The position numbers were made by a program, and so were the translations under genes. The notes under the pieces were generated by a model, which was not told the origin of the DNA, searched no databases, and saw nothing but the letters and a program-made list of their open reading frames with translations. From positions 1 to 64,000 of the forward strand of contig NZ_JANUBZ010000006.1 of assembly GCF_024808665.1 (NCBI RefSeq): a DNA stretch of 64,000 nt, in the 5' to 3' direction. Positions 1 through 64,000 of this stretch are shown here, one piece after another (the first letter of the stretch is position 1; each line of letters starts with the position of its first letter). The stretch is from Mucilaginibacter empetricola. Lineage in GTDB: Bacteria; Bacteroidota; Bacteroidia; Sphingobacteriales; Sphingobacteriaceae.

Positions 1-78
1 TGAAAATCTATATAAAGAATGTATTTATAGTCCATAACAACACTATAAATGCACCTTTTTATTTCTCTATAAACATAG

Positions 79-194
79 GAGGTACGAAGCAATCTATAAG
101 CTGCACAAGTCAATGGAGATAGATTTCGTTAAATGATGTAATGCCGTGCTGCTGATTGTCCTATGTAAAGATTGCTTCGTACCTCGCAATGACG
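79..194. repeat. Palindromic intergenic repeat, family A (copy 1)
   Basis: A left arm reading GAGGTACGAAGCAATC (79-94) is mirrored by a right arm GATTGCTTCGTACCTC (170-185) that continues into GCAATGACG. The arms are separated by about 75 bases of non-coding sequence, so the element could fold as a long hairpin. Closely similar sequence recurs at 39336-39455, and half copies at 4641-4680 and 3837-3899. I infer a REP/MITE-like non-coding element; no transposase is visible. Confidence 0.75.
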
Positions 195-226
195 CGCGAT
201 TGTGAGGTACGCTCGCTGCCGCGCAA

Positions 227-742
227 TCACCCTTTCAACATCCCATAAACATGTTCATCCAAAACTACCCCGTTTTTGATGACGTTGTTTCTAAGTACAC
301 CTTCCTTGGTAAAACCGGCTTTTTCCAGCACCCGCATCGATTGCGGATTATTGCCAAAAACAATTGCCTGCACCCTTATAGCACCAAGGCTGGTGAAAGC
401 ATAGTTTGTAACAAGCTTTATTGCCCTGGGCATAATACCACGCCCCCAAAAAGATTCGCTTAGCCAATAGCCTAGCAGCGGAGCTTTAGCATAAACATCT
501 GGCCGGGGTTCCAGGCTGATGGCACCTACTGCTTCTCCATTAATATCAATAGCAAAATTCACTAGCGGGTTTTGCTTTAGCATTAAGGCCGTCCATTTAA
601 TTGCATCATCTTTGGTATAAGGATTAGGAAACCTATCCCACAAAAAACAAGAAATATTGGGATTATCGGCATGTTTTTGTAAAGATTCAATATCCTCAAG
701 TTTCCAGTTGCGCAGCTTAAAACCTTGTCCTTGTAATTCCAT
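227..742 (-). CDS. GNAT family N-acetyltransferase (RimJ/RimL-like)
   Basis: A 171-residue acetyltransferase of the GNAT fold that would transfer an acetyl group from acetyl-CoA to an amine on a protein N-terminus or small molecule. Visible signatures are the acetyl-CoA loop region SESFWGRGIMPRAI and the C-terminal NNPQSMRVLEKAGFTKEG block typical of RimJ/RimL-like enzymes. The start is placed at the second Met (MELQGQGFKLRNW), where the family usually begins; an upstream Met at 775 would add 11 residues of no recognisable character. The gene stands alone, flanked by repeat-rich spacers. The substrate cannot be deduced. Confidence 0.85.
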   Translation of the reverse strand: MELQGQGFKLRNWKLEDIESLQKHADNPNISCFLWDRFPNPYTKDDAIKWTALMLKQNPLVNFAIDINGEAVGAISLEPRPDVYAKAPLLGYWLSESFWGRGIMPRAIKLVTNYAFTSLGAIRVQAIVFGNNPQSMRVLEKAGFTKEGVLRNNVIKNGVVLDEHVYGMLKG

Positions 743-880
743 TGTAACAAAACGTTGGCTAAAAATACTAATCATTAATGAAACTATTATCTTGCGTTTC
801 GATAGTAAATTATGTGAGATTTATTCAACGTGCTGGAGGCAGGCTTTATCTTACCTCTAACAAACAATTGCTTGTAAAAG

Positions 881-926
881 GGCGAAGTTTAAGTCCTCTC
901 TTTTGGAGAGGATTTAGGTGAGGCAA
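881..926. repeat. Intergenic repeat, family B (partial copy)
   Basis: The segment GGCGAAGTTTAAGTCCTCTC followed by TTTTGGAGAGGATTTAGGTGAGGC matches the right half of the elements at 49849-50039 and 60804-60889. The short inverted pair CCTCTC/GAGAGG forms a small hairpin. It lies between the acetyltransferase and the S9 peptidase and is probably non-coding. Confidence 0.65.
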
Positions 927-968
927 AACACACGTTATTAAATTCAAATCATCCAATAAGAAATATCC

Positions 969-3329
969 ATGAAGAAACTTGTTACCCTTTTACTTTTACC
1001 TTTCTGTTCAGTCGCTCTTGCGCAGCAATTGGGCAACCTAACCGTCGAAAAAATAATGCGCGATCCCAAATGGATCGGTATTTCGCCATCGGCCATCCAT
1101 TGGAGCGATGACAGTAAGAAAATCTATTTTAACTGGGCTACCAGTCGCGGCGAGTTGTATGATATCACTACCACTAACCTTAAACCTGTAAAGGTTGGGG
1201 TTGATGAACAAAAATCACTTTCAACAGATGGCACCTGGAACAGGGCACATACCCTAAAGTTGTATGAAAAAGATGGCGATATTTTTTTAGTCGATATTAA
1301 AACCGGCAAAACACAGCAGTTAACCAACACTACCGACAACGAGCGCAACCCCCAATTTAGCGGCGACGAAAGCAAGGTTACCTTTTTGAGGGGCGATAAT
1401 CTTTTTTCGCTGAAACTAAACGGCGGCGAATTGGTACAGCTAACCAATTTTGTACATTCGGCAGCAAAGCCTAAATCAAAGGGCGGCAAAAAGGTCGATG
1501 ACGGCACAGCTAACGACCAGGAAAAATGGCTAAAGAGCCAACAACTGGAACTTTTTGATATTATAAAGGTTGATGAGCAAAATAGGAAGCTTGACTCGGC
1601 TGATAAGGCGGCACTAGAACCAAAAGGTTTGAAAGAAATTGCTGTAGATGAAAGATCGATAAGCGGGGTGACGCTTAGTCCCGATGGCAGGTATATTACC
1701 TATCGCCTGGCTAAACGCCCAGCTGATGTCAAAAGAACTATTGTTCCCGATTATGTAACCGCTTCGGGCTATACCGAAGATATTCCTAATCGCACCAAAG
1801 TAGGTGCGCCACAAACCACTTACGAATCTTTTATTTTCGATACACAGCGCGATTCTGTTTATCAAATCAATACGTCTGCTATACCGGGTATAAAAGATAT
1901 CCCCGCTTATTTTAAAGATTATCCCAAAGAATTAGAGCAACGCACCAAGCTGAACGAAGACCGTAAAGTAACTATACAAGATGTTTATTGGAGCGGTGAT
2001 GGTAAAAAAGCTGTGGTTGAAATTACCGCGGAAGACAATAAGGATCGTTGGCTGATGAAGTTGGATGCACAAACGGGTAGTTTGGCACTACTTTACCGCG
2101 AGCACAACGATGCTTGGGTGGGTGGCCCCGGTCAGGGTAATATGGGTTGGGTTGATAATGCACGCTTTTATTTTGAAAGCGAAGAAAGCGGCTACGCCCA
2201 TATTTATGTTGCTGATGTAAGCAACGGCGCAACAAAACAACTCACCAGCGGCAAGTGGGAAGTGCAAAAACTGCAATTATCCAACGATAAAAAGACGTTT
2301 TATTTTGCGGCTAATAAAGATTACCCTGGTGTTACGGATTTTTACAGTATACCCGTTACCGGTAGCGAGCCGGTTAAGCTTACTACTTTAAAAGGTGGTA
2401 ACGAAGTTTCGCTATCGCCCGATGAAAAGTGGCTGGCCATACGTTATTCGTATTCAAACAAACCATGGGAACTTTATATTCAGGCTAATAAGCCGGGTGC
2501 GGTACCTACCAGGGTTACCTATTCCACAACCGACGAATTTAACTCATACTCTTGGCGCGATCCACAAGTCATCACCTTTAAAAATCGTTATGGCAGCGAT
2601 GTTTATGCCCGTTTGTATTTGCCACAGCATCCCGACCCGGCAAAACCGGCTGTAGTTTTTGTGCATGGTGCAGGTTACCTGCAAAATGCTGATTATAAGT
2701 GGAGTTACTACTTCCGCGAGTTTATGTTTAACAACCTGCTGGCCGATAACGGCTATACCATATTAGATATGGATTACTCTGGCAGTGCAGGCTATGGCGC
2801 CGATTGGCGCACCGCTATTTACCGGCACATGGGCGGCAAGGATTTGACCGACCAGGTTGATGGCGTGAAAATGTTAATTGATAAATATGGTGTTAACCCC
2901 AAACATGTAGGCTTATACGGAGGCTCGTACGGCGGTTTTATTACGCTGATGGCTATGTTTACCGAGCCTGATGTTTTTACCAGCGGCGGCGCCATACGCT
3001 CGGTAACCGACTGGGCGCATTATAACCACGGCTATACTGACGAAATTTTAAACGAACCTTATACCGATGAAAAAGCCTATCGCCAAAGCTCGCCTATTTA
3101 TTTTGCCGATGGCCTGAAAGGTAACCTATTAATGCTGCATGGCATGATTGACCAAAATGTAAACTACCAGGACATTATACGCCTTACCCAAAAACTGATT
3201 GAGTTGCATAAAGATAATTGGGAGCTGGCATCGTACCCAATAGAAGATCACGCGTTTGAACAGGCCAGCAGCTGGATCGATGAGTATAAGCGCATATTTA
3301 AACTATTTGAGCAAACCTTAAAAAAATAA
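969..3329 (+). CDS. S9 family prolyl oligopeptidase / dipeptidyl peptidase IV-like
   Basis: A 786-residue exported serine peptidase. Residues 1-18 form a signal peptide ending ...SVALAQQ. The middle (about 60-540) has WD/DPP-IV-like propeller repeats such as LSPDGRYITYR and LSPDEKWLAIRYS, and the C-terminal 230 residues are an alpha/beta hydrolase. The nucleophile elbow is GGSYGG with Ser653, followed by Asp728 (HGMIDQNV) and His761 (IEDHAFE), a complete triad. The family cleaves dipeptides or short peptides, often after proline. The product is probably periplasmic. A small lipoprotein gene follows after 5 bases and is probably co-transcribed. Confidence 0.93.
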   Translation: MKKLVTLLLLPFCSVALAQQLGNLTVEKIMRDPKWIGISPSAIHWSDDSKKIYFNWATSRGELYDITTTNLKPVKVGVDEQKSLSTDGTWNRAHTLKLYEKDGDIFLVDIKTGKTQQLTNTTDNERNPQFSGDESKVTFLRGDNLFSLKLNGGELVQLTNFVHSAAKPKSKGGKKVDDGTANDQEKWLKSQQLELFDIIKVDEQNRKLDSADKAALEPKGLKEIAVDERSISGVTLSPDGRYITYRLAKRPADVKRTIVPDYVTASGYTEDIPNRTKVGAPQTTYESFIFDTQRDSVYQINTSAIPGIKDIPAYFKDYPKELEQRTKLNEDRKVTIQDVYWSGDGKKAVVEITAEDNKDRWLMKLDAQTGSLALLYREHNDAWVGGPGQGNMGWVDNARFYFESEESGYAHIYVADVSNGATKQLTSGKWEVQKLQLSNDKKTFYFAANKDYPGVTDFYSIPVTGSEPVKLTTLKGGNEVSLSPDEKWLAIRYSYSNKPWELYIQANKPGAVPTRVTYSTTDEFNSYSWRDPQVITFKNRYGSDVYARLYLPQHPDPAKPAVVFVHGAGYLQNADYKWSYYFREFMFNNLLADNGYTILDMDYSGSAGYGADWRTAIYRHMGGKDLTDQVDGVKMLIDKYGVNPKHVGLYGGSYGGFITLMAMFTEPDVFTSGGAIRSVTDWAHYNHGYTDEILNEPYTDEKAYRQSSPIYFADGLKGNLLMLHGMIDQNVNYQDIIRLTQKLIELHKDNWELASYPIEDHAFEQASSWIDEYKRIFKLFEQTLKK

Positions 3330-3334
3330 CCGGT

Positions 3335-3751
3335 ATGAAAAAGCTTATCGGCGTGTTGTTACTGTTTTGCCAGGGATGTGCGCACAAATCTGCCGCGCCC
3401 AACGTGCATGTGAGTTTAACTGATAGCGGTCGTTCGGTAATGTTTAGTGGCTTAGCTTATGATGTGATGACCGAGATTAACCGCGATTCGCTGCAATCAT
3501 CATGGCAGGGATTGCTGCCCGTTTTCAGGATGCCGGCAGATACTGATCTGAAAGACTATCAACCTGTACAACCCGGCACCTATCGGCTAAAAGACAGCGC
3601 CGTAGTATTTACACCCGATACACCTTTTATAACAGGCAAAGCCTATTTTATGCGCTACTATCGCCTAAGTAAAACCAACGAAACGATGGATTTTATACAA
3701 GGTAAAAAGAAATTGAGAGAGATACCGTATACGGATTTGGTGTTTAAATAG
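3335..3751 (+). CDS. Small hypothetical lipoprotein
   Basis: A 138-residue protein that I do not recognise. It begins MKKLIGVLLLFCQGCAHKS, a short signal peptide with Cys15 as a plausible lipidation site. The mature part has beta-rich stretches ending in a C-terminal TDLVFK. It starts 5 bases after the S9 peptidase stop, so the two are likely one transcript and the protein may act in the same compartment. No catalytic motif is visible. Confidence 0.7.
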   Translation: MKKLIGVLLLFCQGCAHKSAAPNVHVSLTDSGRSVMFSGLAYDVMTEINRDSLQSSWQGLLPVFRMPADTDLKDYQPVQPGTYRLKDSAVVFTPDTPFITGKAYFMRYYRLSKTNETMDFIQGKKKLREIPYTDLVFK

Positions 3752-4150
3752 TCTGAACTATGATTTTTAGGATTAGGGGGATTAGCGGGATTTTTAGAAA
3801 TTTTAGATGCTTTCATCTAAGCCGCATCTCTACAATCGTCATTGAGGTACTGCCTTTCCCGAACTTGTTTCGGGACAGGCAGCACCTCGCAATGACGCGC
3901 GGGGAAAAACAATGTGTATAAATATTCAGCCCATTGTTGAGATTTTGCCAATTCTAAAATCCTATAATTCCAGTTCAGGCAACGCCAAATCATAAGGGTT
4001 ACTTTCATTAATAAATAGTATTAACAAATACTAAATTATATTCTCATGGGATCCATTTTATGGAAGCATCCTATTGCTGTTGTATTTTATCTTTTATACA
4101 GTTGGCTTTGCTATAGTTTGATAAGTTAAGTGCTTCAATTAAAGGAAGTT
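3752..4150. other. Repeat-rich intergenic region
   Basis: About 400 bases without a convincing gene. It holds a hairpin at 3837-3899, in which CGTCATTGAGGTACTGCC is mirrored by GGCAGCACCTCGCAATGACG around a nested TCCCGAAC/GTTTCGGGA pair (family A variant). It is flanked by AATCC-type words (3768-3800 and 3957-3985) that resemble those at 4700-4740. A leftward 63-codon frame lies over the hairpin and looks spurious. Confidence 0.6.
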
Positions 4151-4357
4151 ATGAAACTACATCCTGATATAAGTCCAAATGCAGCAGGCGGAGAGCAACT
4201 TGGACAAATCAGTATTTTTCTTGCAACAGTTACCATTATCTTTTTTGTGGTAAGTGCCTGTTGGGCTATTGGTAGTAAAACAGAAACAAGGTTCTATTTA
4301 TGCCTTTGCCTTATTGTTGTAGTGCAAACTTTTTTGATTTTTCATTTTGGCGGATAA
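4151..4357 (+). CDS. Small hypothetical membrane protein
   Basis: A 68-residue protein starting MKLHPDISPNAAGGEQLGQ with two hydrophobic segments, ISIFLATVTIIFFVVSACWA and FYLCLCLIVVVQTFLIF, joined by a short charged loop. I chose the ATG at 4151 over an in-frame GTG at 4130 because AAAGGAAGTT, an SD-like run, lies just before it. No family is recognised. It is isolated between repeat-rich spacers, so its reality rests only on its clear two-helix pattern. Confidence 0.5.
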   Translation: MKLHPDISPNAAGGEQLGQISIFLATVTIIFFVVSACWAIGSKTETRFYLCLCLIVVVQTFLIFHFGG

Positions 4358-4791
4358 TTCTGTTGCATATCTTTCATCCGTAGAAGGATGACAAAATGGA
4401 ATAAATTTCTTCTTTTTTTACAAGGGTTTCTTTTATCAATAAAAACTCCAAGGCGGGGAAAAGCCTGTCAGAAAAGCGGGCCAGGGAGCCTGGCCTGCAG
4501 CGTTGAAGCTTTTTTCTGACTTGACTTTTTGGTTACTTTTGTGTCAAGACAAAAGTAACAGCCCCTCGCGGCAATTGAGCGAGCCGATGTCTTTATTAAG
4601 AATAGTTAACTTTGGTGAACTAAAATTCGTTTTCGTGATTTGTACAGCATAGAGATTGCTTCATACCTCGCAATGACGCGCGGTGAAGGGCAATGCGCAT
4701 AAAACACTAAAAATCCTCTTAATCCTATAAATCCTGGTTCAGATAACATCTTTAAAAACAACATACTTTTTTATTTCACATAAAAAATGCT
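4358..4791. repeat. Repeat-rich intergenic region with a 'TTACTTTTGT' hairpin element
   Basis: No gene is visible. The stretch 4440-4580 looks like one composite element: GTCAGAAAAG near 4468 is mirrored by CTTTTTTCTGAC near 4509, and GTTACTTTTGT (4532-4542) is a perfect 11-base inverted match to ACAAAAGTAAC (4549-4559). A half copy of repeat family A follows at 4641-4680, then AATCC-type words at 4700-4740. I infer interspersed non-coding elements upstream of the rimP promoter. Confidence 0.65.
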
Positions 4792-4799
4792 TACATTTG
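4792..4799 (+). promoter_or_regulatory. Probable promoter -7 box of the rimP-nusA-infB operon
   Basis: TACATTTG fits the Bacteroidota consensus TAnnTTTG for the -7 element of the primary sigma factor. It lies 71 bases before the rimP ATG. No good -33 TTTG is visible at the usual spacing, so confidence is moderate. Transcription would begin near 4806, immediately before the leader hairpin at 4812. Confidence 0.5.
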
Positions 4800-4811
4800 C
4801 ATTTGAATTAA

Positions 4812-4839
4812 AAAAGAGGGGGCGTTTGTCCCCTCTTTT
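4812..4839 (+). promoter_or_regulatory. Terminator-like hairpin in the rimP leader (possible attenuator)
   Basis: AAAAGAGGGG (4812-4821) pairs perfectly with CCCCTCTTTT (4830-4839) around an 8-base loop, and the right arm ends in a T-rich run. This is the form of an intrinsic terminator, yet it sits just after the predicted start site and 30 bases before rimP. Leader terminators controlling nusA operons by NusA itself are known in other bacteria, so attenuation is plausible but inferred here. It could also end readthrough from upstream. Confidence 0.55.
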
Positions 4840-4869
4840 ATTTTATCAATCAAATTATCCGTAACGGTA

Positions 4870-5334
4870 ATGAATATTGAAAAGCGCGTAAAGGAACTTG
4901 TAGCAGAGAAAATAGCCGATAAGCCTAACCTTTTTTTAGTTGAAGTAAAAATGCACTCTAACGGAAAATTGGTAATTTTGGTTGATGGCGATAACGGCAT
5001 CGGCATTGATGATTGCGTGGCCATTAGCAGGCATGTAGGTTTTCATTTGGAAGAAGAAAATGTAATTGAAACAGCCTATAACCTGGAGGTTTCATCGCCG
5101 GGGCTGGATGCACCGCTTACATTTTTGAGGCAATACGCTAAAAACATAGGTCGCAACTTAGGTATTAAAATGACCGATAGCACCAAAAGAGAAGGTAAGT
5201 TAAGTAGCATTACAGAAGATGCTATCGTAATAGAAGAAAATATAAAAGAAAAGGGAAAGAAAAGCACGCAGGTTGAAAGCGTGATCCCGATTGATCAAAT
5301 AACAGAGACAAAAGTTTTAATATCATTCAAGTAG
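4870..5334 (+). CDS. rimP: Ribosome maturation factor RimP
   Basis: A 154-residue cytoplasmic protein needed for maturation of the 30S subunit. The N-terminal domain contains the family block VDGDNGIGIDDCVAISRHV and EVSSPGLDAPL, followed by a C-terminal SH3-like barrel to residue 154. Length is normal. It is the first gene of rimP-nusA-infB, a conserved order across bacteria, with nusA starting 4 bases after its stop. The leader hairpin before it may regulate the whole operon. Confidence 0.96.
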   Translation: MNIEKRVKELVAEKIADKPNLFLVEVKMHSNGKLVILVDGDNGIGIDDCVAISRHVGFHLEEENVIETAYNLEVSSPGLDAPLTFLRQYAKNIGRNLGIKMTDSTKREGKLSSITEDAIVIEENIKEKGKKSTQVESVIPIDQITETKVLISFK

Positions 5335-5338
5335 GAAA

Positions 5339-6574
5339 ATGAGCAATATTAATTTAATTGATTCTTTTCAGGAATTTAAAGATTTCAAAAACATCGACCG
5401 TCCAACGATGATGAGTGTGCTGGAAGACGTATTCAGGAGCATGATCAGGAAAAAATACGGCACCGATGAAAATTGCGACGTGATTGTGAACACCGACAAT
5501 GGTGACTTAGAAATATGGCGTACCCGCAAGGTAATGGAAGATGGTTTTAGTGAAGACGATGACCTGGAAATTGAACTGGCAGAAGCAAAATTACTTGACC
5601 CAACTTTAGAAGTTGGCGACGAGCATATTGAGCAGATCACTTTAGAGAGCTTTGGCCGTCGTGCTATATTAGCTGCCCGTCAAACCCTGGTTTCAAAAAT
5701 ATTGGAGCTGGAGAAAGACGAGATCTTCAAAAAATATAAAGACCGCGTAGGCGAAATTGTTACCGGTGAGGTTTACCAGGTTTGGAAAAAAGAAACTTTG
5801 GTGCTTGACGACGAAGGCAATGAGCTTTTGCTGCCGAAAACAGAACAAATACCTGCCGATTACTTTAAAAAGGGCGATAGCGTAAAAGCAGTAGTAAGCA
5901 AGGTTGATATGCTGAATAGCAACCCTAAGATCATCATATCACGTACTGCGCCTGATTTTTTACAGCGTTTATTTGAGCTGGAAGTGCCCGAAATTTTTGA
6001 CGGTTTAATCACTATCAAGAAAATTGTGCGTGAACCGGGTGAAAGAGCCAAGGTGGCTGTTGAATCATACGATGATCGTATTGATCCGGTAGGTGCCTGC
6101 GTGGGTATGAAAGGATCGCGCATACATGGTATAGTACGTGAGCTTAAAAACGAAAATATAGATGTAATTAATTACACCAATAATTTGCAGTTGTATATTC
6201 AACGTGCTTTGTCGCCAGCTAAAATAACATCTATTAAGCTGGATGACGAGAAAAAAACTGCCGCAGTATATTTAAAACCCGACCAGGTTTCATTAGCCAT
6301 CGGTCGTGGTGGACACAATATTAAACTGGCTGGCAAATTAACAGGTTATGAAATTGACGTTTATCGCGAAGCAGATGAGCAGGACGAAGACGTGGATATC
6401 GAAGAATTTTCAGATGAAATTGAAAGCTGGATTATTGACGAATTTAAACGTATTGGTTTAGATACTGCAAAATCAGTTTTGGCTTTAACTGTTAATGAAT
6501 TGGTGAAACGTACCGATTTAGAGGAAGAAACTGTAAAAGAAGTGTTATCAATTCTTCAAGCTGAGTTCGAATAA
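5339..6574 (+). CDS. nusA: Transcription termination/antitermination factor NusA
   Basis: A 411-residue RNA polymerase-binding factor that modulates pausing, termination and antitermination. The order of domains is the N-terminal RNAP-binding domain (about 1-130), an S1 domain (about 135-200), then two KH domains with the conserved GACVGMKGSRI and AIGRGGHNIKLA motifs. The C-terminus (about 350-411) is a short helical region, shorter than the two acidic repeats of the E. coli protein; this is usual outside Proteobacteria. It follows rimP by 4 bases and precedes infB by 62 bases. Confidence 0.97.
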   Translation: MSNINLIDSFQEFKDFKNIDRPTMMSVLEDVFRSMIRKKYGTDENCDVIVNTDNGDLEIWRTRKVMEDGFSEDDDLEIELAEAKLLDPTLEVGDEHIEQITLESFGRRAILAARQTLVSKILELEKDEIFKKYKDRVGEIVTGEVYQVWKKETLVLDDEGNELLLPKTEQIPADYFKKGDSVKAVVSKVDMLNSNPKIIISRTAPDFLQRLFELEVPEIFDGLITIKKIVREPGERAKVAVESYDDRIDPVGACVGMKGSRIHGIVRELKNENIDVINYTNNLQLYIQRALSPAKITSIKLDDEKKTAAVYLKPDQVSLAIGRGGHNIKLAGKLTGYEIDVYREADEQDEDVDIEEFSDEIESWIIDEFKRIGLDTAKSVLALTVNELVKRTDLEEETVKEVLSILQAEFE

Positions 6575-6598
6575 ACGTAATAACCAAAATTAAAATAG

Positions 6599-6606
6599 TA
6601 TTTTTG
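6599..6606 (+). promoter_or_regulatory. Possible internal promoter -7 box before infB
   Basis: TATTTTTG fits TAnnTTTG and lies in the 62-base nusA-infB spacer, 31 bases before the infB ATG. There is no clear -33 element, and the spacer is AT-rich, so chance is possible. Confidence 0.3.
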
Positions 6607-6636
6607 CACAAAATAGCAGAGAAAGAATTATAATAA

Positions 6637-9600
6637 ATGTCAGAAGACAAATCCATAAAATTATTTACAGCGGCAAAAGAGCTGAATATCGGTACGGGAA
6701 CGATCGTTGATTTTTTAGCGACCAAAGGGTACAAGGTACAAAAGCATCCTACTACCCAACTCGATGGCGATATGTACAACGCTCTTTTGAAAGAGTTTGC
6801 TGTTGATAAAATTATTAAGGAGGAAGCTAAGCAGATCAGTATCGGCAAGATCAGAAAGGAAGAGCCAGCTGCACAGTTTCCAGAAAAACCGGTTGAGAAC
6901 CGCCGTTCACGGGACTTCGAAAACGAAGAGATCCTGATTAAGAACGCCGGCAATCATTTTACCCCACCTGCACCTGAAAAACCAAAACCTGTTGAAGTTG
7001 CTAAGCCTGCTGAAACCCAGCCTGCAAAAGCCGAAGAACAGCATAATGATGTTTTACCAGGCGTAAAGGTAGTTGGTAAAATTGACCTTAATAATCTGAA
7101 TAGCCGTCCGCAGCCCGTTGAGAAACCTGCTGCAAAGAAAGAAGAAGAGGTTGTTGCCAAAGCACCGGAACCAACTGTTGTTGTGCCGGCACCGGAGCCT
7201 ATAGTGAAAGCAGAAGCTCCAAAGGTAGAAGCAGCTCCTGTAGTTGAGGCTCCGAAACCGCAACCAAAACCTGAGCCAGTAGCAGAGAAAGTTGTTGAAG
7301 CACCAAAAGCTGTAGAGCCTGAGGTTAAAGCTGAAGCGCCTGCACCGGTAGTGACAGAATCAGAAGCACCTGCAAGCGATGAGCCACAGGAGACTGAGGT
7401 TATACGCGCAAAAGCTGAGCGTTTAACGGGCCCTAACATTATTGGTAAAATACAACTGCCGGTAAATGCGCCAAAGCGTAACCCGGTAGCGTCATCGTCA
7501 AATACCAATAGCGCGGCAGATCATAAAAGAAAAAGAAAGCGTAAAGATCACCAGGGAGGCCCGGGTCATGGTGGTAATAACCAGAACCCGCAAGGTGGTG
7601 GTAATGTTAATCCGCAAAACCATCAGCAAAATCAGCAAGCAAATCCGCCGGGCCATCAACAGGCACACGGAGGCAACCGCCCAGATTTTAGGAACAGGGG
7701 AAATAATCAACCCGGTACCGGCGGTGGTAATCACCAGGGAGGTGGAAATAACCGTCCCGATTTCAGAAATAATCGTAACGCCCCACAGAGTAACACACCG
7801 AAGGAAGAGCCTTCAGAAAAAGATATACAAGACCAAATTAAGGCGACACTTGCACGCTTAAGCGGCGCAGGTAAGTCGGGTAAGTTTGCACAGCGTGCCA
7901 AATTCCGTCGCCAGAAACGTGATGATGTAGCTGCCACAGCCGAAGAACTGGCAATGGAGCAGGAACTGCAATCAAAAGTGTTAAAGGTTACCGAGTTTGT
8001 AACAGCAAATGAGTTGGCATCAATGATGGATGTATCTGTAACTCAGATTATATCTACCTGTATGAGCCTGGGCATGTTCGTATCTATTAACCAAAGGCTG
8101 GATGCTGAAACACTAAGCATTGTTGCCGATGAATTTGGTTATCAGGTTGAATTTGTTAAGCCACAGGATGAAGAGGCTAACCTTGATCAGCCTGATGCGC
8201 CGGAAGATTTGGTTACACGTGCGCCAATTGTTACCATAATGGGTCACGTTGACCACGGTAAAACATCCTTGTTGGATTTTATCCGCAAAACAAACGTTAT
8301 AGGCGGTGAAGCAGGCGGTATTACCCAGCACATTGGTGCCTATGAAGTAACCTTGCCAGATGATAAAGGAAAAATAACATTTTTGGATACACCAGGCCAC
8401 GAAGCGTTTACCGCGATGCGTGCCAGGGGTGCCCAGGTAACCGATATTGTAATTATAGTTATTGCTGCTGACGATAGCGTGATGCCACAAACCCGCGAGG
8501 CTATAAACCACGCACAGGCTGCAGGCGCACCAATTATCTTCGCCTTTAACAAAATTGATAAGCCGGGTGCTAACGCTGACAAGGTGCGTGAGCAACTATC
8601 AGCCATGAATATTTTGGTTGAAGAATGGGGTGGTAAATATCAATCACAAGAAATATCAGCCAAAACCGGTTTAAATGTTGAATTGTTATTAGAAAAAGTA
8701 TTGCTGGAAGCTGAATTATTAGAGCTGAAGGCTAATCCTAACAAACGTGCCGTAGGTACAGTTATTGAGGCAGCTTTAGATAAGGGCCGCGGTATTGTAA
8801 CTACGATCCTGGTTCAGGCCGGAAGGTTAAAGGTTGGTGACCCTATATTGGCAGGCTGTTACAGCGGTCGTGTTAAAGCATTGACTAATGAGCGTGGCCA
8901 GCGGGTTGAATTTGCAGGTCCGTCAACACCGGTACAGGTATTGGGTATGCAGGGCGCACCAACGGCGGGCGATAAGTTTAATGTGCTGGAGAGTGAGGTT
9001 GAGGCCCGTGAGATTGCTAACAAACGTTTGCAATTACAACGCGAGCAGGGATTACGTACACAGAAACACATTACACTCGATGAAATTGGCCGTCGTTTGG
9101 CAGTGGGTAACTTTAAAGAGTTAAACATCATTGTTAAGGGTGACGTGGATGGATCAATCGAAGCATTATCAGATTCATTACTGAAACTTTCTACTGAACA
9201 GATACAGGTTAACATTATATCAAAAGCAGTTGGACAGATATCAGAGTCTGATGTATTGCTGGCTTCTGCATCAGATGCAATTATCATTGGTTTCCAGGTA
9301 CGCCCTTCAGGTGGAGCGCGTAAACTGGCCGAGCAGGAACAAATTGACATCAGGCTTTATTCTATCATCTACGATGCAATAAACGAGATCAAAGCTGCAA
9401 TGGAAGGTATGCTTGCGCCAACATACGAAGAGAAAATTGTTGCCAACGTTGAAATACGCGAGACCTTTAAAATTAGCAAGGTGGGCACAATTGCGGGTTG
9501 TATGGTGCTTGATGGTAAAATTACCCGTAACAGCAAAATACGCATAATAAGAGAAGGTGTGGTAATTTACACTGGTGAACTGGCATCATTAAAACGCTTT

Positions 9601-9726
9601 AAAGATGATGTGAAAGAAGTGAATGCCGGATATGAGTGCGGTTTAAATATCCACAACTTTAATAATATTGAAGTAGGTGATATTGTTGAAGCTTATGAAA
9701 ACGTTGAAGTAAAACGTAAGCTGTAA
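6637..9726 (+). CDS. infB: Translation initiation factor IF-2
   Basis: A 1029-residue GTPase that places initiator tRNA on the 30S subunit. It has an IF2 N-terminal helical domain (about 1-60), a long disordered region (about 95-400), first Pro/Ala/Glu/Lys-rich and then Gly/Asn/Gln/His-rich with a basic KRKRKRK patch, a second N-terminal IF2 domain (about 440-500), and the G domain. G1 is GHVDHGKT from residue 536, G3 DTPGHEAF and G4 NKID. Domains II-IV follow to the C-terminus. The protein is longer than E. coli IF-2 (890) because of the linker. It is the last gene of the operon and ends at a strong terminator. Confidence 0.97.
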
Positions 9727-9754
9727 AATAAAAAAATATAATTCTATATAATGG

Positions 9755-9782
9755 AAAAGGCCTCATGCAAATGAGGCCTTTT
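9755..9782. terminator. Bidirectional intrinsic terminator after infB
   Basis: AAAAGGCCTCAT (9755-9766) and ATGAGGCCTTTT (9771-9782) form a perfect 12-base stem with loop GCAA. With A-tract and T-tract ends it can serve infB on the plus strand and the small convergent gene at 9790-9924 on the minus strand. Confidence 0.88.
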
Positions 9783-9789
9783 CTGTTTC

Positions 9790-9924
9790 TTAGCGATGAT
9801 GTCTTACCGCTACTGGATGTGGTTTTCTGTGATGATGTCTTCTGTGATGTACGGGTCTTGCGCTTACTGCGCTGTAGGCGAATGTGGCCAGCAATACAAT
9901 TGTTAATACTTTTAAAGCTTTCAT
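9790..9924 (-). CDS. Short His-rich secreted peptide
   Basis: A 44-residue frame beginning MKALKVLTIVLLATFAYSAV, an evident signal peptide with a likely cut after SAVSA. The mature part of about 21 residues is almost all His, Arg, Lys and Pro, including HHRRHHHRKPH. It ends against the infB terminator. The signal peptide, clean stop and terminator support a real gene. I do not recognise a family; a metal-binding or polyanion-binding role is only a guess from composition. Confidence 0.6.
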   Translation of the reverse strand: MKALKVLTIVLLATFAYSAVSARPVHHRRHHHRKPHPVAVRHHR

Positions 9925-10145
9925 AGTTACAATAATTAGAGTTTTTGTTGAAACAATACTAACGATTATAATGCATTAGCTGCAAGGATATTATTTGTAA
10001 TATTCTTGTAGCAGATGTATTTATTTTTACGTAATCAAAATGTTACCGGGTATTTTAACGAAAAAGTGCTTTTTTTTAGAGTATCGTAGGTATTTGCTTG
10101 ATTTATAACTTTAAGTGACGTATTTTTCATCTTTAGACCTTAACC

Positions 10146-10895
10146 ATGAAGAAGAAACCTGTTATAATAATTTTTACTACTTTAATATTTTTTCTCTTTA
10201 TAGGAAAATCTTCTGCCCAATTGGTAGCGGTTGACAGCAGTTCGCAGCAGCATGCTTTTAATAACGCGGTGTCCTTACTTAATACTTCGTTGAGTGAACA
10301 GTCGCCATTATATAACGGGCCCGAATATTATTTTTATGATCCTACCATAAAAGGCAATGCTTACTTTATGGAGGTTAACAGCTTCACTACCGGCGCCGTT
10401 TCTTATGACGGGCATTCATTTGTTAACGTGCAAATGTTATATGATCTGTTTAGCGATAACGTTGCGGTATTGCTTTACAATCACTTTACAAAATTTTACC
10501 TGCTGAAAGAAAAAACAAAAAGCTTCGATTTTTTGGGCCATCACTTTGTAAATATCAATACAGACACGGTTAACAACAAATCGGCAATAAAATCTGGATA
10601 TTATGATGAGTTGTATAATGGCAAAACGGAGGTGCTGGTTAAGCGCACAAAAAGTGTTCAAACTACCAGTGGCATCGGCGGTTTGGAAAAATATTATTCA
10701 CCATCTACAGATTATTATTTACGAAAAAACAAAATTTATTACAGTGTATCCAGCCAGGGCGATATGCTTGATTTGTTAAAGGATAAAAAGAAAGATCTTC
10801 AGCAATATATTAAAGCCAATAAAATCAAATTCAGGAGAGACCCCGAAGATGCTTTGGTCAAAATAGCTTCTTATTATGACCATATAACCAATTAA
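10146..10895 (+). CDS. Hypothetical secreted protein
   Basis: A 249-residue protein with a signal peptide (about 1-24, ending GKSSAQ). The mature part is rich in Tyr and Asp with no motif I recognise; it includes GKTEVLVKRTKS and a C-terminal Lys-rich helix DLLKDKKKDLQQYIKANKIKF. The TonB-dependent receptor begins 1 base after its stop, so it is almost certainly co-transcribed and acts in the envelope with it. It may be a periplasmic partner, but that rests on position alone. Confidence 0.75.
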   Translation: MKKKPVIIIFTTLIFFLFIGKSSAQLVAVDSSSQQHAFNNAVSLLNTSLSEQSPLYNGPEYYFYDPTIKGNAYFMEVNSFTTGAVSYDGHSFVNVQMLYDLFSDNVAVLLYNHFTKFYLLKEKTKSFDFLGHHFVNINTDTVNNKSAIKSGYYDELYNGKTEVLVKRTKSVQTTSGIGGLEKYYSPSTDYYLRKNKIYYSVSSQGDMLDLLKDKKKDLQQYIKANKIKFRRDPEDALVKIASYYDHITN

Positions 10896-10896
10896 T

Positions 10897-13665
10897 ATGA
10901 GAAAAATTTACTTCTTAAGTTTTTGCTGTTTGTTGTTTATACAGATGGCCAGGGCACAACAAAATACCGGCAAATTAATTAGCGGTGATTTTAATAAAGC
11001 ATCAATAGGGCAGTTTGTAACCGATATAGAGGCTAAAACCAGCTATCATTTTTATTACGATGTAACCGAATTTGATAGTTTGAAAATTACCTTACAGGTA
11101 AATAATAAGCCACTTGATGTTGTTTTGGATATGGCTTTCAACAATACCGATTTTCATTACGCTATTGATCAAAATAAGATCTTTTTAACCAAAGGAAGAC
11201 AAATTAAAACTGACCTGGCACCCGGGTTTTCGGCGGCAGCTCCATTGAGCATTTCGAATAACCAAAATAACAGCGTGGCAGACTATACCGAAGACAAAGA
11301 AAAGAAAGTACCTGAAGCTACTACCGAAAATAAACTATATGAGATTGGTACAAAAACCAATACTATAGCGCCGGGTAATTCAATACTATCGGGTTATGTT
11401 CGTGATATAAAATCGGGCGAAGCAGTTGTTGGGGCAAGTATTTATTTCCCATCTACAAAAACCGGCGTTGCTACCGACCAATTTGGCTACTTTACTATTA
11501 CAGTGCCTCGCGGGCGTCAAATTTTGGTAATACGCGGTTTAGGCATGCGTGATACCCGCCGGCAGATTATTTTATATACCGATGGTAAATTGAATATCGA
11601 CCTGCAGGAACAGGTTAACACACTGAAAGAAGTTAAAATATCTGCCGATAAGGTGGCCAATGTCCGTAGTCCGGAATTGGGTGTAAGCAGATTAACTATA
11701 GCAACCATTAAACAAATACCGGCAGCTTTTGGCGAGGCGGATGTTTTACGTGTGGTACTTACCTTGCCGGGTGTAAAAACAGTAGGTGAAGCCACAACCG
11801 GCTTTAACGTTAGAGGTGGTGCGGCAGATGAAAATTTAATTTTGCTGGATGGCGCCACTATTTATAACCCGGCTCACTTTTTTGGATTCTTTGCAGCCTT
11901 TAACCCAGATCTTGTTAAGGATATAGAACTTTATAAAAGCAGTATTCCGGAGAAATACGGAGGCCGTTTATCATCAGTATTAGAGATTAACAATCGCGAG
12001 GGCAACAAGAAAATCTTTACAGGTTCGGCAGGTATAGGTTTGTTAACCAGCCGGTTTAATATTGAAGGGCCAATAGTAAAAGACAAAACATCCTTCATAT
12101 TTGGTGCGCGTACCACTTATTCTGATTGGTTATTGAGCCTGTTGCCCGAAGCATACAAGCATAGTTCGGCATCTTTTAATGATTTCAATTTGGGTATCAG
12201 TCATCAAATTGACGACAAAAATAATATTTACTTAACCGGATATTTGAGTAATGATAAATTTAAACTAAACAGTGATACACAATATTCATACAGCAATAAA
12301 AGCGCTGCGTTAAAATGGAAGCATAATTTCAATAATAAATTATACAGCCTGATATCGGTGGGCGATGACCATTATCAATATGATATAAACAGCACCCTAA
12401 ATCCGGTAAATGCATTTGATCTTGGTTTCAAAATTAACCAGGCAAATTTCAGGGCCGACTTTACCTATTATATCAGCAATAAGCATACGCTTGACTTTGG
12501 TGTAAACTCCATTTTGTATAAACTTAACCCGGGCACATTTGAACCCGATGGATCTCAATCATTGGTCGTTCCTCAAGTTGTTCCTGCTGAGCAAGCCCTG
12601 GAAAGCGGAATATATTTAGGCGATAAATACGATGTATCATCAAATCTGACGATAAACGCAGGTGTGCGTTTCAATGTGTACAATTACCTGGGACCGCAAA
12701 CTATTGATCAGTATGCAGCTAATTTGCCCAGGGAACCCGCAAATGTAATAGATAGCACCACGTATAAAAGTGGTAAAGTAATTAATACCTATTCGGCACC
12801 CGATATCAGGTTACAAGCACGGTATTTATTAGGCGATGATATATCTATTAAAGGTGGCTACAATACCATGCACCAATATATTCACCTGCTTTCTAACTCA
12901 ACATCAATTTCGCCCACAGATGTTTACAAGCTGAGTGATCCTAATATAAAACCTGAGCATGGCGACCAGGTATCATTAGGATTATTTAAAAACGCAAGGC
13001 AAAATACCATCGAAATGTCTGTTGAGGTATATTATAAACGTATAAGAGATTACCTTGACTATAAAAGTGGTGCTGTATTGTTGTTGAACGAGCACATTGA
13101 ACAAGACGTAATAAATACCCAGGGTAAAGCATACGGCGCCGAGTTCCTGATAAAGAAAACTGCCGGAAAATTAAACGGCTGGGTTAGCTATACCTATTCA
13201 CGCACCTTCCTGAGGCAGGATGACCCTAATGCCGGCGAGCTGATAAATAATGGTGCTTATTATCCGGCCAATTGGGACGAGCCACATGCGTTTAACTTTA
13301 CCGGGAACTACAAGTTTACGCACCGCTACAGTATCTCGCTTGATTTAAACTACAATACCGGAAGGCCAATTACGCTGCCGGTTGCCAAGTATGAATATGC
13401 AGGATCAGAACGGGTATTTTACTCGGACAGAAATGAATACCGAATCCCGTATTATTTCAGATCAGATTTTTCGTTAAATATCGAGGGAAATCACAGAGTG
13501 CATCAAAAAACGCATAATTCATGGACAATAGGCGTTTATAACCTAACTGGCAGGCAAAATGCTTACTCTACCTTCTTCACCGAGCAGAGCGGCGTGATAA
13601 GCGGATATAAGTTATCAATTTTTGCATCGCCTATACCGTTTGTTAATTATAATATCAGATTTTAA
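10897..13665 (+). CDS. TonB-dependent outer membrane receptor with STN and carboxypeptidase-like domains
   Basis: A 922-residue outer membrane transporter. After a signal peptide (1-20, ...MARAQQ) come an STN domain (about 30-95), a variable linker, a carboxypeptidase-regulatory-like beta domain (about 165-245, SGYVRDIKSGEAVVGASIYF), a plug (about 254-375, with FNVRGGAADENLILLDGATI) and a 22-strand-type barrel to a terminal aromatic (VNYNIRF). An STN domain often signals to FecR/FecI-type regulators, but no such genes are in the window. It lies between a secreted protein and two DUF4249 lipoproteins, a common Bacteroidota arrangement. The ligand is unknown. Confidence 0.92.
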   Translation: MRKIYFLSFCCLLFIQMARAQQNTGKLISGDFNKASIGQFVTDIEAKTSYHFYYDVTEFDSLKITLQVNNKPLDVVLDMAFNNTDFHYAIDQNKIFLTKGRQIKTDLAPGFSAAAPLSISNNQNNSVADYTEDKEKKVPEATTENKLYEIGTKTNTIAPGNSILSGYVRDIKSGEAVVGASIYFPSTKTGVATDQFGYFTITVPRGRQILVIRGLGMRDTRRQIILYTDGKLNIDLQEQVNTLKEVKISADKVANVRSPELGVSRLTIATIKQIPAAFGEADVLRVVLTLPGVKTVGEATTGFNVRGGAADENLILLDGATIYNPAHFFGFFAAFNPDLVKDIELYKSSIPEKYGGRLSSVLEINNREGNKKIFTGSAGIGLLTSRFNIEGPIVKDKTSFIFGARTTYSDWLLSLLPEAYKHSSASFNDFNLGISHQIDDKNNIYLTGYLSNDKFKLNSDTQYSYSNKSAALKWKHNFNNKLYSLISVGDDHYQYDINSTLNPVNAFDLGFKINQANFRADFTYYISNKHTLDFGVNSILYKLNPGTFEPDGSQSLVVPQVVPAEQALESGIYLGDKYDVSSNLTINAGVRFNVYNYLGPQTIDQYAANLPREPANVIDSTTYKSGKVINTYSAPDIRLQARYLLGDDISIKGGYNTMHQYIHLLSNSTSISPTDVYKLSDPNIKPEHGDQVSLGLFKNARQNTIEMSVEVYYKRIRDYLDYKSGAVLLLNEHIEQDVINTQGKAYGAEFLIKKTAGKLNGWVSYTYSRTFLRQDDPNAGELINNGAYYPANWDEPHAFNFTGNYKFTHRYSISLDLNYNTGRPITLPVAKYEYAGSERVFYSDRNEYRIPYYFRSDFSLNIEGNHRVHQKTHNSWTIGVYNLTGRQNAYSTFFTEQSGVISGYKLSIFASPIPFVNYNIRF

Positions 13666-13669
13666 GTTT

Positions 13670-14848
13670 ATGAAATTTAGTAACAAATTTCTTCTCTATT
13701 TTATATTGGCAGTTGTTTTAATCGACTGTAAAAAACCATACAATCCACCTGCAATTACTTCACCAGGCAGTTATTTGGTGGTTGAAGGGGTAATCAATGC
13801 GGGGTCGGATTCAACCATAATAAAGCTAAGCCGCACGGTTAATCTTTCATCGGGCACAACCAATAATCCCGAAACGGGCGCTATAGTTTCTGTACAAAGC
13901 AGTACTAACGCTTCCTATCCGCTTGTTGAAACATCAACAGGCAGTTATGCGGTGGCGGGCTTGAACCTCGACGTTACGAAAACCTATAGAATTAGTATTA
14001 AAACATCTAATAATCAACAATATCTGTCAGACCTGGTACCGGTTAAGGTAACACCACCGGTAGACAGTGTGGGGTTCACTGTACAATCTAACGGTATACA
14101 GCTGTATGTAAATTCACATGATCCGAATAATAACACCCATTATTATATGTGGAACTATGCAGAAACATGGCAGTTTCATGCTAAATACTATTCTGCATAT
14201 ATAACCAATGGAATAGCAATAGTACCGAGAACCCTGGATCAGGTGGTATATTCATGTTTTGCTAATGATGCATCAAGTACCATCTTGTTAGGTTCATCAG
14301 CCAAACTATCGCAGGATGTAATCTACCAAAGCCCTCTAACAGCGGTTTCTTCTACATCCGAAAAACTGGAGACTAAGTACAGTATTCTGGTTAATGAGTA
14401 TGCGTTAACCAGCGATGCCTATAATTTTTACACCAACTTAAAAAAGAACACCGAGCAGTTGGGTAGTATATTTGATGCCCAACCATCGGAAATTGCCGGC
14501 AATATCCATAATGTAAGCAATCCTAATGAACCAGTAGTAGGATATATGAGTGCCTGTACGGTGCAATCAAAAAGAATATTTATTACAAATGCTCAATTGC
14601 CAACGTCATGGGAGGCTACATATCCTTATGATTGTCAGTTGGACTCAATTTGGTTTGATGTGCCAAAATCAAAACCCCCATATAACGAGGTTGCGGCTTA
14701 TTTAATTCCCCTCGGTTCGGGTACAATACCAGTTGCGGCATATTACCTGCCGGGTAGTCCGAGCCCTGCGGGCTATTTAAGCGCGGATCAGGAATGCGTT
14801 GATTGTACGTTAAGAGGAACTAAAACACCGCCCAGCTTTTGGAAATGA
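13670..14848 (+). CDS. DUF4249 family lipoprotein (first tandem copy)
   Basis: A 392-residue lipoprotein. The start at 13670 gives MKFSNKFLLYFILAVVLIDC, with Cys20 as lipidation site; a frame opening at 13622 would overlap the receptor gene and add a poor N-terminus. It has an Ig-like N-terminal part (LVVEGVINAGSDSTIIKLSR) and the DUF4249 end ECVDCTLRGTKTPPSFWK. Family members sit beside TonB-dependent receptors in Bacteroidota. The next gene, 1 base on, is a clear paralogue. The function of DUF4249 is not established; a surface partner of the receptor is the likely role. Confidence 0.88.
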   Translation: MKFSNKFLLYFILAVVLIDCKKPYNPPAITSPGSYLVVEGVINAGSDSTIIKLSRTVNLSSGTTNNPETGAIVSVQSSTNASYPLVETSTGSYAVAGLNLDVTKTYRISIKTSNNQQYLSDLVPVKVTPPVDSVGFTVQSNGIQLYVNSHDPNNNTHYYMWNYAETWQFHAKYYSAYITNGIAIVPRTLDQVVYSCFANDASSTILLGSSAKLSQDVIYQSPLTAVSSTSEKLETKYSILVNEYALTSDAYNFYTNLKKNTEQLGSIFDAQPSEIAGNIHNVSNPNEPVVGYMSACTVQSKRIFITNAQLPTSWEATYPYDCQLDSIWFDVPKSKPPYNEVAAYLIPLGSGTIPVAAYYLPGSPSPAGYLSADQECVDCTLRGTKTPPSFWK

Positions 14849-14849
14849 A

Positions 14850-16025
14850 ATGAATAGTACGCTGACAAAAATATATTATTCTACACTGTTGCTAACGGTA
14901 ACGGTTGGTTGCAGAAAACCTTACAACCCGCCTGCTATTACTGCACCCAATAGTTACCTTGTTGTAGAGGGAATAATAAATTCGGGGTCAGATTCCACCA
15001 TAATACAATTGAGCCGGACTGTTAACCTATCATCCGGCACTACTAATAATCCGGTAACCGGGGCTAGTGTTTCTGTTCAAAGCAATACTAATACCAGCTA
15101 TCCGCTTACAGAAACTTCAACCGGACACTATAGCGTGGCCGGCCTAAACCTAAGCAATACCCAAACCTATCGTTTGAGTATTATAACGGCTCAAAATCAA
15201 CAATATAAATCCGACTTCGAGCCTGTTAAGGTGTCGCCTCCTGTTGATAGCGTCGGTTTTGCAATACTTTCAGATGGTATGCAATTGTATGTCAATACAC
15301 ATGACCCTAATAACAATACCCACTATTACAGATGGGAATATGCTGAAACCTGGCAGTTTCATTCCGAATATTTTTCTGGTTTCGTTACTGATGGTACCGA
15401 AATAGTACCCCGAACGCAAAGCCAATTGATATATAATTGCTTTGGAAACGATACCAATAGCGACATCGTTTTGGGCTCGTCGGCAAAATTAACCAGTGAT
15501 GTAATTTACCAGGGGCCTTTAGTTAAAGTGGGCTCCACATCTGAGAAACTGGAAACAAAATATAGCATATTGGTAACGCAATATGCCCTAACAAGCGATG
15601 CCTACACTTTTTATACCAATTTGAAAAAGAACACCGAACAGTTGGGCAGTATATTTGATGCCCAGCCATCTGAAATTGCAGGTAATATTCACAATGTAAA
15701 TAATGCAACGGAGCCTGTATTGGGGTATATTAGCGTTGGCACTACGCAATCAAAAAGAATATTTGTATCAAACAGCCAGTTGCCATCGAGCTGGACGGCA
15801 ACCTACCCTTACCAATGCCAGGAAGATACGTTTTATTATTCTGCACCGGTTAATCATCAGAATCAGGTGGCAACTAATTTGGTTCAGGCGAATTCGGATA
15901 TTATACCAACTTTTGCAGTTTATTCGAGAGGAACATCAAGTATAATTGGCTTTTTGGCATCAGACGCTCAGTGTGTTGATTGTACTTTAAGAGGAACAAC
16001 AACACAGCCAGGTTTTTGGAAATGA
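14850..16025 (+). CDS. DUF4249 family lipoprotein (second tandem copy)
   Basis: A 391-residue paralogue of the preceding gene. It has a signal peptide with Cys21 as lipidation site (LLTVTVGCRKPYNPPA), and long identical blocks such as FYTNLKKNTEQLGSIFDAQP followed by SEIAGNIHNV, and ends CVDCTLRGTTTQPGFWK. Synonymous positions differ freely between the copies while protein blocks are kept, so the duplication is old and both copies appear selected. The least alike part is near residues 330-375, just before the conserved end. No terminator is seen before the next gene. Confidence 0.88.
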   Translation: MNSTLTKIYYSTLLLTVTVGCRKPYNPPAITAPNSYLVVEGIINSGSDSTIIQLSRTVNLSSGTTNNPVTGASVSVQSNTNTSYPLTETSTGHYSVAGLNLSNTQTYRLSIITAQNQQYKSDFEPVKVSPPVDSVGFAILSDGMQLYVNTHDPNNNTHYYRWEYAETWQFHSEYFSGFVTDGTEIVPRTQSQLIYNCFGNDTNSDIVLGSSAKLTSDVIYQGPLVKVGSTSEKLETKYSILVTQYALTSDAYTFYTNLKKNTEQLGSIFDAQPSEIAGNIHNVNNATEPVLGYISVGTTQSKRIFVSNSQLPSSWTATYPYQCQEDTFYYSAPVNHQNQVATNLVQANSDIIPTFAVYSRGTSSIIGFLASDAQCVDCTLRGTTTQPGFWK

Positions 16026-16129
16026 AAGTTGAAATTATAAACCAGCGGAATAGACGAGGCTAAACCGCATTGTATTTAAAAAAACATCATTGTGCATAAC
16101 AAATGATTTATAAAATAAAAATTATGACC

Positions 16130-18514
16130 ATGAAAAAATCGCTGCTAATCTTTAAGGTCTTACCATTAATAACAGCATTTTCGGCTCTTTTATTACCAGC
16201 CAGGGCACAAGTGATACAGGAGGTACAAAACAGCTTCAACTTGTATAAGCAAAGTGCCTTGCAGGAAAAGCTATTTGTGCAAACAGATAAAACTACCTAT
16301 TTGCCCGGCGAAATAATATGGTTTAAAATATATTGTGTTGACGGCAACGATCATAAACCCCTTAATTTAAGCAAGGTAGTTTATGTTGATATTTTAGGCG
16401 ATAACCAGAATGCTGTTGTGCAAACTAAAGTTGCCATAAAAAACGGTGTTGGGGATGGTTCCATATACGTACCGGTGACTGTATCAAACGGGAACTACAA
16501 ATTTAGGGCGTATACCAATTGGATGAAGAATTTTAGTCCTGATTTTTATTTTGAGAAAACAGTTACGTTTATCAACCCACTTAAGTCACCGGAGAGCCCA
16601 GTTAAACCAGCCGATTTAGCTTATGATATTCAATTTTTTCCGGAAGGAGGTAACCTGGTAAGCGGCATTGAAAGTAAAGTGGCGTTTAAGGCGATTAACC
16701 AATATGGCAAGGGAGTTGATTTAAAAGGCGCTATAGTTGATCAGCGTAACGATACTATCGTAAAATTTCAGTCGCTGAAATTTGGTATGGGCAGCTTTTT
16801 ACTTACACCGGCATCAGACAATACTTATAAAGCGGTAATAAAAATTGGAAACGGTGCACCCATAATTAAAAATATTCCTGTCGTTAATAGCCAGGGCTAT
16901 GTAATGAAGCTGAAAGATAATGGCTCGGGGCAAATACAGGTAGCTGTAAGCGGTGCTAACACCGCTGGTGAAAATATCTACCTTTTTGCTCATACCCGGC
17001 AAATTGTAAAATACGCCGAAACTGCAATTTTATCAAACGGAACAGCCAGCTTTACTATAGATAAAAATGTACTGGGCGATGGCATTTCGCATATCACTAT
17101 TTTTAACAGCGCCAAGCAACCGGTATGCGAACGGCTTTATTTCAAAAGACCTGCACAGCAGTTGGTTATTGAAGCCAGTGCCAATCAATCGCAATATGAT
17201 TTACGCACAAAGGTAAACGTTAACGTATCGGCAAAAGATAAGACAGGTAAATCGCTTGATGCCGAAATGTCAATGGCTGTTTATAAGGTAGACTCATTGC
17301 AAAATATTGATCAAAGCGAAATATTCAGCTATTTGTGGCTCAATTCGGAATTAAAAGGTAATATAGAATCAGCGGCTTATTATTTAAAAAATGCAAATGC
17401 CGAAACAGACGAAGCTATCGACAACCTGATGCTTACCCAGGGATGGAGAAGGTTTCAATGGAGCACGGTGTTGGAAAATAAACCGGCCGACTTTAATTTT
17501 TTACCGGAATACTTTGGTCATATCATCTCGGCTAAAATTGTAAATAGTGAAACTAATAAGCCCGCTAAAGATGTGGTTACTTATTTGGGTATACCAGGCA
17601 GACGGGTTCAATTATATACTGCTATAAGCGATTCACTGGGCCGCATTAATTATTTTACCAGAGACTTTTTTGGTGCTAACGAAATCATTGCCCAAACCAA
17701 TCAATTAGTTGACAGCATTTACCGCATTGACATTTTAACACCTTTTTCTGAACAGTACACAAAAAATGGTTTACCCAAATTCAGCTTTACTGATGGAATG
17801 ATAACAGCACTAAAAAGCCACAGCCTGGGTGTTCAGGTGTCAAATATTTATTCAGGCAAATATTTAAAACGTTATTATGACCCCATAATTGATACCAGTG
17901 CTTATTATGGTAAACCAAGTGCTGTTTATAAATTGGATGATTTTACCCGTTTTACAACGATGGAAGAAGATTTACGTGAATATGTAAAAGAAGATAACAT
18001 TATAAACACGCGTGGTAAATTTCATATAAAAGTGCTTAATACTGATCGGGGATTTTTGGATGGCGAAGATCCATTGGTGATGGTTGATGGTATCCCCGTT
18101 TTTAACCTGAACAAGGTTTTTGCTGTTGATCCGCTGAAAGTTAAGAAGCTGGAAGTAGTTTCTCAACGCTATTACTATGGCGCCACAGAACAAAATGGCA
18201 TATTTAGTTTCACCACTTACAAAGGCGATTTAGGCGGCGTTGAGCTCGACCCGCGTGCCATAGTGGTTGATTACGAAGGGTTGCAGTTACAGCGCGAATT
18301 TTATTCGCCGGTTTACGATTCACAAGCCCAGGCGGCTAGCAGGATACCGGATTACCGCAATTTATTGTATTGGACACCGACGGTTACCGGACAAGGGAAC
18401 GGTACGGTTTCGTTTTACACGTCAGATTTGCAGGGTAAATATATTGGTGTTATACAAGGTATAACTGCCAATGGCGATGCTGCAAGTCAATATTTTACTT
18501 TCGAGGTTAAATAA
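16130..18514 (+). CDS. Large secreted MG2-like protein with TonB plug-like C-terminus
   Basis: A 794-residue exported protein starting MKKSLLIFKVLPLITAFSALL, with cleavage near LPARAQ. An upstream ATG at 16103 is in frame but precedes the signal peptide. Residues 40-140 resemble a macroglobulin MG2 domain (KLFVQTDKTTYLPGEIIWFK, then NYKFRAYTNWM), followed by further beta domains, the block LMLTQGWRRFQW, and a plug-like C-terminal segment (DPLVMVDGIPVFNLNKVFAV). It lacks an outer membrane barrel. Such proteins are widespread in Bacteroidota near TonB receptors; their role is not firmly known. It closes the operon, before a terminator. Confidence 0.82.
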   Translation: MKKSLLIFKVLPLITAFSALLLPARAQVIQEVQNSFNLYKQSALQEKLFVQTDKTTYLPGEIIWFKIYCVDGNDHKPLNLSKVVYVDILGDNQNAVVQTKVAIKNGVGDGSIYVPVTVSNGNYKFRAYTNWMKNFSPDFYFEKTVTFINPLKSPESPVKPADLAYDIQFFPEGGNLVSGIESKVAFKAINQYGKGVDLKGAIVDQRNDTIVKFQSLKFGMGSFLLTPASDNTYKAVIKIGNGAPIIKNIPVVNSQGYVMKLKDNGSGQIQVAVSGANTAGENIYLFAHTRQIVKYAETAILSNGTASFTIDKNVLGDGISHITIFNSAKQPVCERLYFKRPAQQLVIEASANQSQYDLRTKVNVNVSAKDKTGKSLDAEMSMAVYKVDSLQNIDQSEIFSYLWLNSELKGNIESAAYYLKNANAETDEAIDNLMLTQGWRRFQWSTVLENKPADFNFLPEYFGHIISAKIVNSETNKPAKDVVTYLGIPGRRVQLYTAISDSLGRINYFTRDFFGANEIIAQTNQLVDSIYRIDILTPFSEQYTKNGLPKFSFTDGMITALKSHSLGVQVSNIYSGKYLKRYYDPIIDTSAYYGKPSAVYKLDDFTRFTTMEEDLREYVKEDNIINTRGKFHIKVLNTDRGFLDGEDPLVMVDGIPVFNLNKVFAVDPLKVKKLEVVSQRYYYGATEQNGIFSFTTYKGDLGGVELDPRAIVVDYEGLQLQREFYSPVYDSQAQAASRIPDYRNLLYWTPTVTGQGNGTVSFYTSDLQGKYIGVIQGITANGDAASQYFTFEVK

Positions 18515-18529
18515 ATAAAAAAGACATAT

Positions 18530-18569
18530 AAAGCAAAAGGCCGCTGATAACTCAACGGCCTTTTGCTTT
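18530..18569. terminator. Bidirectional terminator between envelope and pentose-phosphate operons
   Basis: AAAGCAAAAGGCCG (18530-18543) pairs with CGGCCTTTTGCTTT (18556-18569) around a 12-base loop. It lies between two convergent operons and has an A/T-rich flank on each side. Confidence 0.85.
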
Positions 18570-18600
18570 ATACAAATGCTCTTAAAAGTGCTTTCGTTTG

Positions 18601-19326
18601 TTATTTGTGTTTCAAGTCTGCAGCAGCGGCGGTATCCAAAAACCACTGAATTTCGCCCACTATAGGTTCAATCAATTGGGCCGGATATTCTTCAATATCT
18701 TCGTCGTCCTCTAAAACATGGTGAACGGCAATAGCCTTACCTGCGCCATATACTAAAAACGCAATATGCTGCGCTTCGTTAATCAAAGGGGCATTTAGGG
18801 TAATGCGGTAAATCTGTTGATCTTGTAAAAATACTTCCTTTACGCCCGGTGTTCTATCGTGCAAAACAGGGGTAAATGGAAATAAAGAAGCGGTGTGCGA
18901 GTTATCGCCCAAACCAAGTAATACTAAGTCAAAGCTTAATTCGGTTTCATCAAAAAACTCTTCAATTTCGGCTTCATAGCGCTCTGCGGCATCTTTTGGA
19001 TCAAGCGTGGTATCAACCGGGAATATTTGCAGCGTGCTGATCTCCAGTGGATCAAACAACGCTTTTTTAGCCATCAGGTAATTACTGTCCGGATGTGTTT
19101 GTGGCACATTTCTTTCATCTCCAAAAAAGAAAAATACTTTTTCCCAATTCAATTTATCAGCATAAGATGCAGCCAATAATTCGTACAGTTTTTTAGGTGA
19201 GCTACCTCCTGAAAGAGCTACTGAAAATTTCCCTTTTGCGGCAATAGCATCATTTCCTACCTTAACAAAATGCTCTGCCAAAGCAGAAAGCACTTCATTA
19301 TCATTATTAAAAATATTTAGTTTCAT
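18601..19326 (-). CDS. pgl: 6-phosphogluconolactonase
   Basis: A 241-residue cytoplasmic enzyme of the DevB/Pgl family that hydrolyses 6-phosphogluconolactone to 6-phosphogluconate, the second step of the oxidative pentose-phosphate pathway. Family signatures are VALSGGSSPKKLYELLA and FFGDERNVPQTHPDSNYLM, with LLGLGDNSHTASLFP later. Length matches the family. It is the last gene of the operon and is separated from zwf by 107 bases that contain a repeat, so it may receive less transcript than its partners. Confidence 0.94.
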   Translation of the reverse strand: MKLNIFNNDNEVLSALAEHFVKVGNDAIAAKGKFSVALSGGSSPKKLYELLAASYADKLNWEKVFFFFGDERNVPQTHPDSNYLMAKKALFDPLEISTLQIFPVDTTLDPKDAAERYEAEIEEFFDETELSFDLVLLGLGDNSHTASLFPFTPVLHDRTPGVKEVFLQDQQIYRITLNAPLINEAQHIAFLVYGAGKAIAVHHVLEDDEDIEEYPAQLIEPIVGEIQWFLDTAAAADLKHK

Positions 19327-19330
19327 ATTT

Positions 19331-19425
19331 AGTGATTAGAGGTTAGTTAATTAGAGGTTAGTAATTTAAAGCTTTGTTTTACAAGTGAAAACTAATCTCC
19401 AACCACTAACCTCCAATCTCTAACG
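19331..19425. repeat. Inverted word-repeat between pgl and zwf
   Basis: The left part repeats ATTAGAGGTTAGT twice (19336-19361); the right part reads ACTAATCTCCAACCACTAACCTCC, the inverse of the same word. The two parts could pair to form a hairpin within the operon transcript. It resembles the word-based repeats at 24931-25010 and 45681-45752 in style but not in word. Confidence 0.65.
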
Positions 19426-19433
19426 AACTTCAA

Positions 19434-20951
19434 CTATTTCTTTGTTCCCTGTACCGGCAAGGTAAACCAGTTAAATCCGTCGCGGGCAATTAGGGCCTCG
19501 GCAGATTCTGGACCCCATGAGTCGGCAGAATAGTTAGGGAAATTTAAACTCTTTTTATTTTGCCAGGTGCTTAAAATCGGCATAACCAATTCCCATGCAG
19601 CTTCTACCTGGTCGCCACGCATAAATAAGGTTTGGTCGCCCAGCATAGTATCCAAAATTAAAGTTTCGTACGCTTCAGGAGCCTGGCTTGCGTAGGTGCC
19701 TTTATAATCAAACACCATATCAACGGCGTTTAAAACCATATCAAGGCCCGGACGTTTTGCCTGTACCTGTAAACGAATGCTCATTTCTGGCTGTATGCTG
19801 ATGATCAGCCTGTTTTGTTGCCAGCTTTCGCTCGATTCAGTTGGGAATATTAAATGCGGTACATCCTTAAACTGAATAGTGATTACTGATGATGACTGGT
19901 GCAATCTTTTACCGGTACGTAAATAGAATGGAACACCCTGCCAGCGCCAGTTATCAACAAAGAATTTAATGGCAGCAAAGGTTTCTGTATTTGAATCAGG
20001 ATTTACTTTTGGTTCCTCACGATAACCTGGTACTTCCTTGCCTTTCATCCATCCGCTGCCATATTGACCACGAACGGCCGACATACGAACATCCTCAGGA
20101 CCAAACCTGCGCATTGCTTTTAATACATCAACCTTACGATCGCGCACTTCATCAGCATTAAAGCTAACAGGCGGCTCCATTGCCACGTGGCAAAGTAATT
20201 GCAACAGGTGATTCTGAATCATATCGCGCATAGCGCCGGCACCGTCGTAGTAATCGCCGCGTTCTTCAACGCCTAATTGCTCGGTAACAGAGATCTGCAC
20301 GTGCTCAATATAATTACGGTTCCACAGCGGCTCCATAATGGAGTTGGCAAAACGGAAAGCCATAATATTTTGAACAGTTTCTTTACCTAAATAGTGGTCG
20401 ATACGGTAGATCTGACACTCATCAAAAATGCTTGACAGTAATTTGTTTAGCTCTTTTGCTGTTTCCAAATCATGACCAAATGGTTTCTCAATAACTATTC
20501 TTACTTTTTTAGGATCGTCGGCCAGTTTGGCTTTTGAAATGTTAGAAGCAATAATAGGGAAGAAGTTTGGCGATACCGCAAGGTAATAAATTACGTTTGC
20601 CTTGGTTTTCCACTCGGCATTGTGTTTTTCTACACGTTTACCAAATTCTTTATAGGTTTCAAAATCTTTAATGTCTGATACCTGGTAATAAACGCTTTTA
20701 ACAAATACGTCCCACTTTGCTTTGTCAACCTTACCGCTGCGCGAAAATTGGTTAATGTCCTTCAATAAATTTTCTCTGAACTGATCGTCAGAAAGCTGTG
20801 TACGGCCGGTGCCAATTATAGAGAATTGATTAGGCAGCCATCCATCCAAAAATAAATTATAAAGAGCAGGTCCAATTTTCCGTGAGGTTAAATCGCCTGT
20901 ACCACCAAAAATGATGAATATAGTTGGGTCTGATTTTGTGCTTGTACTCAT
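19434..20951 (-). CDS. zwf: Glucose-6-phosphate 1-dehydrogenase
   Basis: A 505-residue dehydrogenase oxidising glucose-6-phosphate to 6-phosphogluconolactone with NAD(P)+. It has the Rossmann motif GGTGDLTSRK (16-25), the EKPFGHD block (155-161) and the active-site signature RIDHYLGKE (183-191) whose His and Lys bind substrate. Length is typical (about 490-510). It starts 27 bases after the gnd stop. Together with pgl and gnd it makes the whole oxidative branch, supplying NADPH and ribulose-5-P. Confidence 0.97.
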   Translation of the reverse strand: MSTSTKSDPTIFIIFGGTGDLTSRKIGPALYNLFLDGWLPNQFSIIGTGRTQLSDDQFRENLLKDINQFSRSGKVDKAKWDVFVKSVYYQVSDIKDFETYKEFGKRVEKHNAEWKTKANVIYYLAVSPNFFPIIASNISKAKLADDPKKVRIVIEKPFGHDLETAKELNKLLSSIFDECQIYRIDHYLGKETVQNIMAFRFANSIMEPLWNRNYIEHVQISVTEQLGVEERGDYYDGAGAMRDMIQNHLLQLLCHVAMEPPVSFNADEVRDRKVDVLKAMRRFGPEDVRMSAVRGQYGSGWMKGKEVPGYREEPKVNPDSNTETFAAIKFFVDNWRWQGVPFYLRTGKRLHQSSSVITIQFKDVPHLIFPTESSESWQQNRLIISIQPEMSIRLQVQAKRPGLDMVLNAVDMVFDYKGTYASQAPEAYETLILDTMLGDQTLFMRGDQVEAAWELVMPILSTWQNKKSLNFPNYSADSWGPESAEALIARDGFNWFTLPVQGTKK

Positions 20952-20978
20952 GATAAATGTTTTCTTTCGGCTAGTTAA

Positions 20979-22409
20979 TTAATCATTACTTTTTGGAACC
21001 CATTGTGTATGGAACACGCCCTCTTTGCCTATAAGCTCATAAGTGTGTGCACCAAAATAGTCGCGTTGTGCCTGTGTTAAGTTTGAAGGCATACGTTCGC
21101 TGCGGAAAGCATCAAAATAGCTTAATGACGATGCATAGGCAGGGGTAGCAATACCGGCAGCAATAGTTGCTGCTAATACTTTACGTGCGCCTGGTACAGC
21201 AGCAGCTACTAAATCATGAACATTGCCATCCAGTAATAAGTGAGCCAATGAGGCATTTTTGTTGAAGGCATTGTAAATATCATTCAAAAACTCTGAACGG
21301 ATAATACAACCACCGCGCCATATTTTAGCTATCTGATCAAGCTTAAGCTCATATTTATACTCCTCTGATGCTCTGGCCAGCAGATGCATACCCTGTGCGT
21401 AGCTAATGATGGTGTTGAAATAGAAAGCTTGTTCTAGGGCAACTAAAAACTCATCTTTGTTAACGCTGAGTGATATTTCGTCTTTGCTGTAAATGGCGGC
21501 AGCCTGCACCCTTAATTGTTTGTATTTTGATAAATCGCGCATGGCTACTGCGGTATCAATAGTTGGGATAGGAGCCTGCAGATCCATCGCAACCTGCGAT
21601 GTCCATTTACCGGTACCTTTTGCTTTGGCTTCGTCTTTTATATCATCCAATAATAAATGATCTGTTCCCGGAGCTTTGTAATTAAAAATATCTTTGGTAA
21701 TTTCCAGCAAAAATGATTTTAAACGGCCTTCGTTCCATTGGGTAAATATTTTACCAATTTCGTCGTTATTCAGTTTTAAACCTTTTTTCAGGATCTCATA
21801 GGTTTCAGCAATCAGCTGCATTAAACCATATTCAATACCGTTGTGCACCATCTTCACAAAGTGACCTGATGCACCAGGGCCAATATAAGTTACGCATGGA
21901 GCGCCATCAACTTTAGCAGCAATTGACTCCAAAATAGGCTTCATTACATTGTAAGCATCTTTATCGCCACCCGGCATCATGCTTGGGCCGCGGCGCGCGC
22001 CTTCTTCACCACCCGAAATTCCCATACCGAAGAAGTGGAATCCTTTTGTTTCCAGTTCTTCCACGCGGCGGTTGGTATCGGTGAAATGCGAGTTACCACC
22101 ATCAATCAAAATATCACCTTTTGAAAGCAGGGGCAATAATTCGGCAATAACATCATCAACAATTTTACCTGCCGGTACCAGCATCATAATGGCACGCGGC
22201 GTATTTAAGCTCTCAACAAAAAGCTTAACATCACTAAAACCTTTAAGATTGTTGTGCTTGCTTTCTTGTTCTAACAACTGGCCTTTTGAGGCATCTTTAT
22301 CAAATCCGGCACCTTTTACGCCATGGTCGCCCATGTTTAGTAACAGGTTGCGGCCCATGGTACCAAGGCCAATCATACCGAAATCGTATTTATCAGGAGT
22401 ATTGCTCAT
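20979..22409 (-). CDS. gnd: 6-phosphogluconate dehydrogenase, decarboxylating
   Basis: A 476-residue enzyme converting 6-phosphogluconate to ribulose-5-phosphate and CO2. The NADP-binding motif is GLGTMGRN (14-21), and the substrate-binding block is GISGGEEGARRGPSMMPGG. The C-terminal all-helical dimer domain ends with AQRDYFGAHTYELIGKEG and FHTQWVP, as in the long (about 470) family form. Only 1 base separates its start from the stop of the preceding HAD gene, indicating tight translational linkage. Confidence 0.97.
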   Translation of the reverse strand: MSNTPDKYDFGMIGLGTMGRNLLLNMGDHGVKGAGFDKDASKGQLLEQESKHNNLKGFSDVKLFVESLNTPRAIMMLVPAGKIVDDVIAELLPLLSKGDILIDGGNSHFTDTNRRVEELETKGFHFFGMGISGGEEGARRGPSMMPGGDKDAYNVMKPILESIAAKVDGAPCVTYIGPGASGHFVKMVHNGIEYGLMQLIAETYEILKKGLKLNNDEIGKIFTQWNEGRLKSFLLEITKDIFNYKAPGTDHLLLDDIKDEAKAKGTGKWTSQVAMDLQAPIPTIDTAVAMRDLSKYKQLRVQAAAIYSKDEISLSVNKDEFLVALEQAFYFNTIISYAQGMHLLARASEEYKYELKLDQIAKIWRGGCIIRSEFLNDIYNAFNKNASLAHLLLDGNVHDLVAAAVPGARKVLAATIAAGIATPAYASSLSYFDAFRSERMPSNLTQAQRDYFGAHTYELIGKEGVFHTQWVPKSND

Positions 22410-22410
22410 T

Positions 22411-23034
22411 TTAGTTGGGGTTTTCTAGTTTAATTTTTTCTAATATTTGTTTGGTGGTTTCAAAGCTGGTATGCTGATAGGCACGAATACCTAATTTTCC
22501 AGCTGCTTTTGCAAACATAATCCTGTCGTCAAAGTAAACGCACTGGGCCGGCTGCGCCAGGGCAATGCCCATAGCCAGTTTAAAAATAGCCGGATCGGGC
22601 TTGCGTAAACCAACTTCGCACGATGCTACAAAAGCATCAAATACTTCATGCAGCTTAAATTTCTTTACCCGGTAGTCATTCAGTTCCTTACCTTCATTAT
22701 TAATGGCAATGACGCGGAAACCGCAATCTTTTTTCCATTCTTTAAGCCATTTCAAAGTATCGGGCAACTCGATACTCTGACGGAACATGAAATCCTTAAA
22801 ATCTTCCCTGGTAAAGTCGCGGGGGCGATTAAATACAACAGTATCCAAATATTCATCAAGGGTAATGCTGCCAGTTTCATAAACGTTAAAAATAAACGTA
22901 TGCAATTCGCTCATCTCCTTGTAATCAAGGCCGAACAGTTTTGCGGCTTCTTGTCTTGATTCATGTCCCCAGCCATTGGTCAGGAGCACGCCACCTATAT
23001 CAAAAAACAGGATTTTAATGTCTGCTGCTTCCAC
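22411..23034 (-). CDS. HAD family phosphatase within the pentose-phosphate operon
   Basis: A 207-residue HAD hydrolase. Motif I is FFDIGGVLLTNG, with Asp12 as nucleophile but Gly in place of the usual second Asp, as in the YihX-like and dehalogenase-like subfamilies. Motif III Lys lies in VGLRKPDPAIF and motif IV is VYFDDRIMF. A helical cap (about 20-90) is present. It is 5 bases after tal and 1 base before gnd, so it is firmly in the operon. YihX acts on sugar phosphates such as glucose-1-phosphate, which suits the context, but the substrate here is inferred. Confidence 0.88.
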   Translation of the reverse strand: MEAADIKILFFDIGGVLLTNGWGHESRQEAAKLFGLDYKEMSELHTFIFNVYETGSITLDEYLDTVVFNRPRDFTREDFKDFMFRQSIELPDTLKWLKEWKKDCGFRVIAINNEGKELNDYRVKKFKLHEVFDAFVASCEVGLRKPDPAIFKLAMGIALAQPAQCVYFDDRIMFAKAAGKLGIRAYQHTSFETTKQILEKIKLENPN

Positions 23035-23039
23035 AATTA

Positions 23040-24134
23040 TTATACTTTGCTTTTTTGATCTTCAATAGCCTGCAATAATTTTTCGAAGGGTTTATTGAAT
23101 TTTTCAATGCCTTCGTCCTCTAACTGCTGCGTTAATTTGTCGATATCAATACCGGCAGTTTTAAGCTTGTTTAAGATCTCGGTAGATTTATCCACGTCTT
23201 GCTCCAAAGTATTGGCGGCAACACCATGGTCACGGAATGCTTCGATAGTTTCTAAAGGAGCAGTATCTACCGTGTTTGGACCGATAAGTGCCTCCACATA
23301 TTTAGTATCTTTAAATGCAGGGTTTTTGCTGCTGGTACTTGCCCATAATAAACGTTGTGGCTGTGCACCGTGAGCTGCTAATTTTTCCCAACGCGGTCCG
23401 CTGAATGCTTCTTTGTAGATTTCGTAAGCTTTTTTAGCTGACGCGATAGCAACTTCGCCTTTCAAATCGCCAAGACCTTTTTCGTCAAGCAATGGATCAA
23501 CCAAAACATCAATACGGCTTAAAAAGAAGCTGGCTACTGATGAAATATGACCGATTGAATGGCCTGCAGCTAAATGATCTTCCAAACCTGAAATATAGGC
23601 TTCGGTAACTTCTTTATAGCGAGGTAAACCAAATAACAGGGTTACGTTGATATTGATACCTTTTGCAATTGATTTTCTGATGGCTGACAAACCTGGTTTT
23701 GTTCCAGGGATTTTGATCATCACGTTTTTACGGTCCACCGCTTTCCAAAGCTCTTCAGCTTGTTTAGTAGTGCCTTCGTCATCTAATGCCAAAAACGGAG
23801 AAACTTCTAAACTTACATAACCATCGCCACCTTTTGATTCTTCGTAAAGACCTTTAAAAATGTCAGTAGCATGTTTAATATCGCTTATAGCTAAGCCGAA
23901 AAATATCTCTTCGTTAGTTTTATCGCTGTCAGCCAGTTTGCGGATATCGGCATCATAATCAGAACTGCTGGTTATTGCTTTTTCAAAAATAGCCGGGTTT
24001 GAGGTAACGCCTCTCACGCCATCTTCGTCAATCAGTTTTTTTAAATTGCCTGATGCGATGATCGCACGGTCAATAAAATCAAGCCAGATGCTCTGACCAA
24101 AACTGTGAATTTGTTTTACTTTATTTGTTGCCAT
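23040..24134 (-). CDS. tal: Transaldolase
   Basis: A 364-residue transaldolase transferring dihydroxyacetone units between sedoheptulose-7-P and glyceraldehyde-3-P. The N-terminal signature GVTSNPAIFEKAI (42-54) and the Schiff-base Lys141 in VMIKIPGTKPG are present. It is longer than the E. coli enzyme (317) and fits the approximately 360-370-residue class found in actinobacteria and Bacteroidota. It follows rpiA by 75 bases and precedes the HAD gene by 5. Confidence 0.95.
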   Translation of the reverse strand: MATNKVKQIHSFGQSIWLDFIDRAIIASGNLKKLIDEDGVRGVTSNPAIFEKAITSSSDYDADIRKLADSDKTNEEIFFGLAISDIKHATDIFKGLYEESKGGDGYVSLEVSPFLALDDEGTTKQAEELWKAVDRKNVMIKIPGTKPGLSAIRKSIAKGININVTLLFGLPRYKEVTEAYISGLEDHLAAGHSIGHISSVASFFLSRIDVLVDPLLDEKGLGDLKGEVAIASAKKAYEIYKEAFSGPRWEKLAAHGAQPQRLLWASTSSKNPAFKDTKYVEALIGPNTVDTAPLETIEAFRDHGVAANTLEQDVDKSTEILNKLKTAGIDIDKLTQQLEDEGIEKFNKPFEKLLQAIEDQKSKV

Positions 24135-24209
24135 GGTAATATGTTTTTAAATTAATTAATGTGTTATTATTATTGCGATGCTGTGCTATAAATACAATTG
24201 CGGGTTTGG

Positions 24210-24908
24210 TTAAGCCACCAAAATCTGCACATCGTAATTTATAAACAGCCCGCTGTCAATTACGCCGGTAATTGATTTTATTTTTACTTCCAGATCATCT
24301 TGAATATCATGAAAACGCGCGTCCAGTATTAAATTTCCGTTTTCGGTTACAACAGAGCCATCTTTACCTTTAGCGGGCCTTAAAGCCAAACTTTCAGGTC
24401 CAAGCTTTCTTAACTCATGCTCAACATGAAGCAATGCAGCCGGGAAAACTTCAATAGGTACTGGAAAATTAGTGCCTAATTTATCAACCATTTTGCTGTC
24501 GTCAACGATGATATAATTTACAGGGCTCGAGCTAATCAACAGTTTTTCTTTAAACATTGCGCCGCCGCGGCCTTTAATGAGATTGCGGTTTGGATCAACT
24601 TCATCAGCGCCGTCAAACAGCCAGTCGGGTTTGTTTTCGTACAAAGTGGTTAGGGGTATACCCAGCTTAGCACAAAACATAGAGATTTCGATAGAAGTGG
24701 GTATGGCTTTAATACTTAGATTTTGCTCTTTTATTTTTTTTGCAATAGCCAATAGCGCCATATAAACAGTAGAGCCTGAGCCTACTCCCAAAACATCTCC
24801 GTCTTTAACTTTGGCGGCTATTTCTTCAGCTACTCGTTCTTTCCCCTCGCGGTTAATAACCGTGCCAGACCATTCGAGTGTTTTTATGATATCACTTTGC
24901 CAATCCAT
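24210..24908 (-). CDS. rpiA: Ribose-5-phosphate isomerase A
   Basis: A 232-residue enzyme interconverting ribulose-5-P and ribose-5-P. Signatures are GVGSGSTVYMALL (phosphate loop), the catalytic DGADEVDPNRNLIKGRGGA and a C-terminal GLFINYDVQILV. I start at the ATG at 24908 (MDWQSDIIKTLEWSG). A longer frame opening at 24956 would translate part of a word-repeat (24931-24949), so the first 16 residues are probably not real. It lies between tkt and tal. Confidence 0.94.
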   Translation of the reverse strand: MDWQSDIIKTLEWSGTVINREGKERVAEEIAAKVKDGDVLGVGSGSTVYMALLAIAKKIKEQNLSIKAIPTSIEISMFCAKLGIPLTTLYENKPDWLFDGADEVDPNRNLIKGRGGAMFKEKLLISSSPVNYIIVDDSKMVDKLGTNFPVPIEVFPAALLHVEHELRKLGPESLALRPAKGKDGSVVTENGNLILDARFHDIQDDLEVKIKSITGVIDSGLFINYDVQILVA

Positions 24909-24930
24909 TCTTTTTTGTGATTGAGAAAAG

Positions 24931-25010
24931 AGATTTGGGATGTGAGTTGAAGACATTGGGCTCTTTGCTTAAGCTATATCTCCAATTTCACATCCCGTAT
25001 CTCTAAATCT
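24931..25010. repeat. Inverted word-repeat between tkt and rpiA
   Basis: AGATTTGGGATGTGAGTTG (24931-24949) is partly mirrored by CAATTTCACATCCC and GTATCTCTAAATCT (24983-25010), giving a potential long imperfect hairpin in the operon transcript. Its left arm lies inside the N-terminal extension of the longer rpiA frame. Confidence 0.6.
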
Positions 25011-27016
25011 TATAACAGTGCTTTAGCTTTTTTAACTACGTTATCAACGGTGAAGCCAAAGTGTTTGTATAACTCTTCAGCCGGTGCCGATTCGCCAAAG
25101 GTGTTGATACCTAATATATCACCTTCGTCGGTAACATATTTGTGCCAGCCCATTGGTGAAGCCATTTCAACAGCCAAACGTTTTTTATGTGCTTTAGGGA
25201 ATACTTTTTCTTTATAAGCCGCATCCTGTTTTTCAAACAGTTCCCAGCTTGGCATACTTACCACGCGGGTTGAAACACCATCAGCTTCCAGTTTAGCCTG
25301 AGCTTCCAGTATCAATGAAACTTCAGATCCTGTAGCTATCAGTATTAAGTCAGGTGATTTGCTTGCTTCGGATAGGATGTAAGCACCTTTTTCTAATTCG
25401 GTAGCTTTGGTGTATTTATCCTGATCTAATATCGGTAATCCCTGACGGGTAAATATTAAAATAACCGGACCGCCTTTGTGCTCGATTGCCACGCGCCATG
25501 CTTGTGCAGTTTCGTTTGCATCAGCCGGGCGGATTAAGGTAACATTAGGGATAACACGCAAAGCTGCCAATTGCTCAATAGGCTGGTGAGTGGTGCCATC
25601 TTCACCCAAACCAATACTATCGTGTGTATAGACAAATATCGGACGAATCTTCATAATAGCGGCCAAACGGATTGGAGGACGCATGTATTCAGAGAACATC
25701 AGGAAGGTTGCGCCGAAAGGAATAAGGCCATGTGTTAATGCCATACCATTAAGGATAGAACCCATTGAATGCTCGCGGATACCGAAGTGGAAGTTACGGC
25801 CATCACGTTGCTCAGGTGTGAAAGAAGTATATTCTTTCAGGTTAGTATCAGTTGATGGTGCTAAGTCGGCCGAGCCACCAATCAAATTTGGCAGGCTGCC
25901 AGCAATAGCGTTTAACACTTTACCAGATGCCTGGCGGGTAGCCATTTTAGGATCAGACGCTTTAAATACCGGTAAGTTAGCATCCCAGTTTTTAGGTAAC
26001 TCGCCTTTGAACGCTAATTCAAATTCGGCAGCCAGTTCAGGGAATTTTTCTTTGTAAGCTTTAAACAGATCGTTCCATTTAGCTTCAACGCTGGCACCTC
26101 TTGCGCCTTTTTCGTGATAGTATTTTAATACCTCATCAGGCACTACAAATGATTTTTCCGGATCGAAACCGAAAAACTCTTTAACCAGTTTAATTTCATC
26201 AGCACCCAGTGGCGATCCGTGCGCACCGGCAGTGTTTACCTTGTTAGGGCTACCGTAACCAATTTGCGTGCGAACTTTTATGATTGATGGTCTTGCTATT
26301 TCAATTTTAGCATTGCGGATAGCATCGGTTATGGCTTTTAAATCGTTACCATCATCAACTGTTTGTACATGCCAGCCGTAAGCTTCAAAACGTTTGCCTA
26401 CATCTTCGTTAAAGGTAATGTCGGTATCACCTTCAATAGAAATGTGGTTGTCATCATATAAATAAATCAAGTTACCTAACTCCAGGTGGCCTGCAATAGA
26501 AGCAGCTTCTGATGCAACGCCTTCCATTAAGTCACCATCGCTACAGATAGCATATATTTTATAGTCGAACAAGTCGAAACCTGGCTTGTTGTAACGTGCT
26601 GCCAGATGTTTTTGAGCAATAGCAAAACCAACGCCATTGGCAAACCCCTGACCCAACGGACCAGTAGTTACATCAATACCCGGAGCCAAACCGTACTCAG
26701 GGTGTCCTGCGGTTTTGCTATTCATTTGGCGGAAGTTTTTAATATCATCCAATGAAATATCATAGCCCGTTAGGTACAAAAAGCTGTACTGTAGCATACA
26801 AGCGTGGCCGTTTGATAATATAAAACGATCGCGGTTTGCCCAGTTTGGATTTTTTGGATTATAATTCAAATATTGGGTCCAAAGAATATGCCCGATTGGC
26901 GCAAGTGCCATTGGAGTGCCTGGGTGACCTGAATTTGCCTTCTGTACAGCATCAGCAGAAAGTATTCTGACTGTATTAATGCCTAACTGCTCTATGTCCT
27001 GTGTCGTAGTTTCCAT
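25010..27016 (-). CDS. tkt: Transketolase
   Basis: A 668-residue thiamine-diphosphate enzyme moving two-carbon units between pentose and hexose phosphates. Visible are the N-terminal substrate region ANSGHPGTPMALAPIGHILW, the ThDP/Mg motif SDGDLMEGVASEAASIAGHL ending in a DDNHISIEGDTD stretch, and the pyrimidine-domain signature FGIREHSMGSILNGMALTHG. Length is normal for the full single-chain form. It follows the glucokinase by 25 bases and leads into rpiA. Confidence 0.97.
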   Translation of the reverse strand: METTTQDIEQLGINTVRILSADAVQKANSGHPGTPMALAPIGHILWTQYLNYNPKNPNWANRDRFILSNGHACMLQYSFLYLTGYDISLDDIKNFRQMNSKTAGHPEYGLAPGIDVTTGPLGQGFANGVGFAIAQKHLAARYNKPGFDLFDYKIYAICSDGDLMEGVASEAASIAGHLELGNLIYLYDDNHISIEGDTDITFNEDVGKRFEAYGWHVQTVDDGNDLKAITDAIRNAKIEIARPSIIKVRTQIGYGSPNKVNTAGAHGSPLGADEIKLVKEFFGFDPEKSFVVPDEVLKYYHEKGARGASVEAKWNDLFKAYKEKFPELAAEFELAFKGELPKNWDANLPVFKASDPKMATRQASGKVLNAIAGSLPNLIGGSADLAPSTDTNLKEYTSFTPEQRDGRNFHFGIREHSMGSILNGMALTHGLIPFGATFLMFSEYMRPPIRLAAIMKIRPIFVYTHDSIGLGEDGTTHQPIEQLAALRVIPNVTLIRPADANETAQAWRVAIEHKGGPVILIFTRQGLPILDQDKYTKATELEKGAYILSEASKSPDLILIATGSEVSLILEAQAKLEADGVSTRVVSMPSWELFEKQDAAYKEKVFPKAHKKRLAVEMASPMGWHKYVTDEGDILGINTFGESAPAEELYKHFGFTVDNVVKKAKALL

Positions 27017-27041
27017 CTTAGTGCTAGTGGTTAAATGTATT

Positions 27042-27788
27042 TTATTGTGTTAGTATTGGTTGTTCTTTTGGTGCTTCTTCTTGTTTCCATAACCTGGCGC
27101 CACCTTTTATGCCATCGGCATTTGAAACAATTTTCATGTTTTTATCAAGCTTAAAGGTTAATTTATCGGAGTTGCCGCCGCCTATGTATAAATAGTCGTA
27201 ATTGAATACAGTTTTTAATACTTCAAAAACCTTTTGCATCCGTCGGTTCCATTTCTTGGTGCCTTCTTTTTCAAGCGCAGCCTCACCTATATATTTATCG
27301 TACGATGCCGACTTGCCGAATGGCTGGTGTGAAAATTCAAGATGTGGTAATAAATTGCCGTCGAATAATAAAGCAGTACCAAAGCCTGTACCCAGCGTAA
27401 TTACCAGTTCAAGCCCTTTACCGTTTACTACGCCTAATCCCTGCATATCGGCATCGTTTACTACGCGTGCTTCTTTACCTAAAGTATCGCCTAAATTTTT
27501 GGCGAAATCATAATCTTTCCATAAATCGGTACCCAGGTTTGGTGCTGTTTTTATTACACCATTTTTTACATAGCCCGGAAAACCAACCGATATCTTATCA
27601 AACTCAGGAAAATCTTTTACAAGGGTTTTAATTGACTTTATAACATTTTCGGGACTTGCCGGAGTTGGGGTAACCACTTTTTCGTAATTTTTAAGTAATT
27701 CGCCTTTGTAGTTTAAAATGGTTGCCTTAATGTGTGAGCCTCCAATATCAATGGAGAGGATTTTGAGTTGATCAGAAGCAGTTTTCAT
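27042..27788 (-). CDS. ppgK: ROK-type glucokinase, probably polyphosphate-dependent
   Basis: A 248-residue ROK-fold sugar kinase at the head of the pentose-phosphate operon. The phosphate motif is SIDIGGSHIKATIL and the second phosphate motif LGTGFGTALLFDG. The short length, the block KWNRRMQKVFEVLKTVFNYD and the GGGNSDKL end are those of polyphosphate glucokinases, which phosphorylate glucose with polyphosphate and sometimes ATP. Donor preference cannot be settled by eye. It would make the glucose-6-phosphate that Zwf uses, so its position is logical. The Zn/Cys motif of many ROK kinases is absent, as expected for this subfamily. Confidence 0.82.
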   Translation of the reverse strand: MKTASDQLKILSIDIGGSHIKATILNYKGELLKNYEKVVTPTPASPENVIKSIKTLVKDFPEFDKISVGFPGYVKNGVIKTAPNLGTDLWKDYDFAKNLGDTLGKEARVVNDADMQGLGVVNGKGLELVITLGTGFGTALLFDGNLLPHLEFSHQPFGKSASYDKYIGEAALEKEGTKKWNRRMQKVFEVLKTVFNYDYLYIGGGNSDKLTFKLDKNMKIVSNADGIKGGARLWKQEEAPKEQPILTQ

Positions 27789-28161
27789 TAAATTGATTTA
27801 GTCGTGGGTAAATAATTTTAAGGTACTCATCAACTCAAACAGGGTTAGTGTTTGCCCGGTATAAATTTATGAATAAATGATTTATGTATCAGCGGTGTAA
27901 ATATCACAAATTAATGATAATAAATTGTTAATTATACCCTCAATTATTCGATGTCAAATAAACAATTTAAGAATAACATTACTGCAATATGTTTGTTTTT
28001 TTTTAATTACACCACAATGCTTTTACAATAGAATTGCAAATAATTGTTTATTAACAGGGATCAATCCAATCGATTGCAGAAAAGGGGCAAAAAGCGATAT
28101 GATCTGTTCTTGCTTTTTTATTATTACAAATCCTATATCTTTATCTCACCAACCTTTTAAC
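27789..28161. other. Divergent intergenic region between ppgK and the DUF2339 gene
   Basis: A 373-base AT-rich spacer between divergent genes, so it should hold promoters for both the pentose-phosphate operon and the DUF2339 gene. TATGTTTG (27988-27995) fits TAnnTTTG on the plus strand, 167 bases before the DUF2339 ATG, and is a weak candidate. The DUF2339 reading frame is open upstream to 27925, but the translated sequence there is not family-like. I saw no clear operator. Confidence 0.45.
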
Positions 28162-30516
28162 ATGGACGTATTAACCATTGTATTACTATTGATAATTATA
28201 GTGCTGATACTTAACAGTAAAGCAAGCATTACCAATAGATTAGACAACCTTGATAGTAAAATAAACGAGCTGCAAAAGCTGTTGAGGCTATATGAAGTTC
28301 GAAGTAAAGTTGTCGATCAACCCAAAGAAATATTAAAACAAGCAGCGATACCGCCGCCCAGGGAAGTTAAACCTCCCGAACCTCCCCAGCCAAAAGTTGC
28401 ACCGCCTACGGTTATAAACCCGAAGGAAGAAATAATTGCCGACAGCCTGGCTTCAATAAAGAGGCCTATAAAAGAATGGACACCTCCTGTGAAAGAACAT
28501 AAGGAACCCGAATTATCTTTTTTTGAGCGCTATCCCGATCTGGAGAAATTTATTGGAGAAAACCTGGTTAATAAAATAGGCATTGCCATTTTAGTTTTGG
28601 CTATAGGCTTTTTTGTGAAATATGCCATTGATAACAATTGGGTAGGCCCCGTTGGGCGTGTGGGAATAGGCATAGTTTGCGGAGGTATATTAACGGGTTT
28701 TGCTCACCGTATGCGCAATAGTTATAAGGCTTTTAGTTCGGTATTAGTTGGTGGCGGTTTAGCTATATTTTATTTTACAATTACACTTGCTTATCAGCAG
28801 TTTCACTTATTCAGTCAGCCAATAGCGTTAGTTATACTTATTGTTATAACTGTTTTTGCTGTAAGTCTTTCTTTACTTTACGATAAACAGGAGCTAGCTG
28901 TAACAGCCCTGGTAGGAGGGTTCGCAAGTCCGTTTATGGTGAGCAATGGCAGTGCTAATTATAACGGATTGTTTATTTACTTGCTTATTTTAAATATCGG
29001 GCTTTTAATTATTGCCTATTATAAAGCCTGGCGTATCCTTAATATTTCGGCATTCGGATTGTCTGTAATTGTTTTTGCCCTGGTGTTATTCAATTTAGAG
29101 GCCGGCGCTTATGTTATTGGTTTCAGATATGCCACTGTTTTCTATTTGTTGTTCTTCACTATCAATATCATCAACAATGTGCGCGAAAACAAAAAGTTTT
29201 TATCGGTTGATTTTACCATACTATTAACTAATACCGCATTATACTTTGCTACGGGGCTCTACTTATTAACGGCAATGCACCAGGAACAGTTTCGCGGCTT
29301 GTTTAGCGCGGGCCTGGGTGCGTTAAACCTGGTATTGTCATTTATTTTGTTCAGAAACAGGAAGGTTGATACCAATATTCTTTACCTGCTCATTGGCATT
29401 ACGTTGACGTTTATTTCGTTAACGGCGCCTATCCAGTTGCACGGAAATAACATTACACTCTTCTGGGCATCAGAGGCGGTATTGCTTTACTGGTTATATC
29501 AAAAATCATCCATCAGGTTAATGAAAATTACCTCGTTGGTAATATGGCTGGCAATGTTTGTGAGTTTGTTTATCGACTTGGTAAATATTTATTGGGATAC
29601 TGCATCACACTTAACCATAATTGCAAATAAAGGATTTATTACAACAGTATTTGCCGCGATTAGCTCGTATCTGCTATATGTTTTGGTGAAAAAAGATGCT
29701 TCAAACGAAGGCATTAACGCCAGCAAGAATCTTTATAGAATTGTGGCCTTTGTCCTTTTGTTTTTGAGTGGTTTTTTAGAAATAAATCATCAGTTTATGT
29801 ATCACTACCCAGATGTCAGGCTGAATGTCTTATACCTGATGCTTTATTTACCTGCGTTTATTTATTTGTTTAATGTGCTTTATAAAAAAGTTAACAGTGT
29901 TGAATATAAATGGCAATTAATCATGGTGCTGTTAGCTTTTACGCTTTTTATATACCTTTTATTTGAACCTACTTTTTCCGATGTCGTTCGTGATGTTCTA
30001 GAGCACCATAAAATATCAACCGCACACTTTTTAGCACATTGGGTCAGTGATTTAATTATCGGCGTTGTATTTTATCAATTGATTGGCTTGTGCAGCAGCA
30101 ATTTTGACGATGGAATGAAAAACGCCGCAGCATGGATAATTTCGGCTGCTATAGTAATATTTTTAAGTACCGAACTATGCTTAATGAGTACGCTTCTGTT
30201 TTATAAAGTAACACCTTCGGTTGATGAATTGCAAACTGTTTATATAAAAACGGGTCTGCCTATATTATGGGGTGTAATATCGTTTGCTTTAATGTGGCTT
30301 GGTATGCGGCACAAACAGCGTACCTTTCGTATTATTTCATTGAGCCTTTTTTCGGTTACGCTGCTGAAGTTGTTTTTCTTCGATATTAACAATATACCCG
30401 TTGCCGGAAAAATTGCTGCTTTCTTTTGCCTGGGAGTTTTGCTCCTGATCATCTCGTTTATGTACCAAAAAGTTAAAAAAATTATTGTTGATGATGAGAC
30501 AAAATCAAAAGAATAA
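28162..30516 (+). CDS. DUF2339 family polytopic membrane protein
   Basis: A 784-residue inner membrane protein starting MDVLTIVLLLIIIVLILNSK. A first helix is followed by a coiled coil (TNRLDNLDSKINELQKLL), a Pro-rich linker (PPPREVKPPEPPQPK), the conserved block FIGENLVNKIGIAILVLAIG, and then about 20 transmembrane helices to the C-terminus. This order is that of DUF2339 proteins. I place the start here because the open frame upstream is intergenic in character. The DUF3999 gene overlaps its end by 26 bases; the two families often occur together. The role is unknown, possibly envelope related. Confidence 0.9.
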   Translation: MDVLTIVLLLIIIVLILNSKASITNRLDNLDSKINELQKLLRLYEVRSKVVDQPKEILKQAAIPPPREVKPPEPPQPKVAPPTVINPKEEIIADSLASIKRPIKEWTPPVKEHKEPELSFFERYPDLEKFIGENLVNKIGIAILVLAIGFFVKYAIDNNWVGPVGRVGIGIVCGGILTGFAHRMRNSYKAFSSVLVGGGLAIFYFTITLAYQQFHLFSQPIALVILIVITVFAVSLSLLYDKQELAVTALVGGFASPFMVSNGSANYNGLFIYLLILNIGLLIIAYYKAWRILNISAFGLSVIVFALVLFNLEAGAYVIGFRYATVFYLLFFTINIINNVRENKKFLSVDFTILLTNTALYFATGLYLLTAMHQEQFRGLFSAGLGALNLVLSFILFRNRKVDTNILYLLIGITLTFISLTAPIQLHGNNITLFWASEAVLLYWLYQKSSIRLMKITSLVIWLAMFVSLFIDLVNIYWDTASHLTIIANKGFITTVFAAISSYLLYVLVKKDASNEGINASKNLYRIVAFVLLFLSGFLEINHQFMYHYPDVRLNVLYLMLYLPAFIYLFNVLYKKVNSVEYKWQLIMVLLAFTLFIYLLFEPTFSDVVRDVLEHHKISTAHFLAHWVSDLIIGVVFYQLIGLCSSNFDDGMKNAAAWIISAAIVIFLSTELCLMSTLLFYKVTPSVDELQTVYIKTGLPILWGVISFALMWLGMRHKQRTFRIISLSLFSVTLLKLFFFDINNIPVAGKIAAFFCLGVLLLIISFMYQKVKKIIVDDETKSKE

Positions 30517-31720
30517 TACAGCGTTTTTATTGACAATAATTGGCGTATTGCTGGGCTTTAACGCATCAGCCCAACAAACTTTTAAATACAGTGCCTTTTT
30601 AAATAAAGTTGACTCTTCGGGTTTTTATAAAATAAGCCTCGGGCCAGATATTGCGAGGAAAAGTAATAGCGATTTTTCTGATATACGATTGATGGATCCC
30701 AAAGGTAATTTTGTGCCTTATGTAACAGAGGGTAATTTGCCCCAGGTGCAGAAACAAAAGTTTATTGTTTATCCTGAGGTAAAAGTTGATCTAAATACTG
30801 ATACCGGAACCTCTTTTATTGTAGAAAATATAAGTAAACAACCCTTAAGTAGTTTATGGATAAAACTTAAAAATACAGCTGTAAGCCGCCTGGTAAACTT
30901 ATCGGGCAGCGACGACCTGAAGAATTGGTATGCTATAGAAGAGGCCATTCCATTGCAGGAAGCAGTTTTAAATAGTGATGGTACTTATGAGCAGTCTCTA
31001 TCTTTTCCCGCGAGCAGTTATCGTTATTTGAAGTTATTGGTAAATGATAAAAATAAAACTGCTGTTAAGTTTTTAGAAGCAGGTGAATATGTTGAAAAGC
31101 CAGTGCCAGTTGCTTATCTGCCTGTTTTATTAGCGCCATTTACACGTAGAGATAGCAATAAAGTGACATTCATTACGGTTAAATTAAACGATAACTATCT
31201 TGTTAATCGTTTGCATTTAGCCATTGCAGGCCCCAAATTTTACAATAGAGAGGTATCCATATACCAGGTAAATAAATATGGCAATGAGCTTCTTTGTATT
31301 GTTAGTTTAAATTCCAAAACAAAGCAGGATGTCTTTATTTCGGCCAGAACAAACAAACTGGTGCTGAAAATTGAAAATGGAGATAATTTGCCGTTGGATA
31401 TTAAAGGTATAAATGTATATCAGGCCGAGCACTATATTGTAAGCTATCTGGAAAAAGGTAAGTTATATAAACTTTTTACGGGAGATGAAGATGCAGTAAT
31501 GCCCCAGTACGATTTAAAGTTTTTTACGGATAGTATCAGCCATGTTATGCCGTTAGAAGCAGGCCCAATTATGAAAAATGACACTTATCTTAATTCGCCG
31601 GTAACAGCTAAACGTGATTATTCTATACTTATATGGATAGCAAGTGCTGCGGCTTTGTTGTTGTTGCTGCTACTTACGTTAAAAATGATTAAAGAAGTTA
31701 ACAACAAAAATGGTCAGTAA
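30491..31720 (+). CDS. DUF3999 family exported protein
   Basis: A 409-residue protein with a signal peptide (MMRQNQKNNTAFLLTIIGVL, cut near NASAQQ), a long beta-rich periplasmic part (about 30-375) and one C-terminal transmembrane helix (LIWIASAAALLLLLLLTL). The N-terminal FYKISLGPDIARKSNSDFSD and RYLKLLV pattern fits DUF3999. The track allows a TTG start at 30485; I use the ATG at 30491. It overlaps the DUF2339 gene by 26 bases, supporting translational coupling and joint function in the envelope. Confidence 0.85.
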   Translation: MMRQNQKNNTAFLLTIIGVLLGFNASAQQTFKYSAFLNKVDSSGFYKISLGPDIARKSNSDFSDIRLMDPKGNFVPYVTEGNLPQVQKQKFIVYPEVKVDLNTDTGTSFIVENISKQPLSSLWIKLKNTAVSRLVNLSGSDDLKNWYAIEEAIPLQEAVLNSDGTYEQSLSFPASSYRYLKLLVNDKNKTAVKFLEAGEYVEKPVPVAYLPVLLAPFTRRDSNKVTFITVKLNDNYLVNRLHLAIAGPKFYNREVSIYQVNKYGNELLCIVSLNSKTKQDVFISARTNKLVLKIENGDNLPLDIKGINVYQAEHYIVSYLEKGKLYKLFTGDEDAVMPQYDLKFFTDSISHVMPLEAGPIMKNDTYLNSPVTAKRDYSILIWIASAAALLLLLLLTLKMIKEVNNKNGQ

Positions 31721-31768
31721 GTTCGTTTTTAGTTCTTTTTCTATTAAATTCAGCCATTATAATTCAAT

Positions 31769-31963
31769 ATGAAAAAAATATATTTATTCATTTTCATCGG
31801 TATGGTGGCTTTGGCGATGATAGTAGTAAGCTTTATGGGTTTTGACCCTAAGGTAGATACCTGGAGTAGTATTTTTGCAGGCGCTGCTGTTGGTTTATTA
31901 ATTTTGAGGTTACCTTCGCTTATAGCTTATTTGAAAAGCAGAAAACAAAACAACGTTAAATAA
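31769..31963 (+). CDS. Small two-helix membrane protein
   Basis: A 64-residue protein with two hydrophobic helices, YLFIFIGMVALAMIVVSFMG and IFAGAAVGLLILRLPSLIAY, and a basic tail KSRKQNNVK. It lies 48 bases after the DUF3999 gene and 8 bases before another small membrane gene, suggesting one operon. I do not recognise a family. Confidence 0.65.
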   Translation: MKKIYLFIFIGMVALAMIVVSFMGFDPKVDTWSSIFAGAAVGLLILRLPSLIAYLKSRKQNNVK

Positions 31964-31971
31964 GCCACTCC

Positions 31972-32166
31972 ATGTTTTATAATTACCGTTACCCTATAAC
32001 GCTGTTTTTGCTTAGTTTTTTAGGAATGATGCTGGGCATGGTATTAAAAATAATGCACTGGCCGGGCGGGCAATTGGTGATAGGCAGCATGGTAATGGTA
32101 CAGGCGTTTTCAATTATCTGGCTTATTATCATTATTGTAAAAGGCGGTGGGAAAAACGAAGAGTAA
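31972..32166 (+). CDS. Small membrane protein with GldL-like KIMHWPGG motif
   Basis: A 64-residue protein with two transmembrane helices. Between them lies LKIMHWPGGQLVIGS, resembling the KIMHWPG motif of the first GldL transmembrane hairpin in gliding/type IX machinery, but this protein lacks the rest of GldL. The motif occurs in other small Bacteroidota membrane proteins, so a gliding role is not implied. It is the last gene before a terminator. Confidence 0.65.
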   Translation: MFYNYRYPITLFLLSFLGMMLGMVLKIMHWPGGQLVIGSMVMVQAFSIIWLIIIIVKGGGKNEE

Positions 32167-32203
32167 GAGGTTTACCTTCAGTTTGAAAATAAACCTCTTT
32201 TTT
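32165..32203. terminator. Intrinsic terminator after the DUF2339 cluster
   Basis: AAGAGGTTTA (32165-32174) pairs with TAAACCTCTT (32190-32199), followed by TTTT. It begins within the last codon region of the small membrane gene and can also serve the convergent transglutaminase-like gene on the minus strand. Confidence 0.75.
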
Positions 32204-32213
32204 AAAGCGCTAC

Positions 32214-33443
32214 CTAGTTCGCTGCCGGCTTCTGCCAAAAATATTGCGGGTTATTACTTGCATATTCTATCGCCCCTTTTCCTGTTTTTTTGGACTGATA
32301 AATTGTAGTGAAGCTTCCGGGATATAAATCAATATATTCTATAGGTGGTTTTTTATCATCCCTGGTTTCCAAATCCCAATCGCTTTTAACCGAACATTTT
32401 AGCCAGTAAAGATTTTTTGACATGTAGTGAAAATAATCTTGCTTGGTTTCTTTTGATTTGTTGTTCCAGTTGGCATCGTTGTTTAAATTCCATGGCTGGT
32501 CGCTAATCATACGTTGCCTAACCTCTTCAATATTTAACAAATTGCCTTTTTCATCACTAACGTAAGCGTTAAAGGTAGGATCCATCCAAATCCATTTGTT
32601 TAGTGTTTTTGACCATACTACTGTAATTACGTGGCAATCAAAATCGGCAGTGTCTTTGGGCATGCAGGTTACCAATCGGGCCTTAAACCCTTCGGCCTGA
32701 TAGGCGTCTTTTAATATGGTTGACATCATCCGGCAATTAACTCCCCGGTCGTCTTTTTTACAAACCGCTATTAAATCAATGGCATTTTTATTTGGAGGAT
32801 TGCCTGAGTTACCGTCATGCCGTACAACATTATGCGCCCAAAAAAGCAGGTTTTTAAATTTGCTGATTTCATCACCATTCCCGGCAACTGAATCCAGATT
32901 GAACTTTTGTTTAAAATTCACCAACTCCGGTGCTGAAGCCGATTGATAACTGAATACCGGCAAAGCAGGGTGTTGTTCAACATTATATGGCCCGGAATTT
33001 TTCAGAATATAAAGATAATCGCCCTTTTCTCTTATTTGCTGCACTATGGTTTTAAATTCCGCTTCGTTATGCAGACTAACCAGATCGCCATCGGCAATAA
33101 TAGAATTGTAATCAATAAACCCCGCGGCGAACGCTTTTTTTAGCCAATTTAAGGCATCTGTTTTTTGGCCATTAAGTGCAGTATAGCAGCCCAGGTTATA
33201 ATAAATGTTTATGGTATTACCCTGATAATTTTTCTGAATAACAGAAGACTGTTTGTGATAATTATTCAGCCAATCGTTTGACAGGTCAATTGCTTTGGTG
33301 TAATTTTTAGCCTGATAGGCATCTTCAATATTTTTATCGGCGGCTGTTACATAGCTGTTAAAATTTGCTGCCTCCTGGTTTTGTTGTGCATTAACAATCA
33401 GAGCTGATAAAGAGATAAAACATAGCAATAATATTTTTTTCAT
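32214..33443 (-). CDS. Secreted transglutaminase-like protein with TPR-like N-terminus
   Basis: A 409-residue exported protein with a signal peptide (1-20, ...LIVNAQ). Residues 30-115 hold TPR-like helices (YTKAIDLSNDWLNNYHKQ; NLGCYTALNGQKTDALNWLK). A transglutaminase-like core follows, with Cys237 (GVNCRMM), His271 (DCHVITVVW) and Asp288 (WIWMDPTF) in the correct order for a papain-like triad. It might be a peptidase or only a structural variant. It stands alone, with a TAnnTTTG box 56 bases upstream. Confidence 0.85.
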   Translation of the reverse strand: MKKILLLCFISLSALIVNAQQNQEAANFNSYVTAADKNIEDAYQAKNYTKAIDLSNDWLNNYHKQSSVIQKNYQGNTINIYYNLGCYTALNGQKTDALNWLKKAFAAGFIDYNSIIADGDLVSLHNEAEFKTIVQQIREKGDYLYILKNSGPYNVEQHPALPVFSYQSASAPELVNFKQKFNLDSVAGNGDEISKFKNLLFWAHNVVRHDGNSGNPPNKNAIDLIAVCKKDDRGVNCRMMSTILKDAYQAEGFKARLVTCMPKDTADFDCHVITVVWSKTLNKWIWMDPTFNAYVSDEKGNLLNIEEVRQRMISDQPWNLNNDANWNNKSKETKQDYFHYMSKNLYWLKCSVKSDWDLETRDDKKPPIEYIDLYPGSFTTIYQSKKTGKGAIEYASNNPQYFWQKPAAN

Positions 33444-33498
33444 GTGGGCTTAGGGTTTTTAGGTTGATATAATGAACATTGATTTTGTTCTATTATTC

Positions 33499-33506
33499 CA
33501 AATGTA
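33499..33506 (-). promoter_or_regulatory. Probable -7 box for the transglutaminase-like gene
   Basis: On the minus strand the sequence reads TACATTTG, an exact TAnnTTTG match, 56 bases before the ATG at 33443. No clear TTTG at -33 is visible. Confidence 0.42.
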
Positions 33507-33569
33507 ATAAATATCTTTTGTGGACTAAGCACTTCTGACATATTTCTATGTTGCAACAAACGTTAAGTT

Positions 33570-36248
33570 TTAAAACCCTTTTTTTCTTCTTATTCCGGGC
33601 TTTCGGGGGCTTCCGGCTTTAGACTTTTCGGACGGCAATACTTCATCAACATCATATTGACGGGCCATTTTAGCTATACGTTCTTCCAATGTTTCGGTGG
33701 TTAAGCGTTCCCGGCCCAGACTGTCAACCATTATCGGGAAGGCAAATGGAGTAGGCCTTTCAATGGTTTTTAAAATGATATTTTGTTTGATGATGCGCTG
33801 CAGGGCCATTCTTAAGCGGAATTCCTCCAGTTGGAAAGCCAGGGCTTCGTTGTAAGCCTGCCTTACCAATAAGTTGTCCGGCTCATATTCGCTAAACACT
33901 TCGAAAAGCAGGGAAGTAGATGCCTGCAAATGTTTATTCTTTACCGGCTGACCGGGATACCCCGTAAAAACCAGGCCCCCGATGTGGGCTATATCTCGGA
34001 AACGGCGCCGGGCCATTTCATTGGCGTTTAAACTATGCTGAATATCTTCCAACAGGCTATCGATCGAGAAAAAACTGGCATCTTCCAAAGCTTCTTCAAT
34101 AGGGATATCTTCATCAGCAAGTAGCTCGAACCCATAATCATTCATGGCAATGGAAAAACTGGCGGGTTTTATTTTGCTGATGCGATAAGCCAGCAGGGAG
34201 GCCATACCTTCATGAACCAACCTTCCCTCGAACGGATAAAACAGCAAATGATGCCCTTGTTGCGATTTAAACGACTCGATCAAAAATTCATGGCTCTGCG
34301 GCAAATGCGAAAGTCTGCTTTGTAACTCAAATAAGGGCTGTAGGGCAACAACTTCCTCGTCGTTGGCTGTACCGTGGGCAACTTCATCCAGCTTTACCCT
34401 AAACATGGCCGACAGCTGCGATGAAAGCGGCATCCTCCCGCCTGCCCAACTGGGGATCATTCCCTTTTTTGCGTTTGATTTTTTTACATAGGCGGTCATT
34501 TCCTTTATCCGCACAAATTCAAGACTCCGCCCGGCAAACCAAAAAGTATTTCCCGGTCTTAATCGGGATATAAAAGATTCTTCAATAGTGCCCAGGCTAC
34601 CACCGCTCAACCAACTTACACGAATACTCAGTTCACTGGTAATAGTGCCAATGCTCAGCCGGTGCCGCATAGCTACCCGGCGATTGTTTACCTTAAACAG
34701 GCCGTTCTCAACCTCAACCTTTAAAAATTCATCATATTGAGCAAGCGTTTTGCCGCCGGTGGTTATAAATTCAAGCAATTGGTTAAACTCGTTTCGTTTT
34801 AAATCGGCGAATGCAAATGTTGTTTTAACCTCTTCAAACAATTCATTGGCGGTAAAGCCGTCAGAAACGGCCAATGTTACCATGTACTGAATCAGCACAT
34901 CCATGGTTAACAATAAAGGATCGCGACTTTCAAAAATGCCATCTTTAATGGCTTGTTTCAATGCCGCTCCTTCCAGTAATTCCATGGAATGAGTAGGCAC
35001 AAAATATGCCCTTGAAACGGCACCCGGATGGTGCCCGCTTCGGCCAGCCCGCTGCATAAAACGGGCGACACCCTTGGGGCTGCCCACCTGCACTACCGAG
35101 TCAACCGGTCTGAAATCGACGCCCAAATCCAGACTTGAGGTACATACTACCACTTTCAGTGCCTCGGCATGTAGTGCCTGCTCTACCCAGTTGCGCAATT
35201 CGTTATCCAGCGAGCCGTGGTGCATGGCCATAATACCTGCATACTCGGGGTAGTTATTTAATATGGCATGATACCATATTTCTGATTGCGAACGGGTATT
35301 AGTAAATATAAGCGTGGTTACGCTTTTGGCCACAATTTCCATCACCTGTGGCAAAAGTTTCAGGCCGATATGACCTGCCCACGAATAGTTCTCAATATTT
35401 TCGGGAATGATAGATTTGATGAGTAACTTTTTCTCCAGATTGGCCCTTACCATCCTCACCTTTTCGGGCGGGAAATTGTTGCCCAGTAGTACTTCTGCCG
35501 CCTGCTCCAGGTTACCGATGGTTGCACTGATACCCCATATTTTTAGTTGGCAGTTTTCAGTTTGCAGTAGGCCGTCCTTTTTAGGTTGCAGTTTTCTGTT
35601 TGCAGTTTGCGATTCGGAATTACCGTCCACTGCCAACTGCTTACCGGGTACTGCCAACTGTTCATCTCCAACTGCCAACTGAAAACTGCCAACTGAACAA
35701 AGGCCCTTAAGCCGGGACAAGCCCAACTCAACCTGTACCCCGCGCTTGGTGCCCAGCAGTTCGTGCCATTCGTCAATAACTACTACTTGTAGATTTTGAA
35801 ACAGTTTGTAATATTCTTTTTGGGCCAGCATCAGATGCAGGCTTTCGGGGGTGGTGAGCAGTACTTCGGGTAGCTTTTTTTTGAGCGCCTGTTTTTCGGC
35901 GGCGGGCGTGTCGCCTGTGCGGGTGGCAATTTTCCATGGAAGGCCTAGTTCATCACAAACTTCCTGCATCGCTTTCTTGATATCGTTGGTTAGCGCCCTT
36001 AAGGGAGTTATCCAAAGCATTAACAGCCCATTGTTAGTTTTGGAAAGATAATTTTCGGGATGTTTATTAATGAAATCAGCTAAAAAAGGAAGAAACAAAG
36101 CAAATGTTTTGCCACTACCCGTTGGCGCATTCAGCAAGCCGGAATAACCACCCAGATAGGCATCTTCCATCTCCTGCTGAAAAGGGAATTGCTGCCAGTT
36201 TTTTTGCTTATACCACTGTCTTATAACTTGCTGCCCTTTTGTAACCAT
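33570..36248 (-). CDS. Lhr-type DEXH helicase (ligase-associated DNA damage response), with internal repeat insertion
   Basis: An 892-residue superfamily 2 helicase of the Lhr-core type. Walker A is APTGSGKT, motif II DEWH, motif III SAT, and the helicase C domain has SSLDLGVDFRPVD and QRAGRSGHHPG; a winged-helix and Lhr-specific region follow. Bacterial relatives are associated with LigD-like ligases, though no ligase or exonuclease gene is nearby. The ATG at 36248 is preferred to a TTG at 36263. Between DEWH and SAT lies an insertion of about 52 residues (35541-35696) built of QLAVGDEQLAVPGKQLAVDG-like repeats, not part of the helicase fold. Whether the protein remains active is unknown; the frame is intact. 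Confidence 0.92.
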   Translation of the reverse strand: MVTKGQQVIRQWYKQKNWQQFPFQQEMEDAYLGGYSGLLNAPTGSGKTFALFLPFLADFINKHPENYLSKTNNGLLMLWITPLRALTNDIKKAMQEVCDELGLPWKIATRTGDTPAAEKQALKKKLPEVLLTTPESLHLMLAQKEYYKLFQNLQVVVIDEWHELLGTKRGVQVELGLSRLKGLCSVGSFQLAVGDEQLAVPGKQLAVDGNSESQTANRKLQPKKDGLLQTENCQLKIWGISATIGNLEQAAEVLLGNNFPPEKVRMVRANLEKKLLIKSIIPENIENYSWAGHIGLKLLPQVMEIVAKSVTTLIFTNTRSQSEIWYHAILNNYPEYAGIMAMHHGSLDNELRNWVEQALHAEALKVVVCTSSLDLGVDFRPVDSVVQVGSPKGVARFMQRAGRSGHHPGAVSRAYFVPTHSMELLEGAALKQAIKDGIFESRDPLLLTMDVLIQYMVTLAVSDGFTANELFEEVKTTFAFADLKRNEFNQLLEFITTGGKTLAQYDEFLKVEVENGLFKVNNRRVAMRHRLSIGTITSELSIRVSWLSGGSLGTIEESFISRLRPGNTFWFAGRSLEFVRIKEMTAYVKKSNAKKGMIPSWAGGRMPLSSQLSAMFRVKLDEVAHGTANDEEVVALQPLFELQSRLSHLPQSHEFLIESFKSQQGHHLLFYPFEGRLVHEGMASLLAYRISKIKPASFSIAMNDYGFELLADEDIPIEEALEDASFFSIDSLLEDIQHSLNANEMARRRFRDIAHIGGLVFTGYPGQPVKNKHLQASTSLLFEVFSEYEPDNLLVRQAYNEALAFQLEEFRLRMALQRIIKQNIILKTIERPTPFAFPIMVDSLGRERLTTETLEERIAKMARQYDVDEVLPSEKSKAGSPRKPGIRRKKGF
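35541..35696. repeat. Intergenic-type repeat inserted in frame in the helicase gene
   Basis: The plus strand shows tandem variants of the words CAGTTTTCAG, TTTGCAGT and ACTGCCAACTG across 156 bases, a multiple of three. The same words occur between genes at 47978-48012, 48141-48172 and 60891-60918. In the helicase frame they read as QLAV, TENCQL and TANRKLQ units. It lies between conserved motifs II and III, where relatives usually have only a short loop. Confidence 0.85.
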
Positions 36249-36314
36249 GCCAATAATATACAATGTAAATTACAATATGTTAGGCAGGTTTTGAAATCTT
36301 GATTTTATAAGAAT

Positions 36315-36352
36315 AAAAAAGGTTCTGCCGGATAAACGACAGAACCCTTTTT
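36315..36352 (-). terminator. Intrinsic terminator of the M16 peptidase gene
   Basis: On the plus strand AAAAAAGGTTCTG (36315-36327) and CAGAACC (36340-36346) plus CTTTTT form a stem with a 12-base loop. On the minus strand it lies just after the M16 gene's stop at 36373 and ends in T-rich sequence. Confidence 0.78.
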
Positions 36353-36372
36353 CATGATCTTAATTTTTATAA

Positions 36373-39237
36373 TTATTTCTTTTCAGGAAGTAAAATCAAC
36401 TTAATCAAATCGGCGCCGCTTAAATATTTATTGGCGGCATCTTTTGTGCTTTGCTGGGTTACATTGCTCAAATTGCTTACGTGGTACAAAATGGCATCCG
36501 GGTTTTCCTGATTTTGCGCAGCTGCACCTAAGTAACCTGCCCAGAAAATATTTTCTTTAAGCTGCACCTGGGTCGAACGCGCTTCCTGGGCGGCAAATTT
36601 TTGGATATCAACTGCCAGTGCACCGTTTTGTTTGATGTTATTAATTTCTTCCATAGTGGCGGCAACCAGCTTATCAACATTGGCGGGTGCGCATTGGAAT
36701 GAAACGGTGAAAGTATAACGGCCCTCCGGTATTTTTTTGTAGCTGGCCCTTACACCGGGTGCATAAACTTCGCCTTCTTTTTCGCGCAATCTTTCATCCA
36801 GTTTTATTTGGATAATAGATTCCAAAGCATCCAGTTGCACGTTATTGGCTTCGTTATATTCATAGGCGCCATCAAATATTAAATCAACAGTGCTTTTATC
36901 GCCAATACCTTTATAAACTGTTTTGGTAATTTGCCCGGCAGGTGGATGGATGCCTAAGTTTTTAAAGGTTTCTTTACTATTGGTGGTCGGTAAGCTGCCT
37001 AAATAAGCCTCCAGGTAAGGTTTTATCCTGTCTACTGTAAAATTACCTACTATTACAAAGGTAAAGCCGCTTGCATCGGCAAAACGATTTTTAAAGAAGG
37101 TGTAAGCTTTGTCTAAACTGGCTGCATCCAATTGCTGCGGCGTTACAACCATTTCACGGAAATTGTGGTTACTCAAAGTGGCCGAAACAGTATCCTGGAA
37201 AACACTTCCCGGATCGAGACTGCGGTTAGTCAGCACCGATTTAGTTTGGGTGATGTTTGACTGCCAGATGTCGGCATCTTTACGCGGCTGCGTAAAGTAT
37301 AGATAAATAAGCTGAAGGGCCGATTCGAAATCTTTAGGTGCGCAATTGCCTGATATACCCTGGGCAACATCACTGATGTAAGGGGTGATGCTTACATTTT
37401 TACCGGCCAGCATTTTGTCGAGTTGTATCTGGGTAAAATCAGCTATACCGCTGGCTGGTATAATGCTCCCCGACAAATCAGCGGAAGTGAAATCCTGATC
37501 GCTGGTTAATGAAGTACCGCCAAAGCTGTATCCATTTATAAGGATCTGATCGTTTTTAAACTCGGTTGGCTTTAATATTACTTTTATGCCGTTCGATAAA
37601 GTAAGGGTAGTTGTTAAAATAGAACTGTCTGTTTGTGTGCTGGTAACTTTACCCGGCGCTGAAGGCAATTTTTCCATCAAAGGTTTATCGCTTCTGTTAT
37701 CAACATAAGCCGTTAAATTTTTACCTCCTTCGGCAATCCAATCTAATATTACTTTTTCGTTGGGCAGCTTGTCCTTGTCCTTATCCGGCGCTTCTACCAC
37801 AACAACCCTGTTTTGATCGCTGATGAATTTGCCCGCCATGGCATTTATTTCGGCAAGCGTAATTTTACCAATGTTATTTACATAAAAATTGTACTCATAT
37901 TCCAGTCCGGGAATTGCCTCGCCGGTTAAGAAGTTTTGCTGATATTCATTTACAAAAGTTACTGATTTTGTTTTATCGCGCTCTTTGTACGCATTGTCAA
38001 TGGCTAATAAGGCATTTTGTTTGGCTCTTTCCAATTCAGTAAGGGTAAAGCCAAATATGCGGGCACGCTCCGTTTCGGCAACGGCTGCCTTAACAGCAAT
38101 TTGCAGTTCGCCAGGCTCCTTCGCTACCACTACGGTTGTAAATGCATTTTGTCTTCCGATGAAACTGCCATAGCTCGATTGGCCGTATAAGAACGGCGGG
38201 TTTGGTTTTTGAACCAATTCGCCCAAACGGGCATTGAGCATTTGGTTGAACAATTCAACACGCATACTCTGCATAAAATCAGTTGTAGTTTTTAATACCG
38301 TACCGGGGTGTTTTACAATTATTTCGGCTACGGTGTAAGGAAATTCTTTGTCGGTTGCAATTTTTACTGCGGTTCCGGGTGTTGGTGGTACTGTATAGGT
38401 TGTCCTTGGTTTTTCAGGAGTTGGATTGCTTAATAATGAGAAATATTCCCTTATCAGTTTGGCAACATACTTGGGATCAAAATCGCCCACTACAATTACC
38501 GCTTCCAGATCCGGACGGTACCAATCGTGATAAAAACTTTTAATAGTTTCGGGTTTAAAGGTTTTTATAATATCCTCTTTACCAATTGGCAAACGCAGGG
38601 CATACCTGGAATTGTTTAATAATACCGGCAATGTTTGCAGACTCAGTCTTTCCTGGGCATTTTTACCACGAAGGCGGGCTTCCTCTAAAACAACGCCACG
38701 TTCATCGTCAATTTCTTTTGGGTCGAAGGATTGGTAGCCTGCCCAGTTGGCCAGTATGCTAAATCCTTTTTCAAATACCGCAGCGCTATCGGTAGGCAAA
38801 GGCAATTGATATACCGTTTCGTCAAATGAAGTATAAGCGTTCAGATCCGCACCAAACTTTACGCCCGATTTTTGCAGATAATCTACCAGTTGATTTTTTG
38901 GGAAATCGCGTGTGCCGTTAAAGGCCATGTGCTCGGTAAAGTGTGCAAGTCCCTGCTGGTCGTCAGCTTCCAATACAGAACCAGCTTTACATATCAGGTA
39001 TAATTCAGCCCTGTTTTTAGGTTCGGTATTTCTGCGGATATAAACCGTTAAGCCGTTTGGAAGTGTTCCGGTAATTACATCCGGATCTTGCGGTAATTTA
39101 TCGGCTTTTGACTGGTCTGTTGCTGCTGGTTTAGGAGCTGTTGATGCTGCGGGTTTCTTTTTAACCTGGGCAAATGCGCCGTCTGTTACGGTAACAAGGG
39201 CCAAAGCCGCTATGCAAACTTTGTAGTTTAATTTCAT
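36373..39237 (-). CDS. M16 family zinc metallopeptidase (insulinase-like)
   Basis: A 954-residue exported peptidase with two M16 domains. The start at 39237 gives a signal peptide (MKLNYKVCIAALALVTVT... cut near GAFAQ); a longer frame to 39273 lacks this logic. The inverted zinc motif HFTEH is at residues 99-103, with the later Glu in DERGVVLEEARLRGKN. The second half (from about 530) is the non-catalytic M16 domain. A Lys/Ala/Pro-rich linker follows the signal peptide. The product is likely periplasmic. It ends at a terminator and appears to be a single-gene unit. Confidence 0.93.
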   Translation of the reverse strand: MKLNYKVCIAALALVTVTDGAFAQVKKKPAASTAPKPAATDQSKADKLPQDPDVITGTLPNGLTVYIRRNTEPKNRAELYLICKAGSVLEADDQQGLAHFTEHMAFNGTRDFPKNQLVDYLQKSGVKFGADLNAYTSFDETVYQLPLPTDSAAVFEKGFSILANWAGYQSFDPKEIDDERGVVLEEARLRGKNAQERLSLQTLPVLLNNSRYALRLPIGKEDIIKTFKPETIKSFYHDWYRPDLEAVIVVGDFDPKYVAKLIREYFSLLSNPTPEKPRTTYTVPPTPGTAVKIATDKEFPYTVAEIIVKHPGTVLKTTTDFMQSMRVELFNQMLNARLGELVQKPNPPFLYGQSSYGSFIGRQNAFTTVVVAKEPGELQIAVKAAVAETERARIFGFTLTELERAKQNALLAIDNAYKERDKTKSVTFVNEYQQNFLTGEAIPGLEYEYNFYVNNIGKITLAEINAMAGKFISDQNRVVVVEAPDKDKDKLPNEKVILDWIAEGGKNLTAYVDNRSDKPLMEKLPSAPGKVTSTQTDSSILTTTLTLSNGIKVILKPTEFKNDQILINGYSFGGTSLTSDQDFTSADLSGSIIPASGIADFTQIQLDKMLAGKNVSITPYISDVAQGISGNCAPKDFESALQLIYLYFTQPRKDADIWQSNITQTKSVLTNRSLDPGSVFQDTVSATLSNHNFREMVVTPQQLDAASLDKAYTFFKNRFADASGFTFVIVGNFTVDRIKPYLEAYLGSLPTTNSKETFKNLGIHPPAGQITKTVYKGIGDKSTVDLIFDGAYEYNEANNVQLDALESIIQIKLDERLREKEGEVYAPGVRASYKKIPEGRYTFTVSFQCAPANVDKLVAATMEEINNIKQNGALAVDIQKFAAQEARSTQVQLKENIFWAGYLGAAAQNQENPDAILYHVSNLSNVTQQSTKDAANKYLSGADLIKLILLPEKK

Positions 39238-39335
39238 TTTTCTTTTAGGGAATATCTCTTTGCTAAGATGCAAAACGGATACCTGAGTTACAAATTATAT
39301 TATTAGGAAGTTTATATACAGCGATATAAACAAAA

Positions 39336-39455
39336 GCGTCTTTGCGATGAGGAACGAAGAAGCAATCTATAAGCTATACAGAGCAGAAAGAAAAGTATAG
39401 AACCTTTGTAATTTCTCTGTACAGTTTAGAGATTGCTTCGTACCTCGCAATGACG
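39336..39455. repeat. Palindromic intergenic repeat, family A (copy 2)
   Basis: GCGATGAGGAACGAAGAAGC and AATCTATAAGC on the left are mirrored by GATTGCTTCGTACCTCGC on the right, with an additional CTATACAGAG/CTCTGTACAG pair inside. The full length is about 120 bases and it can fold as one long hairpin. It is the best-preserved copy of the element at 79-194 and lies between the M16 and nagB genes. Confidence 0.75.
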
Positions 39456-39469
39456 TGGGGTGTTATGAT

Positions 39470-41392
39470 TTAGTAATGGAATCTCACAAAAGCCTCCATG
39501 GCTTCATATTCCGCCATGCCGAGTTTATCGTAGCTTTTAGCTGTCTCCCTTGTCCGATCCTCTGCTCTCACCCAAAACTCTCTGGCATCATCACCCGGGA
39601 AAACCGGCCTGTCCTTTTGGCTCTGGTGTTTAAAGATGGCGTTTCGTTTACGGATCACTTCCTGCGGTGACAGCGGTACGGCCATTTCTATTTCGTAAAT
39701 ATTAAACTCCTGCCATGCCCCACGGTACATCCATACCCAGCAATCTTTTACCCAATCTTCGGTTTCTTTCAGTCGTTTTAAGGCGGCTATAATGATATTG
39801 AAACATACCAGGTGGGTACCGTTAGGATCGGCAAAGTCGCCGGCGGCAAATACCTGTTGTGGTTTTACTTTTTGCAGCAGTTCTATTGTTAAACGGATAT
39901 CTTCTTCACCTGCGGTGTTCTTTTTGATCTTACCGGTTTCATAAAACGGTAAAGCCATAAAGTGGATATGGTCATCCTGTAAACCTGCATAGCGTGCTCC
40001 CGAAATGGCTTCTGTTTTGCGGATAAATCCTTTTACATCCCTTATCTCCTTGGTATCTACCTGGTTTGGTTTTTTGGTGGGGATAAAGGCTCGCATATCT
40101 TCATAAATACTTTTCAGCTTGCTGTTGTCTTCGCCTATACTTTGGCTAAAGTCTATCGCAAATTCTACGAAACGTAATACATCATCATCCCAAACCGCCG
40201 TATTGCCTGATGTTTGATAAGCTACATGCACATCATGCCCCTGGTCAACCAGGCGAATAAATGTACCGCCCATAGAGATCACATCATCATCCGGGTGTGG
40301 GGAGAATATAATTGCCCGTTTTTGTGCTGGTTGTGCTCTTTCTGGCCTTTGGCTATCATCGGCATTGGGTTTTCCTCCCGGCCAACCGGTGATGGTATGT
40401 TGTAACTGGTTAAATATATCAATATTGATATTGTATACCGGCCCCTGTTCTACCGCCAGCTGGGCCATGCCATGGTTATTGTAATCTTCTTCGGTAAGTT
40501 TCAGTATCGGTTTGTTTACCGTTTCTGCTAACCATAATACGGCTTTCTTTTTCAGTGTATTTTCCCATACACAGTCTTTTACCAGCCATGGGGTATCAAA
40601 ACGGGTTAAGTAACTTGCAGCTGGTTCATCCAGCACAAATTCTACATGGTCAGATAATTGCAGGTAGGTGGCTGGTACTTCACCGGAAATCTCTCCTTCT
40701 ACTGCTTTTTTAATTATGCGGGCTTTTTTCAGGCTCCAGGCCATCAGGATGATTTCCCTTGCTTTGAAAATGGTACCGATACCCATAGTAATAGCCTTGG
40801 TGGGTACGTTTTGTTTACCACCAAAATCGCGTGAAGCATCACTGCGGGTCAGGTCATCAAGGGTTACCAGTCTGGTGCCTGAATTGGGTGCCGAGCCCGG
40901 CTCGTTAAAACCGATGTGGCCGGTACGGCCTATCCCCAGTATCTGCAGATCCAGTCCGCCCAGTTTAGTGATCTTTTGCTCATAGTCCAAACAAAAAGCA
41001 GCAACCGCTTCAGTGGTAGACAGCGTTCCGTCCGGGATATGCACATTAGCTTTATCAATATCTATATGGCTGAACAGGTTTTCGTTCATGAACGTTACAT
41101 AGCTCTGTGCGGCTGTGGGCTGCATAGGGTAGTACTCGTCCAGGTTAAAGGTTATTACATTTTTAAAGCTTAGCCCTTCTTCTTTATGTTTGCGTACCAG
41201 TTCGGCATAAACAGCTATGGGGGTTACGCCGGTGGCTAAACCTAATACGGTTTTTTCGCCTTTGGCTCCTTTGCTTTTTATCAGCTGCGCTATCCGTTCG
41301 GCTACGGCTATCGAAGCTGTTTGCTGGTTGCTGTATACCGTTACCGGTAATTTCTCATATCGGGTCTCTTCTAGTAAATTTAATCGCGCCAT
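39470..41392 (-). CDS. nagB: Glucosamine-6-phosphate deaminase fused to a PIG-L-type deacetylase domain
   Basis: A 640-residue two-domain protein. Residues 1-290 are NagB, converting glucosamine-6-P to fructose-6-P and ammonia, with LATGVTPIAVYAELV, NLDEYY (83-88) and GIGRTGHIGFNEP (153-165). Residues 355-600 are a PIG-L/LmbE-like zinc deacetylase, with HPDDD at 366-370 in place of the usual HPDDE and a later GTHLVCFN. The two might deacetylate and deaminate sugar substrates in sequence, but the second domain's substrate is unknown. This fusion occurs in other Bacteroidota. It is divergent from anmK, consistent with amino-sugar and peptidoglycan recycling. Confidence 0.93.
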   Translation of the reverse strand: MARLNLLEETRYEKLPVTVYSNQQTASIAVAERIAQLIKSKGAKGEKTVLGLATGVTPIAVYAELVRKHKEEGLSFKNVITFNLDEYYPMQPTAAQSYVTFMNENLFSHIDIDKANVHIPDGTLSTTEAVAAFCLDYEQKITKLGGLDLQILGIGRTGHIGFNEPGSAPNSGTRLVTLDDLTRSDASRDFGGKQNVPTKAITMGIGTIFKAREIILMAWSLKKARIIKKAVEGEISGEVPATYLQLSDHVEFVLDEPAASYLTRFDTPWLVKDCVWENTLKKKAVLWLAETVNKPILKLTEEDYNNHGMAQLAVEQGPVYNINIDIFNQLQHTITGWPGGKPNADDSQRPERAQPAQKRAIIFSPHPDDDVISMGGTFIRLVDQGHDVHVAYQTSGNTAVWDDDVLRFVEFAIDFSQSIGEDNSKLKSIYEDMRAFIPTKKPNQVDTKEIRDVKGFIRKTEAISGARYAGLQDDHIHFMALPFYETGKIKKNTAGEEDIRLTIELLQKVKPQQVFAAGDFADPNGTHLVCFNIIIAALKRLKETEDWVKDCWVWMYRGAWQEFNIYEIEMAVPLSPQEVIRKRNAIFKHQSQKDRPVFPGDDAREFWVRAEDRTRETAKSYDKLGMAEYEAMEAFVRFHY

Positions 41393-41475
41393 GTTCTAGG
41401 TTTTTTTGAAGCGGTAAGTCGTTAATAATTACGACTTAAACTATCGCTTCGCACTTCTATATTAGTTGATGAAAG

Positions 41476-41483
41476 CAAATATA
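41476..41483 (-). promoter_or_regulatory. Probable -7 box for nagB
   Basis: The minus strand reads TATATTTG, fitting TAnnTTTG, 84 bases before the nagB ATG. It lies in the 172-base divergent space shared with anmK. No convincing -33 was seen. Confidence 0.4.
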
Positions 41484-41564
41484 TCAGATATGTTAGATAG
41501 TGTGACTATTAATTTAACTTTTGTACTTCCATTGGCAAATGGTTAATTTGAGCACCTGTTAGCT

Positions 41565-42749
41565 ATGAACCAAAATCTGCAAAAACTTTTCAGCATCGCC
41601 CAAAAAAAAGAAAAATTTGGTATTGGCTTAATGTCGGGCACATCACTGGATGGGCTGGACATTGCCCTGTGTCGTTTTACCGGCAGCGGATTAAAAACAC
41701 AGTTTAGCCTGATTAAATTTATTACCACACCTTACCAGGAACCGTTTAAAAAAGAGGTACAATCTATATTTGCCCGCCGGGATGCCGATCTGGAAAAAGT
41801 TTGCTTGTTGAATGCTTTTATCGGCAATTTTCATGCTGAACTAGTGTTGCAGGCGCTTGCCGAATGGGGCATTCAACCTGAAGAGGTTGATTTTATTGCC
41901 AGTCACGGACAAACCATTTATCATGCTCCTAAAAGATTGCACAAAAAAGCAGGCTACCCCAATGCTACTTTACAAATAGGGGATGGCGACCATGTGGCCG
42001 TAAAAACCGGGATATTAACCATCAGTGATTTCAGACAAAAACATATTGCCGCAGGCGGCGAAGGTGCACCCTTAGCTTTGTATGGCGATGTTTTGCTGGG
42101 CAGCAAAGCCGAAGAAAACAGAATATTGCTAAACATAGGCGGCATTGCTAATCTGACCTTTTTGCCTGCTGATGGTAATGCGGACAAAATATTATGTACA
42201 GATATAGGCCCGGGCAATACTATGATTGACGCGGCCTGCCGCAGGTATTTTAATTTGCCTTATGATGAAGACTCAAAAATTGCATTTGCAGGCAATGTAA
42301 ATGAGGCTTTATTAAATGTACTGCTTGCCGGTGCTTTTTTTAAGGAACAAGCACCAAAAACAACCGGCCCAGAGTTGTTTAATTTGAATTATCTGGATGA
42401 AGCATTGAAACAATCGGGGACTACGAATTTAAGCGCCGAAGATATTATATGTACCCTAAGTGCATTCACCGCTCAATCAATAGCCGGGTTTATTTTGCAG
42501 CATATAAAGGCTGATGATATCAGGGTGTTTACCAGCGGGGGCGGGGCAAGGAATATTTATATTATTAATTATTTGAAAAAGGCTTTACCTAATACTATTA
42601 TCCAAAATACCAGCGCACTGGGTATCGACCCAGATGCTAAGGAAGCCATTCTTTTTGCATTGTTGGGCAATGAAGCTTTATGCGGCGAATCTTTAAAAAT
42701 TGGAAGCAACCCGGCGGTATTAATGGGTAAGTTCAGTTTCCCGGTTTAA
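41565..42749 (+). CDS. anmK: Anhydro-N-acetylmuramic acid kinase
   Basis: A 394-residue kinase that opens and phosphorylates 1,6-anhydro-MurNAc to MurNAc-6-phosphate during recycling of cell-wall fragments. The ATP motif GLMSGTSLDGLDIAL (21-35) is characteristic, followed by ASHGQTIYHAP, LNIGGIANLTFLP, DIGPGNTMIDAA and TSGGGARN. Length is a little above the usual 370. It is divergent from the nagB fusion. MurQ, the next enzyme, is not in the window. Confidence 0.95.
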   Translation: MNQNLQKLFSIAQKKEKFGIGLMSGTSLDGLDIALCRFTGSGLKTQFSLIKFITTPYQEPFKKEVQSIFARRDADLEKVCLLNAFIGNFHAELVLQALAEWGIQPEEVDFIASHGQTIYHAPKRLHKKAGYPNATLQIGDGDHVAVKTGILTISDFRQKHIAAGGEGAPLALYGDVLLGSKAEENRILLNIGGIANLTFLPADGNADKILCTDIGPGNTMIDAACRRYFNLPYDEDSKIAFAGNVNEALLNVLLAGAFFKEQAPKTTGPELFNLNYLDEALKQSGTTNLSAEDIICTLSAFTAQSIAGFILQHIKADDIRVFTSGGGARNIYIINYLKKALPNTIIQNTSALGIDPDAKEAILFALLGNEALCGESLKIGSNPAVLMGKFSFPV

Positions 42750-42763
42750 AATATTGCCTTACT

Positions 42764-44083
42764 TTAATTCACCAGCCGTCCATTTAAATCAATAGTACGG
42801 GCAAAAGGGTTTAAAAAGCGGTTAGCCAAAACGGCAAACTCCCGGCGGGTTATAGGCTGCTTTAAATCAAAATCGGTATTAAATTTATATTGACTCTTCC
42901 ATGCCTTCTGTATGTTTTTTTGTAATAGCTGTGGGTCGGTTAGCGTATAATCGCTAATAAAAGATAAGGTATTGCCAATGGTGAACATTTTGCCAGGTTT
43001 TTCGTTGTTGAACCATAAAAAAGCACGGGTATAAATTTCTGAAAAAATGGGTTTAATTTCATCTGTCAGAACTGCAGAGTCGGGCATAAAGACAAACTGT
43101 GCGGGCGCTGTTGTTTGCTGTAATTTCCCATTCAACAAACCTGTTGCGCTCACCTGCTGTATGGCTCTCCAATTCACGTCTTTTGGGTTGATATCCGTAA
43201 ACGGCAAAATATATCCTTTATAATCGAGCAGTTCGCCTTGTATAATGCGCACTTTTAAGTTTTGGGTGGTAGTTTTAAAAAAGGCACAATAAGCGGCTAT
43301 CGTACCGGCACCTTGTCCCAATTCCAGCTGTGCAGGTAGCGATTGAATGTTGTCGCCCGGTGGTAATGCTTTGTCAATAACCAGCAGGTTTTCCAAATCG
43401 CGCAACAAAATAGCATTCATCGGGATGCTGTAGAATGGATAAGGAGGGTAAGTTATATTGCTGTTTTCGATTCCTGGCAAAACACTCCCCGTGGCAATTG
43501 CGGTGCGATATGCATTGGGATTAGCGTTTTTAAATGCGGTATCAAATTTTGCTCCTGCTTTTAAAGCTATGGCGCCATCTGTAGTGGCATCTATCACCAC
43601 GCGGGTTTTTATGGTGATTATTTTTTCGTTTTGCCTTACAGATACCGCCCAGTAATCATTGTCTTTTTTTATGTTGATAAAGGTAGTTTGCTTATACAGG
43701 CTCAGATTTTTTAGCGTATCTGTCATTTTTTGTAAAACGGCTATTGCAGTATCTGCTTCAAAAGTTAATGCAGCATATTGAGATGTATCATGCCCGGGTT
43801 TTTTATAGTACGATTGCTGCACCAGTTTCCTGAACTCGCCCCATATGCCTGACGGGATATTGCGGCCATTTTCAATAGTATAGGTTGCTGTTGGGGTGCT
43901 AGTTGTATTGATCGCAAGCTTCTCAAAAACCCATATTGTTTTTACTTTGCTGCGGGCGCATTGTACCGACGCGCTTACAGCACCGGGGTCATTGCCAATT
44001 ACTAATACGTCGGTTTTAACAGTTTGGGCATATAAAAAAGTGCAATTGAAAGCCAAAAACAATGCGAACAGGTTTTTTATCAT
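42764..44083 (-). CDS. Exported FAD-dependent oxidoreductase
   Basis: A 439-residue protein with a signal peptide (1-19, ...NCTFLYAQ) and an N-terminal dinucleotide fold, VLVIGNDPGAVSASVQCARS, where the usual GxGxxG is altered to GNDPGA. The block RVVIDATTDGAIALKAGAKF is typical of the FAD-dependent oxidoreductase family PF12831. The C-terminal region has an SLH-like stretch (QPITRREFAVLANRFLNPFA). Substrate unknown. It converges with anmK, leaving 14 bases between stops. Confidence 0.82.
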   Translation of the reverse strand: MIKNLFALFLAFNCTFLYAQTVKTDVLVIGNDPGAVSASVQCARSKVKTIWVFEKLAINTTSTPTATYTIENGRNIPSGIWGEFRKLVQQSYYKKPGHDTSQYAALTFEADTAIAVLQKMTDTLKNLSLYKQTTFINIKKDNDYWAVSVRQNEKIITIKTRVVIDATTDGAIALKAGAKFDTAFKNANPNAYRTAIATGSVLPGIENSNITYPPYPFYSIPMNAILLRDLENLLVIDKALPPGDNIQSLPAQLELGQGAGTIAAYCAFFKTTTQNLKVRIIQGELLDYKGYILPFTDINPKDVNWRAIQQVSATGLLNGKLQQTTAPAQFVFMPDSAVLTDEIKPIFSEIYTRAFLWFNNEKPGKMFTIGNTLSFISDYTLTDPQLLQKNIQKAWKSQYKFNTDFDLKQPITRREFAVLANRFLNPFARTIDLNGRLVN

Positions 44084-44170
44084 TAAGATGTAAATAAGGA
44101 TAGAACGCTAAAATAGGTCAAAACTTTGTAACGCATAAAATTAATCCCTAATTTAACTTTTTTTATGATT

Positions 44171-44695
44171 ATGACAGACGAGCAAATGCAATACCCTGTT
44201 GGGCAGTTTAAGTCGCCGGTTTCGTATACTACTGAGGATATCCGTAAATGGACTGCCACCATCCGCGAGCTCCCTGGCAAATTGCGCTATGCCATCATCA
44301 CCCTAAATGAAAAACAGCTGGATACCCCTTACCGTACCGGTGGATGGACATTGCGCCAGGTAGTTCATCATGTGGCCGATAGCCATATGAATTGTATAAC
44401 CCGTTTTAAACTGGCTCTAACCGAAGAAAACCCAACTATAAAACCCTACGAGGAAGCCGATTGGGCGTTGCTGCTGGATTACAGATTGCCTGTAGAACCA
44501 TCGTTAAAAATGCTGGAAGGCATACACCTGCGTTGGGTGGCCTTGCTGGAAGGTTTAACGGAAGAACAATGGAACCGCACTTTTGTACATCCTGCTTCGG
44601 GCGAAACAATGCAGTTAAAGAAAGCACTGGCATTGTACGCCTGGCACAGCAAGCATCATTTGGCGCATGTGACAGAGGCAGTAAAGAAATTTTAG
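44171..44695 (+). CDS. DinB/YfiT-type metal-dependent transferase
   Basis: A 174-residue four-helix protein starting MTDEQMQYPVGQFKSP, the usual opening of the YfiT family. Metal ligands are in VVHHVADSHMN and AWHSKHHLAHV, three His residues. YfiT/BstA proteins transfer bacillithiol or act as putative hydrolases, and some Bacteroidota make bacillithiol, which fits the bacilliredoxin gene at 60299. An ATG six bases upstream (44165) is equally readable. The gene is divergent from the flavoprotein. Confidence 0.87.
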   Translation: MTDEQMQYPVGQFKSPVSYTTEDIRKWTATIRELPGKLRYAIITLNEKQLDTPYRTGGWTLRQVVHHVADSHMNCITRFKLALTEENPTIKPYEEADWALLLDYRLPVEPSLKMLEGIHLRWVALLEGLTEEQWNRTFVHPASGETMQLKKALALYAWHSKHHLAHVTEAVKKF

Positions 44696-44710
44696 CAGGA
44701 TAGAGTAAAT

Positions 44711-45673
44711 TTATTCTCCTTTAAACTTTAATCCGATCCCGGCCCGTGCACTATCCAGCATAGCGATCATTTGACGTGAAATTTCGTGACTGATGATTGG
44801 GCTTTCGGTTGCACCACTGTTAATCAAATCGCAAAAGTGGCGGGTTTCGTAATTCAGCCCCCCGGCGGTGAATGGTTCATCCAGCTCCACGGTGCGACCA
44901 TCAAGATAACTGATGGTTGCTTTGGCTGGATTCCACCAGTTTTTATGGATGGTGATATGGCCCAGCGTACCGCAGATTAGGGCATCGCCTTTGCCATGCA
45001 AATCAAAACCGCAATAGAGTTGCGCGTAGCCTTTTTCGTGTTCTGATTGAAAGATGGCAAACATATCTATCCCGGTTTCGCCGAAACGGCCCAGGGTTTG
45101 AACTTGCTTGGTGGCACCGAGCCATTCAACAGCTAAATAAGCTTCGTAAATCCCAATACCCATAATGCTGCCGCCAACCAGCTCGTGACTGTAATTAGGA
45201 TGCCCCGGTGGACAATCAGCGACAGCTGATCCGGCACGGACATAGCCAATATCTCCAATCGGATCAGTTAGTACATATTCTTTTAAACGGCGGTATAGTG
45301 GGAAGAACGGAGGTTTCATCCCTTCCATAAAAAGTAGTCCGGTTGATTTGGCTACTGTTAATATTTTGTCGAGATCATTCAGATTAATGCCCGCAGGTTT
45401 TTCGCAAAGCACGTGTTTGCCGGCATTTAAAGCAGCAATACTATATTCGGCATGACTATCGGGTAGGGTAGCAATATAAACGGCGTCAATATCGCTGGCT
45501 AATAATTCGTCAACAGAAGAACAGGCCTTGCCACCATATTGTTCAACAAAGGTATTTACAGTTTCGGCCCTGCGCGACCATGATGCTGCAAGTTTGGTAT
45601 CAGGAACATCCTGCAATCCCTGCATAAACCGATGGGCAATGCGCCCGCAACCGATAATACCCCAACGAATCAT
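44711..45673 (-). CDS. Gfo/Idh/MocA family oxidoreductase
   Basis: A 320-residue NAD(P)-dependent oxidoreductase. The N-terminal Rossmann motif is GIIGCGRIAHRFMQGLQ and the catalytic block HVLCEKPAGINLNDLD contains the family's EKP. The C-terminal domain carries EPFTAGGLNYETRHF. Members oxidise sugars, inositols or trans-dihydrodiols; the particular substrate is not evident. It converges with the DinB gene and is preceded by a word-repeat. Confidence 0.88.
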   Translation of the reverse strand: MIRWGIIGCGRIAHRFMQGLQDVPDTKLAASWSRRAETVNTFVEQYGGKACSSVDELLASDIDAVYIATLPDSHAEYSIAALNAGKHVLCEKPAGINLNDLDKILTVAKSTGLLFMEGMKPPFFPLYRRLKEYVLTDPIGDIGYVRAGSAVADCPPGHPNYSHELVGGSIMGIGIYEAYLAVEWLGATKQVQTLGRFGETGIDMFAIFQSEHEKGYAQLYCGFDLHGKGDALICGTLGHITIHKNWWNPAKATISYLDGRTVELDEPFTAGGLNYETRHFCDLINSGATESPIISHEISRQMIAMLDSARAGIGLKFKGE

Positions 45674-45680
45674 TTGAGTT

Positions 45681-45752
45681 TGTAGTCTTAAGTTCTGAGT
45701 CTTGAGTCAATAATCTCACACTTTGAACTTAAGACTACCGACTCAAGACTTA
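45681..45752. repeat. Inverted word-repeat (AGTCTTAAGT type)
   Basis: GTAGTCTTAAGTTCTGAGTC and TTGAGTC on the left are mirrored by AACTTAAGACTACCGACTCAAGACT on the right. It can form a long hairpin of about 70 bases between the Gfo/Idh and lipoprotein genes. Confidence 0.7.
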
Positions 45753-45760
45753 TAATTTTA

Positions 45761-46837
45761 CTATTGATACTGTATATAAATGGGGTGCGGTTTGTACATC
45801 TTTAATACTTCCTCGGGGGTAAGCATGTGATGCGGCGGCAACCATGAGTCATTTTTATAAAACAATTTGAAGCCGGTAAACTGTACCGGGTCGTGATAAA
45901 TATAATCGCGATAGGTACCGGTCTTTAATTCGGGCGGGCCGAAACCGTCCATATCCATCACAAACTGGATTTCGGGGTGAAGTTTAATGTTTTGATAATT
46001 GGTTAGCATTTTACGTGTAAAACGGTGCACAATGAAAATTTTGGGCGGCAGGTGATACTTCCTTACCTCGTTAGCTAAGTAAGCCGACACATAATTAACT
46101 TCAGTTGCGTCATAACTGCCTATTTTTTTGCCGGGATGAATGCCATCATGCATGGCAAATTCGGGATCTATACCGCAATGAACGTTAGGCATTTGCCAAT
46201 ATTTTTCTAACTTGGGCAATTCCGCGCGGATATTGCTCAACGCTACCTGTATATCCAGGAAAAGTATGGCATGAGCCCTTTTAGCCAGTCTTACTGCACT
46301 ATCTATTTTTTTTGCCGGCATGCGGTTGATATACATATTGTCCTTACCGGGAAAACCGGCTGCCACTACTGCTATATAATGCAGCGCAGGTTGCACAGGT
46401 GTTTGTGGGTCAGCTTTCTCCCAATGCTTTACTTCTCCGCGTAGTTTGGCCAGCATTTCGTCAGGCGGCAGCTCGCCCAGAATGCCCATCTTTTTAGCAG
46501 ACAAGTTGCCATAAAAAGCAATTACCCTTTTGAAAGGCAAAATAGCGCCCGGCAATGGATATGGTGCATTTTTAACAGGCCATTTGCCGGTGGTATCGCC
46601 ATTGGCAAGGCGTTTCATCAATGAATCATAAAGTTTTTTATCCAGCGGCGGGTAGGTTACAGGCGTTGCGGCAACAGTATCTGCTTTTTTGGCGGTATCT
46701 TTTTTTGCAGTGTCCTTTTTAGCTGTGTCTTTTGTGGTGCTGGTACTTGCAGCGCTGCTGTTTTTTTGACCGCAGTCAGATAAAAGCAGTACGGCTGATA
46801 ATAATACCGCAGGCAGGATAACGTTCTTTAATTTCAT
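45761..46837 (-). CDS. Hypothetical lipoprotein
   Basis: A 358-residue protein with a lipoprotein signal (LLSAVLLLSDCGQKNSS, Cys22). A low-complexity linker repeats AKKDT three times (about 35-53). The globular part (about 85-358) includes FKRVIAFYGN, LHYIAVVAAGFPG, ILFLDIQVAL and a downstream KFIVHRF-like strand (PPKIFIVHRF), a succession of hydrophobic strands and charged loops that might be a TIM-like barrel. I do not recognise a family. It is monocistronic in appearance, with a 253-base upstream spacer that shows nothing distinctive. Confidence 0.75.
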   Translation of the reverse strand: MKLKNVILPAVLLSAVLLLSDCGQKNSSAASTSTTKDTAKKDTAKKDTAKKADTVAATPVTYPPLDKKLYDSLMKRLANGDTTGKWPVKNAPYPLPGAILPFKRVIAFYGNLSAKKMGILGELPPDEMLAKLRGEVKHWEKADPQTPVQPALHYIAVVAAGFPGKDNMYINRMPAKKIDSAVRLAKRAHAILFLDIQVALSNIRAELPKLEKYWQMPNVHCGIDPEFAMHDGIHPGKKIGSYDATEVNYVSAYLANEVRKYHLPPKIFIVHRFTRKMLTNYQNIKLHPEIQFVMDMDGFGPPELKTGTYRDYIYHDPVQFTGFKLFYKNDSWLPPHHMLTPEEVLKMYKPHPIYIQYQ

Positions 46838-47090
46838 TTTTTACTTAAATGTTTTGTAGCGGGCTGAGCTAAATAATATTTTTCTGCTCCTTAATACGTT
46901 TTAATTTATCAATAGTTATTCCCCTGATTACTGAACATACTTATAGCGTTGTGTTTGCCGCTTAGGATATTCAAAATGTGTAGGGGGATATTTATTTAGC
47001 GCCAAAGATAGTAATATCGATATACAAACTATGCTTTAATAATATGATTAACAATGATTTTTTAACAGATGAAATTCAGTGGTTAATCAG

Positions 47091-47975
47091 CTATTTTGTT
47101 TTATAGAACTTGCCAAAAACACCCAGTGGTAATTTTGATCCGGCAGTGGCCTGTAAATAAAGTTCGCCGGTTTCCAGGTTTTGCACCTGAGGATAAGCAC
47201 TTTTAATCAGGTTTTCGATAATTACCGATGAAAAGCCCAGTGAATAGGTATTCAGAATCAGGAAATGCTCATCCGGGTCTAACAATTGCATTACATCGCC
47301 CATCATTTCGTTAATATTGTCTTCCAGTTTCCATTTTTCACCATTGGGGCCATGTCCATAAGCAGGAGGATCCAAGATAATACCGTTGTATTTTTTGCCG
47401 CGTTTAAGTTCGCGTTTTACAAACTTTAGCGCGTCTTCAACCACCCAGCGGATATCGGTTAGCCCGGATAATTCCTGGTTTTCGTTGGCCCAGGTAACTA
47501 CTTGTTTAATAGAATCAACGTGTGTGGTATCGGCTCCCGCAGCCCTGGCAATTAATGATGCGCCGCCGGTATAGGCAAACAGGTTAAGTACTTTAGGCTC
47601 GGGGGTTTTAAATCTTTTTATGTTTTGGGTGATATAATCCCAGTTAACAGCCTGCTCCGGAAAAATGCCAAGATGTTTAAATGAAGTTAATGCCAGGCGG
47701 AATTTAATAGCCGCTTCGGGGTTTTTATATTCAATATGCCAGCGATCAGGAGTAGCAGGGTTTTTCTTTAACCATTCGCCCGATGTGGCCGAACGACCTT
47801 TAAATTTAATATGATGCAGCTTTTGCCATTCAGCGGGACTTAACGCCTTGCTCCAAACAGCCTGTGGTTCGGGGCGTATCAGTATCACATTGCCAAAACG
47901 TTCCAGCTTTTCAAAGTCGCCGCAATCAATCAGTTCGTAATCTTTCCAGTGCGTAGGTGTGAGAAGTTGGATCAT
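47091..47975 (-). CDS. RlmI-like class I SAM-dependent methyltransferase
   Basis: A 294-residue methyltransferase. The SAM-binding motif is VLNLFAYTGGASLIARAAGA and the catalytic region is ILDPPAYGHGPNGEKWKLED, which match the RlmI/RlmK type acting on 23S rRNA. The N-terminal PUA domain of RlmI is absent, so the protein is short. The C-terminus is an LGVFGKFYKTK tail. Substrate specificity is unproven. It is downstream of the ABC genes, separated by a repeat-bearing spacer. Confidence 0.87.
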   Translation of the reverse strand: MIQLLTPTHWKDYELIDCGDFEKLERFGNVILIRPEPQAVWSKALSPAEWQKLHHIKFKGRSATSGEWLKKNPATPDRWHIEYKNPEAAIKFRLALTSFKHLGIFPEQAVNWDYITQNIKRFKTPEPKVLNLFAYTGGASLIARAAGADTTHVDSIKQVVTWANENQELSGLTDIRWVVEDALKFVKRELKRGKKYNGIILDPPAYGHGPNGEKWKLEDNINEMMGDVMQLLDPDEHFLILNTYSLGFSSVIIENLIKSAYPQVQNLETGELYLQATAGSKLPLGVFGKFYKTK

Positions 47976-47977
47976 TT

Positions 47978-48172
47978 TTCAGTGTGCAGTTTTCAGTATG
48001 CAGTTGACAGTACCTGCATTGCTGAAATTTTCAGCAAATATAGTTATTAACTACAAAAGTATTTTTGTTAACGAATGGTGATTGTAGCGGCTTTTTCCAT
48101 AGCGATGGGTTTAAAACCCGTCGCTATATTTGTGTTGAGGGTAACTGCAAACTGCCTACTGTAAACTCACAG
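47978..48172. repeat. Word-repeats and a hairpin in the spacer between methyltransferase and ABC genes
   Basis: The words TGCAGTTTTCAG and TGCAGTTGACAG (47978-48012) and ACTGCAAACTGCCTACTG (48144-48161) are the same type as the sequence inserted in the helicase gene. Between them, ATAGCGATGGGTTT (48099-48112) and AAACCCGTCGCTAT (48114-48127) form a near-perfect hairpin with a one-base loop in the annotated pairing. Confidence 0.65.
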
Positions 48173-48919
48173 CTTCTCCCGTGCTGCCTGCATAAACTTG
48201 CTGGCGAATACAAAGGCGTTGAGTTCTTTATTGTCGGTATGTGCTATCTGGTGATTGGAGCCTTCCCACCATTTTTCGCCGTTGTGCAGAAACAGGATGT
48301 GATCGCCGATACCCATTACTGAGTTCATATCGTGGGTGACAATTACTGTAGTGGTTTGAAAATCCTGGGTGATTTCACTGATCAGGTCATCAATTAAAAT
48401 AGATGTCATGGGATCAAGACCGGAGTTGGGCTCATCAACAAACAAATATTTAGGCTGCATAGATATTGCACGTGCAATGCCTACCCGCTTTTTCATACCG
48501 CCTGATAACTCTGACGGATATAAATGATTTTTGCCGGCCAGATTTACGCGTTCTAAACAAAAATTTGCCCTGTCCAGCTTTTCGCCTCTCGACATATTGG
48601 TGAACAAGTTTAACGGGAAAATGATATTTTCTTCCACAGTCATGGAGTCGAACAAAGCAGAGTTTTGGAACAGCATGCCAATTTGTTTGCGAATAGGCAC
48701 GCGGCCTTCAAAATGCATCAGCGTAAAATTTTCCTTATCGTATAATACATCGCCGCTTGTTGGTTCGTGCAGGCCAACAATGCATTTTAGTAAAGTGGTT
48801 TTGCCAGACCCCGAACTGCCTATGATGAGGTTGTTTTTGCCGGGTTTAAATTCAGCGGTTATGCCTTTAAGCACATCATTGCTCCCGAACGATTTGTATA
48901 TATCTTCAATCTGGATCAT
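48167..48919 (-). CDS. MlaF-type ABC transporter ATP-binding protein
   Basis: A 250-residue ATPase for phospholipid or lipid transport across the envelope. Walker A GSSGSGKT (34-41), signature LSGGMKKR (138-145) and Walker B YLFVDEPNSGLDP (158-170) are complete. The LSGGMKKR and EPNSGLDP forms match the MlaF/Ttg2A group. Its start overlaps the permease stop by 4 bases (ATGA), so both form one complex. The MlaD/MCE substrate-binding component is not adjacent. Confidence 0.92.
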   Translation of the reverse strand: MIQIEDIYKSFGSNDVLKGITAEFKPGKNNLIIGSSGSGKTTLLKCIVGLHEPTSGDVLYDKENFTLMHFEGRVPIRKQIGMLFQNSALFDSMTVEENIIFPLNLFTNMSRGEKLDRANFCLERVNLAGKNHLYPSELSGGMKKRVGIARAISMQPKYLFVDEPNSGLDPMTSILIDDLISEITQDFQTTTVIVTHDMNSVMGIGDHILFLHNGEKWWEGSNHQIAHTDNKELNAFVFASKFMQAAREKL

Positions 48920-49647
48920 AGCAATAATTCTGAAATAACTAAATCGGCAAATAATATCATGATACAGCTAAATACCACGCCTTTTGTGGCTGATTGGCCC
49001 ACTTCGAGCGCGCCGCCACGTGTATAAAAGCCCTGATATGCACAAACTGAAGTGATGATGAAACCAAAAACAATGGCTTTAACGGCGCAAACAGTAACAA
49101 TAACCGGGTTAAAGCCATCCGATAAACCAGCCACGTAATCAGCCGTAGATACATCTCTGGATGCCGCGCAGGCCAAATAACCGCCACCTAAACCCAATGC
49201 AACAGATACAATTACCAGTAAAGGAATCATGGTAACGCCGGTAATTACTTTTGGAGAGATGAGGTAACCCGGAGCATTTACACCCATTATTTCGAGTGCA
49301 TCAATTTGTTCGGTTACGCGCATGGTGCCAATTTGTGAGGCAATGCTTGATCCTATACGACCGGCAAGTACCAGTGCGGTAATGGTTGGACTAAACTCTA
49401 AAATAGTTGAATCGCGGGTGATACCGCCTACTACTGTTTTGGGGATGAAATCACTTACCAGCTGAAAGGCTGTCTGGATAGTTGCCACGGCTCCTATAAA
49501 TACGGAAATAATGGCAACAATGCCCAGTGAGCCAATGCCTTGTGAAACCATTTCACGCATAATTTCGGCCCAGTAAACACTGAACTTCTCGGGTTTGCGG
49601 AAACTTAAACGCAGTAAGAGTATATATCTTCCTAAACTATAAAACAT
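48916..49647 (-). CDS. MlaE-type ABC transporter permease
   Basis: A 243-residue inner membrane permease of the MlaE family with about five to six transmembrane helices. Family blocks include MREMVSQGIGSLGIVAIISV, QLVSDFIPKTVVGGI, VLAGRIGSSIASQIGTMRV and EQIDALEIMGVNAPGYLISP. It pairs with the ATPase by a 4-base overlap. The likely role is retrograde or anterograde lipid transport between membranes, inferred from family. Confidence 0.93.
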   Translation of the reverse strand: MFYSLGRYILLLRLSFRKPEKFSVYWAEIMREMVSQGIGSLGIVAIISVFIGAVATIQTAFQLVSDFIPKTVVGGITRDSTILEFSPTITALVLAGRIGSSIASQIGTMRVTEQIDALEIMGVNAPGYLISPKVITGVTMIPLLVIVSVALGLGGGYLACAASRDVSTADYVAGLSDGFNPVIVTVCAVKAIVFGFIITSVCAYQGFYTRGGALEVGQSATKGVVFSCIMILFADLVISELLL

Positions 49648-49848
49648 TTAATGAATAAAATTCGGCTAAAAATACAGTTTTTAGGGGATAAAGTATACCA
49701 TCAAAAATTATCAATAGGAATAAAGCTGCAGTTGTTTTACATTAATTGAACAAATTGGTTTAAAAATCAGCTTTTTTGAGTTGGTGATACTGTTGCTTTT
49801 TATTAATTGAGGGGAATGAATAATCAATTCTTCCAATAAAACCCGGTG

Positions 49849-50039
49849 GCCTCACCCTGCCCTCTCCAACCGCGTGCCGCCTTAGCTTTAGCGGTGGCGC
49901 AAGGAGAGGGTTCTAAAGAAGTGCGAAGTTAAGTCCTCTGCTTGCAACACCGCTAAAGCGGCACACGGTTGGAGAGGATTATTCATGCCTATTATTGTTG
50001 GTTATGGCATTCATGAAGGCTTCGCCGTTTAGGTGAGGC
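49849..50039. repeat. Intergenic repeat, family B, with a nested inverted repeat
   Basis: The ends CCTCACCCTGCCCTCTCC and GGAGAGGATT...TTAGGTGAGG match the shorter copies at 60804-60889 and 881-926. Inside, CCAACCGCGTGCCGC and TTTAGCGGTG are mirrored by CACCGCTAAA and GCGGCACACGGTTGG, apparently an extra inverted element nested in it. A further stretch (about 49980-50030) splits the right end between GGAGAGGATT and TTAGGTGAGG. Confidence 0.65.
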
Positions 50040-50126
50040 TGACACTTTTACCGCTGCTTTGACCCTCTTTACCGAAAATATGCCTCGCTTTACCAATGCA
50101 CTAATTACGTCTGTTAAAATAAAAAT

Positions 50127-50134
50127 TAGATTTG
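50127..50134 (+). promoter_or_regulatory. Probable -7 box for the SDR gene
   Basis: TAGATTTG is an exact TAnnTTTG match, 70 bases before the ATG at 50204. No strong -33 is visible at the expected distance. Confidence 0.4.
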
Positions 50135-50203
50135 TGTTATAATAATTCAGGATCGCAACCTGATGATAATAATTAAAGCTTTAAAAACACAACCAAAACA
50201 AAA

Positions 50204-50908
50204 ATGAAAAACGCAATTATCACTGCATCAACCAAAGGAATGGGCCGGGCTATAGCAATAGCCTTTGCAAAAGAAGGAGTAAACCTGGCTATTTGTTCGA
50301 GGCACGATGATGAGCTTGCGGCTTTTAAAACGGAACTTTTAACCATCAATCCTCAAATTAAAGTATTTACCTCGGTTACCGATTGCAGTATTAAACAGCA
50401 GGTGTTAACATTTGCAGCAGCTGCCGAAAAGGAACTGGGCGCTATCAGCATTATTGTAAACAACGCCGGTATGTACACTTACTCCAGCATACTGGATGAT
50501 AGCGAGGATGCTTTTCAAAAGCAGGTAAATACCAATGTAATGCCTGCTTATGAACTGTACCGTTATTTCGGTAAAAAGATGATTGCTGCTAAAGACGGAC
50601 ATATTTTTAATATCTGTTCAATAGCTGCTATTAGCCCTATTGCTGAGGCTGGTACGTATAGTGTAACAAAATTTGCACTGTTAGGTCTTACTAAAGTAAT
50701 GCGGTTAGAAATGCAAGATCATGGGGTAAAGGTAACGGCCATTATCCCCGGTTCAACACTTACCGACTCGTGGAAAGGTATGGAGGTTGACAAGGATAAA
50801 ATGGTTTTACCAGAAGACATATCATCGGCGGTGATCAGCATTTACAAAATGAGTGTTGGTGCAAACGTTGATGAAATAATTATAAAACCGGCATACGGTC
50901 AAATATAA
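50204..50908 (+). CDS. Short-chain dehydrogenase/reductase (3-oxoacyl-ACP reductase-like)
   Basis: A 234-residue classical SDR. The cofactor motif is TASTKGMGRAIAIAFAKEG, where T-A-S-T-K-G-M-G replaces the common TGxxxGxG; NNAG follows in IIVNNAGMYTYS, and the catalytic YSVTK is in EAGTYSVTKFALLG with Ser in the ICSIAAIS block. It would reduce a keto group with NAD(P)H; the substrate is unknown. It precedes PspC by 23 bases, so co-transcription is possible, though no functional link is evident. Confidence 0.9.
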   Translation: MKNAIITASTKGMGRAIAIAFAKEGVNLAICSRHDDELAAFKTELLTINPQIKVFTSVTDCSIKQQVLTFAAAAEKELGAISIIVNNAGMYTYSSILDDSEDAFQKQVNTNVMPAYELYRYFGKKMIAAKDGHIFNICSIAAISPIAEAGTYSVTKFALLGLTKVMRLEMQDHGVKVTAIIPGSTLTDSWKGMEVDKDKMVLPEDISSAVISIYKMSVGANVDEIIIKPAYGQI

Positions 50909-50931
50909 AATCACACTAAAACAACAAAAAA

Positions 50932-51552
50932 ATGAACAAAAAACTATATCGCGATGAATACCACAAAGTGTTAGGTGGTGTTTGTTCGGGGCTCGCAGAA
51001 TACTTCGATATGGATGTAACTGTTGTCCGCCTTCTGTTTGCCTTTACCGTTATTGTAATGGGTGTTGGCATTATCCCTTACATTGTTTTGTGGATTGTGT
51101 TACCAAAAAAAGGCTATCTGTACAATCAATATAATAATCCAACGGTTGATTATACCGTTCCGCCGCAACAGCCAGCAGGCGGGTTTACTCAACAGAGCAA
51201 TCCATTCAGTCGCAATCCATTTGGAGATAATACCTTCAACCAGGCGCCGCCGTTAAATTATCCGCAGAAACAAAAATCGAATGCCGGAATTATAATTGGT
51301 GTAGTGCTGATTGTTATTGGCGCAGCTGTTTTGGTAGATGAGTATGATCTGATCCCTGATTTTGATTTGGGGCAGCTGTGGCCAGCTATATTGGTATTAG
51401 TGGGTGCAGCATTAATTGTATCGGGGCAAAGGAAAAAACCATGGCACCAGGATAACTGGAGCGAAGCCGGTAAGCAGGATACCGCAGCAGATTCTGCAAC
51501 AACAGCCGGTGCAGCCGACGAACCTGAAGGCCATCACGAGCCACAAGCCTAA
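50932..51552 (+). CDS. PspC domain membrane protein
   Basis: A 206-residue protein with an N-terminal PspC domain (about 1-62: KVLGGVCSGLAEYFDMDVTV and VRLLF) containing the usual membrane helices, a Pro/Gln/Asn-rich linker (65-115), another pair of hydrophobic segments (GIIIGVVLIVIGAAVLVDEY and WPAILVLVGAALIVSG) and a charged tail. PspC proteins take part in envelope stress sensing. The next gene is a LiaF-like protein 39 bases on, and the pair fits a phage-shock/Lia-type module. Confidence 0.9.
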   Translation: MNKKLYRDEYHKVLGGVCSGLAEYFDMDVTVVRLLFAFTVIVMGVGIIPYIVLWIVLPKKGYLYNQYNNPTVDYTVPPQQPAGGFTQQSNPFSRNPFGDNTFNQAPPLNYPQKQKSNAGIIIGVVLIVIGAAVLVDEYDLIPDFDLGQLWPAILVLVGAALIVSGQRKKPWHQDNWSEAGKQDTAADSATTAGAADEPEGHHEPQA

Positions 51553-51591
51553 TATATTTATTAACAGGCATAAGCCATTAAAAATAAAAAA

Positions 51592-52596
51592 ATGAGAAAC
51601 GATAAATTAATCCCAGGCCTTGTTCTGGTACTTATAGGGGCAGCATTTTTGCTTCATAACTTTGGTTACCTGCATTTTCACCTGAGTAATATATTTCATT
51701 TGTGGCCCATATTTTTGGTGATAGCGGGTGTAAACCTGGTGTTGGCACACAATAAAGCTATTTGGGCAACTATTTTAAGAGTTTCGGTAGTAGTGCTTGG
51801 TCTTGGTTTTGTGTTGTTCGGCAACTTTGGCGATAAGTATAATTTCTGGCCAGGCTTTTCATACCATTATAACAAGTACGACAAAGATGATGATGATAAA
51901 GGCGACGATTTTACTTTTAATGATGATGACGACGACGATAATAACGACAGCACCAGCACCAGTACAAAAGTGAGTAGCAACGGTACATTTAACGAGCCCT
52001 ATAAACCAGGTATTAAATATGCCCGCCTGGAAGTGAGCGGCGGCGGTACTACCTATAACTTATCAGATACTACTAATCAGTTGTTCAGCGCCAATGCTTA
52101 CGATAAAAATGGCAAGTACAATTTTTCGCACAGTATGGACGATTCGGTTTACGTAGTGAGCTTTAAAATGAAGAATCACAACGGCATCAATTTCGATTCG
52201 GATAAAAACAACGCCGATTTTAAGTTAAATCAAAACCCAATTTGGGATGTGCATGTTGAAACCGGAGCAACCAAGCTTGACTTTGACCTTTCAAAATTCA
52301 AGATCCGCAACCTTAAACTAAATGGTGGTGCCGCATCATTTGACGTAAAATTAGGCCAGCCATTGGCAACAACCGATGTTGATGTATCAACAGGTGTTTC
52401 GGGTGTAAACATCAATATTCCGCAAAATGCGGCCTGCAGCATAGAGACAGATTCGGGCCTGTCAAACAATCATTTTGATGGATTTAATAAAACCAACGAT
52501 AATAATTACGAAACGCCGGGTTTTGCATCGGCCAAAAACAAAATACATATTCACATAAGCGGTGGCTTATCTGATTTCCATGTAAACAGATATTAA
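51592..52596 (+). CDS. LiaF-like membrane protein with Asp-rich linker
   Basis: A 334-residue protein. The first 85 residues form a LiaI/LiaF-like transmembrane region (LIPGLVLVLIGAAFLLHNFG; LWPIFLVIAGVNLVLAH; VVVLGLGFVLFGNFG). A very acidic stretch (about 97-125) is made of DDDDKGDD and NDDDDDDNND followed by STSTSTK. The C-terminal beta part (about 140-334) resembles the 'toastrack' adhesin-like fold of LiaF or DUF4097 proteins. It lies directly after pspC and before a terminator, so it may sense envelope state with PspC. Confidence 0.8.
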   Translation: MRNDKLIPGLVLVLIGAAFLLHNFGYLHFHLSNIFHLWPIFLVIAGVNLVLAHNKAIWATILRVSVVVLGLGFVLFGNFGDKYNFWPGFSYHYNKYDKDDDDKGDDFTFNDDDDDDNNDSTSTSTKVSSNGTFNEPYKPGIKYARLEVSGGGTTYNLSDTTNQLFSANAYDKNGKYNFSHSMDDSVYVVSFKMKNHNGINFDSDKNNADFKLNQNPIWDVHVETGATKLDFDLSKFKIRNLKLNGGAASFDVKLGQPLATTDVDVSTGVSGVNINIPQNAACSIETDSGLSNNHFDGFNKTNDNNYETPGFASAKNKIHIHISGGLSDFHVNRY

Positions 52597-52613
52597 TTGA
52601 AGTTTGAATGTTT

Positions 52614-52649
52614 AAAAGGTCGGGAAGTTTACAAATACCCCGGCCTTTT
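52614..52649 (+). terminator. Intrinsic terminator after the LiaF-like gene
   Basis: AAAAGGTCGGG (52614-52624) pairs with CCCGGCCTTTT (52639-52649) with one T-G wobble, followed by T-rich sequence. It separates the PspC/LiaF unit from the GYF-RDD gene at 52664. Confidence 0.75.
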
Positions 52650-52663
52650 TATTTTGATAGCCT

Positions 52664-53287
52664 ATGGAACCCAGCAATTTTTCGGATACCTACATCCTGG
52701 TAATAAACGGTAAACCCGAGGGTCCTTTTACTTTGCAGGAGCTAAAAGCCCGCAAAATAAAACCCGGCGATTTTGTAAGGACCGATGGCATGGACGATTA
52801 TAAAGAAGCCCAGGAAATGCCTCAATTACGGGAGCTTTTTGGTTTTGCCCGGCCCATGGTTATTCCCCAGTATTTTGCAGGTTTTGACCAGCGGCTGCTG
52901 GCTTCGGCTTTAGATTGGTTTTTTATTTCGGGCGTGTGTATTGTTATTGTCTTTTTTGCCACGTTGTTTATCAGTAATGACGTGCTAAGGGTTAGTGTTG
53001 CTTTCAGCTTGTTGTTTATTATTCCATTGGCAAAAATTATATGTCATATAGTAATGGAGTGCTCAGCAAAACAGGGAACTTTTGGCAAGCAGATACTTAA
53101 AATAAAAGTGTGCGATATGGATGGCGAGCGAATAGGCGCTGCTCGGTCTGTAAAGCGTAACCTGCTGAAAATTGTATCGGTATTGCCTTTTTTTATTGGT
53201 TACCTGTTTAGTTTTTTTAATAAGCAGCAACAATGCATGCACGATATGCTGGCCGGAACCTTGGTAACAAAAGAAAGATTAATTTAG
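52664..53287 (+). CDS. GYF-RDD family membrane protein
   Basis: A 207-residue protein with an N-terminal GYF_2-like domain (about 8-60: INGKPEGPFTLQELKARKI) and an RDD membrane domain starting RLLASALDWFFISG (about 80-207), with KQGTFGKQILKIKVCDMDG and the end QQQCMHDMLAGTLVTK. RDD proteins are thought to act in transport or membrane biology, but the role is unknown. A paralogue converges on it, 5 bases after its stop. Confidence 0.88.
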   Translation: MEPSNFSDTYILVINGKPEGPFTLQELKARKIKPGDFVRTDGMDDYKEAQEMPQLRELFGFARPMVIPQYFAGFDQRLLASALDWFFISGVCIVIVFFATLFISNDVLRVSVAFSLLFIIPLAKIICHIVMECSAKQGTFGKQILKIKVCDMDGERIGAARSVKRNLLKIVSVLPFFIGYLFSFFNKQQQCMHDMLAGTLVTKERLI

Positions 53288-53292
53288 GCTGA

Positions 53293-53922
53293 TTATAATT
53301 TTACAACGTAGGTTTTTGCCAGGTAATCATGCAGTGCCTGACGGCGTTCCGAAAAAAATATGCTTAAAAAGCCGAGGTAAAATATAGAGATAGATATCAC
53401 CTTTGCAGCACTACGGCCAAGCGCATTCAGATAACTTAAACCGGCGCCATCAATATCAACAACTATTAATCCGCATAATTTTTTCCCCAGGCTGCCTTTC
53501 ATGGGCGATGCTTCACAAACGGAGTTGTAAATCACTAAAATAGCTGATACAATAAATTCAATAGCCAGCACCTGGCTTAGTGAAAGTTTAAACAGATCAT
53601 TGTACGATTGAAGGCTAAACTTTATGCCATAGGTTGCCAAAAAGGAAAATGCCAGGCCCGATAAAAACGACAGGATAAAGTAATCAATTATATAAGCCAG
53701 CAAGCGCCACCAAAAAGAGGCAAGGTTGTCTTCCGTTGGAAAAACAATGCCACGGGCCTCAAAATATGGATATAATTCAGGCAAATCACAGGCATCCTGC
53801 CAGTCGTCACTTTTAGGCGACAGCACCTGTGTGTGAAGATCAATATTGGTGCCGATAAGCTCCTCAAATGTAAGCGGCCCTTTTTCCTCGCCGTTTTCTT
53901 CAATATAATAACCGTTGTCCAT
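53293..53922 (-). CDS. GYF-RDD family membrane protein (convergent paralogue)
   Basis: A 209-residue protein of the same architecture as its plus-strand neighbour: GYF_2-like N-terminus (YYIEENGEEKGPLTFEELIG) and RDD domain (FWWRLLAYIIDYFILSFLSG, then MKGSLGKKLCGLIVVDIDG and RRQALHDYLAKTYVVKL). The two genes are tail to tail with 5 bases between, so they may share a transcription end region. They are clearly diverged, so the duplication is not recent. Confidence 0.88.
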   Translation of the reverse strand: MDNGYYIEENGEEKGPLTFEELIGTNIDLHTQVLSPKSDDWQDACDLPELYPYFEARGIVFPTEDNLASFWWRLLAYIIDYFILSFLSGLAFSFLATYGIKFSLQSYNDLFKLSLSQVLAIEFIVSAILVIYNSVCEASPMKGSLGKKLCGLIVVDIDGAGLSYLNALGRSAAKVISISIFYLGFLSIFFSERRQALHDYLAKTYVVKL

Positions 53923-54134
53923 CGTTATTTAAATTCGACTGAAAGATATAAAATAACCATACATTTTCGCCTATTTAAATCAAAAAACCAACCTTCACAT
54001 TGTATTAAAGTAAATACTTTACTAACTTTATTCAAACACTCCTCTTTCTAATTAATTAAACCTGTTTGGCTTCAATAAACTTTTGCATAAAAGGTTATTT
54101 ATTAAGTTATTAAATTAATCAATATTAAACCATA

Positions 54135-56867
54135 GTGACTGCAATTCCGGTTCCCAAAAATGAGAAACGCCGATTAAAGGCCCTTCATGACCATCAAATT
54201 TTAGACTCACTAAATGAGTCGGAGTTTGACCGGGTCACTGAATTGGCATCGATCATCTGTAATGTGCCCATTTCCATCATCTCATTGATCGATGAGGACA
54301 GGCAGTGGTTTAAATCGGTTATTGGGATGGATGAAAAAGAAACGCCGAGAGATTTTTCCTTTTGCAGTTATACCATAATGGACACGGTGCTTTTTGAGGT
54401 GGAGGATGCTGGTGAAGATGAGCGTTTTAAGAATAATGAGCTGGTAACAGGTGAGCCAAACATTCGGTTTTATGCGGGATATCCGATAATTGATGGCTGC
54501 GGTTTTGCGTTGGGGTCATTATGCGTTATTGACCGCGAACCACGCAAATTAAACGCCCAGCAAAAACGAGCGCTACAATTGCTGGCGCAGGAAGTAAGCA
54601 CCTTGATTAAGGAACGCAGAATAAAAGTAGAGCTGCAGAATTATGAAAAACTATTTGAGCGATCAAACGACCTGGTTTTTATAGGAGGAATTGATGGTTA
54701 CTTTAAGAAAATAAACCCGGCCTTTGAACGAATATTCGGATGGAGCGAAGAGCATCTGTTAAATACATCGTCTTTTGAGTTTTATCATCCCGACGATATT
54801 GAGAATACAGCGAAAGAATTAAAACGGCTGGCAGATGGCCGCCATACTACCAATTTTTTACAGCGTTTTAAAACTTCCACAGGCGAATATAGAACCATTG
54901 AATGGACATCGACCCCCGAAGCAGAAACGGGGAATATTTTTGGCATAGGCCGCGATGTAACGGATATTATATTAAAGGATCGTCAGCTGGAGATAAGCGA
55001 AGGGAAGCTGCGGGCTTACTTTGAAAATTCACAGGGCTTAATGTGTACGCATGATATGGAGGGGAATTTTTTGTCGGTAAACCCTGCAGGAGGGGCTATA
55101 CTGGGATATAGCCAGGAGGAAATTGCTAAACGAAGTTTATTTGATATTATACCGGCAGAACGACATCATCTTTTAAAAAAATACCTGGTTGAAATTAAGC
55201 AAACCGGCAAGGCTAAGGGGCAAATGGTAACGCGCCATAAAGATGGCACAACGCATATATGGCTCTATAATAATACCCTGCAAAATGTAGCGGGCAGCTG
55301 GCCCTATGTAATTGGCAATGCCACTGATATTACGGAGCGGCATCAACTGGAAGAAAAACTTAAACGTACCAGCCAGATGCTGGAGCAAACCAACCAGGTG
55401 GCACGCGTAGGGGGCTGGGAGTATAATGTTTTAAAACAAACTATTTTCTGGACATCAGTTACCAAGGAAATTCACGGTGTGCCGGCTGATTATAAACCTA
55501 CACTGGAAGCAGGTATTAACTTTTACAAGGAAGGGAAAGATCGCGACAGGGTAGCAGAGGTAATTGAGCGCGCAATGACTGAAGGTAAGCCCTGGAATGA
55601 AGAATTGCAGATTGTAAACGCAAAAGGCGAAGAAATTTGGATAAGGACGCTGGGCAGCGCCGAATTTGAAGGTGGTAAGTGTATTAAACTATTCGGCGCA
55701 TTTCAGGATATTGATGTTTATAAATATAATGAAATGGCCCTGCGGGGAGCTATTGAAGCGCAGGGGAGGCTTAATAAGGCACTTAATAAGTACATCGATC
55801 TGATTAAGGAACAGGACAAAACCATAGAGAAAATACAGGAATTTAAATTCCTGGCAGATGCCATTCCTCAAATAGTATGGATCTCAAAAGCCGATGGTAG
55901 TTTTGACTATTACAACCAATACTGGTTTGATTATAGCGGCATGACCCTAAGCGATACTATGGAAAATGGCTGGACACCTGCTTTGCATCCCGATGACCTG
56001 GATAAGGACTTTAAGCCATGGAGAGAAGGATTTACCGACGGTAAGCTTTATGAAGAGGAAGTAAGGTTTAAAAGGGCATCAGATGGTACGTATAGATGGC
56101 ACCTGGGAAAGGCATCGCCGATGAAAGACAGTGATGGCAATATTACCAAGTGGTTTGGATCATTCATTGATATTGATGAATATAAACATGCCATTGATCT
56201 GGAAAACAGGATAAGCCAGTTTGAAGATTTTAACCGTATTGTGGCCCATAACCTCCGCGGTCCGGCCGGCAGCATACAGATGATATTGGATATGTATGGA
56301 GAGTCGGAATCTGCAGTTGAGAAGGCAGAATATTTGAAGATGTTAAAGTTATCGAGTTCCACATTGATTGATACCCTGAATGAATTGATGAAGGTGCTGG
56401 AAATTCGTAACAATAAGAACATGACTTACGATGCCTGTGTTTTTGACAATATTGTTAAAAGTGTGGAGACGATGCTGAGAGGGCAAATTATAAAAAAAGA
56501 GGCGCTTATTAAAACCAATTTTACGGTGCAAGGTATGTCGTTCCCTAAAATGTATCTCGAAAGTATATTTTATAATATGGTGAGTAACGCCTTAAAGTAC
56601 AGTAAGCCGGCTGTGCCACCCGTAATTATCATCAGCTCTGAGTTTAAGGATGGCAAGCTGCAATTAACTTTTAATGATAACGGATTAGGCATTGATTTGA
56701 AGAGGCATGGCGAAGAAATATTTAAACTGAACGGCGTATTTCATAACGGGCACGACAGCAAAGGGGTAGGGCTTTTTATGACAAAAACGCAAATTGAAAC
56801 TTTTGGCGGCAATATAAAGGTAGATAGTGAGCCCGATATTGGTACTACTTTTACTATTACGTTTTAG
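54135..56867 (+). CDS. Soluble GAF-multiPAS sensor histidine kinase
   Basis: A 910-residue kinase with a GTG start, beginning MTAIPVPKNEKRRLKALHDH, the usual opening of its GAF group. Domains in order are GAF (1-160), PAS1 (about 165-285), PAS2 (about 293-410), PAS3 (about 420-535), PAS4 (about 569-690), and a histidine kinase core. The phosphorylated His is His705 in RIVAHNLRGP, and the ATPase has NMVSNALKYSK (about 814) and NDNGLGIDL, ending GTTFTITF. No membrane segment is seen, so it is probably cytoplasmic. No response regulator is next to it. Confidence 0.92.
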   Translation: MTAIPVPKNEKRRLKALHDHQILDSLNESEFDRVTELASIICNVPISIISLIDEDRQWFKSVIGMDEKETPRDFSFCSYTIMDTVLFEVEDAGEDERFKNNELVTGEPNIRFYAGYPIIDGCGFALGSLCVIDREPRKLNAQQKRALQLLAQEVSTLIKERRIKVELQNYEKLFERSNDLVFIGGIDGYFKKINPAFERIFGWSEEHLLNTSSFEFYHPDDIENTAKELKRLADGRHTTNFLQRFKTSTGEYRTIEWTSTPEAETGNIFGIGRDVTDIILKDRQLEISEGKLRAYFENSQGLMCTHDMEGNFLSVNPAGGAILGYSQEEIAKRSLFDIIPAERHHLLKKYLVEIKQTGKAKGQMVTRHKDGTTHIWLYNNTLQNVAGSWPYVIGNATDITERHQLEEKLKRTSQMLEQTNQVARVGGWEYNVLKQTIFWTSVTKEIHGVPADYKPTLEAGINFYKEGKDRDRVAEVIERAMTEGKPWNEELQIVNAKGEEIWIRTLGSAEFEGGKCIKLFGAFQDIDVYKYNEMALRGAIEAQGRLNKALNKYIDLIKEQDKTIEKIQEFKFLADAIPQIVWISKADGSFDYYNQYWFDYSGMTLSDTMENGWTPALHPDDLDKDFKPWREGFTDGKLYEEEVRFKRASDGTYRWHLGKASPMKDSDGNITKWFGSFIDIDEYKHAIDLENRISQFEDFNRIVAHNLRGPAGSIQMILDMYGESESAVEKAEYLKMLKLSSSTLIDTLNELMKVLEIRNNKNMTYDACVFDNIVKSVETMLRGQIIKKEALIKTNFTVQGMSFPKMYLESIFYNMVSNALKYSKPAVPPVIIISSEFKDGKLQLTFNDNGLGIDLKRHGEEIFKLNGVFHNGHDSKGVGLFMTKTQIETFGGNIKVDSEPDIGTTFTITF

Positions 56868-57144
56868 TTGGTTGTTGTTTTTTTAATGGTCGAGACAACG
56901 CGCGAATTACAGCCACGATCAATAAGATAGCTAAGTGAAGGCAAGTAAAAAAGATCAACATTAGCCCCGGCCCCAAACTTGCACCACCTGCATCCAGGTA
57001 TTTAAAGATATAGGTCCAACCTATTAAGTTGTATATGACGATAATTAAAATATTGATGATGTAAAAACGTGATGTCTTTTTATTTTTTGACAAAAACGCG
57101 ATGATCAAAATAATAATAATCGCACATAAAATAGGATAGGCCAT
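56857..57144 (-). CDS. Small hypothetical membrane protein
   Basis: A 95-residue protein with about three hydrophobic helices (YPILCAIIIILIIAFLS; FYIINILIIVIYNLIGWTY; GPGLMLIFFTCLHLAILL) and a basic C-terminal end RPLKKQQPTKT. The gene overlaps the histidine kinase 3' end by 11 bases on the opposite strand. No family is recognised; the clear membrane pattern supports it. Confidence 0.6.
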   Translation of the reverse strand: MAYPILCAIIIILIIAFLSKNKKTSRFYIINILIIVIYNLIGWTYIFKYLDAGGASLGPGLMLIFFTCLHLAILLIVAVIRALSRPLKKQQPTKT

Positions 57145-57218
57145 AAAAGTTTCAATTATACAGTCAATAATAGCTATTAAGCTTGTATTTTGAAAAAGAT
57201 AATCCTTCTATAAACAAA

Positions 57219-57246
57219 AAAGGCATGATCCTAAAATCATGCCTTT
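57219..57246 (-). terminator. Intrinsic terminator of ahcY
   Basis: AAAGGCATGAT (57219-57229) and ATCATGCCTTT (57236-57246) form a perfect 11-base stem with loop CCTAAA. On the minus strand it lies 40 bases after the ahcY stop and is followed by a T-rich run. Confidence 0.85.
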
Positions 57247-57285
57247 CATATGTTACTTCAAGCCTTTAGCTTTCTGCTTTAGTCT

Positions 57286-58602
57286 TTAGTAACGATAGTA
57301 TTCCGGTTTAAACGGACCGTCAACAGTTACACCGATGTATTCAGCTTGTTCCTGGTCTAAAACTTCCAGTTCAACACCAATTTTGGCAAGGTGTAAACGG
57401 GCAACTTTTTCGTCAAGGTGTTTTGGCAGGGTATAAACCTGGTTTTCGTATTGATCGTTGTTGGTCCAAAGCTCAATCTGCGCCAAAGTTTGGTTGGTGA
57501 ATGAGTTACTCATTACAAAACTTGGGTGACCAGTTGCGCAACCTAAGTTTACCAAACGACCTTCGGCTAAAACAATAACATCTTTGCCGTTGATGGTATA
57601 TTTATCAACCTGCGGTTTAATTTCAATTTTGGTATTGCCATAAGCGCCGTTTAACCAGGCCATGTCAATTTCATTATCAAAGTGACCAATGTTACAAACA
57701 ATAGCTTTGTCTTTTAAAGCACGGAAATGCTCTTCTCTAACAATATTTTTGTTACCGGTAGCAGTAACCACAATATCAGCCTCGGTAATAGCAGTACCCA
57801 GTTTTTTAACTTCAAAGCCTTCCATTGCCGCCTGTAAAGCACAGATAGGATCAATTTCGGTTACAATAACACGTACACCTGAATTGCGCAATGAATCTGC
57901 TGAACCTTTACCTACGTCACCATAACCACAAACAACGGCTACTTTACCTGCCATCATTACGTCAGTTGCACGGCGGATAGCATCAACCAATGATTCGCGG
58001 CAGCCGTATTTGTTATCAAATTTTGATTTGGTTACAGAGTCGTTAACATTGATAGCCGGCATTGGCAATGTACCTGCTTTCATACGCTCGTATAAACGGT
58101 GTACACCGGTAGTAGTTTCTTCTGATAAACCTTTGATGCCGGCAATCAGCTCAGGGTATTTATCCAAAACCATATTGGTTAAATCGCCGCCATCATCCAA
58201 AATCATGTTTAGTGGTTTGCGATCTTCGCCAAAGAACAAAGTTTGCTCAATGCACCAGTCAAATTCTTCGGCATTCATACCTTTCCAGGCATAAACAGAA
58301 GTTCCGGCAGCAGCTATAGCAGCAGCAGCATGATCCTGCGTTGAAAATATGTTACATGATGACCAGGTAACTTCGGCACCCAGTTCAATCAATGTTTCAA
58401 TTAAAACGGCAGTTTGAATGGTCATGTGTAAACAGCCTGCAATACGGGCACCTTTTAATATTTTTGCCGGTCCGTATTCTTTGCGCAAAGCCATAAGGCC
58501 AGGCATTTCGGCTTCCGCCAATTCAATTTCCTTGCGGCCCCATTGAGCCAGTGAAAAGTCTTTCACTTTAAATTTAACGTACGAGGTCTCTACTGATGAC
58601 AT
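57286..58602 (-). CDS. ahcY: Adenosylhomocysteinase
   Basis: A 438-residue NAD-dependent enzyme splitting S-adenosylhomocysteine into adenosine and homocysteine, which clears the product inhibitor of methyltransferases. The start at 58602 gives [20 protein letters not shown]; the longer frame to 58701 translates through the promoter. Family blocks are [53 protein letters not shown] (NAD) and a C-terminal PFKPEYYRY. Length agrees with bacterial SAHH of about 430-440 residues. Monocistronic, with a terminator downstream. Confidence 0.97.
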
Positions 58603-58622
58603 AGTTATTTTTATTTTTTTTG

Positions 58623-58630
58623 CAAATTTA
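58623..58630 (-). promoter_or_regulatory. Probable -7 box for ahcY
   Basis: The minus strand reads TAAATTTG, an exact TAnnTTTG match 21 bases before the preferred ahcY ATG. A TTG lies upstream but at shorter than ideal spacing. If real, the transcript would have a very short leader and exclude the longer ahcY frame. Confidence 0.5.
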
Positions 58631-58769
58631 AGGTATAATAATATCAATTCGAAATTACTGGTGTAATTACGGAGCCTGACAGGAACCGGATTTACAGGCA
58701 ACTATTAATTGTGACTGTGGGTTCCCTTTATTATGACGTTAATGTGTTTTTTGAGAAATCAGGCTGATA

Positions 58770-59195
58770 TTAAACTTCAATAACCTTTTGCGCAGATGCA
58801 GCGGCTTTGCTTATTTTATGTGATTCGGCCAGTTTGTTGTTTTGAGTCATTGACAGGCTTCCGTTATAAATGGCGCCGTTTTCAACTGCCAGCGTTTGAG
58901 TTCTTATCTCGCCGCTTACTTTACCTGTAGCTTTAATCTCAAGTGAGTTAACATTAAGGTTACCGGTTATAGTACCATAAATAACCATTTCTTTGGTGAT
59001 AACGTTGCCTAATATCGAGCCTTTTTCACCTATTATCAATCCTTCATCAACTATTACGTCGCCGGTAATTTGGCCATCAATACGGGCAAATGCAGGCGCT
59101 TTTAAGTTACCATCCAGAATACAACCTTCGCTAATAAGGGTAGATATAGTTTGCATGTCGAGTGCAACATTATCTTTCTTTGAAAAAAAAGCCAT
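58770..59195 (-). CDS. Bactofilin
   Basis: A 141-residue polymer-forming cytoskeletal protein. The central beta-helix is built of repeating hydrophobic turns (DGNLKAPAFARIDGQITGDV; GSILGNVITKEMVIYGTITG; GNLNVNSLEIKATGKVSGEI), the DUF583 pattern. It polymerises without nucleotide and often anchors cell-wall enzymes. It starts 12 bases after the M23 peptidase gene stops, matching the bactofilin-M23 pairs that control cell shape in other bacteria. Confidence 0.93.
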   Translation of the reverse strand: MAFFSKKDNVALDMQTISTLISEGCILDGNLKAPAFARIDGQITGDVIVDEGLIIGEKGSILGNVITKEMVIYGTITGNLNVNSLEIKATGKVSGEIRTQTLAVENGAIYNGSLSMTQNNKLAESHKISKAAASAQKVIEV

Positions 59196-59207
59196 GAATA
59201 AGTAGTT

Positions 59208-60071
59208 TTAGTTATTAAGGGTAAGAAATTTGATCGGGTTTACAGGTTTACCATTTAACCTTATTTCATAATGCAGATGTGCGCCGGTTGAGTGCCCGGT
59301 TGAGCCTACTTCTCCTATTTTTTGACCAACAACAACATCCTGTCCCACTTTTACGGTAATACGTGATAAGTGGCCATACAATGTTTCGTAATTATTAGCA
59401 TGTGCAATGCGTACGCAGTTACCATAACCGCCATACCAGCCTGCAAAAACAACCCTTCCGTTGGCGGTGCAATGTGCTTCATCGCCTTTGGCTCCTCTAA
59501 AGTCGATACCCGGATGAAATTCAGCGCTAGCCGAATTAAAAGGATCGCTTCTGTAGCCGAACATAGATGTTAATGAACTTATGCGGGGATAGCCCATTGG
59601 TGTAAAGGCAACTGAATGTACCAGGCGGCTTAAATATTCGTCGTATAGGGAATAGGCTTCTTCGTCGGTAAGTTTAGCGGCTTCGGCATTGCCGTTACCA
59701 CCAACAGCCTTGGTTGAAAAACCTTTTAACCCACGTTTCTTTAAATAATCGTTAATTTTTTGAAGCTTGGCCTCTATGCTCTGAATATAGTTTTGTGCAT
59801 CGCCGGTTTTCTTTGGTTCAACTACCGTTGGAGGAACGGCAATTTTAAGTTTGCTGATCTGTGCCATCAGCCTGTTTTTTTCCTGTTCCTGCTGTGCGTT
59901 TTGCGATCTGAGGTATACTATTGAACCCACCAAAACCAATATAAAACCCGCTAAAATAGCGGCATAATGCTTTAAATGGCTAAGGTGCTTTGACTTTATT
60001 TGTAACGTTTTTGGCTCCCTGCTTTTATTTACAATAATTACTGTACTGATTTCAGATAGTTTTGACTTCAT
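59208..60071 (-). CDS. Membrane-anchored M23 family metallopeptidase
   Basis: A 287-residue cell-wall peptidase. After an N-terminal cytoplasmic tail, one membrane helix (YAAILAGFILVLVGSIVYL, about 36-55) leads to a coiled-coil region (EQEKNRLMAQISKLK) and an M23 LytM domain. Zinc ligands lie in HPGID (H186, D190) and HLHYE (catalytic H265, H267), all present. I start at the ATG at 60071; a longer frame adds ten residues. The bactofilin gene follows by 12 bases, suggesting a bactofilin-guided endopeptidase in shape control, as in CcmA-Csd systems. Confidence 0.93.
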   Translation of the reverse strand: MKSKLSEISTVIIVNKSREPKTLQIKSKHLSHLKHYAAILAGFILVLVGSIVYLRSQNAQQEQEKNRLMAQISKLKIAVPPTVVEPKKTGDAQNYIQSIEAKLQKINDYLKKRGLKGFSTKAVGGNGNAEAAKLTDEEAYSLYDEYLSRLVHSVAFTPMGYPRISSLTSMFGYRSDPFNSASAEFHPGIDFRGAKGDEAHCTANGRVVFAGWYGGYGNCVRIAHANNYETLYGHLSRITVKVGQDVVVGQKIGEVGSTGHSTGAHLHYEIRLNGKPVNPIKFLTLNN

Positions 60072-60268
60072 TTCAATTTTTAATGTAATTAGGATTTGCA
60101 AGTTAATAATTTCACCCTAAAAAGCAATATTAATTTTAGTTTAACCCTGTGTCAGGAAACTGTATTTCTTTGCTTAATAGTGCAAACATTGCCTGCCAGT
60201 ACTTGTACGCAATAAGTCAGCAAAATGTTATTATTATTATTTATAAATTTTAACTCAACTTGATTTAT

Positions 60269-60276
60269 TAAATTTG
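60269..60276 (+). promoter_or_regulatory. Probable -7 box for the bacilliredoxin gene
   Basis: TAAATTTG fits TAnnTTTG and lies 23 bases before the ATG at 60299. The -33 region is AT-rich with no clear TTTG. Confidence 0.4.
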
Positions 60277-60298
60277 TAATTAAAATTGTAGATAAACC

Positions 60299-60709
60299 AT
60301 GTATCCAGAATATTTAGTAGCCCCAATGCGGGAAGACCTTACCAGGGTTGGCTTTGAAGAGTTAAAAGATGCAGATGCCGTGACTAAAGCTATTGAAAGC
60401 GAAGGTACCGTGTTTGTGATGGTAAATTCAGTATGCGGTTGCGCAGCGGCTAATGCACGTCCTGCTGCACGTATAGCTGCACAATCAGAAAAACACCCTG
60501 ATAAATTTGTTACTGTTTTTGCAGGAATGGAAACCGAAGCGGTTAATAAAGCACGCGCTTATATGTTGCCTTATCCACCATCATCGCCAGCTATGGCTTT
60601 GTTTAAAGATGGTAAGTTAGTGCACATTATTGAGCGTCATCAAATTGAAGGCCGCCCTGCACAAATGATTGCCGATAATCTTATTGGCGCTTTCGAGCAG
60701 TATTGCTAA
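60299..60709 (+). CDS. BrxA/BrxB family bacilliredoxin
   Basis: A 136-residue thioredoxin-fold protein (YphP/YqiW family) that removes bacillithiol from protein thiols. The active site is the family's CGC at residues 46-48 (NSVCGCAAANARPA), followed by FAGMETEAVNKARAYML and the typical FKDGKLVHIIERHQIEG. Length is normal. The YfiT-like gene at 44171 gives another hint of bacillithiol use. Monocistronic with a strong terminator downstream. Confidence 0.93.
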   Translation: MYPEYLVAPMREDLTRVGFEELKDADAVTKAIESEGTVFVMVNSVCGCAAANARPAARIAAQSEKHPDKFVTVFAGMETEAVNKARAYMLPYPPSSPAMALFKDGKLVHIIERHQIEGRPAQMIADNLIGAFEQYC

Positions 60710-60730
60710 AAGATTTTTTATACCTATAAT

Positions 60731-60763
60731 AAACCCCGATGTACTATTTGTACATCGGGGTTT
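60731..60763 (+). terminator. Intrinsic terminator of the bacilliredoxin gene
   Basis: AAACCCCGATGTAC (60731-60744) and GTACATCGGGGTTT (60750-60763) make a perfect 14-base stem with a TATTT loop, followed by a T-rich run. Confidence 0.9.
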
Positions 60764-60803
60764 TATTTTTTGTAGAAGCCTTGTCATTAGGTCATTGTGG
60801 TTT

Positions 60804-60889
60804 GCCTCACCCTGCCCTCTCCAAAGGAGAGGGTTCAAAGATTTTTTTTCAAAGTCCCTCTCCTTTGGAGATGGATTTAAGGTGAGGCA
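60804..60889. repeat. Intergenic repeat, family B (compact copy)
   Basis: CCTCACCCTGCCCTCTCC (60805-60822) with AAAGGAGAGGGTTCAAAG is followed by CTCTCCTTTGGAGATGG and TTTAAGGTGAGGC, so the whole 86 bases are nearly palindromic. It is the simplest of the three family B copies. A CAGTTGGCAG-type word (GCCAACTGAAAACT) follows at 60891-60918. Confidence 0.7.
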
Positions 60890-60890
60890 A

Positions 60891-60918
60891 AACTGCTACT
60901 GCCAACTGAAAACTCCCC
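60891..60918. repeat. Short word-repeat (CTGCCAACTG type)
   Basis: AACTGCTACTGCCAACTGAA followed by AACT reproduces the word family found in the helicase insertion (35541-35696) and at 47978-48172. Confidence 0.55.
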
Positions 60919-63300
60919 TTATTCGCTTCTTAAACTTTTTATCGGGTTAACCAGGGCTGCCCTAATGGACTGTAAGCTTACCGTTGCTAAGGCAATTAAA
61001 ATAATAAGTCCACCGGCTAAAGCAAACACCCATAATTGTATAGGCTCACTATAGGCAAAGCTAAGCAGCCACGCGTTCATGGCGTACCAGGCTATAGGTG
61101 CAGCAATAATTAAGGCTATAACCACCAGCCATAAAAACTCTGATGATAGTAAAGCAAACAAAGAGCTTACACTTGCGCCTAATACCTTACGGATGCCGAT
61201 TTCTTTTATGCGTTGCTCGGCAGTAAACATGGCTAAACCCAACAAACCAAGACATGAAATAAAGATGGCCAAAAATGCAAAGGCATCTGACAGTTTGCTT
61301 ACTATTTGCTCATTATCATAAAGCTTATTGTATTCCTCATCCGAAAAAGTGTAGCTAAACTGAAAATTAGGATTCAATTGTTTGCAGATAGTTGCCATGC
61401 TGGCTAATGCTGCTTTGGTTTTACCCGGCTGGGTTCTGAGCAGCAGGTAGCCGCCATCACTATCTTTTTCTCCAAAGCGCAATATCAGCGGTTTAATTTG
61501 TTCGTGCAGCGAGTTGAAATGAAAATCTTTAACTATCCCAATAATAACCCCTTTATTACCCCATTGGTCAAACGGTTTGCCTATTGGGTCGGTATAGCCA
61601 ATTCTTTTTAAAGCTGTTTCATTAATAATATACCCGGCAGAGTCGGTAGCGTTATCTTTTGAGAAATCACGACCTGCAACCATTTTCAACCTCATGGTGC
61701 TGATATAATCATACCCTACCGATGTATTATTGAAAGATATTTTTAAGTTAGGATCTTTGCCCACCCAGTGAGCACCAATAGTTGAAGGCGTGATATTAGT
61801 CGGCGTACAATCGGTTCGGGTGATGGATTGTATGCCCGGCATTTGGAGCGCCTCGTTTTTTAACACTTGATACTGGGCATTAAGGTTACCTTCCAGCGGA
61901 ATGTAAACCATGTTTTCCTTATCAAACCCCAGGTTGATGGATTGGATATAGTTGATCTGCCTGGATACAACGATAGTGCCGATGATTAATATAATAGAAA
62001 GTACAAACTGGAAAACAACCAAGCCCTTACGAAATATTACGGTTCCAGAATCGAGCTTTAAGGTGCCTTTGAGTACTTTAACCGGGTTGAATGACGATAG
62101 GAACAAAGCAGGATAGCTGCCCGAAACCAAACCGGTGATTAATGTAATGCCCATCAGTTTTACCCAAAACATTGATTGATCAAAAGGAAGCTCAATTTGT
62201 TTTTGGGTGATTTGATTAAACAGTGGCAACAAAGCAACCAGCAAAACCAGGGATACTACTACCGCAATGCCGGTAAGCAATAATGATTCGCCAATAAATT
62301 GCCAGGCCAACACACTTTTTACAGCGCCTATGGCTTTGCGGACCCCAATTTCTTTGGCTCTTTTCACAGACCGGGCCGTAGTTAAATTCATAAAATTGAT
62401 GCAGGCGATCAGCAAAATAAATACGGCAACTATGCTGAATAGCTGTACATATTCAATGCGGCCGCCATCAATTACACCATCTTTAAAATTGCCGTGCAGG
62501 TACTTTTCGTCAAAGCGTTGCAGCGCTAAATCCTGGGTGAAAATTCCCTTTTTCTCATACTTATTGTAACTTGTTAGCAAGTGCTGGATCTTTTTATTAA
62601 CCACAGCCGGATTGGCGTCATCGCGCAGTTGTACATAAGTGAGCGGGCCGTTGTTATCCCAGTCTAAAGTCCAAGGATTGGCTTTCATGTAAGCCTGCCA
62701 GTTAATAATGTAATCAAACTTCTCGGATGAGTTTGAGCCGATATTATCAAAAACAGCAGTAACAATAAAATCATGCTGATTATCATAACGAACGGTTTTA
62801 CCCATAGCTGTTTGCGAAGCTCCAAAGAAATCTTCGGCCATTTTTTTGGAGATGGCTATGCCCGAAACATTATTGAGTGCGGTTTGCGCGTTGCCCTGTA
62901 CCAGGGGATAACTGAACATTTTAAAGAAATCAGAATCAGCGGCGGCGCCTTCTATTTTCAGTATCTTATCGCCTACCCTAAAGGTGTGGCGTTCCTCAAA
63001 GCCGGTAGTTGAACTTGTGGCGTATTTTATCTCAGGAATATTTTTTTTCAGTTCGGTTGCCAATTGGCCCGGCGTAAAATACTGCGCAGTAACCTTATTA
63101 TCATAAAACTGGCGCTCATAAACCGAATACAGGTTTTTGCCGTTTTTATGAAACGCATCCATATCCAATTCGCTTTGCACCCATAACAATATGAGCAAGC
63201 TGCATGCAAGGCCAACTGAAAGCCCTGCAACATTTATAAAAGTATGAGCCTTGTTTTTTACCAGGTTACGCCAGGCTACTTTCAAATAATTTTTTATCAT
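60919..63300 (-). CDS. MacB/FtsX-type ABC transporter permease
   Basis: A 793-residue membrane protein with the two-fold FtsX/MacB layout common in Bacteroidota. It opens MIKNYLKVAWRNLVKNKAHT, followed by a first helix and a MacB periplasmic-like domain, a three-helix block near 285-385 (FSIVAVFILLIACINFMNLT), a second periplasmic domain and a C-terminal three-helix block from about 670 (LAIFISCLGLLGLAMFTAEQ, RIKEIGIRKVLGAS). No ATPase gene is next to it in the window, so it must use one elsewhere. Substrate unknown. Confidence 0.92.
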   Translation of the reverse strand: MIKNYLKVAWRNLVKNKAHTFINVAGLSVGLACSLLILLWVQSELDMDAFHKNGKNLYSVYERQFYDNKVTAQYFTPGQLATELKKNIPEIKYATSSTTGFEERHTFRVGDKILKIEGAAADSDFFKMFSYPLVQGNAQTALNNVSGIAISKKMAEDFFGASQTAMGKTVRYDNQHDFIVTAVFDNIGSNSSEKFDYIINWQAYMKANPWTLDWDNNGPLTYVQLRDDANPAVVNKKIQHLLTSYNKYEKKGIFTQDLALQRFDEKYLHGNFKDGVIDGGRIEYVQLFSIVAVFILLIACINFMNLTTARSVKRAKEIGVRKAIGAVKSVLAWQFIGESLLLTGIAVVVSLVLLVALLPLFNQITQKQIELPFDQSMFWVKLMGITLITGLVSGSYPALFLSSFNPVKVLKGTLKLDSGTVIFRKGLVVFQFVLSIILIIGTIVVSRQINYIQSINLGFDKENMVYIPLEGNLNAQYQVLKNEALQMPGIQSITRTDCTPTNITPSTIGAHWVGKDPNLKISFNNTSVGYDYISTMRLKMVAGRDFSKDNATDSAGYIINETALKRIGYTDPIGKPFDQWGNKGVIIGIVKDFHFNSLHEQIKPLILRFGEKDSDGGYLLLRTQPGKTKAALASMATICKQLNPNFQFSYTFSDEEYNKLYDNEQIVSKLSDAFAFLAIFISCLGLLGLAMFTAEQRIKEIGIRKVLGASVSSLFALLSSEFLWLVVIALIIAAPIAWYAMNAWLLSFAYSEPIQLWVFALAGGLIILIALATVSLQSIRAALVNPIKSLRSE

Positions 63301-63579
63301 AACAAAAAACTTAAAAAGAAAACTTCACGCTAAATATATAAAATGCATGCCATTAATGTAATATGCTTATTATTAATTACTTAAATAAAAAATACATATA
63401 ACACAGTTGTTCGTATCCGAACAATATACGTGCGGTTTTGAACGGGCGGCGGCTTTCATCGCCAAAATAAAACAGGCTTCGTGTAACAAACAGAAACTTT
63501 GATCAGTCATAGGGTTAAATAGAAGAAAACTTAATAATTTTAAGTTTTTAATAGCTGACCTTTTACTATCCGATTTCAC

Positions 63580-64000
63580 ATGATAAAGAATCTTTACTTT
63601 ATTATCATTCTGCTATTTTCTTCTGCCGCATTTGGGCAAAAAACCTATATCCAATGCGGAAAACTCATCGATGGTGTTTCAAACTCCACCCAAACTCAAA
63701 TTACTATTATTGTTGAAGGTAAAACTATTGTTGGTATTGAAAAAGGATATTTATCCGGAGGCGCTACAGACAAGGTAGTTAACCTGCAAGATAAAACGGT
63801 GATGCCGGGCCTTATTGATTGCCACGTGCACCTGGAAAACCAGGGAACCAATCTGATTGAAACTTTTACGCTAACCGATGCTGATATTGCCTACCACGCG
63901 GCTGTTTATGCCAAACGTACTTTAATGGCTGGTTTTACTACCGTTAGAGATCTGGGTGGTTCGGGTGTGAACATCAGTTTGCGTAAAGCTGTGCAGCAGG
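63580..64000 (+). CDS. Secreted amidohydrolase, N-terminal part (runs off the window)
   Basis: An open frame of 140 codons with no stop before the window edge. It begins with a signal peptide (MIKNLYFIIILLFSSAAFGQ). The segment VMPGLIDCHVHLENQG carries the HxH metal motif of amidohydrolases, and FTTVRDLGGSG follows, as in imidazolonepropionase-like or prolidase-like members. The 3' part, with the remaining metal ligands, is outside the window, so the substrate cannot be judged. Confidence 0.85.
   Translation, partial: MIKNLYFIIILLFSSAAFGQKTYIQCGKLIDGVSNSTQTQITIIVEGKTIVGIEKGYLSGGATDKVVNLQDKTVMPGLIDCHVHLENQGTNLIETFTLTDADIAYHAAVYAKRTLMAGFTTVRDLGGSGVNISLRKAVQQ

Follow-up and report, generated by a model that had tools for sequence, protein, structure and literature searches.

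The window, meaning the whole 64,000-nt stretch of DNA analyzed here, has its closest named records in Mucilaginibacter and contains on the minus strand a gene for a ligase-associated DNA damage response DEXH-box helicase. The encoded protein matches NCBIfam TIGR04121 at 1085.5 bits, above the curated cutoff of 850, and so belongs to that family, and the open reading frame also contains the Pfam domains WH_Lhr (Lhr winged helix) and DEAD_assoc; the "Lhr-type" label given in the first-pass annotation of this DNA is right at the family level, TIGR04121 being the precise family. The listed start codon is TTG, and an in-frame ATG lies at 36248, from which the coordinates of the DEWH and SAT motifs were reckoned. 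Between these motifs, which we take to be helicase motifs II and III, lies a stop-free insert of heptad words bordered by the conserved codons RLK (upstream) and IWGISAT (downstream). An in-frame, stop-free repeat segment of 156 bases and 52 residues had been described between DEWH and SAT in the first-pass annotation; the segment is there, and its size was essentially right, the borders found here giving 165 nt. The features of the gene are as follows.

33570..36263, minus strand: host gene, ligase-associated DNA damage response DEXH-box helicase, TIGR04121 (open reading frame list, profile matches)
35763..35774, minus strand: DEWH motif codons, upstream of the insert (sequence; invariant columns D159-H162)
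35541..35705, minus strand: in-frame heptad-word insert of 165 nt, equal to 55 codons (sequence, orthologue comparison)
35668..35697, minus strand: 5' arm of the palindrome, with the coding-strand words CAGTTGG CAGTTTT CAGTTGG CAGTTGG (repeat search)
35542..35571, minus strand: 3' arm of the palindrome, with reverse-complement words (repeat search)
35520..35528, minus strand: SAT motif codons, downstream of the insert (sequence; invariant columns S241-T243)

The insert is an imperfect palindrome, in which CAGTTNN words run along the coding strand through the first half and are reverse-complemented in the second; the arms at 35542-35571 and 35668-35697 are 90% complementary over 30 nt. This palindromic arrangement, like the different words found at the same site in orthologues (see below), goes beyond what had been noted earlier. 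The period-7 self-match of the insert is 0.54, compared with 0.25 on average and 0.31 at most in 2,200 same-size windows from the remaining gene, and when the 64 kb was scanned in 165-nt windows every 15 nt, the strongest period-7 stretch was the helicase insert. Its fold z is -4.8 as RNA and -5.0 as DNA, with none of 200 shuffles equally stable.

Matches to the helicase were found in 40 of the 41 genomes of a genus sample, some of them partial, and 30 loci were fetched, including that of the window; a GTDB sample supplied the best 80 of at least 592 loci. The segment from DEWH to SAT was recovered from 109 of these 110 loci (all but L123), and 102 distinct rows were kept. Nearly all of the fetched Mucilaginibacter orthologues have an insert at the identical codon position, made up of different words, a result that speaks against a single recent capture. 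In Mucilaginibacter and its near relatives (L041-L125), the distance between RLK and IWG is at least 55 nt in 69 of the 77 rows and 30 to 45 nt in the remaining 8, with a total range of 30 to 621 nt. The distant rows (L126-L150) have 24 nt or less at the site in 22 cases out of 25 and at least 55 nt in 2. Insert lengths are multiples of 3 in all of the 77 nearer and 25 distant rows, and no empty site at the helicase loop was found in a close relative. That nearly all of the congeners fetched have an insert at this site could point to an ancient peptide domain of the helicase family, and the first-pass annotation had proposed that a similar segment in orthologues across the family would indicate this. 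The segment is indeed present across the genus; however, an ancient domain is very improbable, because some sister species have unrelated sequences there, most of the distant rows lack the insert, and the loop is predicted to be disordered.

The inserts were compared further in a folding set of 67 distinct sequences of 55 to 320 nt, 65 of which came from L041-L125. Period 7 was found at a z of at least 3 in 61 inserts and a fold z of -2 or below in 43; the other 24 fall short of the latter value, so that the hairpin is not universal. The word families at the loop are CAGTTNN, AGTCNNN, and the GGTTC type, with rarer AAAAGC words and with GTGAATC words in a distant metagenome-assembled genome, and an alternative filling of the loop is a complete DUF559 nuclease domain together with a GC palindrome. 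Class labels given by a simple motif count of our own, in which "other" is a mixed bag, divide the 77 nearer rows into B (24), A (20), other (20), C (7), DUF559 (3), and none (3). The order of heptads matches between the two arms only weakly beyond the complementarity of the words themselves (z of -2 or below in 11 of 67 inserts; within the lowest 5 of 100 shuffles in 14 of 67), and for that reason copying of one arm from the other is not strongly supported.

A stop codon in the reading frame was found in 1 of 68 inserts, compared with 61 and 62 of the 68 for the other two forward frames; the sole exception (L103) belongs to a metagenome-assembled genome. The avoidance of stops in the reading frame alone argues that the insert is very probably translated. 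It also speaks against translational bypassing, in which the ribosome would skip the palindrome and leave it absent from the protein; the relevant passage of PMC6649704 speaks of bypassed elements of palindromic form in a yeast mitochondrion, but for the helicase loop this explanation is barely credible. In the AlphaFold model, which has a mean pLDDT of 76.5, the loop residues 186-233 have a pLDDT below 50 and are predicted to be disordered, lying between a helix (168-185) and a strand (236-241). Apart from the N terminus, no other site with insertions of more than 12 residues was found in the helicase among the 102 orthologues. In 131 pairs of orthologous open reading frames from the stretches fetched of G000 and G023, word-like indels, 3 of the 5 indels of at least 8 residues, were confined to the helicase gene, and no word-like indels were found in 117 such pairs from G031 and G013. 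The repeat had been called "domesticated or trapped" in the first-pass annotation; repeat-family DNA is in fact kept in frame in a conserved gene, but nothing indicates domestication, which is without support because the loop is predicted to be disordered, varies in length from 30 to 621 nt, and has the frame alone in common among orthologues.

The earlier suggestion that such elements move or expand fits the comparison between species, in which the insert turns over. On a FastTree phylogeny of the insert-free helicase (82 rows), the six labels require at least 35 changes, and A, B, and C alone require 20; well-supported branches force at least 13 changes for A and at least 13 for B. Shuffled labels gave a mean of 47.7 changes, with 0 of 200 shuffles as low as 35; this clustering of class on the tree means that inheritance also matters. 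In the 13 pairs with flanking DNA identity of at least 0.85 the class differs 5 times, and in the 6 pairs above 0.90 it never differs; class differs even between sisters with 87 to 89% identical flanking DNA.

These switches could be imports if the classes were old alleles of one ancient insert and the locus underwent homologous recombination between species, a possible though doubtful alternative. In line with it, the classes are few and have prefixes in common, as seen in L041 and L046, which belong to different clades and have the first 34 nt of the insert in common. Class was also associated with flanking sequence in 946 A/B pairs, in a test that removed overall similarity and did not fully control for relatedness. 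The association was clear for the first 15 nt upstream alone (permutation p, 0.0005) and borderline for the first 15 nt downstream (p, 0.05), and the other flank windows had none; confinement of the signal to the nearest upstream codons favors replacement at tight borders, and the absence of association beyond those 15 nt weighs against recombination of the locus. Four sister pairs with an A/B switch have identities of 0.63 to 0.77 and then 0.70 to 0.83 in the two 30-nt windows closest to the insert on its upstream side, below most windows further out. Similarly, five switched near pairs have identities of 0.85 at 16 to 30 nt upstream and 0.87 at 16 to 30 nt downstream, compared with 0.94 and 0.96 in 11 same-class pairs. 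Recombination gains from these lower windows, but the switched near pairs are few, and short imports or border codons belonging to the array would either suffice to explain the drop. Recombination is further countered by the pair L050/L116, in which flank similarity is undiminished up to the border.

Words of the insert are also found elsewhere in the window. With no more than one mismatch, CAGTTNNCAGTT has 25 matches in the window compared with 3.8 expected, a number reached by 0 of 100 shuffles. The claim in the first-pass annotation that the same word-repeat lies between genes is borne out at 47980-48161 and 60897-60915, and the intergenic elements of the window are listed here.

47976..48166, no strand assigned: intergenic copy with a CAGTTNN arm at either edge of a spacer that separates two open reading frames, its words lying within 47980-48161 (word and repeat searches)
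60897..60915, no strand assigned: short intergenic CAGTTNN stretch adjoining the end of the open reading frame at 60919 (word and repeat searches)
60815..60874, no strand assigned: intergenic GC palindrome CCCTCTCC..GGAGAGGG (repeat search)

The genome to which the window belongs has 50 word matches with up to one mismatch, which we grouped into about 25 places, and 6 matches to the reversed pattern. CAGTTNN-type word hairpins fill both spacers flanking a tRNA-Gly gene (L023, 1499-1572 and 1647-1732), and CAGTTNN words also occur in a spacer between two open reading frames (L028, 1488-1573) that are presumably ribosomal protein genes. The best-scoring second match of the insert in its own genome covers 57 nt at 85%, and the longest listed covers 101 nt at 74%, among the 20 of 52 candidates that were scored. 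Across the 41 genomes of the genus sample, matches to the insert were found in 27 and AGTC words in 35, the control for AGTC giving no matches in most genomes, though it had 41 in G020 and 18 in G034. Taken alone, the exact three-word CAGTT pattern has little weight as a test, since it matches 21 of 41 genomes, has 9 matches against 6 for the reversed control in G000, and in several genomes scores the same as its control. The idea that a single genome-wide word lies behind the word in the helicase was rejected because G000 has CAGTT and AGTC words together and contig C6 has many different words. That contig contains 19 period-7 segments, compared with 17 segments at lag 9 and 1 to 9 at other short lags; 8 of the 19 are inside open reading frames, and 3 of these 8 are the helicase insert. 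G016:C17 and G040:C1 and C9 contain long arrays of perfect AGTCATT heptads, which differ from the degenerate hairpins.

A candidate for a second in-frame insert, the CAGTTNN words in the hisS gene of the same genome (L008), was rejected because HisS of relatives has CPLQTA or a similar sequence of equal length at those positions. The HisS proteins of six relatives (L181-L183 and L185-L187) contain an extra variable stretch between LIFKVLNSGD and EKALRYDL, in which no heptads were seen by eye.

Changes by whole words were found both in the helicase loop and between genes. Among 14 same-label pairs, insert length is equal in 7 and differs by 21 nt, equivalent to three heptads or seven codons, in 2 (L058/L113 and L046/L076); the other 5 differ by 3, 9, 9, 9, and 156 nt. 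An intergenic array differs between G031 and G013 by the insertion or deletion of one 7-nt unit, and at two spacers compared by eye between these genomes (5606204 and 5680223), the words of G013 are swapped for other sequence at the same place, one of the two replacements consisting of units of about 8 nt. In the 140-kb comparison of G031:C30 with G013:C1, where aligned DNA is 92 to 95% identical, differing hairpin-like sequences, such as GTCATTGCGAGG-type elements, were seen by eye at matching spacers. Purely local slippage, with words arising and expanding in place and no copying between sites, would account for the unit-length changes of 7 and 21 nt, for the fact that none of the matches scored is a good second copy of full length, and for the many different words at different spacers of contig C6. 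It is nevertheless unlikely, since the same word families are found at unlinked sites and across species, including in a loop of leucyl-tRNA synthetase (LeuRS), and since point changes could hardly bring about a complete A/B switch between sisters.

The hairpin could instead be a selected nucleic acid element, an mRNA or DNA structure acting on the helicase gene while the identity of its words drifts. Hairpin potential across unrelated words is consistent with this, as is the position of the arms at the edges of intergenic spacers in the examples seen. A closely related trio (L047/L048/L083) provides further support, each pair having no silent change and 3 replacement changes in the 45 codons of the insert, compared with 55 to 73 silent changes per 400 codons in the flanks, although its three pairs are not independent; this lack of silent changes hints at constraint at the nucleotide level rather than neutrality. 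The opposite was seen in L050/L081, with 5 silent and 32 replacement changes in the insert; the insert of L082/L099 has no change whatever, and L055/L100 does not have the pattern of the trio. Most of the distant orthologues lack an insert altogether, 24 of the 67 inserts have no clear hairpin, and a search of Rfam returned no match at the gathering score for 33000-49000 of the window, which together make a selected structure quite unlikely.

The best explanation is probably that the insert belongs to a dispersed, nonautonomous, hairpin-forming repeat of degenerate heptads, present as translated and largely neutral DNA in one permissive disordered loop. Slippage by whole heptads would let the arms grow and shrink, and template switching inside the hairpin may maintain the complementarity of the arms. 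Replacement of a whole hairpin could occur by ectopic copying or conversion from the dispersed hairpins or by loss followed by reinsertion, a mechanism that we infer. Purifying selection would remove insertions that shift the frame or that fall in less tolerant places.

Several known repeat systems have features in common with the insert. The P6b region of the Nostoc tRNA-Leu(UAA) intron contains heptanucleotide stem-loops of Class I (TDNGATT) and Class II (NNTGAGT), in which replacement of the whole region recurs off the phylogeny and, according to the passages of PMC4476775 on trnL, recombination was undetected. Like P6b as described there, the helicase loop has a stem-loop at a fixed site with degenerate 7-nt repeats on both sides of the stem and replacement of classes at one site off the phylogeny, some clustering on the tree remaining. 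In contrast, P6b as portrayed in that source lies in a cyanobacterial group I intron and has two classes, whereas the helicase loop is part of a protein-coding gene of Bacteroidota, is constrained by frame, and holds several classes as well as DUF559 inserts. Rickettsia palindromic elements (RPE; Ogata et al. 2000, 2002) are presented in the sections of PMC10969869 and PMC6649704 that treat them as in-frame palindromic repeats in protein-coding genes, with families of about 150 bp that have a conserved peptide and occur in many genes. Compared with that description, the RPE sequences themselves not having been aligned, the helicase insert is likewise a palindromic repeat of about 100 to 150 bp (z of about -5 in the window and -2 or below in 43 of 67 inserts) in frame within a protein-coding gene, but it has no conserved family sequence or peptide, classes and peptides differing between sisters. 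RPE are spread over many genes in those accounts. Here, only the helicase carried word-like indels in the 131 G000/G023 pairs and no gene did in the 117 G031/G013 pairs, though word arrays are also present in LeuRS loops of some species. By the features tested, the helicase insert is a member of neither the RPE nor the Nostoc P6b repeats.

REP elements, the partners of Y1 (RAYT) transposases, are short dispersed palindromes. The repeats described here have no fixed short core, unlike REP elements, and no mobilizing enzyme was found; a Y1 transposase in this role was rejected, any exact CAGTT or AGTC word pair being present at 1 of 16 Y1 loci in the 4 genomes searched. TAACTGA and other heptamer repeats, which are long simple sequence repeats (PMC4679880, citing Mrazek 2007), are similarly dispersed and mostly intergenic, and are also present in five Bacteroidetes. 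Those repeats, however, are almost only direct repeats of one exact word, and the portions of PMC4679880 devoted to TAACTGA-type heptamers do not mention class switching at a fixed, in-frame host site. The BrickBuilt MITE of Porphyromonas gingivalis is another Bacteroidota repeat with tandem units and inverted ends but is characterized in the relevant part of PMC4596501 as having 23-nt units and leader and tail ends and as always intergenic.

The helicase loop is a coding-sequence counterpart to the unexplained class switching of the Nostoc heptanucleotide stem-loops, in which a reading frame makes selection visible. Short repeat elements seem to use an ordinary gene as a place to land or be exchanged, and because the loop has been refilled in nearly every species examined, the spread and replacement of short palindromic repeats with no known enzyme become testable by strain comparison; Mucilaginibacter is a large genus with many cultured members. 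Judging from the range of lengths, a repair helicase seems able to accommodate anything between a few and about 200 additional residues beside its ATPase motifs. For annotators, the peptides derived from such inserts are not domains. In the open-access literature, the top matches described neither heptad hairpins nor DUF559 inserts lying in frame in Bacteroidota, subscription journals being mostly outside this search and absence thus unproven.

The editing loop of LeuRS, compared by eye in 11 distinct sequences from 12 genomes (L277-L288), is partly alike. Hairpins of ATTTCGG heptads fill it in G020 and G014; G040 has AGTCAAG words, G023 a few CACTAAT-like words, and G000 and G027 GC palindromes, the other five being without such sequences. 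In a second LeuRS loop, G000 and G023 have DUF559, whereas G026 has AGTCAGG words. As judged by eye, the LeuRS loops may thus be a second hotspot like the helicase loop in some species.

DUF559 had 99 matches in 38 of the 41 genomes, by our own sum. Among 37 DUF559 loci, 7 are fusions with methylmalonyl-CoA mutase, 2 are in LeuRS, 2 are in the helicase, and 11 are joined to HisF; of the rest, 8 had no host match and 7 lacked the motif searched for. The nuclease domains are in frame in the mutase, LeuRS, and the helicase and are joined to the N terminus of HisF. In the helicase, DUF559 occupies the very same loop as the heptads (L065, which is the gene of L268, and L116, L120, and L325), and a mutase site without DUF559 is present in G023 and G014 (L302 and L303). 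A search for plasmid records resembling the first part of a helicase with DUF559 gave no match. Loops of conserved Bacteroidota proteins (the helicase, LeuRS, and possibly others) might be docking sites at which heptad arrays and palindrome-bracketed DUF559 nuclease genes displace each other in frame, with a DUF559-type nuclease perhaps cutting the DNA, much as a homing element does, and so driving the exchange; this is offered tentatively, as an unlikely reading. The junctions of the DUF559 inserts have GC palindromes by eye (L267, L275, L268, L325, and others), and the intergenic GC palindrome at 60815..60874 of the window resembles, also by eye, those that bracket DUF559 inserts elsewhere.
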